Of a stretch of DNA of 43,649 nucleotides, positions 1 through 43,649 are shown piece by piece. The position numbers and the translations under genes were made by a program. The DNA is taken from positions 1 to 43,649 of the IMG/VR virus record IMGVR_UViG_3300043331_001582. One strand, written 5' to 3'. Numbering within the stretch: position 1 is the first letter of the stretch; the number at the start of each line of letters is the position of its first letter. The stretch comes from a virus. The notes under the pieces are model-generated. The model was not told the DNA's origin. It did no database searches and saw only the letters and a list, made by a program, of their open reading frames with translations.

Positions 1-195
1 CGGTCGAAGAAGTCCTGCCAGTCGACAATCCGCTGCACCTGGCGCCTGAGCTTCTTCGCGCCGCCGGCGCGCAGGCGCTCGAGCGAGCGCTCCCGCACCA
101 TTTCGGCGTAGCGCCTGATGTTCGCCGCGCTGGGCGTGTTGAGCGCCAGCGATCCGAGATACTTGTGGCTTCCGATGTAGTCGAGCAGCCCCTCG
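1..195. repeat. Left copy of 195-bp terminal direct repeat
   Basis: Bases 1-195 repeat at 43455-43649 in the same orientation with four substitutions, at 99, 105, 164 and 171 of the left copy. It lies inside the helicase coding sequence. The two copies encode the same frame and differ by Met/Ile and Lys/Gln plus two silent changes. This marks the contig as circular or circularly permuted. The mismatches look like strain variation joined by assembly rather than random error. Confidence 0.95.
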
Positions 196-440
196 CGGTC
201 CAGCCATTCAGCCACCGTCAGCTGGTCCGCCGGCTTGCCCGCCGTGACCAGGGCGCCGATCGCCTGGAAGATCGGCTTGTGATACTCCTCGCTGAAATCG
301 TCGACGCCGACGATTTTGGCGACCTCCTCGTAGCGGGAATTATCGAGCAGCAGGCCGCCCAGGACGGACTGCTCGGCGGCCTGTGTCGCTGACGGTTGGC
401 CCGCCTCCGCCTTCGGCGTCTCGGCGCGCGCCTTAGCCAT
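1..440 (-). CDS. Replicative helicase, N-terminal part (DnaB_N domain); continues at the other contig end
   Basis: Reads from ATG at 440 (GGAGG six bases upstream) off the left edge; the rest is at 42152-43649, and joining the ends gives 580 residues. Residues about 20-118 match the N-terminal domain of DnaB: AEQSVLGGLLLDN near the start and NTPSAANIRRYAEMVRERS at the end are classic DnaB_N signatures. In DnaB this helical domain forms the hexamer collar and binds the DnaG primase. Here it is not followed by a RecA-type DnaB motor but by an SF3/P4-type helicase. The start overlaps the stop of the upstream gene by 8 bases. The DnaB_N call is from motif recognition; the role in loading host DnaG is inference. 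Confidence 0.85.
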   Translation of the reverse strand, partial: MAKARAETPKAEAGQPSATQAAEQSVLGGLLLDNSRYEEVAKIVGVDDFSEEYHKPIFQAIGALVTAGKPADQLTVAEWLDREGLLDYIGSHKYLGSLALNTPSAANIRRYAEMVRERSLERLRAGGAKKLRRQVQRIVDWQDFFD

Positions 441-642
441 TCGAGGCCTCCGCGCGCCTGACGTGCATCGTCTCCCCGTGGCGCCAGAACGGCTCCACGC
501 CCTGGGCGGCGCGTTCGGCGAGCTTCGCCTTCGGGATCGCGATCAGGCACTCGACGTCGAGGACCTCGTTGCGGTAGAGCACGAGCTCGTCGTCGGGGAA
601 GTCGGCCTCGAACTCCTGGACAGACAGAGCGCGAGCAGTCAT
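433..642 (-). CDS. Small hypothetical protein in the leftward early operon (69 aa)
   Basis: ATG start at 642 overlaps the stop of the upstream gene (ATGA); its own stop overlaps the ATG of the helicase gene by 8 bases, so it is translationally coupled on both sides. The product is acidic at the N-terminus (FEADFPDDELVLYRNEVLD) and has no membrane segment or cysteine pair. No family recognised. Position immediately before the replication helicase suggests an accessory early function, but nothing in the sequence shows what. Confidence 0.7.
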   Translation of the reverse strand: MTARALSVQEFEADFPDDELVLYRNEVLDVECLIAIPKAKLAERAAQGVEPFWRHGETMHVRRAEASNG

Positions 643-908
643 GCCACCAGCTCCTCGCGCTTGTCTACTTCCGTGCTTTCCGTCGTCGGGTCAAGCTTCT
701 TCAGCCACGAGACAGGCACAACGCCGCGGCGGCCAATAGTTATCCACGCGTGCGGGCCGTGCGTGATGTGACGGCAGTAGCAGCCGAGCACGCGCGGGAG
801 GTCTACGGTTGATTCCACCGTGCCAGTCCAGCCGATATGCTCACGGCCCTTCGCACAGCACGCCCACACGAGCATGACGAAGTCCCCCGCCTTGATCGGC
901 TCAGCCAC
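639..908 (-). CDS. Small hypothetical protein, SH3/KOW-like (89 aa)
   Basis: Starts at GTG 908, overlapping the stop of the upstream gene, and ends in an ATGA overlap with the next. The chain has alternating hydrophobic/beta-type stretches (AGDFVMLVW, WTGTVES, HAWITIGRR, VVPVSWLKKLDP) and several Cys/His residues; it looks like a small beta-barrel protein. The ending VSWLKKLDP followed by an acidic tail is common in unnamed phage proteins. Function unknown; the SH3-like fold is a guess from the strand pattern. Confidence 0.7.
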   Translation of the reverse strand: MAEPIKAGDFVMLVWACCAKGREHIGWTGTVESTVDLPRVLGCYCRHITHGPHAWITIGRRGVVPVSWLKKLDPTTESTEVDKREELVA

Positions 909-1260
909 GCCCCCTCCACTTCTTCCCTTCCCACGGCCGCGTCACGTAGAAGCTCTTCACGTACGGCTCGACCAGGCCGCGGAGATCCGCCGCCAGCGCC
1001 GCCAGTGCCTCCTGCCGCTCCAGCAGCTGCGGCATCTGCGCGACGCGCAGCCCGATCGCGCGCACCACCAGCGTGATCACGGTTTTCTTGAAATGATTCG
1101 GCACCTCGGCGAGCGCCGTCTCGACGTTGCCCAGCGCCTCCAGGTGCGCGATGCGTGCCGCGACCGCGAGCTCGTAGTGCTCGTCCCCGGGATTGAGATC
1201 GGCCAGCAGGCCGCGCCGGGCGGGCGCTTGGGGCGGCGGAAAGAGCGGCTCGGTCCTCAC
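901..1260 (-). CDS. Hypothetical early protein (119 aa)
   Basis: I place the start at GTG 1260 because it makes a GTGA overlap with the stop of the cupin gene, like the neighbouring junctions; a longer frame to 1347 would overlap that gene deeply. The product is mostly helical: an Ala/Leu-rich central part (AARIAHLEALGNVETALAEV, VRAIGLRVAQMPQLLE) and a basic Trp-containing tail. No catalytic motif seen. Function unknown; co-transcribed with the replication helicase. Confidence 0.65.
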   Translation of the reverse strand: MRTEPLFPPPQAPARRGLLADLNPGDEHYELAVAARIAHLEALGNVETALAEVPNHFKKTVITLVVRAIGLRVAQMPQLLERQEALAALAADLRGLVEPYVKSFYVTRPWEGKKWRGRG

Positions 1261-1748
1261 TCGCCACCCCGGATCGTGCGGGCGGCATGGATCGACTCGT
1301 AGTCCTGCCAGTGCACCTTGCCTGCCGGCGTGTAGAAGCCCCACCACTGCCGCTTGCGGAAGTACACGAACAGCGTGTAAGTCCCCGGCCGGACGTAATC
1401 GATGCGATGGCGATCGGTGGCGCGCCGGGACGCGAAGCTCCCCGGCGCGCGGAACTCCGCGATCGCGGCCTCACTATCGGCGTCGAGCCAGAAGCATGGC
1501 TCCACCATGAGCGGCCGGCACTCCGCGTAGCCTCCGGAGAGCACCACCGACCAGAAATCCCACGGGTGATCGTGCAGATGTCGGTCGTAGTCCGGCGTCG
1601 CGATATGGTGCAGACGGACCGACACCCGGGGCGTCTCGAGGACCTTCCAGCGCCCCATGTAGAGCGAGCCGTCCGCGTGCAGCAGGTGGCCCTGGTCGTA
1701 AACCCGCAGGATCCCGCGCGCGGTCAGCCATTCGAGGAAGCGCCGCAT
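1257..1748 (-). CDS. Cupin-fold phage protein (163 aa)
   Basis: Contains a compact cupin-like metal motif, HLHDHPWDFWSVVLSGGYAE at about residues 58-77, followed by a second strand block near DRHRIDYVRPGTYTLFVYF. This arrangement (H-x-H-x-H then Gly-rich strand) is seen in small double-stranded beta-helix proteins found in phage early regions. Start taken at ATG 1748; a GTG directly before it (1751) would add one residue. Ends in a GTGA overlap with the next gene. Substrate unknown; enzymatic or sugar/nucleotide binding roles are both possible. Confidence 0.7.
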   Translation of the reverse strand: MRRFLEWLTARGILRVYDQGHLLHADGSLYMGRWKVLETPRVSVRLHHIATPDYDRHLHDHPWDFWSVVLSGGYAECRPLMVEPCFWLDADSEAAIAEFRAPGSFASRRATDRHRIDYVRPGTYTLFVYFRKRQWWGFYTPAGKVHWQDYESIHAARTIRGGE

Positions 1749-1824
1749 CACGGCGCCACCCTCGGATCGGACTGATTGACGACACGACCGGGCAGCATTT
1801 TCCTCCCCCGAGGTTGCGTGCTAT

Positions 1825-2241
1825 CTAGCCCTTGTCTCCCCCTATTGACCGCAGTGGCGGATGCGTCAGCCGCTCCAGCGCTGCCGCCACCGAACGCGCT
1901 TCGCGCACGACAGCGTCAGCCCGCTGGATCAACTCCGCGGCCTCGTCCTGCGGGCGGATCGGCTTGACCTCATAGCCCGCATGCTGGCCGATGAACTCCA
2001 TCGCGGCATGGCAATCCGCCTGCCGCGCCTTGCGCAGCAGCAGCAGCACCTGGTCGGGGGTCAGCCGCTCCTTGCGTTCGCTGTTCAGGCACGCGAGCAG
2101 CAACGTCTGCGCCTGCTCCACGGTCTTTTCCGGCCACAGCTCCCGCCCCACCACCTTCGCGCCGCCCAACTGACCGACGACCTCGCGCAGCGCATCGTTA
2201 AAATCCTCGAAAAACAGCCTTTGTTGCGCCCTGATGTTCAT
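1825..2241 (-). CDS. CII-like phage regulatory protein (CP76 family), 138 aa
   Basis: Resembles the Phage_CP76/CII-like family: N-terminal FNDALREVVGQLGGAKVVGRE, a central segment LTPDQVLLLLRKARQADCHA, and an aromatic-poor helical C-terminus with EDEAAEL-type sequence. Such proteins are DNA-binding regulators placed beside cro in P2/lambda-like phages. It is the second gene of the leftward operon, 77 bases after the Cro-like gene. A role in the lysis-lysogeny decision follows from position and family; its target site is not known. Confidence 0.7.
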   Translation of the reverse strand: MNIRAQQRLFFEDFNDALREVVGQLGGAKVVGRELWPEKTVEQAQTLLLACLNSERKERLTPDQVLLLLRKARQADCHAAMEFIGQHAGYEVKPIRPQDEAAELIQRADAVVREARSVAAALERLTHPPLRSIGGDKG

Positions 2242-2318
2242 CGGCGGCGTTCCTCCTCGTTACAAAAAATGTGGAACGGTTTGGAATGACTTCCTGCGGG
2301 CAAAAAAAGAGACTGAAC

Positions 2319-2579
2319 TCATCCGCGCGCCTCCCGCGCGGCCCCTGCTCCATTACCCGAAGCCCGCTTATCGAGTAGCGCCTCCCTCGTAACCTTCCCT
2401 TCCGTGAGCCGTTCGATGACCGAGGCGTAGTCCGTCTCCCCGGTCCATTCGGTGCGGGGCAGCCGCCCGGCTTTCTCCCACTTCCGAATCGCCTGATAGC
2501 TCACCCCCAGCTCCTTGGCGAGCCTGCCAAGGCCCGCCAGCGCGATCGCTTGCGTCAGCAGGTTCTCGCTCATAGCCAT
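2319..2579 (-). CDS. Cro-like HTH protein, YdaS type (86 aa)
   Basis: Residues about 17-40 form a helix-turn-helix (GRLAKELGVSYQAIRKWEKA GR-type), typical of Cro/YdaS proteins. It is the first gene of the leftward operon, divergent from the repressor gene. ATG 2579 lies where transcription from the predicted promoter would begin, so the message may be leaderless; a second ATG at 2573 is an alternative. By position it should antagonise the CI-like repressor at the shared operator. HTH assignment is clear; exact target is inferred. Confidence 0.85.
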   Translation of the reverse strand: MAMSENLLTQAIALAGLGRLAKELGVSYQAIRKWEKAGRLPRTEWTGETDYASVIERLTEGKVTREALLDKRASGNGAGAAREARG

Positions 2580-2585
2580 AGCGAG

Positions 2586-2613
2586 TTTAGAACCCGTAGT
2601 TACCTTACGTCAA
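2586..2613 (-). promoter_or_regulatory. Leftward early promoter (PL-like)
   Basis: On the minus strand TTGACG (2613-2608), 16-base spacer, TCTAAA (2591-2586). The same -35/-10 arrangement and spacing occurs at the rightward promoter (3577-3604). Predicted start of transcription falls at about 2578-2580, on the ATG of the Cro-like gene. Identified by eye only. Confidence 0.6.
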
Positions 2614-2627
2614 GGACTGATTGTGAC
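2598..2627. promoter_or_regulatory. Left operator block
   Basis: This 30-base block matches the reverse complement of 3563-3592 at 24 of 30 positions, including the runs AGTTACCT, GTCAAGGAC and GTGAC. It covers the -35 of the leftward promoter and the ribosome binding site (AAGGA, 2612-2616) and GTG start of the repressor. Bound repressor would block leftward transcription and could also affect its own translation or initiation. Confidence 0.65.
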
Positions 2628-3165
2628 AGCGCACATGATTACCATTGGTTACGTGGCGAAACCATTGAAGCGTGGAGAAAAAACAGCGGGCGAAGCGCGC
2701 AGCATTAAGCGCGCGTTCTCCGACCGGTTGAATCAACTCTGTGACAAAGCCCAGATCCCGCCCAAAGGCAAAAACCGCCAGACGATAGTCGCCAAGCGTT
2801 TCGGCGTCTCGCAAAAAGGTGCCCGCAAATGGCTCGAAGGCGAAGGCCTGCCTACTCTGGAGAAGGCGATCGAGATCGCCGAAGAGTTCGGCGTAGCAGT
2901 GACTTGGCTCCTTCAGGGTCGCGACGGCGCCCCGTCCACGCGAATCGAGCTGCACTCCTCCACCGGCCCCATGCAGTCGCGCCTGTTGAAAGCCCTCGAT
3001 GCGATGACGCCGGCCCAGGTCGACCAAACGGTGAAAGACGCCGAAGCGCTGGCCCTGGCCAATGAGGAAATCATCCGGCACGCCGGACGGCGCTTCACGA
3101 CCGCCCCCGATAAACGGGTCGAGACGAATTTCGGCAGCAGTCCCGACAAAGGCAAGGAACCATGA
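2623..3165 (+). CDS. CI-like repressor, no peptidase domain (180 aa)
   Basis: HTH at about residues 53-75 (IVAKRFGVSQKGARKWLEGE), followed by AIEIAEEFGVAVTWLLQG, a typical XRE-repressor segment. The C-terminal 75 residues are helical and carry no S24/LexA Ser-Lys pair, so induction cannot be by RecA-stimulated self-cleavage of the usual kind. Start chosen at GTG 2623, because AAGGA lies six bases upstream; ATG 2635 in the same frame has no such site. Divergent from the Cro-like gene; overlaps the next gene by ATGA. Expected to bind both operator blocks and keep both early operons silent in a lysogen. Confidence 0.8.
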   Translation: MTAHMITIGYVAKPLKRGEKTAGEARSIKRAFSDRLNQLCDKAQIPPKGKNRQTIVAKRFGVSQKGARKWLEGEGLPTLEKAIEIAEEFGVAVTWLLQGRDGAPSTRIELHSSTGPMQSRLLKALDAMTPAQVDQTVKDAEALALANEEIIRHAGRRFTTAPDKRVETNFGSSPDKGKEP

Positions 3166-3488
3166 CCCACGCTGCCAAGGTTGCCGCGGGGCTCACGCCA
3201 AGAGAGATCGAGACGCTCATTGCCGATCTCGCGGTCTTACGGGCGCGGCTTCTCCCTGCCGTGCCGCTCGATCCACCCTCGAAGCAATCGCCCGATAGCG
3301 ATGACCGGGGCCAGATATCGGAGCAAAGCGAGCCGCACTTTGCCGTGCGCCGGCTGCGCGATGTGTTCAATTTCACGGTGCGTCAAGCCTGCTGGTTGCG
3401 CGATTACCTGACTGCCAGCCTTCCAGCTACACCAGGTGACCCCAACCTCCTCGATGAGGAGGTCGGCGGGCCTCACGGACCGCACTGA
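3162..3488 (+). CDS. Hypothetical protein coupled to repressor (108 aa)
   Basis: ATG overlaps the repressor stop (ATGA), so both are made from the repressor message and this gene should be expressed in lysogens. It begins with a helical part (LTPREIETLIADLAVLRARL), has a polar Ser/Asp/Pro linker, then a segment FAVRRLRDVFNFTVRQACWLRDYLT that may be a helical DNA- or protein-binding region. No family recognised. The position, like rex in lambda, makes a lysogen-expressed accessory or exclusion role possible, but that is only inference. Confidence 0.65.
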   Translation: MTHAAKVAAGLTPREIETLIADLAVLRARLLPAVPLDPPSKQSPDSDDRGQISEQSEPHFAVRRLRDVFNFTVRQACWLRDYLTASLPATPGDPNLLDEEVGGPHGPH

Positions 3489-3562
3489 CCCCGGGCTCGG
3501 GTCACCTTCAATCACCAGATCGGCCGCCATTCACAAGGAGTTTCCTCCATTCCCGCCAAAAG

Positions 3563-3592
3563 GTCACTATTGGTCCTTGACAATAGGTAACT
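3563..3592. promoter_or_regulatory. Right operator block, mirror copy of left operator
   Basis: Reverse complement matches 2598-2627 at 24 of 30 bases. It also contains a perfect inverted repeat CTATTG (3567-3572) and CAATAG (3581-3586), eight bases apart, overlapping the -35 element of the rightward promoter. Expected binding site for the CI-like or Cro-like protein. Confidence 0.65.
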
Positions 3593-3604
3593 GATAGTTC
3601 TATT
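3577..3604 (+). promoter_or_regulatory. Rightward early promoter (PR-like)
   Basis: Consensus TTGACA at 3577-3582 and TCTATT at 3599-3604 with a 16-base spacer (TATTCT at 3601-3606 gives an 18-base alternative). It lies 33 bases before the GTG of the lipoprotein gene, which has the strong site GGAGGG at 3625-3630. Controls the early operon 3637 onwards. Confidence 0.7.
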
Positions 3605-3636
3605 CTCCCTCCGTCACCTAAGTCGGAGGGTTCATT

Positions 3637-3984
3637 GTGCAGCTCGAGGCTACGCTCCCGCTGATCCTGCTCGCGGCATTTATAGGCGGCTGCGCTTCGA
3701 CCCCGTCGCGCACGGGCGAGATCGTCTACACGCACCGCCTGGCCCTCGTTTGGCACGAGGTGCGGGATGGGCGCATAGCGGCAGTGTGCGGGGAACTCCC
3801 GAGAGGAAGCGGGCACCCGACCGTCACGGGGTGCCACTATTGGGACGGCAGCGTGGCGCACATATTCACGCCGGTCGTGCGCGACCAGGAGGCGCTCTGC
3901 ACCCTGGGGCACGAAGTGGCGCACCATCCGGACGCGCTCGGCCGCTTCCATTACCCGGACGGCACGTGGCGCTTGCTGCGATGA
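3637..3984 (+). CDS. Early lipoprotein with HExxH motif (115 aa)
   Basis: GTG start with GGAGGG six bases upstream. Residues 1-19 form a lipoprotein signal: hydrophobic LPLILLAAFIGGC with lipobox Cys19, so the mature protein should be membrane-anchored. Near the C-terminus LGHEVAHHPDALGRFH (from residue 90) holds an HExxH metal-binding motif, His92/Glu93/His96, suggesting a small zinc metallopeptidase-like fold, although no third ligand is certain. Two or three Cys pairs may form disulfides in the periplasm. First gene of the rightward early operon, followed by two membrane proteins: an envelope function such as superinfection exclusion is plausible but unproven. Confidence 0.75.
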   Translation: MQLEATLPLILLAAFIGGCASTPSRTGEIVYTHRLALVWHEVRDGRIAAVCGELPRGSGHPTVTGCHYWDGSVAHIFTPVVRDQEALCTLGHEVAHHPDALGRFHYPDGTWRLLR

Positions 3985-4328
3985 ATGCATCAGGGCAGCA
4001 ACCGCTCGACCTCGGCGCCGCGCCCGACTCCGAGGCGAATCTCCGCACGGCCTACGCCAAGGTGCCGTACCTCGCGAAAGAGGGCATCACCTTCGAGCAG
4101 GTCCTCGCCGACCCGCTGATGAAGAAGCTCCTCGCCAACATCAACATCGCCAGCCTCCGGGCGCGGGCCGGCGCGCTGCGCAAAGGCTCCCTCGCCATGA
4201 TCGGCCCGCTCGCGCCACCGCCGATCTCCGAGGACGGCTTCATCGTCGCGATCATCCTCGCGGTGCTCGCCGGCGGCGTCATCGGCTGCATCCTCGTCCT
4301 GCTGCGGAGGAACAATGGGCCCCGCTGA
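3981..4328 (+). CDS. Small C-terminally anchored membrane protein (115 aa)
   Basis: ATGA overlap with the lipoprotein gene fixes the start. The first 85 residues are soluble and mainly helical (LRTAYAKVPYLAKEGITFEQ), and a single transmembrane helix lies near residues 85-108 (FIVAIILAVLAGGVIGCILV) ending in LLRRNN, so the soluble part probably faces outward or the cytoplasm with a basic anchor. No family recognised. Lies between two other envelope-directed early genes and overlaps the next by 14 bases. Confidence 0.7.
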   Translation: MNASGQQPLDLGAAPDSEANLRTAYAKVPYLAKEGITFEQVLADPLMKKLLANINIASLRARAGALRKGSLAMIGPLAPPPISEDGFIVAIILAVLAGGVIGCILVLLRRNNGPR

Positions 4329-4680
4329 CTTCGGCCACATCGAGGGCATGATCGCCTTCAACCGCCGCCGCCGCGAGGCGCGGGTCTGGACCGCGCTGAA
4401 ATATCTCGGCGCCACCGCGGCGATCCTCCTCGCCACCGGCGCCGTCACCGTCGTTTTCCCTCCTGCTGGAGGAGGGACGCCAGCGTCCGCCGACGGCGTG
4501 GCGGGAGCCCGCGCGCCGTCGCGCCTGACCGTGGATCTCGCCCACTGCCCGCCGCTCGACGACAAATCGCTCCCGATCGTCTCCTTCACCATCACCATGC
4601 GCGGCGACGGTACCCCCGAAGTCCAGGGTTGCACCCGCTGGCAGAAGCGCATCCAGGTGAAGAGGCAGAAGAACGTATGA
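4315..4680 (+). CDS. Single-pass membrane protein (121 aa)
   Basis: Start ATG 4315 follows GGAGG (4306-4310) and overlaps the previous gene. A basic N-terminus (NRRRREARVW) precedes a hydrophobic helix around residues 28-48 (YLGATAAILLATGAVTVVFP), then a Gly/Ala-rich linker and a C-terminal domain with two Cys (AHCPPLDD, QGCTRW). Topology is N-in with a periplasmic C-terminus by the positive-inside rule. No known family; third of three envelope-associated early genes. Confidence 0.65.
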   Translation: MGPADFGHIEGMIAFNRRRREARVWTALKYLGATAAILLATGAVTVVFPPAGGGTPASADGVAGARAPSRLTVDLAHCPPLDDKSLPIVSFTITMRGDGTPEVQGCTRWQKRIQVKRQKNV

Positions 4681-4883
4681 CCGACTTCCAGCGCGAGGAG
4701 CAGAAGCGCGCCTACGTGCGCGTGGTCGAGCACCTCACCGCCGCCCTGGCGCACCTGATGGCGGCTTGTTCCGAGAATCACAAGTTCGCGCTCGGGCTCG
4801 ATCTCCCGCCGCAGAAGCCCATCACGGACGCCATCCACCAGTGCGCCCACGTCTACAAGCAACCCGGGGAGACACACGCATGA
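4677..4883 (+). CDS. Small hypothetical helical protein (68 aa)
   Basis: Start ATG 4677 in an ATGA overlap with the previous stop, and its own stop overlaps the next ATG. The product is helical, with a charged N-terminus (REEQKRAYVRVVEHLTAAL) and a short C-terminal segment containing His and Cys. No family recognised. Kept as real because coupling at both ends fits the operon. Confidence 0.65.
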   Translation: MTDFQREEQKRAYVRVVEHLTAALAHLMAACSENHKFALGLDLPPQKPITDAIHQCAHVYKQPGETHA

Positions 4884-5137
4884 GCAAGATGCAGGAAATC
4901 CGCGAAGCCCTCGCCACCGGCCCGCGCCCTTTCGCCGACCTGCATAACACCATCGGCGGCGACGACCGCGCCCTCAAGTCGCTCCTCTACTTCTACTCGG
5001 GCAAAGGCGAGATCAAGATTGGAAAGGACGAGGCCATAACCATCACCCTCCTCAAGTCAGGGGGGGGGGGCGGCTGCCGCGCGCAACCGCACGAAGCCCA
5101 CCGCACGGAAGGAGAAGCGCATGAAGCACGCCCGTAA
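4880..5137 (+). CDS. Small winged-helix-like protein, tail frame set by an 11-G tract (85 aa as written)
   Basis: ATGA overlap with the previous gene. The first 60 residues (EIREALATGPRPFADLHNTIGG, LKSLLYFYSGKGEIKIG) have the helix-helix-strand pattern of small winged-helix domains. Then follows a run of 11 G at 5060-5070. With 11 G the tail is GCRAQPHEAH-type and stops at 5137. With 10 G the frame would run straight into the next gene (a Lys/Arg-rich linker AAARNRTKPTARKEKR then its Met); with 9 or 12 G it would stop at 5122-5124 in an ATGA overlap. The real tail is therefore uncertain. Confidence 0.6.
   Translation: MSKMQEIREALATGPRPFADLHNTIGGDDRALKSLLYFYSGKGEIKIGKDEAITITLLKSGGGGGCRAQPHEAHRTEGEAHEARP
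5060..5070 (+). repeat. Homopolymer tract of 11 G
   Basis: Eleven consecutive G inside a coding sequence, the longest homopolymer in the window. One-base length change switches the reading frame into that of the next gene. It could be an assembly length error, a site of polymerase slippage, or a phase-variable tract. Confidence 0.9.
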
Positions 5138-5387
5138 GACCAAGCGCGCGCGAAAGGCCAAGCGCCCTTACAAGCGCCTCGCCGACCGTCACGCCAGGCG
5201 CGCCACGCCCAACGGCGCCGCGCTCCATGCTCTCGCGCTCGACAACCTGGTCGCCGCTGCCGGCGAGCTCCGCGTTGCTCTCGACGTCCTGTTCGAGCGC
5301 AAGTGCACCGTCGAGGACATCCAGCGTGTCGCCGGCCGCTTCGACCGCGCCCTGCAGATCCACCAAGCCGCCATGCAGCCTGCATAG
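5121..5387 (+). CDS. Small basic-tailed protein (88 aa)
   Basis: ATG 5121 has its own strong ribosome site (GGAAGGAG, about seven bases upstream). The N-terminus is highly basic (KHARKTKRARKAKRPYKR), typical of nucleic-acid-binding tails, followed by two amphipathic helices (LDNLVAAAGELRVALDVLF and VAGRFDRALQIHQAAM) that suggest a dimer. It may instead be the C-terminal half of the preceding protein if the G tract is one base shorter. No family recognised. Confidence 0.6.
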   Translation: MKHARKTKRARKAKRPYKRLADRHARRATPNGAALHALALDNLVAAAGELRVALDVLFERKCTVEDIQRVAGRFDRALQIHQAAMQPA

Positions 5388-5402
5388 ATCAACGCGGGGG
5401 GC

Positions 5403-5424
5403 GCGGCCTGCCGCATCAGGCCGC
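5403..5424. promoter_or_regulatory. Inverted repeat upstream of parB-like gene (possible ParB site)
   Basis: Perfect 8-base arms GCGGCCTG and CAGGCCGC separated by six bases, in the 99-base gap between 5387 and the ParB-like start. It could be a ParB-binding site or an attenuator-type hairpin; no U-run follows, so it is not a simple terminator. Confidence 0.4.
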
Positions 5425-5486
5425 CGACCAGGTAGGCCGTGGCCGCGCAACCCGCTCCCATTCTTCCCCCTTCAGGAGACCGCAGC

Positions 5487-7160
5487 ATGGACACCCACAT
5501 GGCCCCGCTCAAGATCGAGCACATCCCCCTCGCCGTCATCCAGCGCTCGCCCACCAACCCCCGCAAGCGCTTCGACCCGGACGGCCTCAAGGAGCTCGCC
5601 GCGTCCATCAAGGCCCAGGGCATCCTCGAGCCGATCCTGCTCCGTCCCATCCCGCCGGCGATCAAGGCCGGCAACGGCATCCAGTACGAGCTCGTCGCCG
5701 GCGAGCGCCGCTGGCGGGCCGCGCGGCTCGCCGGCATCGAGCACGCGCCCTCCCTCGTCCGCGACCTCCCCGACGACCAGGTCCTCGAGATCCAGCTCAC
5801 CGAGAACCTGCAGCGCCAGGACCTCGATCCCCTCGAGGAAGCCGCCGGCTACCGGCAGCTCATGGCGCTGAAGAAGATCAACGCCGAGGCGCTGGCCGAG
5901 TTGATCGGCAAGTCCCGCGCCTACGTCTACACCCGCACCAAGCTCACCGACCTCTGCCCCGAGGCGCGCAAGGCGCTCGAGGAGGGCCAGCTCGACGCCA
6001 GCCGCGCGCTCCTCATCGCCCGCATCGGCCACCACGACACCCAGCGCCAGGCGCTCAAGGCCATCCTGCAGGGGCAATGGCGGGGCGACGAGCCCATGAG
6101 CTACCGCGACGCCCACCGGCACATCCAGGAGCACTACATGCTGGCGCTCAAGGCGGCGCCCTTCGACCCCCGGGACGCCGGCCTGCTCCCCAAGGCCGGC
6201 GCCTGCACCGCCTGCCCCAAGCGCACCGGCAACCAGCCCGATCTCTTCGGCGACATCAAGAGTGCAGACGTCTGCACCGACCCCCGGTGCTTCGCCGGCA
6301 AGCGCGCGGCGCACTGGGACAACGTCCGCAAGGCCGCCGAAGCGAAGGGCAAGACCGTCATCACCGGCGCCGACGCCCGGAAGATCTTCCCGCACCCGCA
6401 CGGCGATGCGCAGGCGGGCTATCAAAGCCTGGACCAGACCTGCTGGGACGACCCCAGGCAGCGCAAGGTCCGCGACATCATCGGCAAGGATTCCGGGGCG
6501 ATCGAGCTCGTCCAGCACCCCGCCCGGGGCGACATCGTCGAGGTCGTCAGGACGACCGCCCTCACCGAGGCCCTCAACGCGAAGGGCGTCAAGACCCGCA
6601 TGCAGAAGGTGGCGAAGGCGACGGGCCGGACCGGCAGCGGCGCGCCGTCCACGGCAACGCTGGAGAAGCGCGAACGCCGGGAAGAGATCGACGAGCTCTT
6701 CCGCGCGCGGCTCCTGCAGGCCGTCCACGACAAGCACCCGGACAAGCTCACCCGCGATCACCTGCTCCGGCTCGCCCGCTACTTCACGCAATACGAGGCC
6801 GACGTCCTCGCCGTCGCCAAGCTCCACGGCTACACCAGCCGCTCGGCCCTCGAGCAGAAGTTCAAGGCCATGACGCCGGCGAAGCTCGTTGCCGTGGTCC
6901 TCGATCTCTACGTCTCGGATTGTGCCCAGACCACCGGCAATCTCGACGCCCTGATCGACATGGCCGACGCCTACAAGATCGACCACAAGGCCGTCGAGAA
7001 GAAAATCCGCGACGACTTCGCCAGGCTCGACGCCGAGAAGAAGGCCAGGGAGAAGGCGGCCGACGCGGCCGCGAGCAAGAAAGTCAAGACGGCCGCCACC
7101 GCTCAGAAGCAGGCCAAGTCGCCGACTAACAAGACGGCCGCTAAGAAAGCGAAGAAGTGA
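5487..7160 (+). CDS. ParB/Spo0J-like nuclease-fold protein with long C-terminal extension (557 aa)
   Basis: Start ATG 5487 with CAGGAG 8-13 bases upstream. Residues about 8-110 are a ParB N-terminal domain: LAVIQRSPTNPRKRFD, LKELAASIKAQGILEPI, GERRWRA (72-78) and TENLQRQDLDPLEEA (105-119). The next part (EALAELIGKSRAYVYTRTKL) is the KorB-type HTH. A Cys cluster near residues 230-265 (CTACPKR ... CTDPRCF) may bind zinc, and the C-terminus is Lys/Ala-rich. Phage ParB-like proteins occur as partition factors, transcription regulators or nucleases; no ParA lies nearby, so plasmid-type partition is unlikely. Ends in a GTGA overlap with the methyltransferase gene. Confidence 0.85.
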   Translation: MDTHMAPLKIEHIPLAVIQRSPTNPRKRFDPDGLKELAASIKAQGILEPILLRPIPPAIKAGNGIQYELVAGERRWRAARLAGIEHAPSLVRDLPDDQVLEIQLTENLQRQDLDPLEEAAGYRQLMALKKINAEALAELIGKSRAYVYTRTKLTDLCPEARKALEEGQLDASRALLIARIGHHDTQRQALKAILQGQWRGDEPMSYRDAHRHIQEHYMLALKAAPFDPRDAGLLPKAGACTACPKRTGNQPDLFGDIKSADVCTDPRCFAGKRAAHWDNVRKAAEAKGKTVITGADARKIFPHPHGDAQAGYQSLDQTCWDDPRQRKVRDIIGKDSGAIELVQHPARGDIVEVVRTTALTEALNAKGVKTRMQKVAKATGRTGSGAPSTATLEKRERREEIDELFRARLLQAVHDKHPDKLTRDHLLRLARYFTQYEADVLAVAKLHGYTSRSALEQKFKAMTPAKLVAVVLDLYVSDCAQTTGNLDALIDMADAYKIDHKAVEKKIRDDFARLDAEKKAREKAADAAASKKVKTAATAQKQAKSPTNKTAAKKAKK

Positions 7161-8737
7161 GACCTCCTCTTCTCCGTCTCCACGCCGACGAGTTGATCGT
7201 CGATGGCTTCGCCGGCGGCGGTGGCACCTCCGTCGGGATTGAATGGGCGCTCCGCCGCTCGCCCGATATCGCGATCAATCACGACGCGGAAGCAATCGCG
7301 ATGCACCGCGCCAATCACCCGCACACCAAGCACTACGTCGAGGATATCCGTCGACTGAATCCGGTCGAGGTCTGCAGCGGACATCGGGTCGGTCTCGCCT
7401 GGTTCAGCCCGGACTGCACCTATCACTCCAAAGCGCGCGGCGGCAAGCCGTTTCGCGATCGCAACCTGGCCAACCGGATCCGCGGCCTCGCCTGGATCGT
7501 CACCGAGTGGGCCCGCCTCGTGAGGCCGCGAGTGATCATCGTCGAGAACGTGGAGGAATTCCAGGAATGGGGTCCGCTGCTCGACGACGGCCGCCCCTGC
7601 CCGATACGGCGCGGGCTCACGTATCGCCGCTGGCGCAAGCAGCTGCAGAATCTGGGCTACGTCGTGGAAGAGCGCGAGCTCTCGGCTCACCACTTCGGGG
7701 CCCCCACCACGCGCACCCGCCTGTTCGTAGTCGCCCGCCGCGACGGTCATCCGATCGTCTGGCCCGCGCCGACTCACGGCCCCGGCCTTCTGCCCTACCG
7801 CACTGCTGCCGAGTGCATCGACTGGTCGCTGCCGACCTACTCGATATTCATGTCGGCAGCGGAAGCCAAGCGCTACGGCGTGAAGCGCCCGCTCGCGCAC
7901 AACACCCTGCGACGCATCGCGCGCGGGATCCAGAAGTATGTGATCGAGGCAAGCGAGCCGTTCATCGTTCGCTGCAACCATGGCGGAGATGAATGGCGCG
8001 GCTTCGGCGCCGGCGAGCAATTCCCGACACTCACGGCCTCCCGCGACGCCTACGGCCTGGTCATTCCCGCGGTAGCAAGCCTCTATAGCGAGCGGCACCG
8101 TGGAGAGGCTCGCATGGCGGCAGTCCGGCAGCCTCTGCCCGTCGTCACCAGCCGTCCGCGCCACGCACTTGTCGCCGCGCTCCTGGCGAAGCACTACGCC
8201 GGACATGACACACCCGGCACGTCATTGCGCTCGCCGGCCAGCACTATCACCGCACGTGATCACCACGCGTTGATCGCGTCCCACCTGCTGAAGCTCAAGG
8301 GCACGTGCCGCGACGGGCAATCACTTCGCGCGCCACTGCACACGATCGGCGCGCAAGGCAACCATTACGCCGAAGTCCGCGCGCTGCTCATCAAGTTCTA
8401 CTCCAGCGGAGGGCAGTGGAACGCACTGTCGGATCCCATGCCCACTGTCCCCACCAAGGACCGGATCGGCTTGGTGACCGTCCACGGCGAGGACTACGTC
8501 ATCACCGATATCGGCATGCGCATGCTCACGCCGCCGGAACTCTTCCGCGCACAAGGCTTCCCCGCTGACTACGTCATCGCCCCTGAATGCTGGCGCGTGG
8601 TCGCCGGCCGTCACGTATTCGCACGGCTGCCGGTCCAGACGCAAACCGCCATGTGCGGCAACAGCGTCTCGCCCTATCACGCCCAGGCAATGGTCGGCGC
8701 CCAGTTCGGAGTGAAAAGAATGGAGGTTGCAGCATGA
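7157..8737 (+). CDS. C5-cytosine DNA methyltransferase (526 aa)
   Basis: Start GTG 7157 overlaps the ParB stop. Motif I: VDGFAGGGGTSVGIEWAL (15-32). Motif IV: FSPDCTYHS with catalytic Cys87, in the SPDC form rather than PCQ. Motif VI: VIIVENVEE (ENV 130-132). Motif VIII: TRTRLFV (185-191). Motif X-like: AMCGNSVSPYHAQA (GNS 501-503). It transfers a methyl group from SAM to cytosine C5. The long region between motifs VIII and IX holds the target recognition part with repeated VV-PT/T-x-TA segments. No restriction endonuclease gene lies beside it, so protection of phage DNA against host restriction is the likely use. Confidence 0.92.
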   Translation: MRPPLLRLHADELIVDGFAGGGGTSVGIEWALRRSPDIAINHDAEAIAMHRANHPHTKHYVEDIRRLNPVEVCSGHRVGLAWFSPDCTYHSKARGGKPFRDRNLANRIRGLAWIVTEWARLVRPRVIIVENVEEFQEWGPLLDDGRPCPIRRGLTYRRWRKQLQNLGYVVEERELSAHHFGAPTTRTRLFVVARRDGHPIVWPAPTHGPGLLPYRTAAECIDWSLPTYSIFMSAAEAKRYGVKRPLAHNTLRRIARGIQKYVIEASEPFIVRCNHGGDEWRGFGAGEQFPTLTASRDAYGLVIPAVASLYSERHRGEARMAAVRQPLPVVTSRPRHALVAALLAKHYAGHDTPGTSLRSPASTITARDHHALIASHLLKLKGTCRDGQSLRAPLHTIGAQGNHYAEVRALLIKFYSSGGQWNALSDPMPTVPTKDRIGLVTVHGEDYVITDIGMRMLTPPELFRAQGFPADYVIAPECWRVVAGRHVFARLPVQTQTAMCGNSVSPYHAQAMVGAQFGVKRMEVAA

Positions 8738-9267
8738 CCACCTGCATCGGCTGCGGCTGCGACGATCTTCACGCTTGCGTGAGCGAGGACATGACAGCCG
8801 GCTGCCACTGGCTCGCCGTCGACGTCGATCACGGCCGCGGCGTCTGCTCCGCCTGCGAGGAGCTCCTCGGCCGCTGGAACGCCGGCGCCCGCGACCCGCT
8901 GCCCGAGTTCACCGAGCTCCGCGTCTATGACCTGCTCCGGGACCTCTACGACTTTCATGAGGCCCTGCAGTGGTTCCAATCCCGCCAGAAGCTGCTCCAC
9001 AACGCCGCGCCCCACGACCTCGTCGTCGACGGCCGCATCCGCGAGGTCCGCCAGGTCATTCGCTTACGTCGTCCCTGGCGTCGCCGGTGTCACCAAGGTC
9101 GCATCGATCTGCGATCTCGTCGAGCGCATCGGCAAGCACCAGCACCAAAACGATCTGCTCGCCTACGCGATGCACGGCCTTTGGAGCGAGCTGATCGAGT
9201 TCGATGGCCTGGGCAGCTTCCTCGCCGGCCAGATCGTCGCCGATCTCGCCCACCTTGGCTTTGGTGA
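8734..9267 (+). CDS. Zn-finger protein with out-of-frame tail (177 aa as written)
   Basis: ATGA overlap with the methyltransferase gene. The N-terminal 45 residues carry a zinc-binding pattern (TTCIGCGCDDLHAC ... CHW ... GVCSACEE) common in short phage proteins. The middle (VYDLLRDLYDFHEALQWFQS) is helical. From about 9058 the sequence becomes Arg-rich low-quality coding while the +1 frame turns into a clear conserved protein, so the last 70 residues are probably not native. The authentic product may end near residue 108, or be fused to the downstream fragment through a one-base error. Confidence 0.6.
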   Translation: MTTCIGCGCDDLHACVSEDMTAGCHWLAVDVDHGRGVCSACEELLGRWNAGARDPLPEFTELRVYDLLRDLYDFHEALQWFQSRQKLLHNAAPHDLVVDGRIREVRQVIRLRRPWRRRCHQGRIDLRSRRAHRQAPAPKRSARLRDARPLERADRVRWPGQLPRRPDRRRSRPPWLW

Positions 9268-9574
9268 TGGCTGGCTATCTGATCGCGCCACCTGGGCGCC
9301 GCTCGGGCCCGGTAGTGCACGTGGCATCAATCGCCTGCGCGGGATCCCCAAGCACAACGCCGTCAGCCAGGATGAATTCAACCGGCTGCTGCCGGCGCTG
9401 ATTGAGGACCTCCGCCCGCGCGTCGAGCAACTCTGGTCCGATCGCCAGCTCGAGGCGATGGATATCCAAAACTGCCTGTGCGAGTTCGACAAATACCGCC
9501 GCCTCACGCTCGGCGAAGGCAAGGTCCGCGCTGGCTACAACGGCCGCGCAGACCAGCAAGCGAGCCTGCTGTGA
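9059..9574 (+). pseudogene. C-terminal fragment of thymine hypermodification enzyme (alpha-glutamyl/putrescinyl thymine pyrophosphorylase-like)
   Basis: This 171-residue frame has no start codon at its beginning. It contains LLAYAMHGLW, LGSFLAGQIVADLAHLG, TWAPLGPGSARGINRL and CLCEFDKYRRLTLGEGK, which I recognise as the C-terminal half of the aGPT-Pplase/5-hmdU-linked DNA base hypermodification family. The N-terminal half, expected to be over 100 residues, is absent; upstream in this frame is only the shadow of the Zn-finger gene. Either a deletion fused two genes or a one-base indel separates a domain fusion at about 9057-9061. Family call from motif memory, not from a search. Confidence 0.6.
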
Positions 9575-10119
9575 GCTACCGCCCGATTACCGACCTCTGG
9601 ATCCTCGCGCGGCCCAAGGTCGCCTACTACGGCGCCTACCCCTCCGGCTTCCTCGAGCGCGCCCGCGCCCTGCTCGGCGTCACCACCGACGACGCCGTGC
9701 TCCACGTCTGCAGCGGCAAGGTCCGCGACTACCCCTTCCGAGGCCTCGGCCGCAACGACCGTACGCTCGATATCGACCCGGCCACAAAGCCGGACTACGT
9801 CCACGACTGCCGCTACTCCCTGCCCGCCACCGATCGCAAGTACTGGCCCGCCATCCTGGCCGACCCGCCCTACTCCGTCGCCGACGCCGACCACTACGCC
9901 TGTGGCTCTGAAAAACTACCGGCGCCCGGGGCGCTGCTCGAGCTCTGCCTGCATTACGTCCGCCCCGGCGGCCGCGTCGGTTTCCTGCACTACCAGTGGC
10001 CCCGCCCGCCCGAAAAGATCGGCCGCTACCGCATCAAGCCCGTCGCCCTGGTCGGCGTCATCGCCGGCTACGCCAACAACATCCGCGCGTTCAGCGTCTA
10101 CGAGAAGGTCAAGGCATGA
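9571..10119 (+). CDS. DPPY-motif methyltransferase-like protein (182 aa)
   Basis: GTG start in a GTGA overlap with the preceding stop. Residues 51-70 (LHVCSGKVRDYPFRGL) and LDIDPATKPDYVHDCR look like a SAM-binding Rossmann start, and ILADPPYSVADADHY carries DPPY, the catalytic motif of N6-adenine or N4-cytosine amino methyltransferases. RPGGRVGFLHYQWP fits motif V. The protein is short and lacks an evident target recognition domain, so it may be a dimeric or accessory methyltransferase. It lies in the DNA-modification stretch of the early operon with the C5 methyltransferase and the hypermodification relic. Confidence 0.7.
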   Translation: MSYRPITDLWILARPKVAYYGAYPSGFLERARALLGVTTDDAVLHVCSGKVRDYPFRGLGRNDRTLDIDPATKPDYVHDCRYSLPATDRKYWPAILADPPYSVADADHYACGSEKLPAPGALLELCLHYVRPGGRVGFLHYQWPRPPEKIGRYRIKPVALVGVIAGYANNIRAFSVYEKVKA

Positions 10120-10364
10120 GTAACTGGATCGACTTCGTCGAAGGCCCGCCCAACACCAAGACGCGGACTTGGCGCGTCGTCACCAAGGACGGCGCCACCA
10201 CGCTCGGGCAGGTCTCCTGGATCGCCCGCTGGCGCTGCTACGGCCTCTATCCTGCCGCCAACACCGTGTTCGAGCAGGACTGCCTGCGTTCGATCGCGTC
10301 GTTTATCGAGGACCAGACCCGCCACCACAAGCAAACCCGCGCGGCCAAAAAGGCAAAAGCATGA
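10116..10364 (+). CDS. Small hypothetical protein (82 aa)
   Basis: ATGA overlaps at both ends fix the frame. Pattern TRTWRVVTKDGATTLGQVSW, WRCYGLYPAANTVFEQDCL suggests a small beta-sheet protein; the pattern VVTKDG...LGQVSWIARWRCYGLYP is frequent in unnamed small phage proteins. The basic tail (HHKQTRAAKKAKA) may contact nucleic acid. Function unknown. Confidence 0.7.
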   Translation: MSNWIDFVEGPPNTKTRTWRVVTKDGATTLGQVSWIARWRCYGLYPAANTVFEQDCLRSIASFIEDQTRHHKQTRAAKKAKA

Positions 10365-10567
10365 GCTCCGCTTTCAAGTGCGACGTGTGCAACACGCTTT
10401 TCGATCCCCAGCCCGGGCAGCTCTACGAACTCGAGGCCTACGCACGAAGCGCAAACGGTGACGATGAAAGCTGGTCGGAAGTCCACTTGTGCATCACCTG
10501 CGGCGAGAAGGTGCTCGCGATCATCAAGCCCGCGCTCGAGGCCTTCGACGAGTTAGTCAAGCGATGA
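10361..10567 (+). CDS. Small zinc-ribbon protein (68 aa)
   Basis: ATGA overlap with the previous gene. Two CxxC pairs, KCDVCNTLF near the start and LCITCGEK in the middle, are spaced like a zinc ribbon, separated by a segment LYELEAYARSANGDDESWSEVH. Conserved hydrophobic C-terminal helix. Probably a structural zinc protein in nucleic-acid or protein contacts; nothing more specific can be said. Confidence 0.7.
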   Translation: MSSAFKCDVCNTLFDPQPGQLYELEAYARSANGDDESWSEVHLCITCGEKVLAIIKPALEAFDELVKR

Positions 10568-10884
10568 CACCCCGCCGTATCCAGCTCTCGCGCAAGAAAG
10601 GCTGGCGGATGCCGCCGAACACTGTCAAGGTCGCCCGCCCTGGCCGCTGGGGCAATCCCTTCCGCGTGGGCTCGATCGACAACGTACTCGGCGGGAACAT
10701 CCGGGATCGCGCGCACGCCGTGCGGCTCTTCCGCGAGCGCTGGTTCGAGAGCACCGATCCAATCTGGAATAACATCATGCGCGAGGCCGCCGTTGAAGAA
10801 CTGCGCGGTCTCAACCTCGCCTGCTGGTGCCCCCTCGACCAGCCCTGCCACGCCGACGTCCTGCTCGAGGTGGCCAACGCATGA
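10564..10884 (+). CDS. DUF4326 protein (106 aa)
   Basis: Shows the DUF4326 signature: VKVARPGRWGNPFRVG near residues 21-36, LFRERWFES in the middle, and ELRGLNLACWCPLDQPCHAD near the end. The family is widespread in phages and has no firm biochemical role. Conserved Cys and His in the last motif suggest metal binding. ATGA overlap with both neighbours; part of the early operon just before the integrase. Confidence 0.85.
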   Translation: MTPRRIQLSRKKGWRMPPNTVKVARPGRWGNPFRVGSIDNVLGGNIRDRAHAVRLFRERWFESTDPIWNNIMREAAVEELRGLNLACWCPLDQPCHADVLLEVANA

Positions 10885-11084
10885 CCCGCCGCCTCCGCGC
10901 CCTTCCGTCGACCCCCGGTCCTGATCTACACTTGACGGCCGACGCCTTCATCGATCTCATCCGCCCGCTCCTGGATGCAAACACCGAGGCCGAAGCTCGG
11001 GGTGCTCTACCTGCGATCGAGCAAGGACCGCAGCGACGCGTCGCCCGAAGCCCAGCGCCATACCCTCACCCCGTGGGCCGCTGA
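10881..11084 (+). CDS. Small hypothetical protein overlapping the integrase start (67 aa)
   Basis: ATGA overlap with the DUF4326 gene supports the start. The first 40 residues (LTADAFIDLIRPLLDANTEAE) look natural and helical; after 10975 the reading overlaps the integrase gene by 110 bases and turns Pro/Arg-rich. The true product may be short or this may chiefly serve to couple translation into the integrase gene, whose own ATG lacks a good ribosome site. Confidence 0.45.
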   Translation: MTRRLRALPSTPGPDLHLTADAFIDLIRPLLDANTEAEARGALPAIEQGPQRRVARSPAPYPHPVGR

Positions 11085-12546
11085 GCTCGGCGTCAAGATC
11101 GTCGGCGAATACGTCGACGTCGTCGAGTCCGGCAAGGATGACGACCGCCCGGGATTCCAGCAGCTCCACGCGGATCTACACGCCCGCGGCCGCGCCTGGG
11201 ATTACATCCTCGTTCTCGACACCAGCCGCATCGCCCGCCGGCGCCGCATCGCGATCGTATTCGAGGAGCTCGAGTGCGCCCGCCGCGGCGTCAAAGTTCT
11301 CTACAAGTCGATGACCGGGATCGACGCCGATACCGAGGTCCTGCTCAAATCCATCCTGCAGGGCGTCGACGAGTGGCATAGCATCACCTCGCGGCGCAAG
11401 GCGCGCGAGGGCATGACCACCAACGTCCGCCGCGGCTTCCGCGCCGGTGGCCGCGCGCCGCTCGGCTACCGCCTCGAGCACCTCGACACCGGCACCGTGC
11501 GCGAGGGCCGGCCGGTGATGAAGTCGCGCCTCGCGCTCGATCCCGACCGCGCGCCCGCCGTCCAGACGTACCTGCGGGCCCGCGCCACCGGCGTCCGCCG
11601 CGAGCTCGCCCGCGCCAGGGCCGGCCTCGAGATCTCCGCCAGCTCCCTCGTCGGCGTCGAATGGAACGCGCTCACCTACGCCGGCACGACTGTCTGGAAC
11701 GTCCACCAGGAGCGCGATCAGGGCCGCTACACCGGCGGCGCCAAGCGCCGCCCACGATCGGAATGGAAGATCCAGCGCGACACGCACCCCGCGCTCATCA
11801 CCGAGGAGGAGGCCGAGCAGCTCCTCGCGCGCCTGGCGGAGTGGTCGGAGAAGCGGCCGCGCCAGACCTCGGCCGACTACCTGCTCTCCGGGCTCCTCAA
11901 GACCGCCGCCGGCGCCGCCTGGCGCGGCCACAAGAACGGGCGCTACTACCGCGCCGGGAACCGCTCGATCCCCGCCGCCGTCGTCGACGCCACGGTGCTC
12001 GACACGGTGCGGCGGGATCTCCGCTCCATCTTATTCGCCCGCATCGTCGTCGAGCGCCTCAAGGCCTCCGCCGGGCGCGAGCACGTCACCGAGGCCGCCA
12101 GGCTCGGCCAGGCCGTCGACGCGATCGCCGGCCGGATCTCCCGCTTCATGGACATGGCCGACAAACTCGAGACGCCCGGGCCGGTGCTGCGCAAGATCGA
12201 CGAACTCGAGCGCGAGCGCGCCCGCCTGCAGAAGGAGATCCACCAGCTCAACCGCGAGGCCCAGGGCGCCCGCGCCGCGCGCGCCATCACCGAGGACCAG
12301 GTGTTCCGCCACCTCGATGCCGTCGCCGCCGATATCGACCGCTACGACCGCGAGCGCCTCAAAGACTTCCTCACCCGCACCCTCGCCGGCATCACCCTCA
12401 ACCCCGGCGACGACCACCTGCAGCTGCACTGGCGCCTCAGTCTCGGCCGCACCAGTGGTGCTTTAAGCTGGCGTCCCCACGGCGACGCGACGTTATTACA
12501 CCCTGCGGAGTTAACGACTTACGCGCGGCTGCGGAAAGCTGCTTAG
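10975..12546 (+). CDS. Large serine integrase (523 aa)
   Basis: N-terminal resolvase domain: LGVLYLRSSKDRS (8-20) with the YxRxS pattern and likely nucleophile Ser16, EYVDVVESGKDDDRPGFQQL, and LVLDTSRIARR. A recombinase domain follows (AREGMTTNVRRGFRAGGRAPLGYRL), then a zinc-ribbon position (SADYLLSGLLKTAAGAAWRG) and a long coiled-coil region (RKIDELERERARLQKEIHQL). Large serine integrases join attP and attB without host factors. Odd: the zinc-ribbon cysteines are missing; the whole protein has one Cys, at LECARRG. The excise partner (RDF) is not identified. Confidence 0.93.
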   Translation: MQTPRPKLGVLYLRSSKDRSDASPEAQRHTLTPWAAELGVKIVGEYVDVVESGKDDDRPGFQQLHADLHARGRAWDYILVLDTSRIARRRRIAIVFEELECARRGVKVLYKSMTGIDADTEVLLKSILQGVDEWHSITSRRKAREGMTTNVRRGFRAGGRAPLGYRLEHLDTGTVREGRPVMKSRLALDPDRAPAVQTYLRARATGVRRELARARAGLEISASSLVGVEWNALTYAGTTVWNVHQERDQGRYTGGAKRRPRSEWKIQRDTHPALITEEEAEQLLARLAEWSEKRPRQTSADYLLSGLLKTAAGAAWRGHKNGRYYRAGNRSIPAAVVDATVLDTVRRDLRSILFARIVVERLKASAGREHVTEAARLGQAVDAIAGRISRFMDMADKLETPGPVLRKIDELERERARLQKEIHQLNREAQGARAARAITEDQVFRHLDAVAADIDRYDRERLKDFLTRTLAGITLNPGDDHLQLHWRLSLGRTSGALSWRPHGDATLLHPAELTTYARLRKAA

Positions 12547-12565
12547 CCCGCACCTCCCCAATGGT

Positions 12566-12600
12566 TTAGTACGCGCTAACCACGTTAGTACGCACTAACC
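12566..12600. repeat. Two tandem dyad sites after integrase
   Basis: TTAGTACGCGCTAACC at 12566-12581 and TTAGTACGCACTAACC at 12585-12600 differ at one base and are spaced 19 bases, about two helical turns. Each contains the dyad GTTAG/CTAAC (first copy with one variation). They lie 20 bases after the integrase stop, the usual place for attP of a serine integrase, but could also be an operator for the HTH protein encoded downstream. Confidence 0.6.
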
Positions 12601-12656
12601 CCTGTTTTATAAGCCTTTTTCGGCCCCGGGCAGCCGACGAACGGTCGCGTTTCCCC

Positions 12657-12684
12657 TTGCAAATACACCCAATGGGTGTATGAT
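12657..12684 (+). promoter_or_regulatory. Promoter with perfect palindromic operator
   Basis: TTGCAA (12657-12662), 16-base spacer, TATGAT (12679-12684). The spacer and -10 edge form a perfect palindrome, arms ATACACCC (12663-12670) and GGGTGTAT (12674-12681) around AAT. Such a site suggests tight repression, perhaps by the HTH protein encoded at 13842-14135. It would drive the SprT-like cargo unit. Confidence 0.6.
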
Positions 12685-12691
12685 AGGAATC

Positions 12692-12790
12692 ATGGAAACG
12701 GTGATCAACAACGGGGGTGCGGCTGGTGCCGGGAGCGGGTTTTCGACCCTGCTTGGCGAGTTCGATTCTCGTCACCTCCAGCCGGTCTAG
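12692..12790 (+). CDS. Possible leader peptide (32 aa)
   Basis: ATG at 12692 has AGGA four bases upstream and directly follows the palindromic promoter; the frame stops at TAG 12788-12790, 54 bases before the SprT-like gene. The peptide is Gly-rich at first (NNGGAAGAGSGFS) and then ordinary (LLGEFDSRHLQPV). It overlaps the tRNA-like element, so coding may be accidental. Included only as a candidate. Confidence 0.25.
   Translation: METVINNGGAAGAGSGFSTLLGEFDSRHLQPV
12713..12780 (+). other. tRNA-like element (degenerate, 68 nt)
   Basis: GGGGGTG (12713-12719) pairs with CACCTCC (12773-12779) as a 7-bp acceptor stem with one G-U, followed by A. GCGAG (12756-12760), loop TTCGATT, CTCGT (12768-12772) make a textbook T-arm. 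The D-arm is only GGC/GCC around four bases and the anticodon arm has an 8-base loop, so a working tRNA is unlikely and CCA is replaced by GCC after the discriminator. Probably a captured tRNA 3' part or att-related sequence. Confidence 0.4.
12732..12748 (+). repeat. 17-bp direct repeat, copy 1
   Basis: GGAGCGGGTTTTCGACC occurs here and at 14180-14196 in the same orientation, both in non-coding stretches that flank the three-gene cargo unit. Confidence 0.8.
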
Positions 12791-12844
12791 CAAGCGCGGC
12801 AATCGCCGCACCCGCGCCTCGGGGAACAGGGGCTGGGAGTAGAC

Positions 12845-13543
12845 ATGAAGAGCTTCACCCACGAGCAGTACATTCAGGCCGTTCGCGAGATCGCGGTCAA
12901 GCGTTTAAACGCGGAGGATCGCGCCGCCGTCATGGACGCCAAGCTGGTCTACGGCGCGGGCTCGAAGGCGACCCGCGGCGTCACCTACTTCGGCTGCTGG
13001 AAGAACGGCCATGACCATGCCTTCGCCGAGATCTGCGCGTTCGGCGAGGAGGACCCGATCCAGGTCGCCGGCACGACACTGCACGAGCTCGGGCACGTGC
13101 TCGCGGGCATGGGCAAGGGCCATGGCAAGGGCTGGATCGAGGCCTGCCGCAAGCTCGGCCTGATCTATGTCCGCGCGGCCGGAACGCGCTATTCGCTGGC
13201 CTGCTTCGCGGCCGATATGCGCGAAGCGATCGCCGCGCTGCCGCGGCCGACAGACGGCCAGCCGCAGCCCTTCGGCGGATTCGGCCCGAACGGCGCCGCG
13301 ATCAAGATCAAGCTGCGGCCGTGCGGCGCCGGCGTCGGCGTGAAGGGCGGCAAGTCGCGCGGCATCGGCTCGGGCTCCCGGCTGCGCAAGTTCGTCTGCG
13401 ACTGCGGCGTGATCGCTCGCGTCGCGCGCGACGAATTCCACGCCACCTGCGGCGACTGCGGATCGTCGTTTAAACGCGCCGACCCGGCACCAGTCAGCGA
13501 AACGGTGCACGAGCACCGCCAGCACGCTCGGAGGGCGTCATGA
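12845..13543 (+). CDS. SprT-like zinc metalloprotease with C-terminal zinc ribbon (232 aa)
   Basis: Start ATG 12845 after GGGAG. TTLHELGHVLAGMGKGHGKGW (78-97) has HELGH (80-84) and a third His93, an HExxH-x8-H arrangement typical of SprT-like peptidases. The C-terminal part near residues 180-207 has CDCG and CGDCG pairs forming the zinc ribbon that such proteins use on DNA. Eukaryotic relatives digest DNA-protein crosslinks; phage members are of unknown role. It starts a three-gene unit with its own promoter behind the integrase and overlaps the next gene (ATGA). Confidence 0.85.
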   Translation: MKSFTHEQYIQAVREIAVKRLNAEDRAAVMDAKLVYGAGSKATRGVTYFGCWKNGHDHAFAEICAFGEEDPIQVAGTTLHELGHVLAGMGKGHGKGWIEACRKLGLIYVRAAGTRYSLACFAADMREAIAALPRPTDGQPQPFGGFGPNGAAIKIKLRPCGAGVGVKGGKSRGIGSGSRLRKFVCDCGVIARVARDEFHATCGDCGSSFKRADPAPVSETVHEHRQHARRAS

Positions 13544-13842
13544 GACAGGATCGGAAGTTCACGCCGGTCGTGATGATGCCCAAGGGCTCCAGCGTGCCTT
13601 ACCTGGTGTTCGCGAAGGGCCGCGCGCGGTATCACGCCGTCACGGCCGACACCATGATCCGCCTGGTCAAGCTCGACACGCTGCGCGGCCTGGTCGAGAT
13701 CCGGTACAAGGGCAAGCCGTATCCGCCGCGGCGCTGCGCCAGCTTCTGGCTCAACCACGGCCACCGCCCCATCACCGGCCGCGCGAAGGCGGTGCTGCGC
13801 GGCCTGGTCGCCCGCAAGAAACGACAGGAGGAGGGCTTATAA
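13540..13842 (+). CDS. Small basic hypothetical protein (100 aa)
   Basis: ATGA overlap with the SprT-like gene; stop TAA shares its last base with the next ATG (TAATG). The sequence mixes strands (PVVMMPKGSSVPYLVFAKGR, GLVEIRYKGKPYPPRR) with a basic C-terminal helix (ITGRAKAVLRGLVARKKRQE). High Lys/Arg content suggests nucleic-acid contact. No family recognised. It is locked between the protease and HTH genes and so likely works with them. Confidence 0.7.
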   Translation: MRQDRKFTPVVMMPKGSSVPYLVFAKGRARYHAVTADTMIRLVKLDTLRGLVEIRYKGKPYPPRRCASFWLNHGHRPITGRAKAVLRGLVARKKRQEEGL

Positions 13843-14135
13843 TGCTCGCCGTGGGATCCAATCACCGCAACCGCAGCAAGCAGAACCGCTCGCGCTGGCA
13901 GAATCCGACGCCGGCGGAGATCCGCGCCGCCCGGGAGGTGCGCGGGCTGTCGCAGACCGAGGCGGCCGCCCAGGTCTACGCCACGCTGCGCACCTGGCAG
14001 CACTGGGAGAGCGAGATCCCGGCCGAGAGCCGGGCAATGCCCCCGGCGATCTTCGAGCTCTTCCTGCTCAAGACCGGCCAGCTCGAGCTCCGCGAGATCC
14101 TGGCGCCACCGGATCCAGGAAAGCCGGCCGCGTAG
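13842..14135 (+). CDS. XRE-type HTH regulator (97 aa)
   Basis: HTH at about residues 24-58: PAEIRAAREVRGLSQTEAAA then LRTWQHWESE, followed by RAMPPAIFELFLLKTGQL. This resembles HigA-like or phage XRE proteins. Last gene of the unit, directly before the rightward terminator. It may act on the palindrome at 12663-12681 or the tandem dyads at 12566-12600. No toxin-like partner is obvious, although the preceding basic protein could be considered. Confidence 0.8.
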   Translation: MLAVGSNHRNRSKQNRSRWQNPTPAEIRAAREVRGLSQTEAAAQVYATLRTWQHWESEIPAESRAMPPAIFELFLLKTGQLELREILAPPDPGKPAA

Positions 14136-14141
14136 AAAAAG

Positions 14142-14169
14142 AAAAAGCCCCGCCGAAGCGGGGCTTTTT
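14142..14169 (+). terminator. Rho-independent terminator, rightward operon (bidirectional-looking)
   Basis: Perfect 12-bp arms: AAAAAGCCCCGC (14142-14153) and GCGGGGCTTTTT (14158-14169) around the tetraloop CGAA. U-run on the plus strand and A-run on the other side make it able to act both ways. Confidence 0.92.
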
Positions 14170-14179
14170 GTTGCTGCGT

Positions 14180-14196
14180 GGAGCGGGTTTTCGACC
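14180..14196 (+). repeat. 17-bp direct repeat, copy 2
   Basis: Exact copy of 12732-12748, 1448 bases further on, between the two convergent terminators. Confidence 0.8.
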
Positions 14197-14220
14197 GAGG
14201 GGAATGATACACCGGCCGCG

Positions 14221-14261
14221 CAAAAATAAAAAGGCCCCGGGCAGCCGAAGCCACCGGGGCC
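14221..14261 (-). terminator. Rho-independent terminator, leftward late operon
   Basis: Arms GGCCCCGG (14233-14240) and CCGGGGCC (14254-14261) with a 13-base loop; on the minus strand the stem is followed by a T-rich stretch (A-rich 14222-14232 on plus). The left arm and loop, GGCCCCGGGCAGCCGA, recur at 12622-12637 without the second arm. Confidence 0.85.
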
Positions 14262-14475
14262 ACAGGGGAAAGTCCCGGGCAGGTTGCCATGCCCGGGTCG
14301 AGGCGCGGATCCCGTTACTGTGCGCTGGTTGGGTCGGCCGCTCGAGCCGTAAGTCCGCCCCCAACGTCGCCGCGCGATCCGTCCAAGATCGTGCGCAGGC
14401 GAGGTCCCTTCAGGGGGTGCCCTCCTCGGGCAGCCTTAGCAGCAGCCGCAGGGAGCTCGGGATCCTGCCTCGAAA

Positions 14476-14676
14476 TCAGTTGATCGTCCGCTTGTTGATC
14501 ATTTCTGTCGGCACGAAGGCCGTCATGAACTCGTTGGGCAGCCCCGGTTCATCGAGGTGGAACGTGGTGTCGTCGTAGCCGATAACGCACTTCGACGGCC
14601 TACCGTGCTCGTCCCTCTCCAGCACTCGCATGACGATGAGCGAATACGGCTTGCCGTTGATCGTCGGCCCCTTCAT
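14476..14676 (-). CDS. Small hypothetical protein, last late gene (66 aa)
   Basis: ATG 14676 in an ATGA overlap with the Rz1-like gene. The product looks like a small beta-rich protein (TINGKPYSLIVMRVLERDEHG, KCVIGYDDTTFHLDEPGL) with no signal or membrane part. It closes the leftward operon before the terminator. No family recognised. Confidence 0.65.
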   Translation of the reverse strand: MKGPTINGKPYSLIVMRVLERDEHGRPSKCVIGYDDTTFHLDEPGLPNEFMTAFVPTEMINKRTIN

Positions 14677-15056
14677 TGGCAGGCCTTGATCCCCGCCTCG
14701 AGCAGCAGCTCGTAGCCGCGGCGCTGCTCGAGCTCGGCGCGCAGGGCCCGGTTGAGGGTGACCATGTCGTCGGCCGGGGAGGCGCGGTCGATCGCGAAAG
14801 CGGGCGGCTCGATCGGCGGGATGCGGCACGGCACCGGCACGGGCTTCTCGATCGTGACGGTCTCGATCACCGGCCGGGGCTCCGCGCAGCCGGGCAGGAG
14901 GAACGCGAGGCCGATGACGAGCGTCCAGGCGATCGCGAGCCCGATGCGCTTGAGCCACACGATCAGGGCTGGCCTTCCCCGCGCCGGCTCTCCCTCGCCC
15001 TGTTCAGCCCGAAGAGACTCGCTTGCGCTCACCGGCCGGGGTTCGTGACGCTTCAT
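14673..15056 (-). CDS. Rz1-like outer membrane spanin subunit (127 aa)
   Basis: Start ATG 15056 overlaps the Rz-like stop (ATGA). A hydrophobic segment (AIAWTLVIGLAFLLPGC) ends in a lipobox with Cys57, then comes a Pro-rich stretch (PVPVPCRIPPIEPPAF), the hallmark of o-spanins. The long polar N-terminal 35 residues before the signal are unusual; the true start might be further in. The C-terminal region has a helical part (LNRALRAELEQRRGYELLLE). With the Rz-like protein it would fuse the inner and outer membranes at the last lysis step. Confidence 0.75.
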   Translation of the reverse strand: MKRHEPRPVSASESLRAEQGEGEPARGRPALIVWLKRIGLAIAWTLVIGLAFLLPGCAEPRPVIETVTIEKPVPVPCRIPPIEPPAFAIDRASPADDMVTLNRALRAELEQRRGYELLLEAGIKACQ

Positions 15057-15481
15057 GGCCGCTCCTGGTGCCGCTGGCGCACGTACCCGCGCTGCTCGTC
15101 GCGCACGGTGTCGCACTGCTTCTCGGGCGGCACCGGCGGGGCCTTGAGGATCCGGCCCGCGCGCGCCAGGTGTCCCAGCGCGGCTTTCTCGGCCTCCCGG
15201 AGGGCCTTGGCGGCCGCGGCGGCCCGCAGCTCGCCCGCCTTGACCAGCTCGCCCACCGCGGCCTTCACTTCGGCCACGTTGACGCCGCAGCGCTGGTTGG
15301 CGGCCTCCAGCGCCGAGGCCCGCCCCTCCAGGCGCTCGATGCGGCCGGCGAGCCGCCAGCCGTTCAGCGTCCAGCCGGTCGAGAGCCCCGCGGCGCCGGC
15401 GACGCCGGCGACCACCGCGGCCGCGATCGCGAGGTTCGCCAGGTTGCCGCCGCCCAGGAATTTCAGGAGCCAGCCGATCAT
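15053..15481 (-). CDS. Rz-like inner membrane spanin subunit (142 aa)
   Basis: ATG 15481 overlaps the upstream stop. One N-terminal membrane helix (LANLAIAAAVVAGVAGAAGL, residues 13-32) is followed by a long helical periplasmic domain (AGRIERLEGRASALEAANQR, LREAEKAALGHLARAG) and a charged end. This is i-spanin architecture, and the next gene is a Pro-rich lipoprotein, completing the pair. Sequence identity to Rz is not visible; the call rests on layout and topology. Confidence 0.75.
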   Translation of the reverse strand: MIGWLLKFLGGGNLANLAIAAAVVAGVAGAAGLSTGWTLNGWRLAGRIERLEGRASALEAANQRCGVNVAEVKAAVGELVKAGELRAAAAAKALREAEKAALGHLARAGRILKAPPVPPEKQCDTVRDEQRGYVRQRHQERP

Positions 15482-15762
15482 GCCTTCCTCCACACGCCGT
15501 GCTGGAGGTAGCCGTGGAACGCCGGCGGCGGCTTGCCGACCGCGACGGGGTCGGCCTCGATCGAGGGCGTGACGGTGACCGTGCCGTCCTCGTGCTCGGT
15601 GATCTCGTGGTCCTTGAGGCTCCCCATCGAGCAGCCCGGCGGCCGGCACCACCACTCGCCGGCGAGGTCCTTGCCGTAGTCGCCCTCGGCGAGCACCAGG
15701 TGGCCGCGCTCGTTCGGGTAGACCCGGCGGCCGGGAATCGGCCAGACGCGCGGCTCGCTCAT
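15478..15762 (-). CDS. DUF6527-like protein in lysis cassette (94 aa)
   Basis: Start ATG 15762, ATGA overlaps on both sides. Contains WWCRPPGCS, a segment DGTVTVTPSIEADP and a final FHGYLQHGVWRKA, which fit the pattern of DUF6527 proteins (Cys-rich head, TxTPS motif, aromatic/His strand near the end). These are often encoded beside cell-wall hydrolases in phages. Role unknown; its position suggests an auxiliary lysis or metal-binding protein. Confidence 0.6.
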   Translation of the reverse strand: MSEPRVWPIPGRRVYPNERGHLVLAEGDYGKDLAGEWWCRPPGCSMGSLKDHEITEHEDGTVTVTPSIEADPVAVGKPPPAFHGYLQHGVWRKA

Positions 15763-16154
15763 CCTATCCTCCGGTAATAGCGGTAGGAGCCCCGCTGGCC
15801 GGTATGCTCGACTTCGGCAAATTGAAAAAGATAGGCCGATACGCAGTTGTTGCTGGCGTCGCCCACGCGCGCGGCGATCTCGGCCACGGTCAGCCCGGGA
15901 GGCGCGAGTGGCAGCGCGGCGCGGATCCGCTTGCCGACGCCGCGATTGATCCCGCGGCGTCCCGCGGGCGCTTCCCGCACGTCCATCGGCTTCGGCCGCG
16001 CCTCCGCTGGCCGCCCGAATGCCGGGATCTCCAGCGCCGCCCTTTTCGCTTCCGGCGGCACGGTGCGACCGCCGCGCAGCCGCTCCACCTCGTCCTCGAG
16101 CTGCCAGATCCGCAGCTGCATTTCGCCGATCGCCTGGCCGAGGTTGCTGCTCAT
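15759..16154 (-). CDS. Hypothetical protein with N-terminal coil and C-terminal winged-helix-like part (131 aa)
   Basis: ATG 16154 overlaps the stop of the DUF5675 gene. Residues 6-30 form an amphipathic coil (GEMQLRIWQLEDEVERLRGG), then a Pro/Arg linker, then LTVAEIAARVGDASNNCVSAYLF with FAEVEHTGQRGSYRYYR, a helix-turn-helix plus wing pattern seen in DNA-binding wHTH proteins. Finding a DNA-binding-like fold in the lysis cassette is unexpected; it may be a late regulator or a moron. Confidence 0.65.
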   Translation of the reverse strand: MSSNLGQAIGEMQLRIWQLEDEVERLRGGRTVPPEAKRAALEIPAFGRPAEARPKPMDVREAPAGRRGINRGVGKRIRAALPLAPPGLTVAEIAARVGDASNNCVSAYLFQFAEVEHTGQRGSYRYYRRIG

Positions 16155-16615
16155 GCGAGCGCCCCTTCGGCGGGCTCGCCGGTGTCGACGTAGTGGTCGT
16201 CCGGCGCGTTGTAGATCGTGATCCAGACGCGCTCGCCGGCGGCGCGCGCCCGGCGGTAGACATCCTTCAGCCGCTCCAGCACCTTCGCGAGCTTGCCCCC
16301 CGAGATCCGGCCGGCTGCCTCGTCGATCCGGTTCCCGACGAGGATGCACCCCTCGGTATGGTCGTCGGTCTCGCCGCTGTGGATCCGGATGTACTTGAAG
16401 CCGGTCACGCCGAGGAGCGTCAGCGTGTCGGGCCCGAACTTGGGCGATCGCTCGAAGATCACCTCGTAGCGCCCGGCCGGGATCGCGGTCTCGCCGTCCA
16501 CCTTGATCTTGCGCAGCTCGTCCTCCAGCGTGTAGCAGCGCAACGTTGCGCCCGTCGTCAGCTCGCCGAACATCCAGTCGGGCGCGGTCGCCCGGCGTTG
16601 CAGGGCCCATTCCAT
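16151..16615 (-). CDS. DUF5675 protein, possible peptidoglycan-active enzyme (154 aa)
   Basis: Matches DUF5675: CYTLEDELRKIKVDGETAIP, AGRYEVIFERSPKFG, and FKYIRIHSGETDDHTEGC followed by ILVGN. The His79...Thr-Glu-Gly-Cys90 arrangement recalls the H...(S/T)xGC catalytic motif of L,D-transpeptidases (YkuD). No lysozyme, amidase or peptidase of a usual endolysin type is visible in this cassette, so this protein is the best endolysin candidate. Family match is firm by pattern; the enzyme activity is inference. Confidence 0.75.
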   Translation of the reverse strand: MEWALQRRATAPDWMFGELTTGATLRCYTLEDELRKIKVDGETAIPAGRYEVIFERSPKFGPDTLTLLGVTGFKYIRIHSGETDDHTEGCILVGNRIDEAAGRISGGKLAKVLERLKDVYRRARAAGERVWITIYNAPDDHYVDTGEPAEGALA

Positions 16616-16616
16616 G

Positions 16617-17117
16617 CTACGGGCACCCCATGATCCGCAGCCGCTCGAGCTCGCGGTGCTGCGCGTTGTAGTGGCCCACGATCGCGTCGAAGTCGCCGCG
16701 GCCGAGCGTGACCGTCCCGCCGGCGGGGTCCTCGATCACGCCGACCAGCCAGAGGTTCGGCACGCCCGCCGGCGCGCTCGCCTCGGCGGGCGCGATCGCG
16801 AAATAGGCGATCACGATCGCGACCGTCAGCCCGAGCACCGCGTACGCGGACCATTTCGACCAGGTATCGATCACCCATTGCGGCTGGCGTTGATTGGCGA
16901 GCAGCAGCGCGAGAATCCCGCCGTAGAGCATCGTGTCGAGGTAGTGGTCCCACACGCCGGTGGCGAACCCCAGCCACTGACCGCCGGCGCTCACCATCAG
17001 CAGCAGCACGGCCCAGCGCACCGCGCAGTTCGTGCGAGCCGTCATCCGAGCGACACCGCCCAGCGCGACGAGCGCGATCACGCCGGCGAGCCACGAGTTC
17101 ACCGTCATCAGGGTCAT
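16617..17117 (-). CDS. Multi-pass membrane protein of lysis cassette (166 aa)
   Basis: Start ATG 17117, ATGA overlap with the upstream gene. Hydrophobic segments near residues 8-24 (WLAGVIALVALGGVAR), 33-48 (VRWAVLLLMVSAGGQW), 63-75 and 92-110 (YAVLGLTVAIVIAYFAIAP) suggest four membrane helices, followed by a soluble C-terminus. Location beside another holin-like protein and spanins suggests a holin or antiholin; no sequence family recognised. Confidence 0.65.
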   Translation of the reverse strand: MTLMTVNSWLAGVIALVALGGVARMTARTNCAVRWAVLLLMVSAGGQWLGFATGVWDHYLDTMLYGGILALLLANQRQPQWVIDTWSKWSAYAVLGLTVAIVIAYFAIAPAEASAPAGVPNLWLVGVIEDPAGGTVTLGRGDFDAIVGHYNAQHRELERLRIMGCP

Positions 17118-17548
17118 GATTGACCTCCTTTGCCAAGGCCATCGATCACCCTCCCCACCGCTGCCCGTAATTTCTGTACGTTCTCCCGGGTCACCACCAG
17201 GGGCCCGCCGCCGGCGACCACCATGCCGGCGCCGGCGAGCGCCCCGGACGGGATCTCGATCCCTGCCCAGGTGCCGATCAGCGAGAGCGCGAGCTGCGCG
17301 CCATAGGTGCCCATCGCCGTCCAGGCGGCGCCGGCGAGCGCCGTGCGCACATAGCTCATGCCGGCGACGAACGACAGCGCCCCGTACGCCGCCGTCGCGC
17401 ACGCCAGCACCACCGGCAGCGGCACGCCGAAGAGCTCGAAGGCGACCTCTTTCGCCGCCGTCCACCCCGTCACCAGGCCGCCCGCCGCCGCCGAGGCCGC
17501 CGCCGCCGTCTGCACGCCTGTATCTGCCGCGAGATTGAGCTTGATCAT
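17114..17548 (-). CDS. Holin-like membrane protein (144 aa)
   Basis: ATG 17548. Ala/Gly-rich with three to four hydrophobic segments: residues about 13-29, 42-66 (PLPVVLACATAAYGALSFVAGM), 70-92 and 98-117 (GALAGAGMVVAGGGPLVV), and a basic C-terminal helix (VQKLRAAVGRVIDGLGK). First gene of the lysis cassette, directly after the tail tip gene, where many siphoviruses encode the holin. Either this or its downstream neighbour is the holin. Confidence 0.65.
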   Translation of the reverse strand: MIKLNLAADTGVQTAAAASAAAGGLVTGWTAAKEVAFELFGVPLPVVLACATAAYGALSFVAGMSYVRTALAGAAWTAMGTYGAQLALSLIGTWAGIEIPSGALAGAGMVVAGGGPLVVTRENVQKLRAAVGRVIDGLGKGGQS

Positions 17549-17568
17549 CGGACGGGCCGTTAACCGAT

Positions 17569-20500
17569 TTATACGGTCAGCACATCGACGACCGGCGAGC
17601 CGCCGCCGGCGCCGAGGCCACAGGAGACGTACGCTTTGCCGACTTCGGGAGCGGCGACGAGGAATCGGGGATTCGTGCTGACGATTGCGTTGTCGAGAAT
17701 GCTTTCGGCCGCGGGGTTGACAACCACGATCCGGTCGAACCCAGGGTCACTCACGTACACGAGGCCCGAGTTCGGGACGTAGATCAGTTTGACTGGACTG
17801 TTAAACGCCGTTGGGCTACCAGCCCCACCGATGGTCCTCTCGACGCCATTTGTCGAGGGATTGATAACGTGTATCAGGCGGGCGCTTTGATCGAGCGCAT
17901 ACAGGAGACCCACTCCTCCGACACCCCCGGGAACGTAGATGATATCCTGCAGAGAGATAGCGGCCGGAACGACGATCGTCCCCTCTATCGAATTGGTAAC
18001 TGGATTGATGATGGTGATCGTATCGACACCAAATATGCCGTAGATTCGTCCATTCGATGGGCAATAACACAACCCGCCGCAAACTGGATCTTCGGCAATA
18101 GAGGCGATTACCGCATCAGTATCGGGATCTACGGCCACAACGCCGTCGAGCGTACTGAAATAGAGGAGCTGAACATTGGGGGCGTAGCATTCGGCCCCGG
18201 TATCTCCAGAATCAGTATCGGGGATGCCGTCATCCGCTGGGCTACCCGCAAAAGCGGGAAGCAGCGTCTTCGGGTCAATCACGAATATTCGTTCATTGCC
18301 GACCGAGCCTTGCGATCGCGCATAGACCTTACCATTGTGCGGGCAGTAGATGACGCTGCCGAATTTGCGATTGCCGAATTGGATTGTAGCGATATGACGG
18401 TCGTTGACCGGGTTCACGACCAGTACGGCCCCACTAAAGATGTTATCCGTCGCGACAAAGAGCAGGTTGGTGTTCGGCGCCCATGCCATGCCCCACGGCT
18501 GGTCGCTGAACGATATGGTCGATAACCGCGACACCGCGCCCTGTCCGTTGGTAGACCCGAGCGGGTTGACCGTCGAGCCGTCGAGCGAGGCGGTCAGCGT
18601 CGCATAAGCGGAAGATACGCCCACCGAGTTGATCGCCTTGACCCGGAAATCGTATTGCCGGAAGAGCAGCAGGCGCGTGATGGCGAGCGACGTACCCGCC
18701 ACCCGGCCGGCGATGGCATAAGCGGAATCGGTCGACAGCTTGTACTCGACCTGGTAGTCGGACACGAAAGCCGTGGGGGAAGCGGTCCAGGACAGCGTCA
18801 CGGTGTCCCACACCGCGTCGTTCTGATCGAACGCGATCCCGCTCGGGGGCTGGACGTCGAACACGTCCGGGAGATTCGTCGCCGGGATGACCGGCGCGGT
18901 GTCGAGCGCGGCGAGGTCGTAGGGCGCGGCCTGGTATTCGCGCGCCTGGATCTCCACTTCTCCGTTCGCGAGAGGGCGCAGTCCCCGGATACGGAAGGGC
19001 TTCGCCACCCAGCCGGGGCTGGAATGCGTCACGGGGCAGACGTCCATCACTTCCGCCTTGAGCGCGGCGAGCGTCGTGCGGAAGTTCGTTGCGAGGCCGA
19101 AGCGGGAAACTTTCTCCTCGATCTGCGCGAGCTGCATCGCACGGTAATAGTTGGAGGTGAAGGGCAGCACGATCTCCCGCTCCAGCACGAGCTCGTTGTC
19201 CTCGGTGCGGTGGGCGGTGTCGTCGTAGATCGCGAGGTCCGCTTCCCAGCGCCGCTCCGGATTGAAGAAGCGCGCGCGCACCCGGTTGAACTTGTCGCGC
19301 TTGCCGGCGTTGCGGAGGGTCCAGGCGCCCACCATATTGTCCTCGTCGAAGCCGTGGGGGCCCAGGACCTCGCCGTCGGACGCGATCTCGGCGATGCCCG
19401 CGCTGTTCGCGGACTGGTTGATCGTCCACGTCTCGCCGGTGGCCGCCTCGAACGAGGTCGAGCCGGGGTGCGTGCGGGAGGCTGGATCGAAATCCGCAAC
19501 CAGTATCCCATCTATTCCGTTGTAAACCTGGGCGCGGCGGATCTTGCCTGCCAGCACATTAATCCCACCGCCGTTAGCACCGCCGATAGAAAGCTCCGCC
19601 TCTGAATTGAATATACTGGTGCTGGCTCCGATTACCGCCGTTCCCAACAATGACCAGGTATCGCCATCCTCCGAGGTCTGGAACAGTATCACTCGAAAGC
19701 CGCCGGCATTAACCCGCATCGTGACGCGAACCCAATGCGACGACCCATCGGCGAAACCAGTAGCGGCCGTGGAGCCCGCGGAGAGAGCAGTGTTGCCATC
19801 CGCGCTCCAGGCGAGTTGGAGCGCCCCCGTGATATTGATGCCAAATCGAAACGCTAGATTCGAGGTTTGCCATTTCGCAATGATGGTGCCCAATACCGCG
19901 GGGGTCCAGTCGTCCGCGGCAACGTAAGCCCGGAGGTCAATGTCTGTGGTGATGTCGAAAGACGGGCTCCATTGAGCCGACGCATAGTTCCCGGACCTGC
20001 CGGGTAGATCGAGATGGGTCGCCTCGTCCCGATCGATGCGGAGCTTGTACTGCCCTCCGCTGAAAACCAGCGTTCCCCGGCAGGACGAGAGCAGGCCGCG
20101 CAGGTTCTCCAGCCATCCGTCGTCGGGCTTCAGCACCCCGTCGCAGGTGTAGCGCTTCTGGCTGTCGGGGTTGGGGCTGCCGGCACCGGGAACGGAAACC
20201 CGGGTATCACAGTAGTTGGCGGCGTCCTTGAAGCTCCACTCCTCAATCAGGCTCGCGGCGAAGCCGCGCCCGTAGCGGCCGTTGGTGAGGTAGTCGTAGA
20301 TGCAGAGCGCGGGGTTGTTCGAAAAGGTGACGCCGCCGGTGCGAAGATCGGTCACGAGCTTCCCGTCCACGTCGAAGGTCACGGTGGGCAGCCCGCTCGG
20401 AAACGCCTCCTGACGCCACGCGAGCCGCAGATAGACATAGGCGACGCCCTTCCCCTGATGCGCGGCAGTCCAGCCGGAGACCGCGGCCTGGAGCGCCGCC

Positions 20501-20931
20501 GAGGCATCCTGCGTGTCGGTCCCGAGGTGCTTCTCGATCGTGACGAGCCCGGAAAAGCGGGCATCGGTAGAGGCGACGTCGTCGAGATAGACGGTGTTGA
20601 TCGCGGCGATCTCGCCCTCGCAGATCGCGTAGACGAGGTGCAGGTATTCCTGCTGGAACGTGGCGCCGTCGGTCACCTCGGTGAAAATGCGCGTGGCACC
20701 CACGCGCCGCGACCCGTAGATGACGGGAATGGGGTCTACCGGGCCCGAACTGTTGACGAGCGCGCCGGCGGCGGTCGAGTCGAAGCTCGACTGGCTCGGC
20801 TGCAGTGCGCGCGACAGCGCGCCGGCGGCAACTCCGCCCAGGAGCGTGGCGCCGAACGCGCCCACCACGCCGACGACGGCGGGCGCGGTGGCGATAAAGG
20901 CGCCGGCGACGGCGGGAATGACCGCGGGCAT
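17569..20931 (-). CDS. J-like tail tip / receptor-binding protein with LamG-like insert, FN3 and beta-propeller (1120 aa)
   Basis: N-terminal 310 residues resemble phage tail tip protein J: NSSGPVDPIPVIYGSRRVGA, YLHLVYAICEGEI, YDYLTNGRYGRG. Residues about 315-505 form an inserted concanavalin/LamG-like jelly roll (DGSSHWVRVTMRV, EDGDTWSLLGTA). Tail-tip sequence then resumes (RRWEADLAIYDD). An FN3 module spans about 690-785 (VTLSWTASPTAFVSDYQVEY). Residues 795-1120 contain repeats with LVVNPVNDRHIATI, TIINPVTNSIEGTIVV, HVINPSTNGVERTI, a YVTN-type beta-propeller, probably the receptor-binding head. The propeller DNA is clearly poorer in GC than its surroundings (27 of 60 at 18001-18060), suggesting acquisition. 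Confidence 0.85.
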   Translation of the reverse strand: MPAVIPAVAGAFIATAPAVVGVVGAFGATLLGGVAAGALSRALQPSQSSFDSTAAGALVNSSGPVDPIPVIYGSRRVGATRIFTEVTDGATFQQEYLHLVYAICEGEIAAINTVYLDDVASTDARFSGLVTIEKHLGTDTQDASAALQAAVSGWTAAHQGKGVAYVYLRLAWRQEAFPSGLPTVTFDVDGKLVTDLRTGGVTFSNNPALCIYDYLTNGRYGRGFAASLIEEWSFKDAANYCDTRVSVPGAGSPNPDSQKRYTCDGVLKPDDGWLENLRGLLSSCRGTLVFSGGQYKLRIDRDEATHLDLPGRSGNYASAQWSPSFDITTDIDLRAYVAADDWTPAVLGTIIAKWQTSNLAFRFGINITGALQLAWSADGNTALSAGSTAATGFADGSSHWVRVTMRVNAGGFRVILFQTSEDGDTWSLLGTAVIGASTSIFNSEAELSIGGANGGGINVLAGKIRRAQVYNGIDGILVADFDPASRTHPGSTSFEAATGETWTINQSANSAGIAEIASDGEVLGPHGFDEDNMVGAWTLRNAGKRDKFNRVRARFFNPERRWEADLAIYDDTAHRTEDNELVLEREIVLPFTSNYYRAMQLAQIEEKVSRFGLATNFRTTLAALKAEVMDVCPVTHSSPGWVAKPFRIRGLRPLANGEVEIQAREYQAAPYDLAALDTAPVIPATNLPDVFDVQPPSGIAFDQNDAVWDTVTLSWTASPTAFVSDYQVEYKLSTDSAYAIAGRVAGTSLAITRLLLFRQYDFRVKAINSVGVSSAYATLTASLDGSTVNPLGSTNGQGAVSRLSTISFSDQPWGMAWAPNTNLLFVATDNIFSGAVLVVNPVNDRHIATIQFGNRKFGSVIYCPHNGKVYARSQGSVGNERIFVIDPKTLLPAFAGSPADDGIPDTDSGDTGAECYAPNVQLLYFSTLDGVVAVDPDTDAVIASIAEDPVCGGLCYCPSNGRIYGIFGVDTITIINPVTNSIEGTIVVPAAISLQDIIYVPGGVGGVGLLYALDQSARLIHVINPSTNGVERTIGGAGSPTAFNSPVKLIYVPNSGLVYVSDPGFDRIVVVNPAAESILDNAIVSTNPRFLVAAPEVGKAYVSCGLGAGGGSPVVDVLTV

Positions 20932-20937
20932 GCGGGC

Positions 20938-21360
20938 TCAGGGCAGACGCAACGCTCGGGAGCCGGGATAGACGCGCAGGAGCCGCGTCTCGCACAGGCA
21001 CACGCCGAGCCCGGGCAGCGACGAAAGCGACAGGTCTCCCAGGCAGACGTGCCCGGCGATGAAACCGTCGCGCTCCGCCACGATGATGTCTCCCGGCATC
21101 CAATCGACAACGGGCTTCAGCGGAAAGCACCCGGACAGCAGGAGCCCCCTGACGAGGCTTCCTGTCCTGCGCTGAAAGCGCAACGCCTGCGCTTGACTCC
21201 CCCAGGCGCCGCGCAGGGACCGCGCGTGGGTGGAGCCGGTCATGGCGTCCACCGCCTCCGCGCACAGGATCGCGCAGTCGCTGAGGCCCCACTGGAAGGG
21301 CGCGCCGATTCGCGCGCGCGCCCAGGCCGAGAGCCGCGGCTGCCAGTCACGACGCTTCAT
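20938..21360 (-). CDS. Tail assembly protein with NlpC/P60-type active-site pattern (DUF6950-like, 140 aa)
   Basis: PFQWGLSDCAILCAEAVDAM carries a Cys in the position of the NlpC/P60 nucleophile, and IAGHVCLGD holds the expected His. The gene lies between the DUF2163-type tail protein and the J-like protein, where lambda encodes K. Such proteins are thought to cut peptidoglycan locally during DNA entry or to help assemble the tail tip. Active-site assignment is from pattern only. Confidence 0.7.
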   Translation of the reverse strand: MKRRDWQPRLSAWARARIGAPFQWGLSDCAILCAEAVDAMTGSTHARSLRGAWGSQAQALRFQRRTGSLVRGLLLSGCFPLKPVVDWMPGDIIVAERDGFIAGHVCLGDLSLSSLPGLGVCLCETRLLRVYPGSRALRLP

Positions 21361-22026
21361 TCAGTCACCTCCACCAGTATCGAGAAATTCAGTGGTATCC
21401 GAATACGGATCGAAGCGCTTCAACGATTTGCGGGCGACCAGGATCGCGCTGCCCCACTGGAAGGTGCGGTTCTGCTCGGAGACGAATTCGAAAAACTTGT
21501 CCCCCGGAAAATGGAACTGCTGCTCGTTGTCGTTGGTATGCCGGCCCGGGCGGCGCCCGAAATCGGCCCAGTGCGAGGACGCCTCCACCGTGACGGTGCA
21601 GGTCCCGAGCCCCGGCGCGGGCGGGGCGGCATGCGGGTCCTCCGCGATCTCGGGAAAATCCATCACCCCCTCGAAGAGGGCGAAGGGGTCCACGATCACC
21701 CCGCCCTGCCCGTCGAGGAAGGCCCGGTAGACGCGCAGCGGCCGGTCGAGGTAGTTCTCCGCCAGCACGGCGGAGATGTAAACCTGGTCCACGCCGGAAA
21801 GCGAGACCCCGACCCGGGCCTCGCGCAGATCGGCGTTTTCCTCGAGCCCGTCGTAGGAGAGCAGGTGGCCGAGCGCGGGGTAGGTGTTGCCGTTCCAGGC
21901 GATCGGGAACGGGGCGTCGGTCGCGTACACCGTGCCGCCGGAGAACTCCGCCTCGAAAAGATGGAGCGTGTCGCTGCGCGCGCTGTCGAGCGCGGACTCC
22001 GCGGCCGCAGTGATCGCTCGCGTCAC
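21361..22026 (-). CDS. Minor tail protein, DUF2163-like (221 aa)
   Basis: Pattern LHLFEAEFSGGTVYATDAPF, WNGNTYPALGHLLSYDGLEE, VYISAVLAENYLDRPLRVYR and DPFALFEGVMDFPEI matches the baseplate-hub-type proteins (DUF2163 and relatives) found just upstream of the tail tip genes in siphoviruses. Starts at ATG 22026, overlapping the previous stop. It should form part of the tail tip hub with the 215-aa protein before it. Confidence 0.75.
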   Translation of the reverse strand: MTRAITAAAESALDSARSDTLHLFEAEFSGGTVYATDAPFPIAWNGNTYPALGHLLSYDGLEENADLREARVGVSLSGVDQVYISAVLAENYLDRPLRVYRAFLDGQGGVIVDPFALFEGVMDFPEIAEDPHAAPPAPGLGTCTVTVEASSHWADFGRRPGRHTNDNEQQFHFPGDKFFEFVSEQNRTFQWGSAILVARKSLKRFDPYSDTTEFLDTGGGD

Positions 22027-22670
22027 GGGTACACCTCGATCATGTCGAGCTCGAAATGGTAGACGCCGCCCGCCGTCGCGTGGCGGGGGGCGGCGGCGAC
22101 TTCGAGCGCATCGCCCATGGCGGCCACGGTAAAGGGCACGCCGGGCCCGATGATGATCGGGTCGTTATCCGGCGGCTCCGCGAGGAGCATCGGTTCCTGC
22201 GTTATCTCGAGGTTGCCGGAACCGTCCGAATCGGCATCGCGGGTCGCCATGTAGACCTTGGAATGGCTCGCGTATTTGAGGAGGTCGCCGGCGCGCAGGG
22301 CATTCGTGAGCGAGGCGGGCCAGTTGTCGGTCTGGACGGTGCGGTCTCCGATCTGACTGGTGCTCGGGCTCCCGCCGGCGTCGTTCACCTGGGGATTGCC
22401 GCCGCCCGCGCCGCGCTGCGGCCAGCAGCGGGAGGGGAGCGTCACCTGGAAGGTCTCATGGCTCCCGCGCTGGGCGACGAGGAAGGCAAAGATCGGCGCG
22501 AGCTGCTCGTGCGTCATCGCGGCATAGATGAACCGCAGCGACCAGCGCTGGCCCCCGAGAGAGCGCGCCTGGCGCGCCCCGGAATGCGCGATCGAGGCAA
22601 AGTTCCCCATCGCGATGGAGCGGATCGCGACCCGCGCGGGCGCGGGGGATTGCGGGAGGGTGCCGGACAT
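22023..22670 (-). CDS. Distal tail/tip protein (215 aa)
   Basis: ATG 22670, two bases after the tape measure stop. Sequence has a variable middle (WPQRGAGGGNPQVNDAGGSP) within beta-rich parts: RWSLRFIYAAMTHEQLAPIFAFL, HETFQVTLPS, and a C-terminal ALEVAAAPRHATAGGVYHFE. The position directly after the tape measure gene and the beta-rich pattern agree with lambda M or DUF2460-type distal tail proteins. No certain family name. Confidence 0.65.
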   Translation of the reverse strand: MSGTLPQSPAPARVAIRSIAMGNFASIAHSGARQARSLGGQRWSLRFIYAAMTHEQLAPIFAFLVAQRGSHETFQVTLPSRCWPQRGAGGGNPQVNDAGGSPSTSQIGDRTVQTDNWPASLTNALRAGDLLKYASHSKVYMATRDADSDGSGNLEITQEPMLLAEPPDNDPIIIGPGVPFTVAAMGDALEVAAAPRHATAGGVYHFELDMIEVYP

Positions 22671-22672
22671 GC

Positions 22673-24397
22673 CTATCCCAGCGCGGTGGCGACGCCGCGC
22701 CGGTTGAATTCGCGCCGTATGCCGTCCACGATGAGCGGCATGCTGGCCTGGATGTAGCCGGCCGCCATGCGGGGGTCGGGGGACGGGACGGCGAGACTGA
22801 CGTTGACGGTGACGCTCCCGCCGCCCACCTCGTGCGCCGGGACGATGGAGCCGAAGCCCTGCGGCACGAACAGCTCGGGGCCGTGCTCGCCGACGCGATG
22901 TATTCCGCCGGGGGAAACCGGCCCGCCCACGGCGCTGCCGGTGATGCCCTTGAGCCCTTCCGTGATGAATCCCGCCAGCGGCTCGGTAATCGTGCGGCGG
23001 ATCAGGACGCGGGCAATATCCTGCCCGAGCGAGTTGATCAGGTCGCGCAGCTTCTCCCCGCTGAGAATGGCATCCTCGAAAGCCGAGCTGAAGACGAAAC
23101 CCAGATCCTCCGCGAGGCGGGTATCGGTGGCGATGGCGTTGCCCAACCCGTCGAACCCGGCTTGAAGCTGGCCGATGCGGATCGCCTCCTCCTGCTCGAG
23201 GTCGATCGCCTCCATCCAGAGCTTGAGCCGGCGCTCCAGGTCCGAAGTGGTGGCGCCCATCACTTCCCCGAAGATATTCGTCATGCGGCCGCGGGCACGC
23301 TCGGCGATGCGCAGATCGTTCGCCGCCTGGGCGGCCTCGGCCATGCTCCGGGCCTCCTCCTGCATCTGCTCCGCCCACTGGCGGGCGACCATCTCGTCGC
23401 TCTTGTCGCCGCTCCGCACGCACTGGCCGTTCACCCAGCGCCCGCCGGACGCGGCGCAGGCGACGGCTTCGGGGTTGGGGGCGGCCGCGGCGGCGCCGGG
23501 GCGCCGAATCTTCCCCGTCACCGCGTGCCCCGGTCCCGCGGGCGCGAAGGCAATCTCCGCCGCGACATCGGCGAGCCTGCCGATTGGCCCCGGCAACAGC
23601 GAGGCCAACGCGAGATCGAGCTTGGCAATTTCCTTGAGCGCGCCGAGCAGCACATTCCCGCCCTCGGCCGCCTTGACGAGCGCGGTGGTGAAGCTCACCA
23701 GGCCCTCGATCACGGGGCCGCCGAGGCGCACGCCGAGCGCTTCGGTCAGCATGCCGAGGGTCTTCAGGTTGTCGTTGAGCCGCTCGGCTTGCGCCGCGAA
23801 ATCGGCGGAGATCACGAGTCCCAGCGCGCGGGCGCGCGCCGCCATCTCGTCCATGCCGCTCGCGCCCTGGTTGAGCCACGGTATGAGGTCGGCCCCGCTC
23901 TTCCCCATGATCGCCTCGGCGATCGGGGCCTTGACCTGGCCCTCGAGCCGCGTGAAGGCATCGGCGAACTGCCGCAGGGCCGCGTCCGGCCCCTGCCGGA
24001 TGTCCACGCCCAGCGCCTTGAAGATCTGCGCGGCCTTGCTGTTCTCGTCGTTCGCCTCGGTGAGCGACTTGTTGAATTCCTTGAGCCCGCGCGTCAGGCC
24101 CTCGAAGCTCACGTCGGAGAGATCGGCGCCGAACTTGAGCGCGGACAGCGACTCCACGGAAAAGCCGACCTTCTGGGCGAGCTTGTGGAGCTGGTCCCCG
24201 CTATCGATCGCGCGCTTGATCAACAGCCCCAGTCCTCCGGCGCCGGCCGCCGTGACCAGGGCATTGCGCAGGTTCTGGACGCCGGCCTCCATGCGCGACA
24301 TGCCGCGGTTGAACATCGCGGCGGCGCGGCCTGCGTCTCCGATGAAGCGCGCGGTGTCGGCGGAATACTCGATTACGGCTTTGCCGAGGGTGCTCAT
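22673..24397 (-). CDS. Tail tape measure protein (574 aa)
   Basis: N-terminus ADTARFIGDAGRAAAMFNRG and long Ala-rich helical sections, a hydrophobic Gly-rich segment (AAGAGGLGLLIKRAI), LPGPIGRLADVAAE, and a C-terminus with EHGPELFVPQGFGSIVP, which is a standard tape-measure ending. Length sets the tail length; 574 residues predicts a short tail of roughly 80-90 nm by the usual 1.5 A per residue rule. It follows the tail chaperone and gp10-like genes. Confidence 0.88.
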   Translation of the reverse strand: MSTLGKAVIEYSADTARFIGDAGRAAAMFNRGMSRMEAGVQNLRNALVTAAGAGGLGLLIKRAIDSGDQLHKLAQKVGFSVESLSALKFGADLSDVSFEGLTRGLKEFNKSLTEANDENSKAAQIFKALGVDIRQGPDAALRQFADAFTRLEGQVKAPIAEAIMGKSGADLIPWLNQGASGMDEMAARARALGLVISADFAAQAERLNDNLKTLGMLTEALGVRLGGPVIEGLVSFTTALVKAAEGGNVLLGALKEIAKLDLALASLLPGPIGRLADVAAEIAFAPAGPGHAVTGKIRRPGAAAAAPNPEAVACAASGGRWVNGQCVRSGDKSDEMVARQWAEQMQEEARSMAEAAQAANDLRIAERARGRMTNIFGEVMGATTSDLERRLKLWMEAIDLEQEEAIRIGQLQAGFDGLGNAIATDTRLAEDLGFVFSSAFEDAILSGEKLRDLINSLGQDIARVLIRRTITEPLAGFITEGLKGITGSAVGGPVSPGGIHRVGEHGPELFVPQGFGSIVPAHEVGGGSVTVNVSLAVPSPDPRMAAGYIQASMPLIVDGIRREFNRRGVATALG

Positions 24398-24398
24398 G

Positions 24399-24935
24399 TC
24401 AGATCTCGATTCCGGTGATGCGGGTCAGTTGATTGCGCGCTCCGGCGAAGCGTCCCAGTTTCGCGATTTCCGCCTGCACCAAGTCCCGGGACGCGCGAAT
24501 GATCTCCGCGACGGCGGCATGCTTGGTCGTCTCGAACGCCGGGCGCAGGAACGGCTTCGCGGCCATCCGGGAGGTGCCGAACTCGACGAATCGCCAGTAG
24601 AAGGGATCGTTCGGATTCAGGGCCCCCGCCCTTCCGGACTTTCTCCTGAAGCTCGCGATTTGCCGGCGCGTCAGGCCGCGTACGCGGACCCAGACGGTGG
24701 CCGCGTGATGCGCGGGACGCACCGCGGCGGCGCGGATCGCGTTGCGCAGCATTCCCGGTCGCCGGCGCCGGTCAATGCCCTGCAGCACCGGAGCGAGACG
24801 CTTCGCCTCGTCGCGCGTAAGTCTTGCGCCCGCCAGCAGCCCGCGATTGAGCAACCTGCGGTCGAGCTTGCGGGGCAGCTGCTGCATCGCCTCGAGCACT
24901 TCGCGGGCGCCGCGAATCCGGATGGAGACCTGCAT
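24399..24935 (-). CDS. HK97 gp10-like tail component (178 aa)
   Basis: ISIRIRGAREVLEAMQQLP-type start, NRGLLAGARLTRDEAKRLAP, FYWRFVEFGTSRMAAKPFLR and PAFETTKHAAVAEI are typical of HK97 gp10 family minor tail proteins, including the conserved FVEFGT strand. In many phages gp10 precedes the DUF3168 terminator gene; here it lies between the chaperone and tape measure genes. Starts directly at the stop of the GT gene. Confidence 0.85.
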   Translation of the reverse strand: MQVSIRIRGAREVLEAMQQLPRKLDRRLLNRGLLAGARLTRDEAKRLAPVLQGIDRRRRPGMLRNAIRAAAVRPAHHAATVWVRVRGLTRRQIASFRRKSGRAGALNPNDPFYWRFVEFGTSRMAAKPFLRPAFETTKHAAVAEIIRASRDLVQAEIAKLGRFAGARNQLTRITGIEI

Positions 24936-25567
24936 CTACGTCCGCTTCCGCAGGCGGTCGAGCGAGCCCCAGATGCGGGCCGCAAGGCGGTCCGGATCCT
25001 CCTCCTCGTGGAACGGCATGAAGTCCTTCGGCCGGAACGGCGCGGCCTTGCGCTTCGGGTCGCGGTGCGTGTTGGCGATGATGGCGGCCACGATCCCCGC
25101 CCGCAGATCGGCGCGGGATTCGCCCCAGGGACTCAGGCGCGCGAGCGCCGCCCATTCCCCGAGGTGCCGCGGCCGCATCGCGGCGAGCATGGCGTCGGGA
25201 TTCGGCCAGCCGAGCTGGAGGGCGAGATCGAGGATCAGCCGGCGCCAGGGCCGGCCCCGGAGTTTTTTTCGGCGCCGTCCACGTCGAGGCCGTTCACGCG
25301 CAGCACGGCGTCAGAGAGCGGCTTCAACCTGAGCTTGGCGGTGCGCTTGAGGCGCGGGATGTCGTCATCCCCGAACATCGGCTGGCCGTCCTCCCGGAAC
25401 ACGCAGCGCACGATCATCTTCCAGCTCATGTCGGCGTTGTCGAGGAAGGCCGCGGTGTCGGCGGCCGATTCCAGCTCGCGCACGATGAGCGCGCGCCCAA
25501 GGATCTCCACGCGCTCTTCGCGCGGCGCAAGCGCCTCGAAGAGCTGCTCCTTCGCCTTGTCGCTCAT
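24936..25567 (-). CDS. Tail assembly chaperone GT (frameshift product, 210 aa)
   Basis: Reading G from ATG 25567 to the slippery AAAAAAC (25268-25262) and slipping back one base gives a fusion that continues KLRGRPWRRLILDLALQLGW, then RPRHLGEWAALARLSPWGES and NTHRDPKRKAAPFRPKDFMP. The second part matches the T domain of tail assembly chaperones. The frame offset is exactly -1. As in lambda, a small share of GT among G recruits tail tube protein to the tape measure. The T part has no start codon near its beginning. Confidence 0.88.
25235..25567 (-). CDS. Tail assembly chaperone G (110 aa)
   Basis: ATG 25567. The unshifted product: acidic and helical start (KEQLFEALAPREERVEILGR), ELESAADTAAFLDNADMSW, PRLKRTAKLRLKPLSDAVL, then ending EKNSGAGPGAG eight codons after the slip site. 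It lies between the major tail protein and tape measure genes, the standard place for G. Binds the tape measure and tube subunits during assembly; not part of the finished virion. Confidence 0.85.
   Translation of the reverse strand: MSDKAKEQLFEALAPREERVEILGRALIVRELESAADTAAFLDNADMSWKMIVRCVFREDGQPMFGDDDIPRLKRTAKLRLKPLSDAVLRVNGLDVDGAEKNSGAGPGAG
25262..25268 (-). promoter_or_regulatory. Programmed -1 frameshift site A-AAA-AAC
   Basis: On the minus strand the zero-frame codons are GAA AAA AAC; the heptamer A AAA AAC fits the X-XXY-YYZ rule. It lies in a G+C-rich context that continues with CTCCGGGGCCGGCCC, able to fold as a stimulatory structure. Confidence 0.85.
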
Positions 25568-25571
25568 GGGA

Positions 25572-25985
25572 CTACTCGACCGCCCCGGTGATCTCGAGCG
25601 TGCAGCTCGCGGACACCTTCTCGTTCACGGCGCCGGACTCGGAGAGCGCGGCGACGTGGGCGGAGAACTGGCGTTGCGGGAGCGTCCCGTCGGCCTTCCG
25701 GATGCGGTAGGCGCGCAGCGTCCCGGCCTCGAAGTCCTCGCGCAGGCGCTGCTGCGGGCCGTTGTCCTGGACGACGTTGTACTGGAACGTCACCTGGCCG
25801 CCGTCGGGAACGCCGACCAGCTTCTCGGCCCAGGCGGAGTCGAAGCTCGTCGCGTCGATGGATGGCGCCGACATCGAGGGGCCGTCGTAGCCGGTCACTT
25901 CCCCGATGGTCTCGAAGGCATCGGGGCTGCCCCCCATGGCGCGCTCGAACAGAATCAGCTTGGTGTGGATTGCAGAGGTGGACAT
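25572..25985 (-). CDS. Major tail (tube) protein (137 aa)
   Basis: ATG 25985. Short tube-type sequence: TSAIHTKLILFERA, GEVTGYDGPSMSAPSIDATS, WAEKLVGVPDGGQVTFQYNV and a C-terminal KVSASCTLEITGAVE. The pattern AP-x-IDATSFDS...GGQVTF is typical of small siphoviral tail tube proteins (lambda V-like N-terminal domain without the Ig domain). Located between tail terminator and G genes as expected. Confidence 0.85.
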   Translation of the reverse strand: MSTSAIHTKLILFERAMGGSPDAFETIGEVTGYDGPSMSAPSIDATSFDSAWAEKLVGVPDGGQVTFQYNVVQDNGPQQRLREDFEAGTLRAYRIRKADGTLPQRQFSAHVAALSESGAVNEKVSASCTLEITGAVE

Positions 25986-26038
25986 TGCTTGCTCCTTTTT
26001 TGGGCGAGTGAGTAATGTGCGGCGAGCAACCGAGCGGT

Positions 26039-26437
26039 TTAGCTCTCGCTCACCATCAGGCTGAAGTCCTGCGACACGCGGTAGAGCCGCGGGTCGACGT
26101 CGTCCTCGTAGAATTCGGCGTCCGAAATGAGCCAGCCGCCGAAGGCGGCCCCGTTCTCGACAACGCGCTTCACTTCCATCGCCAGCTCGCGCGCGGCTTT
26201 CCGCGTCGTCGCCCACGCATCCACCTGGATGCGCGGGGCATCGATCCCGCCCCCGGCGTCGAACGAGTTCACGCGCGGATTCGCGATGCGCTGGAAGGTG
26301 ATCGCCGGCAGCCCCGTGTTCTGCGGCAGCACGATCGGGTAGATGCGGAAGTTCGCTTCCCCGTCCACGCGGGTATGCGTCTGGACGGCCGCATCACCCT
26401 CCAGCGCCGAGAGCAGCAGTTCCTCGGCGGTCGCCAT
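26039..26437 (-). CDS. Tail terminator/completion protein, DUF3168-like (132 aa)
   Basis: RIYPIVLPQNTGLPAITFQR, APRIQVDAWATTRKAAREL and the ending LYRVSQDFSLMVSES match DUF3168 tail completion proteins, which form the ring closing the tail tube. Start ATG 26437 overlaps the previous stop by one base. It is separated from the head-tail adaptor genes by the 6.8-kb glycan cassette, an unusual gap in the order. Confidence 0.85.
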   Translation of the reverse strand: MATAEELLLSALEGDAAVQTHTRVDGEANFRIYPIVLPQNTGLPAITFQRIANPRVNSFDAGGGIDAPRIQVDAWATTRKAARELAMEVKRVVENGAAFGGWLISDAEFYEDDVDPRLYRVSQDFSLMVSES

Positions 26438-26652
26438 CAGCGTAGCCCCCGGAACGGCAGGGATTCGCGGGTGGCGAGATTGGGGTCGGGGGCGGGCGCG
26501 CGCGCGGCCCGATCCGCACGCCGGAGCTTGCGCACGAGCCTCCCGAACTTCTCGACGTCCATGCGCAGCTTCAGGATCAGCGCGAGCATCCAGCCCTGCA
26601 GGCAGAGCACGCCAATGACCGCGACGGCGGTGAGGATCCCGTCCATCCCCAA
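26437..26652 (-). CDS. Small membrane protein (71 aa)
   Basis: One transmembrane helix at residues 6-27 (ILTAVAVIGVLCLQGWMLAL) followed by a strongly basic amphipathic region (KLRMDVEKFGRLVRKLRRAD). Start at 26652 or at the second Met (26646). No known family; it separates the glycan cassette from the tail genes. It may anchor one of the cassette enzymes to the membrane, but no evidence proves this. Confidence 0.6.
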   Translation of the reverse strand: MGMDGILTAVAVIGVLCLQGWMLALILKLRMDVEKFGRLVRKLRRADRAARAPAPDPNLATRESLPFRGLR

Positions 26653-26656
26653 TCCC

Positions 26657-27283
26657 TCAATCGAACGAGAGGATCACGTCGCTGCGGATCCTCTGCCTGA
26701 CGATGGCGCCCCACGACGCGAGCAGGTCGAGCGCGGCGCGGGGCTCGACCGCGTAGCGGCCGGGAAAGGCCTTCTCCTCGATCACCATCACCGGCCGGCA
26801 CGCCTTCACCGTGCGCTCGGCGCCGAGCAGCGCGAAATACTCGTGGCCCTCGAGGTCGAGCTTGAGGAAGTCGAGATGCGCGATCGCCAGCTCATCGAGG
26901 CGTTCCACCGGGCAGCCCGAGCCCTCGCCGAGGTAGCGCGCGCCGGTGTTGCCGGGGCGGGAGGGGTCGTCCACCATGACGCCGGTGCGACGGCAGGCGC
27001 CGAGCGCCATGCGCAGCGTATGCACGTTGGGGAGGCCCGCGACGTTGCGTTCGAGGCAGGCGTAGGTGTCCGGGGCGGGCTCGAACGCGATCACGTCCTC
27101 GAAGCGCCCCGCCAGCTGGGCCGACCAGGTGCCGATGTGCGCGCCCCCGTCAACCGCGGTGCGGAACTGCCGCACGTGGGCGAGCGCCGCGTCCAGCTTC
27201 TCGATTTCGAAGCCGCGGACGGTGAGCCGGCCGGCGAAATAGGTGTCCGCGTCCGGCAGCCGCCAGTGACCGTCGGTTTTCAT
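26657..27283 (-). CDS. FkbM-family methyltransferase 1 (208 aa)
   Basis: RTAVDGGAHIGTWSAQLAGR is SAM-binding motif I, VIAFEPAPDTYACLERNV motif II, and LDFLKLDLEGHEYFALLGAE the typical FkbM core (KLDxEGxE). FkbM enzymes O-methylate sugars or polyketides. Start taken at ATG 27283, which has GGAGG five bases upstream; ATG 27301 in frame makes a TGATG junction with the upstream gene and would add six residues. Last gene of the glycan cassette in transcription order. Confidence 0.85.
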   Translation of the reverse strand: MKTDGHWRLPDADTYFAGRLTVRGFEIEKLDAALAHVRQFRTAVDGGAHIGTWSAQLAGRFEDVIAFEPAPDTYACLERNVAGLPNVHTLRMALGACRRTGVMVDDPSRPGNTGARYLGEGSGCPVERLDELAIAHLDFLKLDLEGHEYFALLGAERTVKACRPVMVIEEKAFPGRYAVEPRAALDLLASWGAIVRQRIRSDVILSFD

Positions 27284-27300
27284 GCCGCCCTCCGCGCCCA

Positions 27301-28098
27301 TCACGCCCGCCAGTAGGCGATGTCGCGGTTGACGAGCAGGTGCTGCAGCGGGGTCTTGCCCTTCTCCTTGCTCGCGCCCTTGAGGTGATCCATGTAGCGG
27401 CCCAATTCGCTGTTGACGAAGGGCTGGTGGCGGGACTGATGCGCGATCCGGTGCACCGCGATATCGCGACGGCGGCGCAGCCAGTCGAAAACCCACGAGT
27501 CGTGCCACTCCTTCAGCTCGAACACCCGACCGCTCGAATACAGCCCGGCAAAGGCCGCGATGAAGCCGCGCGCATCGGGGTGGTCGAGGTTGTAGCCCAC
27601 GAAACCGCACTCGCTGTGATACTCGCCGCGATCCAGGCAGGAGAGCGCGGCCCCCTCCGGCAGCATGCGCTCGAAGAGGACGGGCGGGACCGGCGCGAAA
27701 GTGACGACGTCGGCATCCACCCAAAATAGCCTGCCCCCGCGGATCGGCTCCGCGGCCGCCTCGATCGCGAACACTTTTTTAGCGAAGCGGTAGGCGTCGT
27801 AGCGGAAGTTGTAGCCCCCGGCAATCTTCTTCGGCGTCCAGCCGTGGTCGGTGTCCAGCCTGACGCGTCCCTGCGCGCGCTCGCTCGCGGCATGCTGCGC
27901 GAGGAAGGGATGATGGAGCAGTCGGAACGTGACCCGGGCGTCGACGCCGCGCCCCGGTCCGCGCAGGACATGAAGGTCCTCGGAGTAGACGATGAGCGTG
28001 ACGGCCGCGGGCCAATGCTCGCAGAACGTCTCGACAAAACGCCGCCCGTATTGCTCCCAGCCCGCCGCCGAGCAGGAGGTGACAACCGTGGTATCCAC
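27301..28098 (-). CDS. Glycosyltransferase-like protein with DxD motif (265 aa)
   Basis: GT-A-like layout: TTVVTSCSAAGWEQYGRRFV start, ADVVTF preceded by LFWVDAD (DAD at 128-130), and a later part YNLDHPDARGFIAAFAGLY with HDSWVFDWLRRR. The DxD motif binds metal and nucleotide sugar in GT-A glycosyltransferases. The whole-length similarity is to phage/bacterial nucleotide-diphospho-sugar transferases; specificity unknown. Three bases separate it from the GT8-like gene upstream. Confidence 0.75.
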   Translation of the reverse strand: MDTTVVTSCSAAGWEQYGRRFVETFCEHWPAAVTLIVYSEDLHVLRGPGRGVDARVTFRLLHHPFLAQHAASERAQGRVRLDTDHGWTPKKIAGGYNFRYDAYRFAKKVFAIEAAAEPIRGGRLFWVDADVVTFAPVPPVLFERMLPEGAALSCLDRGEYHSECGFVGYNLDHPDARGFIAAFAGLYSSGRVFELKEWHDSWVFDWLRRRRDIAVHRIAHQSRHQPFVNSELGRYMDHLKGASKEKGKTPLQHLLVNRDIAYWRA

Positions 28099-28101
28099 GC
28101 C

Positions 28102-28827
28102 TCACGCCTCGGCGGCACCCAGGACCTCGGTTTCGGCGGGGCGCGGCGGACGGGAAAACTCGCCGCGGTTGTCGTAGTCGAGCAGCAGCCGCTTCTCCTC
28201 GTACCATTCGGCGGAGAATTCGCAATACTGGAACTTCTTGAAGCAGGGCGTGCCGAGGGTGAAATGCACGAGCTTCGCGTCCGGGTTGGGCTCGTACTCC
28301 CCGACCAGGTGGTTCCACGCCCGCGGCAGGCCCCAGATCAGGCCCGCGGCGAGCCACTTGAACTGGTGCAGATCGAGACCGGTCGCGGTGTTCACGTATT
28401 CCGGCGTCAGGGCCCGGCAAGCGGGGTTGTTGAACACCATGACGCTTGACCAGTTTTTGCAGGGATAGGCGATCTGTGGCCGGTCGAGGAACTTGGTCTC
28501 GCCGACCGGCGTGTAGTCGTGCTTCACCACCGCCACCGCCTGGTCGCGCGGCAATTCGGCCAACAGGCCGAGTATGTCGGCCCGGCAAAGCATGTCGCAG
28601 TCGAGGAACACCGACCGGCCCTCGTAGTCGCACAGCCACGGCACCAGGAAACGCGAGAACGCGAACTCGGTGCTCTGCCGGGGGTCCCGCTCCCGCCACA
28701 TCGGGAGCTGCGGCAGCCGCAGCCCGGTGATCGAGACGGGCCGCGAGGCGTGCCGCAGGATCGAATGGGCGAGGACGTGGAAAGCGACGGTCTCGGCGGG
28801 GTCGTAGCCGATAAAAACCCGGATCAT
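28102..28827 (-). CDS. GT8-like glycosyltransferase (241 aa)
   Basis: RVFIGYDPAETVAFHVLAHS at the start and SVFLDCDMLCRADI (DCD 76-78) are the signatures of GT8-type or related GT-A retaining glycosyltransferases; TEFAFSRFLVPWLCDYEGR also fits. The C-terminus has a Trp/His region (AWNHLVGEYEPNPDAKLVHF) common in this family, where His-Phe may bind metal. It would add a sugar from a nucleotide donor. ATGA overlap with the FkbM-like gene upstream. Confidence 0.82.
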   Translation of the reverse strand: MIRVFIGYDPAETVAFHVLAHSILRHASRPVSITGLRLPQLPMWRERDPRQSTEFAFSRFLVPWLCDYEGRSVFLDCDMLCRADILGLLAELPRDQAVAVVKHDYTPVGETKFLDRPQIAYPCKNWSSVMVFNNPACRALTPEYVNTATGLDLHQFKWLAAGLIWGLPRAWNHLVGEYEPNPDAKLVHFTLGTPCFKKFQYCEFSAEWYEEKRLLLDYDNRGEFSRPPRPAETEVLGAAEA

Positions 28828-29504
28828 GCGAACACCCAGTAGGGCTTGAGCCGCGAAACAATCCGGTAGCCGAGCCGGTCCATGAGCAGGTCGAAGATGT
28901 CCTGTTGCGTCGCCTGGTAATGCGCCAGCGCCTTCTTCATGACCACCGTCAGCACGGGCCGGTGGCGTTTCAGCGTCTCCACGGCGCCTCCCAGGACGGC
29001 GAACTCCATCCCGTTCACGTGCACCTTCATGTAGTCGATGGCCGCGAGCGCCTGGACCTCGGGCAGGTCGTCGAGGCGGCGCAGCGGCACCGGTCCATCG
29101 AGCATGCCCTGCACCTCGCGGTCGAGCGATCCCTTCCGCCCGCCCACGGCGACCCTCCCCGTGACGGCGCCGAGCGCGCAGTGCACGGCGACGGCGTTGG
29201 GCCAGGGCTCGAGATTCCGGGCGAGGCAGGCCGCGGTATCGGGATGCGCCTCGATCGCCAGCACGCGCTGGAAGCGCGGGGCAAGCGCCCGGCTCCAGTG
29301 CCCGACGTGCGCGCCGCACTCGACCGCCGCGCGCCACCGCCTCACGTGCTTCATCGCATCCTGGAAGCGATCGCAGTTGTAGAATGCCTCGCCCCGGAGC
29401 TGGTGCGCGAGGGCCTTGGTGATGATCTCCCCGTCGGGATACCACAGGCCGTCGAACTGAAACGCGCCCGGGCCCGGGATCTCGCGTCCGGCGACGAGCT
29501 TCAC
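28824..29504 (-). CDS. FkbM-family methyltransferase 2 (226 aa)
   Basis: AAVECGAHVGHWSRALAPRF (motif I), VLAIEAHPDTAACLARNLE (motif II) and AIDYMKVHVNGMEFAVLGGA (FkbM core with NGME replacing EGxE) show a SAM-dependent O-methyltransferase. It is a distant paralogue of the enzyme at 26657-27283, with a changed core motif, so its acceptor may differ. It lies between the GT8-like gene and the fused GT-methyltransferase gene. Confidence 0.82.
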   Translation of the reverse strand: MKLVAGREIPGPGAFQFDGLWYPDGEIITKALAHQLRGEAFYNCDRFQDAMKHVRRWRAAVECGAHVGHWSRALAPRFQRVLAIEAHPDTAACLARNLEPWPNAVAVHCALGAVTGRVAVGGRKGSLDREVQGMLDGPVPLRRLDDLPEVQALAAIDYMKVHVNGMEFAVLGGAVETLKRHRPVLTVVMKKALAHYQATQQDIFDLLMDRLGYRIVSRLKPYWVFA

Positions 29505-29511
29505 GGCGGCG

Positions 29512-31014
29512 TCATTCCTCCGAGCGGAACGTCAGCACGACTTCGACGCCCGATGCGGCGCGGATCGCCCAATGGGCGAACTTCTCGTAACCGCCCCCGG
29601 GGATGGGCTTCGATACATCGAATTCGCGCTCGACGCGCCCGCCCGTCAGCTCGCAGGTCTTGTCGATCCACCATTTGCGCGGACGCTGGGTCAGGTGGCA
29701 GTTGCGCCCGTCCGGCAGGAACTTGCGCGCCGGCCCGGTGTAGATGCAGAAGAACGCGAACCGAGCGCCATACTCGATCGCCTCGCGATACACCGCCTCC
29801 ACCGCCTCGGGCGGCACGTGCTCGATCACGTCGGTGCAGATGACCCCGTCGAACCGGCCGGCGGGCTTGACATCGATCCCGGGGACGGCCGGGTCGTAGC
29901 AGGCGGGCACCAGCCCGCCCCATGCCTCCTGCACCTTCCACTCGGTGTACTGCGCGCCCTTGCCGCTACCATAGTCGAGGAGGCTTTCCGGCCGGTGGCG
30001 GTGGATCAGGTCGGTCAGCGCCTCGATGTGTCCCTTGATCGAGGCCCCACGGAAAACCTTGGCGGACTCGTGCATGGCGCGGTATTGCGCGATGACGCAT
30101 TCGAGCGGCGGCAGGCCCGCCCAGTTCACCTGGTCCTGTTTCATCGTGAAAGGCGCGGTGACGGCCCAGGCCGTCCCGTCCTGCATCTCCTCGAGGTTGA
30201 ACTGGCAGTACGCGAGGTCGGAGAGCCAGCGGAGCCGCTCGTCATCGCCCGGGAACGGCGCGTCATAGACCCGCTCGACGCCGTGGCCGGCCACCCGGTA
30301 GGCGGCGCTGCATCCCTCGTGCGAGATCAGCACCGCGGGCACTCCGGCGATCACCGCCTCCACGGCGGCATTGGATCCATGCGTCACCAGCGCCTGGCAT
30401 TCCGGGAGCAGCGCGGCAAGCCGCTCCTGCGGGCCGGAGAAGCGCGTATCCGGGATGGGCCGCACTTCCTCGGGATGATTCGCCGCCCATGACGGCTTCG
30501 GGCGGTAGTAAAGGGGCAGCGTCGAGTGCGTCTGCTTGTTGATCGCGTGACAGGCGCTCTTCGCGTACTCGCTCGCATCACCGAGCTCGTGCCAGTTGCA
30601 GTATTTCTGCGAGCTGCCGGCGTAGATCAGGTGCTTGCCCCGCGCGCGCTTCGGGCGCACCTCGATGCGGAACTCGTCGCGGAGCTTCCGCCAGCGGTCA
30701 TCCGGCCGCGGCGTCGCGTGCAGGTAGGCGGGCTGGAAACCGTCCACCGAGACCCGGTAATACTCGCCGCGGCCGAAATAGCTCTTGTCCACCAGCATGC
30801 AGTGGCGCTCGCCGCGGCGGTAGGCGGCCATGATGCGCTTCGAGCGCCCCTTGACGCCGACCACCACCGCGAGCTGGGTCTCCCAGTCGGGGCGCACGAA
30901 GTCCTGCGTGCGCACGACCTCGACCGTCTCGCCGTGGCGGCGGAAGCCCTCCGCAAGCGCGGCGCCGATCGCGTCCTCGCGCGCCTTCTCGGACAGGTAG
31001 AGCGTGATCTTCAT
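29512..31014 (-). CDS. GT-B/capsule-like domain fused to a SAM methyltransferase (500 aa)
   Basis: Residues 1-310: LYYRPKPSWAANHPEEVRPI, CQALVTHGSNAAVEAVIAGV, LAYCQFNLEEMQDGTAW resemble capsule-type (KpsS/KpsC-like) glycosyltransferases with the TH-x-SNA...GxP nucleotide-sugar site. Residues about 340-500: ESLLDYGSGKGAQYTEWKV and CTDVIEHVPPEAVEAVYREA are a class I SAM methyltransferase. The two activities in one chain imply that the same glycan is extended and methylated. First domain is paralogous with the next two genes. Function beyond family is inference. Confidence 0.78.
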   Translation of the reverse strand: MKITLYLSEKAREDAIGAALAEGFRRHGETVEVVRTQDFVRPDWETQLAVVVGVKGRSKRIMAAYRRGERHCMLVDKSYFGRGEYYRVSVDGFQPAYLHATPRPDDRWRKLRDEFRIEVRPKRARGKHLIYAGSSQKYCNWHELGDASEYAKSACHAINKQTHSTLPLYYRPKPSWAANHPEEVRPIPDTRFSGPQERLAALLPECQALVTHGSNAAVEAVIAGVPAVLISHEGCSAAYRVAGHGVERVYDAPFPGDDERLRWLSDLAYCQFNLEEMQDGTAWAVTAPFTMKQDQVNWAGLPPLECVIAQYRAMHESAKVFRGASIKGHIEALTDLIHRHRPESLLDYGSGKGAQYTEWKVQEAWGGLVPACYDPAVPGIDVKPAGRFDGVICTDVIEHVPPEAVEAVYREAIEYGARFAFFCIYTGPARKFLPDGRNCHLTQRPRKWWIDKTCELTGGRVEREFDVSKPIPGGGYEKFAHWAIRAASGVEVVLTFRSEE

Positions 31015-31033
31015 CGGCTCGTCAGATCGGCAC

Positions 31034-31136
31034 GTCCGGGCTCCTGCTCCGTCTTGCGCCCGGCGGGTCCGGGCTCCCCTCTGTCCAGACGTCTCGACTG
31101 TCTTCTCGTTTTGCGCCCGGAGGGTCCGGGCTCCCC
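31034..31136. repeat. Hairpin repeats between paralogous glycan genes
   Basis: In the 126-base gap, two 26-base copies (31054-31079 and 31111-31136) differ at one base; each contains GCCCGG-A/C-GGG-T-CCGGGC type inverted arms (perfect GCCCGGA/TCCGGGC in the second). A third partial copy, GTCCGGGCTCC, lies at 31034-31044. No U-run follows, so they are not standard terminators. Confidence 0.7.
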
Positions 31137-31140
31137 ACCC

Positions 31141-31992
31141 TCAAATCAGCCCCTCTTCCCGCAGATGGCCCCAGGCCGTCCCGTCCGCGATCTCGCCGGT
31201 CCGGAACTGGGTGTAGGCCGCGTCAAACAGGAGCTGGTCACGCCGCGCGGCGTCCGGGCGGGGCGGGGACTCGACGCCGGCGAGATCCCGGCCCGCCAGC
31301 GCGGCCGCGATGCCATCGGTCGTGAACGCCGGCACGCCGGCGAGCAGTGCATCCAGCGCCGAGTTACCGTGGTGCGTCACCACCGCCCAGCAGCCGGCGA
31401 GCCGCCGCGCGCCCAGCGGTTCCGCGTCGGGCGCGAAGGTCGTGCCCGGGATCGGGCGCGCCTCCTTCCACGACGGCTTCGGCCGGTAAACGATCGGCCG
31501 CCCCGTGTGCCGGCGCAGCTCGTCCACCGCCGCCCGTTCCCACGCCTCCGGCTCCAGGCCGTAAACCCAGGCCGCTTTCCCGCTCATGCCGCAGAGCAGG
31601 ATGAACTCGCCGTCGCGACGGAACGGCCGCGGCTCGAGCCCGAACACGCCGAAGCGGTCGGCCGGGTGCGCGATGCGCTGGAAGTAGTGCGTCGCGTGCA
31701 GTCCGTTCACCACGAAGCGGTGGTAGCCCGCCATCTTGTCGCCGTTCCATATCCGCCCCCAGTAGCCGAGGTCCACCAGCACGCTCTTCCGCCCCGCCGC
31801 GACGTATTCCTCCCGGATGCGCTTCAGCGGCGGCCACAGCCCGTAGAACACCGCGACGTCGGCCTCGGGGCCGCCGTAGCCGTGCACCCGGCGCAACTCC
31901 ACCGGCTGGCCGTGCCGCGCGCACCCCGCCACGACCGCCTGGCCGATCTTCTGGCCGCGCAGGTTGGCGTTGACGTAGAAGACGACCTTCAC
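31141..31992 (-). CDS. GT-B/capsule-like glycosyltransferase paralogue (283 aa)
   Basis: GTG 31992 gives a GTGA overlap with the upstream stop. Contains PIVYRPKPSWKEARPIPGTT, WAVVTHHGNSALDALLAGVP and LFDAAYTQFRTGEIADGTAW, the same ordered motifs as the genes on both sides, so the three arose by tandem duplication. RPKPSW and TH-x-x-N-A/S-...-AGVP are the putative nucleotide-sugar/acceptor region of capsule-type transferases. Probably adds another sugar to the same glycan. Confidence 0.75.
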   Translation of the reverse strand: MKVVFYVNANLRGQKIGQAVVAGCARHGQPVELRRVHGYGGPEADVAVFYGLWPPLKRIREEYVAAGRKSVLVDLGYWGRIWNGDKMAGYHRFVVNGLHATHYFQRIAHPADRFGVFGLEPRPFRRDGEFILLCGMSGKAAWVYGLEPEAWERAAVDELRRHTGRPIVYRPKPSWKEARPIPGTTFAPDAEPLGARRLAGCWAVVTHHGNSALDALLAGVPAFTTDGIAAALAGRDLAGVESPPRPDAARRDQLLFDAAYTQFRTGEIADGTAWGHLREEGLI

Positions 31993-32783
31993 GCCGGCAC
32001 GGCCGCCGCATCGAGCAGCCGGCGGAACGGCTCCCCGCTCGCGATCTCGGCGAGCGTCCACTGCGCGCACGCCAGCCGCTCGAAGGCCGGCCGGCGGTCG
32101 GTGAGTAGCGGGTCGTCAACCCGGGACAGGTCTCGTTGCCCGGCCGCGGCCAGTATCCAGTGCGGCGCCTCGTAGAACACCGGGATGCCCGCGATCAGCG
32201 CGTGCGTGCCGGCGTTCGAGGCCCAGGTCACCACCGCCCAGCAGCCGGCGAGGTCCTTCTCGAGCGGCACCACCGGCGGCTGGTTGCCGGGGTGCGGCCG
32301 GATGCGGACCGGGCGCCGCGTGACGCGCTGGAGGCGCGCCGCGACGTCCCGCGCCCAGTCCGGGTGCTGCGCGTAGTGCTTCGGCCCGATGCCGCGCTGC
32401 GGGCACACCAGCACGTGGTGCCCCCGCCCCCGCCAGGGCTGCAGCTCCACCCCGAGGGCCCGCCACCGCGCCCCGTCGTCCGCCGGCCAGGTGCCCCCGC
32501 CGTTGTGCTGCGAGAGCGCGAGCGCGTAGTGCTGCTTGCCGTTGCCGTCGTTGCCGAGATAGCCGTTCTCGGCCACGATCACGCGCCCGCCGGCCCGCTC
32601 GAAGGCGTCCGCCATGCGCTCCCAGTGGGCGTAACGGTTCCACAGGATGAGCACGTCCCCGCGGCGCGCCTCGGACCCCGCCGGCTCGCCGCGCGTGAAG
32701 CCGAGGCCCGCCGCCGCGATCCCGGCGAGAAAGGCCTCGCGCCGGTAGTGCACCTGCTCGCGGATCAGGCACCAGCAGCGCAT
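31989..32783 (-). CDS. GT-B/capsule-like glycosyltransferase paralogue (264 aa)
   Basis: ATG 32783 lies inside the 3' end of the DUF115 gene (19-base overlap). Motifs: PVRIRPHPGNQPPVVPLEKD, WAVVTWASNAGTHALIAGIP, LACAQWTLAEIASGEPF, third member of the paralogous set, with RPHP and TW-x-SNA variants. Earlier part has VIVAENGYLGNDGNGKQHYA, typical of these phage proteins. The variant motifs suggest a different donor or acceptor. Confidence 0.75.
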   Translation of the reverse strand: MRCWCLIREQVHYRREAFLAGIAAAGLGFTRGEPAGSEARRGDVLILWNRYAHWERMADAFERAGGRVIVAENGYLGNDGNGKQHYALALSQHNGGGTWPADDGARWRALGVELQPWRGRGHHVLVCPQRGIGPKHYAQHPDWARDVAARLQRVTRRPVRIRPHPGNQPPVVPLEKDLAGCWAVVTWASNAGTHALIAGIPVFYEAPHWILAAAGQRDLSRVDDPLLTDRRPAFERLACAQWTLAEIASGEPFRRLLDAAAVPA

Positions 32784-33505
32784 GGGGCACTGACGGCTGA
32801 CGGCTGGCGGCCGGCAGCTGACAGCGCGTCCGCGAGCTGCGCCCGCGGAAAGCACTGGATCGCCGAGCCCGGGGTGCAGTTCAGCACCCGGATGGCGCGC
32901 GCCGCCAGCGGATCTACCAGGCTGGTGAACGGCGGCAGCATCGTGTTGGCGAAGTCCTGCTCCGGCGTCGCCCGGTGATGCGCCATGTGCCAGTGCGTGC
33001 GGCCGTTGACCGCCCGCATATCGAAGCCGAGCAGGAGCAGGGCCGCGTCGCACTCCACCAGATGCGCCGCCAGGTTGATCGCCTGGTAGCCGGAGCTCCT
33101 GCCGGTATGGACGCCGTCGCGGATCCCGCACAGCCCCGGCATATGCCCGTAGTTCTGCAGCACCCGCACCGCGCGCTCGCGGCCGTGGGTGCAGGCGTTG
33201 GCGAGCGCGGCCTTGACGCCGGCAAAGGCGTGGTAGCGCGCGTCGCCAGCGTGGCGGACCGGCTCCACCTTCGCCCCGCGCTGCCGCTCCTCGAGGCCGC
33301 CGTGGTGCCAGATCCACCACACCTGATCGGAGAAATACAGCAGGTCCGCCCACGGCGCGAGCCAATAGGCGTTGTTCACGGCGATCACTCGGCAACGGCC
33401 GCGGAGCCGGTCCACCTGGTCCTGGGTGAGGCTGGGCCCGCCGCCCAGGATCGCGACGGTCTCGCCCTTCCATTCGGGCTCGACCCGCCAGTACGGGATC
33501 TTCAC
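32765..33505 (-). CDS. DUF115/MAF-like protein, possible sugar transferase (246 aa)
   Basis: ETVAILGGGPSLTQDQVDRL, CRVIAVNNAYWLAPWADLLY and ALLLLGFDMRAVNGRTHWH are the Rossmann-type motifs of DUF115/MptE-like proteins, related to motility accessory factors that add nonulosonic acids in flagellin glycosylation. Start at GTG 33505 preferred; a longer form from 33529 overlaps the head-closure gene. First gene of the cassette in transcription order; it directly follows the virion genes. Confidence 0.75.
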   Translation of the reverse strand: MKIPYWRVEPEWKGETVAILGGGPSLTQDQVDRLRGRCRVIAVNNAYWLAPWADLLYFSDQVWWIWHHGGLEERQRGAKVEPVRHAGDARYHAFAGVKAALANACTHGRERAVRVLQNYGHMPGLCGIRDGVHTGRSSGYQAINLAAHLVECDAALLLLGFDMRAVNGRTHWHMAHHRATPEQDFANTMLPPFTSLVDPLAARAIRVLNCTPGSAIQCFPRAQLADALSAAGRQPSAVSAPCAAGA

Positions 33506-33507
33506 GG

Positions 33508-33837
33508 CTACGCCAGGACCTCGACGCACATCAGCTGCAGCTCGCGCCCCATCTCCTGGAAGTTGAGCACGGCCTCGATGCGGAAGATGCGGCCGGCGAC
33601 GTCGTCGCGCACCCGCATCTTCGGCGATACCCCGCTCACGTAGTGCCCCGTCAGCCGGTGGGTGGTCTCGGCCGAGACCTGCTGCGCCGCGAAGAACTCA
33701 CGCCCGGAGAGCGGGTCGATCGCGCAGCGCCAGGGCTTGAACGTGGACCAGGTCTGGACCGGCTGGCCGTGCCCGTCGCGCACCTCGGTCGCCTGCTGGA
33801 GGGTGACCGGGTGGCGGTAGCGTCCGCTCCTGAGCAT
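33508..33837 (-). CDS. Head-tail adaptor / head closure protein (109 aa)
   Basis: RSGRYRHPVTLQQATEVRDG, WSTFKPWRCAIDPLSGREFF, HRLTGHYVSGVSPKMRVRD and FRIEAVLNFQEMGRELQLMC match the SPP1 gp16/HK97 gp7-like head-tail adaptors (Phage_H_T_join). It forms the ring that closes the portal after packaging. Lies after the connector gene as in HK97-type phages. Confidence 0.88.
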   Translation of the reverse strand: MLRSGRYRHPVTLQQATEVRDGHGQPVQTWSTFKPWRCAIDPLSGREFFAAQQVSAETTHRLTGHYVSGVSPKMRVRDDVAGRIFRIEAVLNFQEMGRELQLMCVEVLA

Positions 33838-33841
33838 GGCA

Positions 33842-34477
33842 TCAGGACGACAGCCGGAAGTCGATCACGCGGTGGCGCCACAGCAGCCACTTCGCGCCCT
33901 GCGGGAGCTGCACCGCCTGCAGCCCCGCGCCGGCCATCACTTCGTCGCGGTTGTTGTAGAGGTGGCCGATCACGAGCTTCATCGCCTGCTTCACGCTCTC
34001 CGGCACGCCGGCGGCGTAGTCGGCCGGGCTGCCGGCGTCGTCGACCGGATAGCCGGCGACGTAGCTCACGATGACCGCGTTCATGCGCGATTTCGTCGCG
34101 GGCCAGCTCTGGTCCGGCGCCGGGCGGATGCGCGCGGGCTCGCTCTTGTCGTCCACCTCGAAGTTGTCGGAGCCGAGCTCCTGCAGCGCGTTGTCCGCGT
34201 CGTAATACTGAATCGAGTTGACCCGGATCAGCGGCGGATTGGGGAGCCGGATCTCCTGGTAACCGCCGCGGGAGAAGGCGTCGAGCCGCAGCTCGAAGGT
34301 GGACCAGACGAAGCAGCGGTTGGTCTCGATCTCGCAGGCCTCGCGCGCCGCGGTGACGAGCGCCGAGAAGAGGTCGTCGTCGTCCGCGTGCGTGACGTTG
34401 CAGTGCGCCTTCGCCTCCGCCACCGTGATCGGCTCCTGCGCCGGGCCCGAGGCCCGGAAAATGCTGTAGCCGTCCAT
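33842..34477 (-). CDS. Head-tail connector protein, phiE125 gp8-like (211 aa)
   Basis: EPITVAEAKAHCNVTHADDD, ALVTAAREACEIETNRCF, RLPNPPLIRVNSIQYYDADN and VPESVKQAMKLVIGHLYNNR are characteristic of gp6/gp8-like connectors (Phage_gp6-type) that bind the portal. Typical length is about 190-210 residues. Position between capsid and head-closure genes is canonical. Confidence 0.88.
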   Translation of the reverse strand: MDGYSIFRASGPAQEPITVAEAKAHCNVTHADDDDLFSALVTAAREACEIETNRCFVWSTFELRLDAFSRGGYQEIRLPNPPLIRVNSIQYYDADNALQELGSDNFEVDDKSEPARIRPAPDQSWPATKSRMNAVIVSYVAGYPVDDAGSPADYAAGVPESVKQAMKLVIGHLYNNRDEVMAGAGLQAVQLPQGAKWLLWRHRVIDFRLSS

Positions 34478-34483
34478 GACGCG

Positions 34484-34696
34484 CTACCTGAAGAGCCCTC
34501 CGAGGGCCCCGCGCTTGCGGCGCGGCCGTGCGGCCGCGGTCTCCGGCGCACGGGTGACTGCCGTTTCCGGCTCGCCCTCCACCGCCGCGGCATAGCCGAG
34601 CGAGATCAGGTGCCGGGCAAGCTGGTCGTTCACCTCCCGCACCTGGCCCGGCGCGGCGCTGATGGCGGAACTCGACTGCAGGATGCGGATCTTCAT
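34484..34696 (-). CDS. Small hypothetical structural-region protein (70 aa)
   Basis: KIRILQSSSAISAAPGQVREVNDQLARHLISLGYAAAVE in pieces resembles the short beta proteins found beside the capsid gene, with a Pro/Arg-rich C-terminus (RPRRKRGALGGLFR). Upstream of ATG 34696 there is a run of nine G (34709-34701) in place of a normal ribosome site, four bases from the start. Probably a head accessory protein. Confidence 0.6.
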   Translation of the reverse strand: MKIRILQSSSAISAAPGQVREVNDQLARHLISLGYAAAVEGEPETAVTRAPETAAARPRRKRGALGGLFR

Positions 34697-34721
34697 GGGA
34701 CCCCCCCCCGGAAAGGCGCTG

Positions 34722-34756
34722 AAAAAAGAAACCGCCCCGAGCCGAGGGGCGGTTTC
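34722..34756 (-). terminator. Terminator after the major capsid gene
   Basis: Arms GAAACCGCCCC (34728-34738) and GGGGCGGTTTC (34746-34756) with a 7-base loop; on the minus strand followed by a T-run (A at 34722-34727). It sits between the capsid gene and the connector genes, so it may reduce expression of downstream genes relative to capsid, with read-through. Confidence 0.88.
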
Positions 34757-34776
34757 TGGACGTCAGCGTCCGTCGC

Positions 34777-36213
34777 TTACGATTGCGGCGAGCCGGTGAC
34801 CAGGTGACGGATCGGGTCCGTGCCCGCGTCGAGCAGGTCGCCGTCGTGGCGGGAGAACAGGAAGAACCCGATCTGCCCGAAGTCGGCGTAGCGCTCGTTG
34901 AGCCGCAGGATGACGGGGCCGGCTTCCGTGCCGACCACGTCGCGGACCTTGTATTTCTTGAAGTCGCCGAAGTAGATCGCCTTGCCCCCCGCGGTCGTCG
35001 GCTGCGCCACGTCCTGGTTGACCGTGAACGGGTAGCCGTAGATCATGTCCGGGCTGCGCCCGTCGATGCCGAGGTGCCACAGCGGCTGGCCGTTCGAGTC
35101 CACCATCCGCTTGAGGTTGCGCAGCATCGTGTCGTGGAACATCCAGCGCGCGTTGCGCCGGCGCGCCGGGTCCACCGAGTGCTCGAGCAGCGTGAGGTCG
35201 GTGATCGTCGTCGCGGTTCCCGAGCCCATCGTGCCCGAGGAGCTGGTCGCCGTGGCCACGCCGTTCGGCTGCGAGGAGCCGGTGCCGGTGGTGAACGCGG
35301 TATTGAGCCCCCGCGCCAGACGCTCCGCGAGCGCCTCGTTGATATAGGCGTTCACGTCGAACTGCCAGTCCTGCACGAACTCGCGCGAGACCAGCACGAA
35401 CGAGCGGTAGGTATAGGCGTCCAGCGTCATGCTGCTGAACGTCGGGTCCACCGAGGTGGTCGTCTGCGTCGCCTCCGTCACCAGCGTCGCGGTGTTGGCG
35501 GTGTCGCTCACCGTCGGGAACGTCAGTTGCCCGCCTCCGCCGGTGCGGATCACGTCCGCCGCTTCCCGCATGCCGCCGAAAGCGAGCATGTTCTTGTCGA
35601 GCTCGTTCCAGTACTCGCGCGGGATCACGACGCCGGAGGTGCTGGTGGCGAGATCGCGTGCCTCGCGCATCATGCCGCGCATGTCGCGCGTGGCCGCCGC
35701 GATGTGGCTCTCCATACCCTTGAGGTTCGCCGCCGGAAGCACCGCCCGCCCCTCGTCGGACAGGCCCTCGTAGCCGAGACGGATGAAGGTCTCGACCGCG
35801 CAACGCACCTGCTCGGCGCGCTCCTTCGGGTCGCCCGAGAGGCGCGGATGCGGCTGGTGGCCGCCGCGGCCGCGGCTGTCGAGCTCGGACTCGATGTCGG
35901 CCTCGCGCTCGATCTGGTCGATCGTGCGCTTGGCTTCGTCGATGTCCTTGAAGGCCTTCTCGTTGGCCTCCAGGAGCTCGCGCCGGCGCGCTTCGTTGGT
36001 CTCCGCCTTGGCGATCTCCGCCAGGTTGGCCTTGACCAGCTCGTGGTTGCGCACCCGCCCTTCGCGCAACTGCTTCGCCAGCGCCAGGTTGGCTGCCATC
36101 AGCACCTGGTCCGGGCTCAGCTGGGAAAACACCGCGGACGCTTCGGGCGCGAATGCCAACGCGAGCGCGGTCACCGCGAGGATCGCGGCAAACGTCACAT
36201 AGTGCGATTTCAT
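34777..36213 (-). CDS. Major capsid protein, HK97 fold, with signal-peptide-like N-terminus (478 aa)
   Basis: C-terminal 290 residues are HK97-type: TSTSGVVIPREYWNELDKNM, GGQLTFPTVSDTANTATLVT, AYTYRSFVLVSREFVQDWQF, LNTAFTTGTGSSQPNGVATA and GYPFTVNQDVAQP. Residues 60-115 are a charged coiled coil (delta/scaffold domain), expected to be cleaved by the prohead protease. Odd: residues 1-27 (FAAILAVTALALAFAPEASA) read like a Sec signal peptide with an A-x-A site; a cytoplasmic assembly protein should not have one. An internal Met39 could be the true start, but the ribosome site is better for the outer ATG. Confidence 0.9.
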   Translation of the reverse strand: MKSHYVTFAAILAVTALALAFAPEASAVFSQLSPDQVLMAANLALAKQLREGRVRNHELVKANLAEIAKAETNEARRRELLEANEKAFKDIDEAKRTIDQIEREADIESELDSRGRGGHQPHPRLSGDPKERAEQVRCAVETFIRLGYEGLSDEGRAVLPAANLKGMESHIAAATRDMRGMMREARDLATSTSGVVIPREYWNELDKNMLAFGGMREAADVIRTGGGGQLTFPTVSDTANTATLVTEATQTTTSVDPTFSSMTLDAYTYRSFVLVSREFVQDWQFDVNAYINEALAERLARGLNTAFTTGTGSSQPNGVATATSSSGTMGSGTATTITDLTLLEHSVDPARRRNARWMFHDTMLRNLKRMVDSNGQPLWHLGIDGRSPDMIYGYPFTVNQDVAQPTTAGGKAIYFGDFKKYKVRDVVGTEAGPVILRLNERYADFGQIGFFLFSRHDGDLLDAGTDPIRHLVTGSPQS

Positions 36214-36250
36214 GTGGAGGATCTCCGAAAATTGCCGCTCGCGCGGCCTT

Positions 36251-36877
36251 CTACAAGCTCGATTCGACGAGGCGCGCCAGGCCGACCTGGTGGTCGATCC
36301 TGCGCTGCAGCTCGCCGGCCGGGCGCGCGCTGATGGCCGCGGCCTTGAATTCGTTGAGGGCCCGCACCGCGGCGTCCGTCTGCGGGTAGGCGGGAAAGGT
36401 GACGACGGAAACGTCGTAGAGCCGCGATACCTTGGTGATGGTCCGCTCCCAGTCGGCGTCGCCCTGCTTCTCCCAGTTCTGCCCGGCCCGGTCGATCGAG
36501 AAGGCGAAGGACATCTGGTTGATGTCGCCGCGCTTCATCAGCGCCTCGAGATCGCGGGCGAGCTGGGTGTCGGGCAGGATGATCTCGGAAAGCAGCCCGC
36601 GGTCGTCCTCCAGGAGCGTCAGCGTCCCCGCCTTGTTGCGGCCGAGGACCTGGTTGGTGTCGTGGTTGAAGAGCGCGCGCACGTCGTCCTGCAGCGACGC
36701 GGAGAAGGCGCCGGGAGCGATCTGCTCGCGGAAGCCGCCGAGGTCCTCGCTCCACTGATTGAACACCGCGGCGTGCCCCACGATGCGGCGCGTGCCGTCC
36801 TCGCGCTTCTCGTAGCGGAACTCGTCCGGCCTGAAGATGCGGATCTCGACGTCTTTCGTCTGTGGATGCTTGTCCAT
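36251..36877 (-). CDS. Prohead protease, HK97 family (208 aa)
   Basis: RRIVGHAAVFNQWSEDLGGF, IAPGAFSASL, ALFNHDTNQVLGR with His72 and NQMSFAFSID with Ser123 are the conserved U35-type motifs; the pair His/Ser plus the strand order fit the herpesvirus-protease-like fold. It trims the delta domain of the capsid protein during maturation. ATG 36877 follows GAGGAG. Lies between portal and capsid genes as usual. Confidence 0.92.
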   Translation of the reverse strand: MDKHPQTKDVEIRIFRPDEFRYEKREDGTRRIVGHAAVFNQWSEDLGGFREQIAPGAFSASLQDDVRALFNHDTNQVLGRNKAGTLTLLEDDRGLLSEIILPDTQLARDLEALMKRGDINQMSFAFSIDRAGQNWEKQGDADWERTITKVSRLYDVSVVTFPAYPQTDAAVRALNEFKAAAISARPAGELQRRIDHQVGLARLVESSL

Positions 36878-36886
36878 CGATGCTCC

Positions 36887-37054
36887 TCAATGAAGCGTCA
36901 GAAATTCGCCAGCGGCCCCCTTGACGGCGTGCGCCGCGGCGTCGGGGGCGGTGTTGCTGAGATAGACCTTGAGCGTATGCCCGGCGGCGTGGAGCTGGTG
37001 CACGCCCTTGCCGAGTTGCTCGACGAAGTCCTGGAACTTGTTGAAGGCGGCCAT
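36887..37054 (-). CDS. Truncated small phage protein (55 aa)
   Basis: ATGA overlap with the portal stop. The N-terminus AAFNKFQDFVEQLGKGVHQL and LKVYLSNTAPDAAAHAVKG match a widespread phage protein that is normally around 120 residues with a beta-rich second half (LKV-x-L-TNTAP pattern). Here it ends at residue 55, so the second half is missing. Probably a remnant or shortened head accessory protein. Length comparison is from memory of the family. Confidence 0.55.
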   Translation of the reverse strand: MAAFNKFQDFVEQLGKGVHQLHAAGHTLKVYLSNTAPDAAAHAVKGAAGEFLTLH

Positions 37055-38541
37055 CAGTCGGCCCCCTGCTTGGCCACGTCTTTCATCCCAGCCGCGACGT
37101 TTTTCTGTGCGCTGGCGATCCGATCGCCCACGCCGGCCACCGCCGTGGCCATCTGGCGACCGCTGGTGGCCGTGGCGGCCGCGAGTTCCTTGATGTCCGG
37201 ATGCTCGTGGGTGTGCTTCACCTTGTGGGTCACGGTCTCGGGCATGTTGATGACCGGCGAGACGGTGACGTGGGTCGCCCGGTCTGGGGGATCTTCGGCC
37301 GCCTCCTTCGGCGCCGGCTTGGGTTGCTGCAGTTGTTTCATGGTGGTCATGTTGGCCGGGACCAGGGCGACGTCGCCTTCATCCACCGGAGGCATGTCCT
37401 CGAGCGCCCGCACCTCGTTGCGAAGGTAGATGCCGTTCTGCACGCCGATCTGGTAGCCCTCCATGCGCTCCTTGAAGGCGCCGCGCATGAGGCCCTCGAG
37501 CGAGAAGCGCGCGTAGAAGTTGGTGCCGGCGAAGAGCTTGCGCGAGAGTTCCATCTCGATCTTGCGGCACCAGGGCAGGATGGTGTGCTTCGCGAAGCCG
37601 ATGTCCTGCTGCTCGATGCCCGTGCCCCAGGAAGTGCTCTTGGTCTGGAGCCCCACCATGTGCGGCGGCACGCCAAACTCGCCGCAGATCCGTTCGTCCT
37701 GCATCTCACGCGTCTGCAGGAACTGTGCGTCCTCAAGCGGCATCTGCACCGTGTGCATCTTGGCGCCCTCTTCCAGCACGAGGACCTTCCACTTGTTCTC
37801 GGCGCCGCTGAATTTCTCGTAGAGCGACTTGACCAGATTCTGCTGCGCGTCCTCCTTCATCTTCGCGGGCGTTTCGAGGATGACGCTCGGGCGCGCGTCG
37901 TTGGCGAAGAACTTGGAGCCAAAGGTTTCGGCGGCAAGCGCCAGCCCGTACATGTTGCGCAGCCGCCGCACCGGCGAGATCCCGGTGAGCCCGTCGGTGC
38001 CCATGGCGGGGACGTGAATGACGCGGTCCTCGCGGAAATCCTTGTCGCTTCCGTCGGAAAGTCGGGTGCGGTAGAACTTGCGCCGGCCGTCGCTGGTGAG
38101 ACGGACGTCGGTATTCCACGGCAAGAGCGGCAGGAACACGACCTCGCCGCGGGCGTCGATGTCGATCGCCGAGTAGTGGTTCCCCCACAGCAGCGCGTGC
38201 ACCATCATCAGTTCGCGCCAGACGAAGGCGGTGTGAAGCGGATTCGGCTCCCGGGCGAGGAGCGGCTGGGCCCAATGGTCGGGGGCGAGATCGCCGAACC
38301 TGCCTTTCTTCTCGAAAACGTGCAGCGGCAGGGTCGCGATCGTGTTCGCCAGCACGCGCGTGCAGGCGTAGGCAACGGGGACGCCGAGGGCCTTGTCCTC
38401 GGTGACCGCGATCCCGGCCGACGATGAGCCCCCGCTCACCCAGTCGAGCAGCCACTGCGCCGGGTTGGCGAGGTTGGTGCTCGGGTTCTCGGGCGACGCG
38501 CGGAAGGCCGCGCCGAGCACCCGGCTAAGACCGGCCAGCAT
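37054..38541 (-). CDS. Portal protein, HK97 type (495 aa)
   Basis: ALGVPVAYACTRVLANTIAT, LPLHVFEKKG, HALLWGNHYSAIDIDARGEV, GISPVRRLRNMYGLALAAET, FGVPPHMVGLQTKSTSWGTG and EQQDIGFAKHTILPWCRKIE are standard portal motifs. About 80 C-terminal residues are polar and helical (HKVKHTHEHPDIKELAAATA) and variable. Forms the dodecameric vertex through which DNA enters. ATG lies inside the end of the small membrane protein gene. Confidence 0.93.
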   Translation of the reverse strand: MLAGLSRVLGAAFRASPENPSTNLANPAQWLLDWVSGGSSSAGIAVTEDKALGVPVAYACTRVLANTIATLPLHVFEKKGRFGDLAPDHWAQPLLAREPNPLHTAFVWRELMMVHALLWGNHYSAIDIDARGEVVFLPLLPWNTDVRLTSDGRRKFYRTRLSDGSDKDFREDRVIHVPAMGTDGLTGISPVRRLRNMYGLALAAETFGSKFFANDARPSVILETPAKMKEDAQQNLVKSLYEKFSGAENKWKVLVLEEGAKMHTVQMPLEDAQFLQTREMQDERICGEFGVPPHMVGLQTKSTSWGTGIEQQDIGFAKHTILPWCRKIEMELSRKLFAGTNFYARFSLEGLMRGAFKERMEGYQIGVQNGIYLRNEVRALEDMPPVDEGDVALVPANMTTMKQLQQPKPAPKEAAEDPPDRATHVTVSPVINMPETVTHKVKHTHEHPDIKELAAATATSGRQMATAVAGVGDRIASAQKNVAAGMKDVAKQGAD

Positions 38542-38698
38542 CGCGCTTCTTCTCCTTGTCGGCGTCGCGCTTGATCCTCATCGCGCCGCTGATGAGGATG
38601 CCGCCGAGCACGACCAGCGCCAGCGGCGGATAAACCCACCACATACCGCCCGCGATCAGCATCACCCCGGCGATGAGTATGTAGTCCTCGAGGTTCAT
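38525..38698 (-). CDS. Small two-helix membrane protein (57 aa)
   Basis: ATG 38698 overlaps the TerL stop (ATGA); the end overlaps the portal start by 17 bases. Two hydrophobic segments, IAGVMLIAGGMWWVY and LALVVLGGILISGA, then a basic tail (RIKRDADKEKKRDAGR). Small membrane proteins at this TerL-portal junction occur in related phages. Coupling at both ends supports it as a real gene. Function unknown. Confidence 0.7.
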   Translation of the reverse strand: MNLEDYILIAGVMLIAGGMWWVYPPLALVVLGGILISGAMRIKRDADKEKKRDAGRS

Positions 38699-40383
38699 AT
38701 CGCGATCACTCCGCGCCTTTCATACACGCTGCTGTGGTCCTGGTTCACCACCGCGCGCGCGAGACCCATGATCCCGGCGACGATGCCGTCGATCTTCTCT
38801 CCGCTCTTGTCCTTCGCCGGCTTGAGGTTGCCCGCCGGATCCTGCTGGACCGCCACGTTGCTCGCCATCCAGCGCAGCACCGGGTTGCTGCCGTGCACGA
38901 GCTTGCGCGAGAGCACCAGTTTCTCCAGTTCCTTCGACGGAGCGCTCATGGAGAGGAAACCCTGCCCGAACGCGACCACCGTGAAACCGTCCTGCTGCAG
39001 CCAGGTGCTCATTTGCGCGGCGTTGAACAGCCGGTCGATGGCGATCTCGGGCAGCCGGAAGATCTCGCCCAGAGCATTGATCTCCGCCCGGACGAAGTCG
39101 TAATCCACGACGTTGCCCTCGGTCGCCGCGATCCAGCCCTCACGTACCCAGATGTCGTACGGCACGCGATCGCGCTCGACGCGCCGGCGGATGTTGTCCC
39201 GCGGCATCCAGAAACGGGCGAGCCAGGCGTGCCGGCCACCCTCGAGCGGCACGTCGATCGTGAGTGCCGTCAGGTCCGCTGTGCTCGAAAGATCGAGTCC
39301 CGGGTAACCGACGCGGCCGGCGAGCTGCTTCTCGAGTTCCTTCGCGCCGATATCACCGGCGCACTCGTCCCAGGCCTCCATCGGCAACCATCGGGAGGAC
39401 TGCTCCGTCCACAAGTTCAGGTGCAGCCGCTTGAACGTGTTCTCGTAGCCCGGCACCGCCTGGGCCCGCTCGCACTCCTTGCGCAGATAGTCGGCCGAGA
39501 TCGAGACGCCCAGGTTCGGGTTCGCCTTCACCCAGGTCGCCGGCGCCGTCCAGTCGTCGTCCTCCCCCGCGGCGTAGATCACGGGCAGGAAGGTATCGTC
39601 CTGGAGGATGCCGCTCTCGACCTTGAGCGCGTAGTCGTGCAGCTCCCAGGCGATCGTCTTGCGGTCGTAACCGGCGGTCGTGATGTTGAATTCCACCGGC
39701 TGCCGGCGAGCGCCCATCGACGTATGCATCGTGTCGTAGAGCTCGCGCGACTTGTGCGCGTGCACCTCGTCATTGATCGTGCCGTGTGCATTCAGGCCGT
39801 GCTTGGTGACCGCGTCGGCTGACAGCACCTTGTAGCTCGCCCCCAGCTGGGGCACCACGATCGCCCGTTTGTAGGACAGCGATCGGCGGCGCAACTCCGG
39901 ATCCGCGTCCCGCATGCGGCGCGCCTCGTCGAACACGACGCCCGCCTGGTCCCGGTCCGCCGCCGTGGAGTAGACCTCCGCGCCGGGCTCCTGGTCGGCG
40001 AACGTTAGCTTGAGCCCGACGCCGGCGGCCTTGGTCGACTTGCCGTTCTTGCGCGCGACCTCTACCCAGACCACGCGATACTTGCGCCTCCAGACGCCTT
40101 CGACCTTGAGCATCCAGCCGAAGAGCGGCCGGATGATCCGGCCGGCCTGCCAGGGCTCGAGCCGGAACGGCCGCCCGGCGAGCTCGCCCTTCGTGTGCCG
40201 CAGGAACCGCGGGAAGAACTCGACCGCCAGGTCCGCGGCCGCGGCGTCAAAACGGTATTCCCGCTTCGGGTCGAACCACCCGGATCCGTCCGGCTCGTTC
40301 TTTTGTCTCAGTACCTCCGCCAGGTGGAGCTTCTCGGTCTCCTCAATTGAGAGCAGTCGAGCGGGGGCCAAAGAATCGTTCAT
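38695..40383 (-). CDS. terL: Terminase large subunit (562 aa)
   Basis: ATPase motor: VVWVEVARKNGKSTKAAG with Walker A ARKNGKS (110-116), and GTINDEVHAHKS with the acidic pair 205-206 (Walker B). Nuclease half: GYPGLDLSSTADLTALTI and later NAAQMSTWLQQDGF, KLVHGSNPVLRWMASN. This is the HK97-type (TerL_1) ATPase-nuclease. Packages DNA into the prohead. Overlaps the small subunit gene by 41 bases. Confidence 0.93.
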   Translation of the reverse strand: MNDSLAPARLLSIEETEKLHLAEVLRQKNEPDGSGWFDPKREYRFDAAAADLAVEFFPRFLRHTKGELAGRPFRLEPWQAGRIIRPLFGWMLKVEGVWRRKYRVVWVEVARKNGKSTKAAGVGLKLTFADQEPGAEVYSTAADRDQAGVVFDEARRMRDADPELRRRSLSYKRAIVVPQLGASYKVLSADAVTKHGLNAHGTINDEVHAHKSRELYDTMHTSMGARRQPVEFNITTAGYDRKTIAWELHDYALKVESGILQDDTFLPVIYAAGEDDDWTAPATWVKANPNLGVSISADYLRKECERAQAVPGYENTFKRLHLNLWTEQSSRWLPMEAWDECAGDIGAKELEKQLAGRVGYPGLDLSSTADLTALTIDVPLEGGRHAWLARFWMPRDNIRRRVERDRVPYDIWVREGWIAATEGNVVDYDFVRAEINALGEIFRLPEIAIDRLFNAAQMSTWLQQDGFTVVAFGQGFLSMSAPSKELEKLVLSRKLVHGSNPVLRWMASNVAVQQDPAGNLKPAKDKSGEKIDGIVAGIMGLARAVVNQDHSSVYERRGVIAI

Positions 40384-40867
40384 TGTCGTCGGCTTCCGTC
40401 GTAGGCTGCTGTGGTTTGGGTGGCACGCCTGGCAGGCCCGGCTGCGGCGAGATCGGGTTTGCCCGGCCGCGTGATGCCGGCGTGATCCCGTGTTCGATCG
40501 CGAATTTCCTCATTTCCGACCCCGCGGCCCGCATTGCCTCGAACGCCGGATGCTTTTTGATCTGCCCCGACTTCGTCTTGTAGGTGAACCCCTCCTTCGC
40601 GATCGCACGCTTCGCTTTCACGAAAAGCGACCAAGACAAACAGTAGGCCGCGAAGGACTGCTGGTTCGTCGCGTCCACCAGGCCGAGCAGCTTCAGCTGC
40701 GGCTCGAGGCGCCGCCACTCGTCGGCCGCGATCCGGTCCTCCCTGACCACCCCCGGCATCGAGGCCTCACCGGGATTCACTACGGGGCCGCTCTTCGGCG
40801 GTTTCCGCTTCCCAGGATAGCCCGCGAGCTGCTTTACCGCGTCAGGCTTTGGACGACGCCCCGCCAT
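40343..40867 (-). CDS. terS: Terminase small subunit, P27-like (174 aa)
   Basis: AGRRPKPDAVKQLAGYPGKR, then DEWRRLEPQLKLLGLVDATN, FAAYCLSWSLFVKAKRAIAK and IKKHPAFEAMRAAGSEMRKF match the P27-type TerS family. It recognises the packaging site and recruits the large subunit. Its C-terminal part (PPKPQQPTTEADDNERF) overlaps the TerL start. In such phages cos sites often lie just upstream, near 40868-40938; no cos could be proven by eye. Confidence 0.88.
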   Translation of the reverse strand: MAGRRPKPDAVKQLAGYPGKRKPPKSGPVVNPGEASMPGVVREDRIAADEWRRLEPQLKLLGLVDATNQQSFAAYCLSWSLFVKAKRAIAKEGFTYKTKSGQIKKHPAFEAMRAAGSEMRKFAIEHGITPASRGRANPISPQPGLPGVPPKPQQPTTEADDNERFFGPRSTALN

Positions 40868-40938
40868 AAAACTCTCACCAAAAAAAGCATCTCAATTCGC
40901 GGCCGCGCGTCCCTGCTTGGACACACGGTCGTCAGCGG

Positions 40939-41280
40939 TCAGGCTGCAGACTTTTGACCCCCCCCTCGATTGCCGAAGCCGCCATGCTGCCGGGCCGTTT
41001 CGCTAGAGTGGCAAGATGTGCACAAGGATTCCAGGTTCTCCGGAGCATCGTTCTCCTGGTTGCCATCCCTGTGATTCACCTGGGTCGCTTCCACCACGAG
41101 CCCCCGATCGAGGTGTCGCTCGCACAATGGATCTCGCTTGAGCTTGGCGGGGCGTATACCATCACGCCAGGCACGCCTATCGTATTTCTTCTGCCTAGTG
41201 CCCCTGCGATCGGGCGGCCTGTGCCCGCCACAATCCAGCCTTCCGCACCGAGCACATGGGCTCTTGGCTGCGTAAGGCAC
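40939..41280 (-). CDS. HNH endonuclease (113 aa)
   Basis: CARCGRLDCGGHRPP zinc pair, then QVNHRDGNQENDAPENLESL and CTSCHSSETARQHGGFG, the HNH motif with H..N..H and surrounding Cys pairs. Phage HNH enzymes next to TerS assist cleavage of concatemers at cos. Start at GTG 41280 or TTG 41301; neither has a clear ribosome site. The C-terminal Gly-rich tail comes from a G-rich run (40958-40965 on the plus strand is eight C). Confidence 0.85.
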   Translation of the reverse strand: MPYAAKSPCARCGRLDCGGHRPPDRRGTRQKKYDRRAWRDGIRPAKLKRDPLCERHLDRGLVVEATQVNHRDGNQENDAPENLESLCTSCHSSETARQHGGFGNRGGGQKSAA

Positions 41281-41352
41281 CGATAAAAAAGGCCGAGGCA
41301 AGCTCAGCCAATCCCTTCACAAAAGAGGAGGCGCCGGCCGAGCGCCGACAAC

Positions 41353-41383
41353 AAAAAACCCGAGGGCTCTTCGCCTCTCGGGT
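41353..41383 (-). terminator. Terminator between Q-like gene and late operon (possible antitermination target)
   Basis: Arms ACCCGAG (41358-41364) and CTCGGGT (41377-41383), inner GGC/GCC pairs, and a T-run on the minus strand (A at 41353-41358). It separates the putative antiterminator gene from the HNH-terminase operon, as tR' does in lambda. Confidence 0.85.
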
Positions 41384-41399
41384 CTCCTGCTGCGGATAC

Positions 41400-41876
41400 T
41401 CACGCCAGCGTAGCGCGAAGTATGGGCAAAGTGTCCAACTTCGTCAAGCCAGGCTGTCCAGACACCGCGATCGGGGGCAGCGGCACGCCCGCAGCAAGGT
41501 CGTTAAAGTAGCCGAGTAGGTGGTGATACGCCCGATAGAGCCGGTTGTAGTAGGTCTGCCGGCAGCAGCCGAGCTCCTCGATGATCTGCTCGACCGCCCC
41601 CCCGTGCACGTAGGTCTCGATGATCACGTTGCGCAGATCGTCCTCGAGCACAGCCACACACCTGGTCGTTTCCGCCGCCTCGTCCCTGTCCACGGGGCAA
41701 GGCGCGTCCGGACGCGGGGTTCCTCGCCCCCGACCCTGCACGTTCGGCTCCACTACCAGTTGCCAATACCATGACTTGAGCCGCGCTGGGATCGGGCTGC
41801 TGCCCCCACGCCGCAGCCAGCGCTGGTAGAGCCCAAATCGCCCGAGTCTTGCCTCGATGTAGCTGTCGTTTCTCAC
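41400..41876 (-). CDS. Q-like antiterminator / sigma-region-4-like late regulator (158 aa)
   Basis: LEDDLRNVIIETYVHGGAVE, IIEELGCCRQTYYNRLYRAY and HHLLGYFNDLAAGVPLPPIA form a helix-turn-helix as in antitermination Q-like and ArpU-like phage regulators (sigma-70 region 4 fold). The N-terminus is LGLYQRWLRRGG-like and basic. It lies at the end of the leftward early operon and before the terminator that guards the late genes. Activator of late genes is the most likely role. Confidence 0.75.
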   Translation of the reverse strand: MRNDSYIEARLGRFGLYQRWLRRGGSSPIPARLKSWYWQLVVEPNVQGRGRGTPRPDAPCPVDRDEAAETTRCVAVLEDDLRNVIIETYVHGGAVEQIIEELGCCRQTYYNRLYRAYHHLLGYFNDLAAGVPLPPIAVSGQPGLTKLDTLPILRATLA

Positions 41877-42151
41877 CCTGCCCCCCGGTGTTAAGGGTGT
41901 GAAGGGTCTACCTGTGAGACCCTTAACACCCTATCCCTTTGTCCCGATTCATTTTGTGAAGGGTGTGAAGGGTGTGAAGGGTAAAAACGAAAAGCGCTTG
42001 CGCGCGGGTGTGCGCGCGCGCACGCGCGCGCGGGAAGTTTCACCCCCAGACCCTTCACACCCTTCACAGCATCGCTTTCCCGAATTCACGCAAGCACTTG
42101 CGCTGGTGGGCATCCCTCACCAAGTCCCTTCACAAGACCCTTAACAGGCCC
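41877..42151. other. Iteron-rich origin of replication (candidate ori)
   Basis: Ten 9-base units of GT(G/T)AAGGGT type: direct at 41890, 41899, 41956, 41965, 41974; inverted at 41919, 42050, 42059, 42125 (one mismatch), 42137. The three at 41956-41982 are in perfect tandem. Between the clusters is an alternating purine-pyrimidine stretch (about 42000-42033, GC-rich). It lies beside the helicase gene. Organised like a plasmid or P4-type origin. Confidence 0.75.
42000..42033. repeat. Alternating GC purine-pyrimidine tract in origin region
   Basis: A 34-base stretch of GCGC, GTGT and CACG alternations without longer AT pairs, between the two iteron clusters. Such tracts can adopt Z-DNA and affect supercoiling near an origin. 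Observed directly; function is inference. Confidence 0.6.
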
Positions 42152-43649
42152 TCAATAGGCCGGATCGGACGGCGTCCAGCCGCGCTCTTCCGGGCTGTCG
42201 CCCGCCCGCCGCCAGCCGTCGTCGCGGGCAAAATCGCGCAGCCTGGCGCGGAAATCGGCGAGGTTTTTTTTTATCCAGGCCGCCTCCTCCTGGTCCTCGG
42301 GCCGCGTCCCCATCACGAAAACCGTGCGCTGCCGCAGCCGCTCCGACGGCAGCGCGGCCTCCTCGGCCCGCTCCGGATGCGGCACCCTGATTACCCTGCG
42401 GCTCACCCCGTTCATGGCCATGAACTGGTGAGAAAAGAGCGCCATGCGCGCCGGGTTGCGTTCCCCCACGCGCGGGCACCAGATCGCGTAGGCGCGGTAG
42501 AGATCCTCCGAGAGCGCCGGCCCGTAGGGCAGCGGCAGCAACTGCTCGTGGAACTCGCGCCAGAATTGCTGCGTCGACGTGAGCCCGATCTCGATCAGGT
42601 CCTCCTTCGCGGCCGTCTTGATCGGCTTGGTATGCTCGTCGAAGCCGGCGCAGTCGTAGGCCAGCAGATAACGGTAGAGCGCCCCGCGCCCGCCCGCCGC
42701 GATCTCGGCGACCACGCTTCGGTAGAACGACTCCTCCAGTTCCGCCGGCGTCTTCACCACGATATAGCGGCGATCGCCGGGCGAGAGCTGCAGCGCGTGG
42801 AGCTCGTTCGTCAGGAATACGAGGTTCACGTGATTCGCCTCGTAGCGCAGCGGCAGGTATTTCTCGCTGATCGGCAGCGGCGATTCCGTGATCAGGTTCT
42901 TCAGCTTCCCCACGTAGTGCCGCAGCTCCATGCGCGACACCACCTCGTTCGCGATCATCAGGAGCCGCTGGCTCAACCAGGCGTTGTACGGCGACTCGAG
43001 CTCCGCCTGCGTGATGAGCGACCCGTATTCACCGTAGAGCTCCCGGATCGTGTTCCAGAACAGGTTCTTTCCCGCCCCCTCGGGCCCGTGCATCACGATC
43101 GCCGTCTGCATCTTGGCGCCGGGGTGTTGCAGCGGGTAGGCCGTCCACTTGAGCACGTGATCCAGCACGTTGTGGTCTTCCCGGCACAAATGGTTGAGCA
43201 GTGCGATCTGCAGATCGCACTTGCCGGCCCCCTCCTCCGGTTTCGGAAGCCCGCGGAACAAGTTCACGGCGCCCGCCGGCGCCTGACCCGTCGGATCGAA
43301 CACCACCTGGTCCGCGTTCACCATGCGCCGCTCCGGCGAGTCCAGCCAGTACGTCACGTTCTTCTCGCCGTAGGCGATCTTCATCGCCGACACCTTCACG
43401 ATCCGGCCCACCTGCTTGTCCCAGCACGTATCCGTGGGGTAGATCAGCGTGAAGCGGTCGAAGAAGTCCTGCCAGTCGACAATCCGCTGCACCTGGCGCC
43501 TGAGCTTCTTCGCGCCGCCGGCGCGCAGGCGCTCGAGCGAGCGCTCCCGCACTATTTCCGCGTAGCGCCTGATGTTCGCCGCGCTGGGCGTGTTGAGCGC
43601 CAGCGATCCGAGATACTGGTGGCTGCCGATGTAGTCGAGCAGCCCCTCG
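42152..43649 (-). CDS. Replicative helicase, C-terminal part (SF3/DUF5906-like), continues at contig start
   Basis: Runs off the right edge; the start is at 440. GPEGAGKNLFWNT (about residues 269-281 of the joined protein) is a Walker A with Asn instead of Ser/Thr; RLLMIANEVVSRME and VNLVFLTNELHALQLSPGDR are Walker B and sensor/arginine motifs of P4-type SF3 helicases. No archaeo-eukaryotic primase domain is present. The DnaB_N head replaces it, so primer synthesis would rely on host DnaG. A run of nine A (42264-42272 as T on plus) lies near the end (AWIKKNL). Full length 580 residues after joining. Confidence 0.88.
   Translation of the reverse strand, partial: EGLLDYIGSHQYLGSLALNTPSAANIRRYAEIVRERSLERLRAGGAKKLRRQVQRIVDWQDFFDRFTLIYPTDTCWDKQVGRIVKVSAMKIAYGEKNVTYWLDSPERRMVNADQVVFDPTGQAPAGAVNLFRGLPKPEEGAGKCDLQIALLNHLCREDHNVLDHVLKWTAYPLQHPGAKMQTAIVMHGPEGAGKNLFWNTIRELYGEYGSLITQAELESPYNAWLSQRLLMIANEVVSRMELRHYVGKLKNLITESPLPISEKYLPLRYEANHVNLVFLTNELHALQLSPGDRRYIVVKTPAELEESFYRSVVAEIAAGGRGALYRYLLAYDCAGFDEHTKPIKTAAKEDLIEIGLTSTQQFWREFHEQLLPLPYGPALSEDLYRAYAIWCPRVGERNPARMALFSHQFMAMNGVSRRVIRVPHPERAEEAALPSERLRQRTVFVMGTRPEDQEEAAWIKKNLADFRARLRDFARDDGWRRAGDSPEERGWTPSDPAY
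43455..43649. repeat. Right copy of 195-bp terminal direct repeat
   Basis: Copy of 1-195 with four substitutions. Same reading frame of the helicase gene. Removing one copy gives a circular genome of about 43,454 bp. Confidence 0.95.

Follow-up and report, generated by a model that had tools for sequence, protein, structure and literature searches.

A candidate virion-glycosylation cassette in the late operon of an HK97-type siphovirus, with related gene sets beside the head genes of diverse phages

Organization of the locus

The sequence analysed here, referred to as the window, is the 43,649-bp IMG/VR virus record IMGVR_UViG_3300043331_001582. Pfam and PHROG profile matches reveal on its minus strand the canonical gene order of an HK97-type siphovirus, comprising small and large terminase, portal, protease, major capsid protein, adaptor, Hc1 head closure, tail terminator, tail genes, and central fibre. 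The slot between Hc1 and the tail terminator holds a cassette of eight genes, g1 to g8 (33505-26657), which are all open and all lie on the minus strand, the strand of the late genes, just as the initial annotation had described. Starts and stops within the cassette overlap or nearly do so, the sole exception being g3 and g4, which are 126 bp apart. The features of the region are as follows, in the order of transcription.

34727..34757, minus strand: terminator-like hairpin with a T-run, just 3′ of the major capsid gene and before adaptor, Hc1, and cassette (consensus match only)
33508..33837, minus strand: Hc1 head closure, upstream boundary of the cassette (PF05521, E=3.5e-24; phrog_25)
32765..33505, minus strand: g1, DUF115/MptE-like, GT42-like (phrog_4603, 'alpha-2,3-sialyltransferase', E=1.7e-39)
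31989..32783, minus strand: g2, GT-B-like, CMP-binding (K/R)xHP motif present as RPHP (alignment, motif test)
31141..31992, minus strand: g3, GT-B-like, motif reads RPKP (AlphaFold2 pLDDT 89.7; Foldseek to KpsC, E=2.6e-9)
31015..31140, minus strand: sole gap within the cassette, with GC-rich repeats (GAGCCCGGACC.CCGGGCGCAA), missing in the L085/L089 relative
29512..31014, minus strand: g4, fusion of a GT-B-like half (about residues 1-300) with a class I SAM methyltransferase (about residues 310-470) (phrog_24759, E=3e-20)
28824..29504, minus strand: g5, FkbM-family methyltransferase (PF05050, E=5e-13, above cut-off)
28102..28827, minus strand: g6, GT8-like GT-A glycosyltransferase with a DCD (DxD) motif (phrog_28018, E=2.7e-46)
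27301..28098, minus strand: g7, GT-A glycosyltransferase of a family not in Pfam, fold nearest GT6, motif WVDADV (AlphaFold2 pLDDT 89.2)
26657..27301, minus strand: g8, FkbM-family methyltransferase (PF05050, E=2.1e-15)
26437..26646, minus strand: 69-codon open reading frame separating g8 from the tail terminator, with a hydrophobic N-terminal stretch
26039..26437, minus strand: tail terminator, downstream boundary of the cassette (PF11367, E=5e-12; phrog_347)

The number of terminator-like hairpins in the region is not above that in shuffled sequences. Codon usage of the cassette matches that of the virion genes. A scan of all cassette proteins for stretches of 19 residues with hydrophobicity above 1.6 found no membrane-like segment, and no gene for sugar-nucleotide synthesis was found in the cassette. 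The window also encodes an integrase and an HTH-type regulator, which make a temperate life plausible.

Enzyme families of the cassette

The PHROG match of g1 spans residues 21-230, and the sialyltransferase activity named in that profile is predicted only. Taken alone, g1 scores 12.7 bits against the DUF115/MptE profile PF01973, below the cut-off of 34.6; the same profile is matched at E<=1 by 21 of 23 g1 relatives (best 2.4e-8), and g1 is therefore considered a distant relative of the DUF115/MptE-like proteins. Conserved motifs of g1 include GPSLT, NSGYQAVNLA, and LLGYD.

The genes g2 and g3 and the N-terminal half of g4 are GT-B-like paralogues. Neither g2 nor g3 has a Pfam match, and those of g4 are weak (DUF6716 and Methyltransf_23). 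The fold predicted for g3 by AlphaFold2 was found by Foldseek to be nearest to KpsC, WbbB, and KrkA, which are CMP-Kdo transferases, and within a viral library the model matches proteins of CcrColossus and of uncultured phages. The resemblance to these retaining enzymes, KpsC (GT107), WbbB (GT99), and KrkA (GT140), extends from the modified GT-B fold predicted for g3 to the CMP-binding (K/R)xHP motif, which is present in g2 and in 96 of 211 relatives, with g4 reading RPKP, as g3 does. In contrast, the catalytic Asp of the QxxxD motif (motifs as defined in PMC12887879 and PMC10148158) is missing at the aligned position in every one of the 211 sequences. Assignment of g2-g4 to the retaining Kdo transferases, as members of GT107 or GT99, was rejected on this ground, and the three are at most CMP-sugar-type enzymes. 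With a fold like that of KpsC and WbbB but without their catalytic Asp, the cassette GT-B enzymes appear from their sequences to form an undescribed family.

Full-domain matches to PF05050 place both g5 (50 bits) and g8 (57.7 bits) in the FkbM family, well above the cut-off of 22.7. The enzyme encoded by g6 can be called GT8-like only, as its match to the GT8 profile PF01501 (E=0.0044, 17.1 bits) is below the cut-off of 24.3; its relatives occur in 103 viral stretches. No Pfam match was found for g7, the predicted structure of which comes nearest to GT6 enzymes of the ABO/alpha-1,3-GalT type (Foldseek E=7e-9, TM about 0.5, 10% identity). In its WxDAD motif, D128 and D130 do not vary across the aligned sequences. 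Relatives of g7 on Rhizobium megaplasmids adjoin transporters and regulators, with no phage genes nearby, and offered no clue to function. Profile searches of PDB sequences with g1, g3, and g7 returned no credible relative; the predicted structures support the identification of g3 and g7 as glycosyltransferases.

The families listed in the initial annotation, namely DUF115, three GT-B-like, two GT-A-like, and two FkbM genes, have thus been upheld, but the list had overlooked the methyltransferase fused to g4, which brings the methyltransferase domains of the cassette to three.

Conservation and recurrence beside head genes

A search for the same cassette at the same spot in other phages, proposed with the initial annotation, found one relative (L085/L089) with capsid, adaptor, and Hc1 proteins 73%, 57-58%, and 53% identical to those of the window. 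Downstream of its Hc1 gene lie g1, g2, g3, g4, g5, and the start of g6, in unchanged order and at 53-74% identity, with the g4 fusion kept (66% and 74% in L089), g5 retained at 53%, and the counterparts of g3 and g4 overlapping. Between the window and this relative, g1-g5 differ about twice as often at codon position 3 as at position 2, as do the virion genes, a pattern indicating that g1-g5 are probably under selection on protein sequence. The cassette is more than a chance assembly, since the order of g1-g5 and the g6 start is kept and the differences show this twofold bias towards position 3. More distant relatives have the slot without the cassette: a Caulobacter vibrioides prophage (L148; capsid about 40% identical) has capsid, adaptor, Hc1, one open reading frame, and tail terminator in succession, and the cassette is likewise absent from a Chromobacterium locus (L149).

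These observations bear on one of the least favoured explanations, in which the cassette is a mobile insertion that is neutral to the phage and under no selection for a role in it; the empty slots in related prophages and the variable cassette content would fit it, yet the kept gene order, the virion-like divergence of codon positions in g1-g5, and the virion-like codon usage make it highly improbable.

A scan of viral loci with the L085 copy of g1 as query returned 60 loci, and pooling these with other loci left, after dereplication, 42 contigs or records that carry a relative of g1. Hallmark genes were labelled with iterated profiles, and the adaptor label was checked; in Tetraselmis viridis virus S20, for example, the adaptor is 6828-7481 and not 5769-6335. 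A g1 relative stands beside a head or connector hallmark on the same strand in 38 of the 42, which are related sequences rather than independent events. Flanking hallmarks were identified on both sides of g1 in 27 of the 42, with the capsid-adaptor slot the commonest (18); other slots are portal-adaptor, adaptor-Hc1, and Hc1-tail terminator, the last being that of the window. As 355 of 561 capsid pairs have no BLAST match, this placement of g1 spans very different phages. The enzymes around it vary, with 23 combinations among the 42 contigs or records, and in 11 of these, some of which are fragments, g1 is accompanied by no other recognised cassette gene.

Of 59 g1 loci, counted before dereplication, 19 have a collagen-like stretch just ahead of g1. 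The Bradyrhizobium elkanii phage plasmid pUSDA31-2 encodes a collagen protein (PF01391, E=1.5e-35) between the portal gene and a DUF115-led set, in the order portal, collagen protein, DUF115-GT8-GT9-MT...GTB, adaptor. Related enzymes also occur elsewhere in phage genomes: in T4-like contigs they adjoin the UvsX/UvsY recombination genes rather than head genes, in one case beside a heptose kinase/adenylyltransferase gene, and in Pelagibacter phage Mosig they lie outside the head operon. Head-operon placement is therefore a property of g1-led sets and not of all such enzymes. The existence of similar sets beside the shell genes of unrelated viruses suggests that these viruses sugar-coat their own particles.

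Comparison with known systems

The suggestion that no described system fits the cassette, made with the initial annotation, is not supported. Phage-encoded glycosyltransferases of mycobacteriophages such as Che8, Corndog, and Myrna are reported to glycosylate capsid and tail-tube proteins (Freeman et al. 2023, as cited in PMC11600133, PMC12363180, and PMC12619734), and cluster O mycobacteriophages carry an O-methyltransferase gene followed by three tandem glycosyltransferase genes (Freeman et al. 2023, as cited in PMC11600133). The cassette shares with these systems the combination of phage glycosyltransferases and a nearby methyltransferase gene. The mycobacteriophage sets reported so far are smaller, and glycosylation was shown there, whereas here it is deduced from the genes. 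In tblastn searches of phage records with g1, g2, g4, g6, and g7 (1e-5), no mycobacteriophage was among the organisms listed, and the hosts of cassette relatives are mostly Gram-negative. Virion glycosylation is thus known by experiment from mycobacteriophages, and the DUF115-led head-operon arrangement is undescribed in the literature searched, which included few subscription journals.

Related enzyme genes in the relative order of the cassette are found in the late region of Caulobacter jumbo phages. In the lytic CcrColossus and CcrBL9 and their relatives, DUF115, two GT-Bs, GT8, a methyltransferase, and a GT9-like gene lie between tail-protein and lysis genes, following a large tail-protein gene rather than occupying the Hc1-tail terminator slot of the window; g7 and the FkbM pair were not found in these phages. 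A term search of PMC3556154, the genome paper of 2012, found no discussion of this set. Tetraselmis viridis virus S20 (NC_020840) has two DUF115, glycosyltransferase, methyltransferase, and FkbM genes among its capsid, adaptor, and Hc1 genes, in the capsid-adaptor and adaptor-Hc1 slots, with glycosyltransferases mostly unlike those of the window.

A bacterial counterpart exists in flagellin glycosylation islands, in which FkbM genes and glycosyltransferase-methyltransferase fusions adjoin flagellin genes (PMC4875605). These variable sets of glycosyltransferase, FkbM, and fusion genes beside the structural gene of their acceptor are organised like the cassette (PMC4875605). The acceptor there is flagellin and many islands make the sugar donor, whereas the cassette has neither donor synthesis nor flagellin.

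Proposed function and acceptors

The cassette probably serves to build, in the cytoplasm of the cell late in infection, a short and methylated glycan on a protein of the virion. Support for this reading comes from enzyme families and folds with intact catalytic motifs, the lack of membrane segments, strand and gene packing, the conserved slot, and recurrence beside head genes, together with the mycobacteriophage precedent and the organisation of flagellin islands; the claim of the initial annotation that a glycan-building and methylating cassette lies within the virion operon gains strength from the relatives beside capsid and connector genes of unrelated phages. Soluble enzymes would glycosylate and methylate the protein in successive steps. 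The product of g1, the part of the set with a fixed position, would be the protein-directed, initiating transferase, and g2, g3, and the N-terminal half of g4 may use CMP-activated sugars, perhaps host CMP-Kdo or a sialic-acid-like sugar. Further sugars would be added from UDP-type donors by g6 and g7, and hydroxyls may be methylated by the C-terminal half of g4, g5, and g8. Because the cassette has no sugar-nucleotide synthesis gene, the host would have to supply the donors. The resulting glycan coat is proposed to benefit the phage by altering recognition, adhesion, or stability.

A virion acceptor is favoured, though unproven, by placement beside capsid and collagen-like genes; gene adjacency does not prove that the product of a neighbour is the substrate. 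Surface-exposed proteins of the head are the best candidates for the acceptor, namely the capsid protein, a decoration protein, or in some relatives a collagen-like protein, with tail proteins less likely. For one group of loci a collagen-like protein would make an attractive acceptor, but the window encodes no such protein. Several loci encode, between capsid and g1, a small basic protein rich in S and P that looked like an acceptor, but it is missing from the window. Capsid C-termini adjoining cassettes share no sequon-like tail, and alignment of the window capsid with those of two cassette-free relatives revealed no insert.

Alternative functions

The main rival to virion glycosylation is late modification of the lipopolysaccharide or lipooligosaccharide core, or of a glycolipid on the cytoplasmic face, which might for example block re-adsorption of progeny to debris or exclude other phages. 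It owes this position to the GT8-like, GT9-like, Kdo-transferase-like, and sialyltransferase-like enzymes, which typically build the lipopolysaccharide core and can work without spanning the membrane, and it would also accommodate the related enzymes that T4-like phages carry away from their head operons, once with a heptose kinase/adenylyltransferase gene. Core modification is nonetheless unlikely: it leaves unexplained why diverse phages place g1 next to capsid, collagen-like, and connector genes, late expression would allow little time for envelope remodelling, and flippase and polymerase are missing from the cassette.

Expression in the lysogen to alter the host surface, as by gtr cassettes, would be in keeping with the integrase and HTH-type regulator, yet the cassette is embedded in the virion operon and shares its strand. 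A gtr serotype-conversion cassette needs a membrane flippase and a bactoprenol-linked transferase, whereas the cassette of the window encodes no membrane protein. No sigma-70-like promoter was found in 25500-35000, which counts weakly, as 0.5 would be expected by chance. The initial annotation had already argued against lysogenic conversion, and its argument is reinforced by the related sets in obligately lytic phages, the Caulobacter jumbo phages; such a role is very improbable.

Glycosylation of hypermodified phage DNA has even less to recommend it. We know of no hypermodification pathway in which DUF115 or FkbM enzymes take part, and the placement of the cassette with late head genes argues in the same direction. 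A thymidylate-synthase-type hydroxymethylase gene (PF00303) is absent from the record, which is possibly incomplete. Precedent exists in phage glycosyltransferases that are reported to act on DNA (Pyle et al. 2024, as cited in PMC12619734).

Implications for phage biology

Beyond the window, a broader view is advanced tentatively and with less assurance than the function proposed for the cassette itself: unrelated phages of Gram-negative hosts may share a widespread, modular form of virion glycosylation led by the DUF115/GT42-like protein, a protein glycosyltransferase anchored next to capsid or collagen-like head genes, in which interchangeable glycosyltransferases and methyltransferases, including CMP-sugar-type GT-B enzymes that lack the known nucleophile, would build lineage-specific coats. 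If true, glycosylation of tailed-phage particles would be a modular trait over many phages of Gram-negative hosts and no peculiarity of mycobacteriophages, with the Caulobacter phages and the Bradyrhizobium elkanii phage plasmid as cultured candidates, and a DUF115-like gene adjoining the capsid gene would serve as a simple genomic marker. The cassettes would also hold candidate new glycosyltransferase families, and their function would explain many phage genes now annotated as 'sialyltransferase' or FkbM without a role.

Features around the cassette and elsewhere in the window

34727-34757, minus strand: terminator-like hairpin and T-run, immediately 3′ of the capsid gene
31015-31140: GC-rich repeats in the sole intra-cassette gap
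17569-20931, minus strand: central tail fibre, whose C-terminal portion resembles repeated beta-propeller (YVTN-type) units when judged by eye
5439-12546, plus strand: ParB-like protein, C5 cytosine methylase, and large integrase/invertase-type recombinase

The hairpin could set capsid output higher than that of downstream genes, including the cassette. In the gap between g3 (GT-B-like) and g4 (GT-B-like in its N-terminal half), a 17-nt GC-rich repeat occurs three times, with two of the copies lying inside a 30-nt repeat; these repeats are missing from relatives, in which g3 and g4 overlap. The three genes at 5439-12546 point to a possible temperate or plasmid-like lifestyle for this virus.

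Related loci in other contigs

Several loci encode a further protein next to g1, the DUF115-like gene. A collagen-like protein gene lies immediately 5′ of the g1 relative in L090-L101, L103, L109, L111, L113-L115, L147, and L151, and its product is a possible glycosylation acceptor. Between capsid and g1, adjoining the 5′ side of the latter, L120, L128, L141, and L143-L146 encode a small, basic protein whose C-terminus bears an S/P-rich motif resembling SSQPAPASxKKT.

T4-like contigs (L021, L035, L073, and others) carry arrays of GT8 and GT-B genes, with convergent FkbM and g7 (predicted GT6-like fold) genes; the arrays adjoin UvsX/UvsY-like genes, assigned as UvsX/UvsY in L035. In another contig, L031, one gene hints at ADP-heptose as donor:

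L031, 5131-5895: heptose kinase/adenylyltransferase-like gene (phrog_7878), immediately before a GT8 gene

The 67-kb plasmid pUSDA31-2 (L151) of Bradyrhizobium elkanii USDA 31 combines a complete phage virion operon with a DUF115-led cassette, offering a culturable test system for such cassettes.
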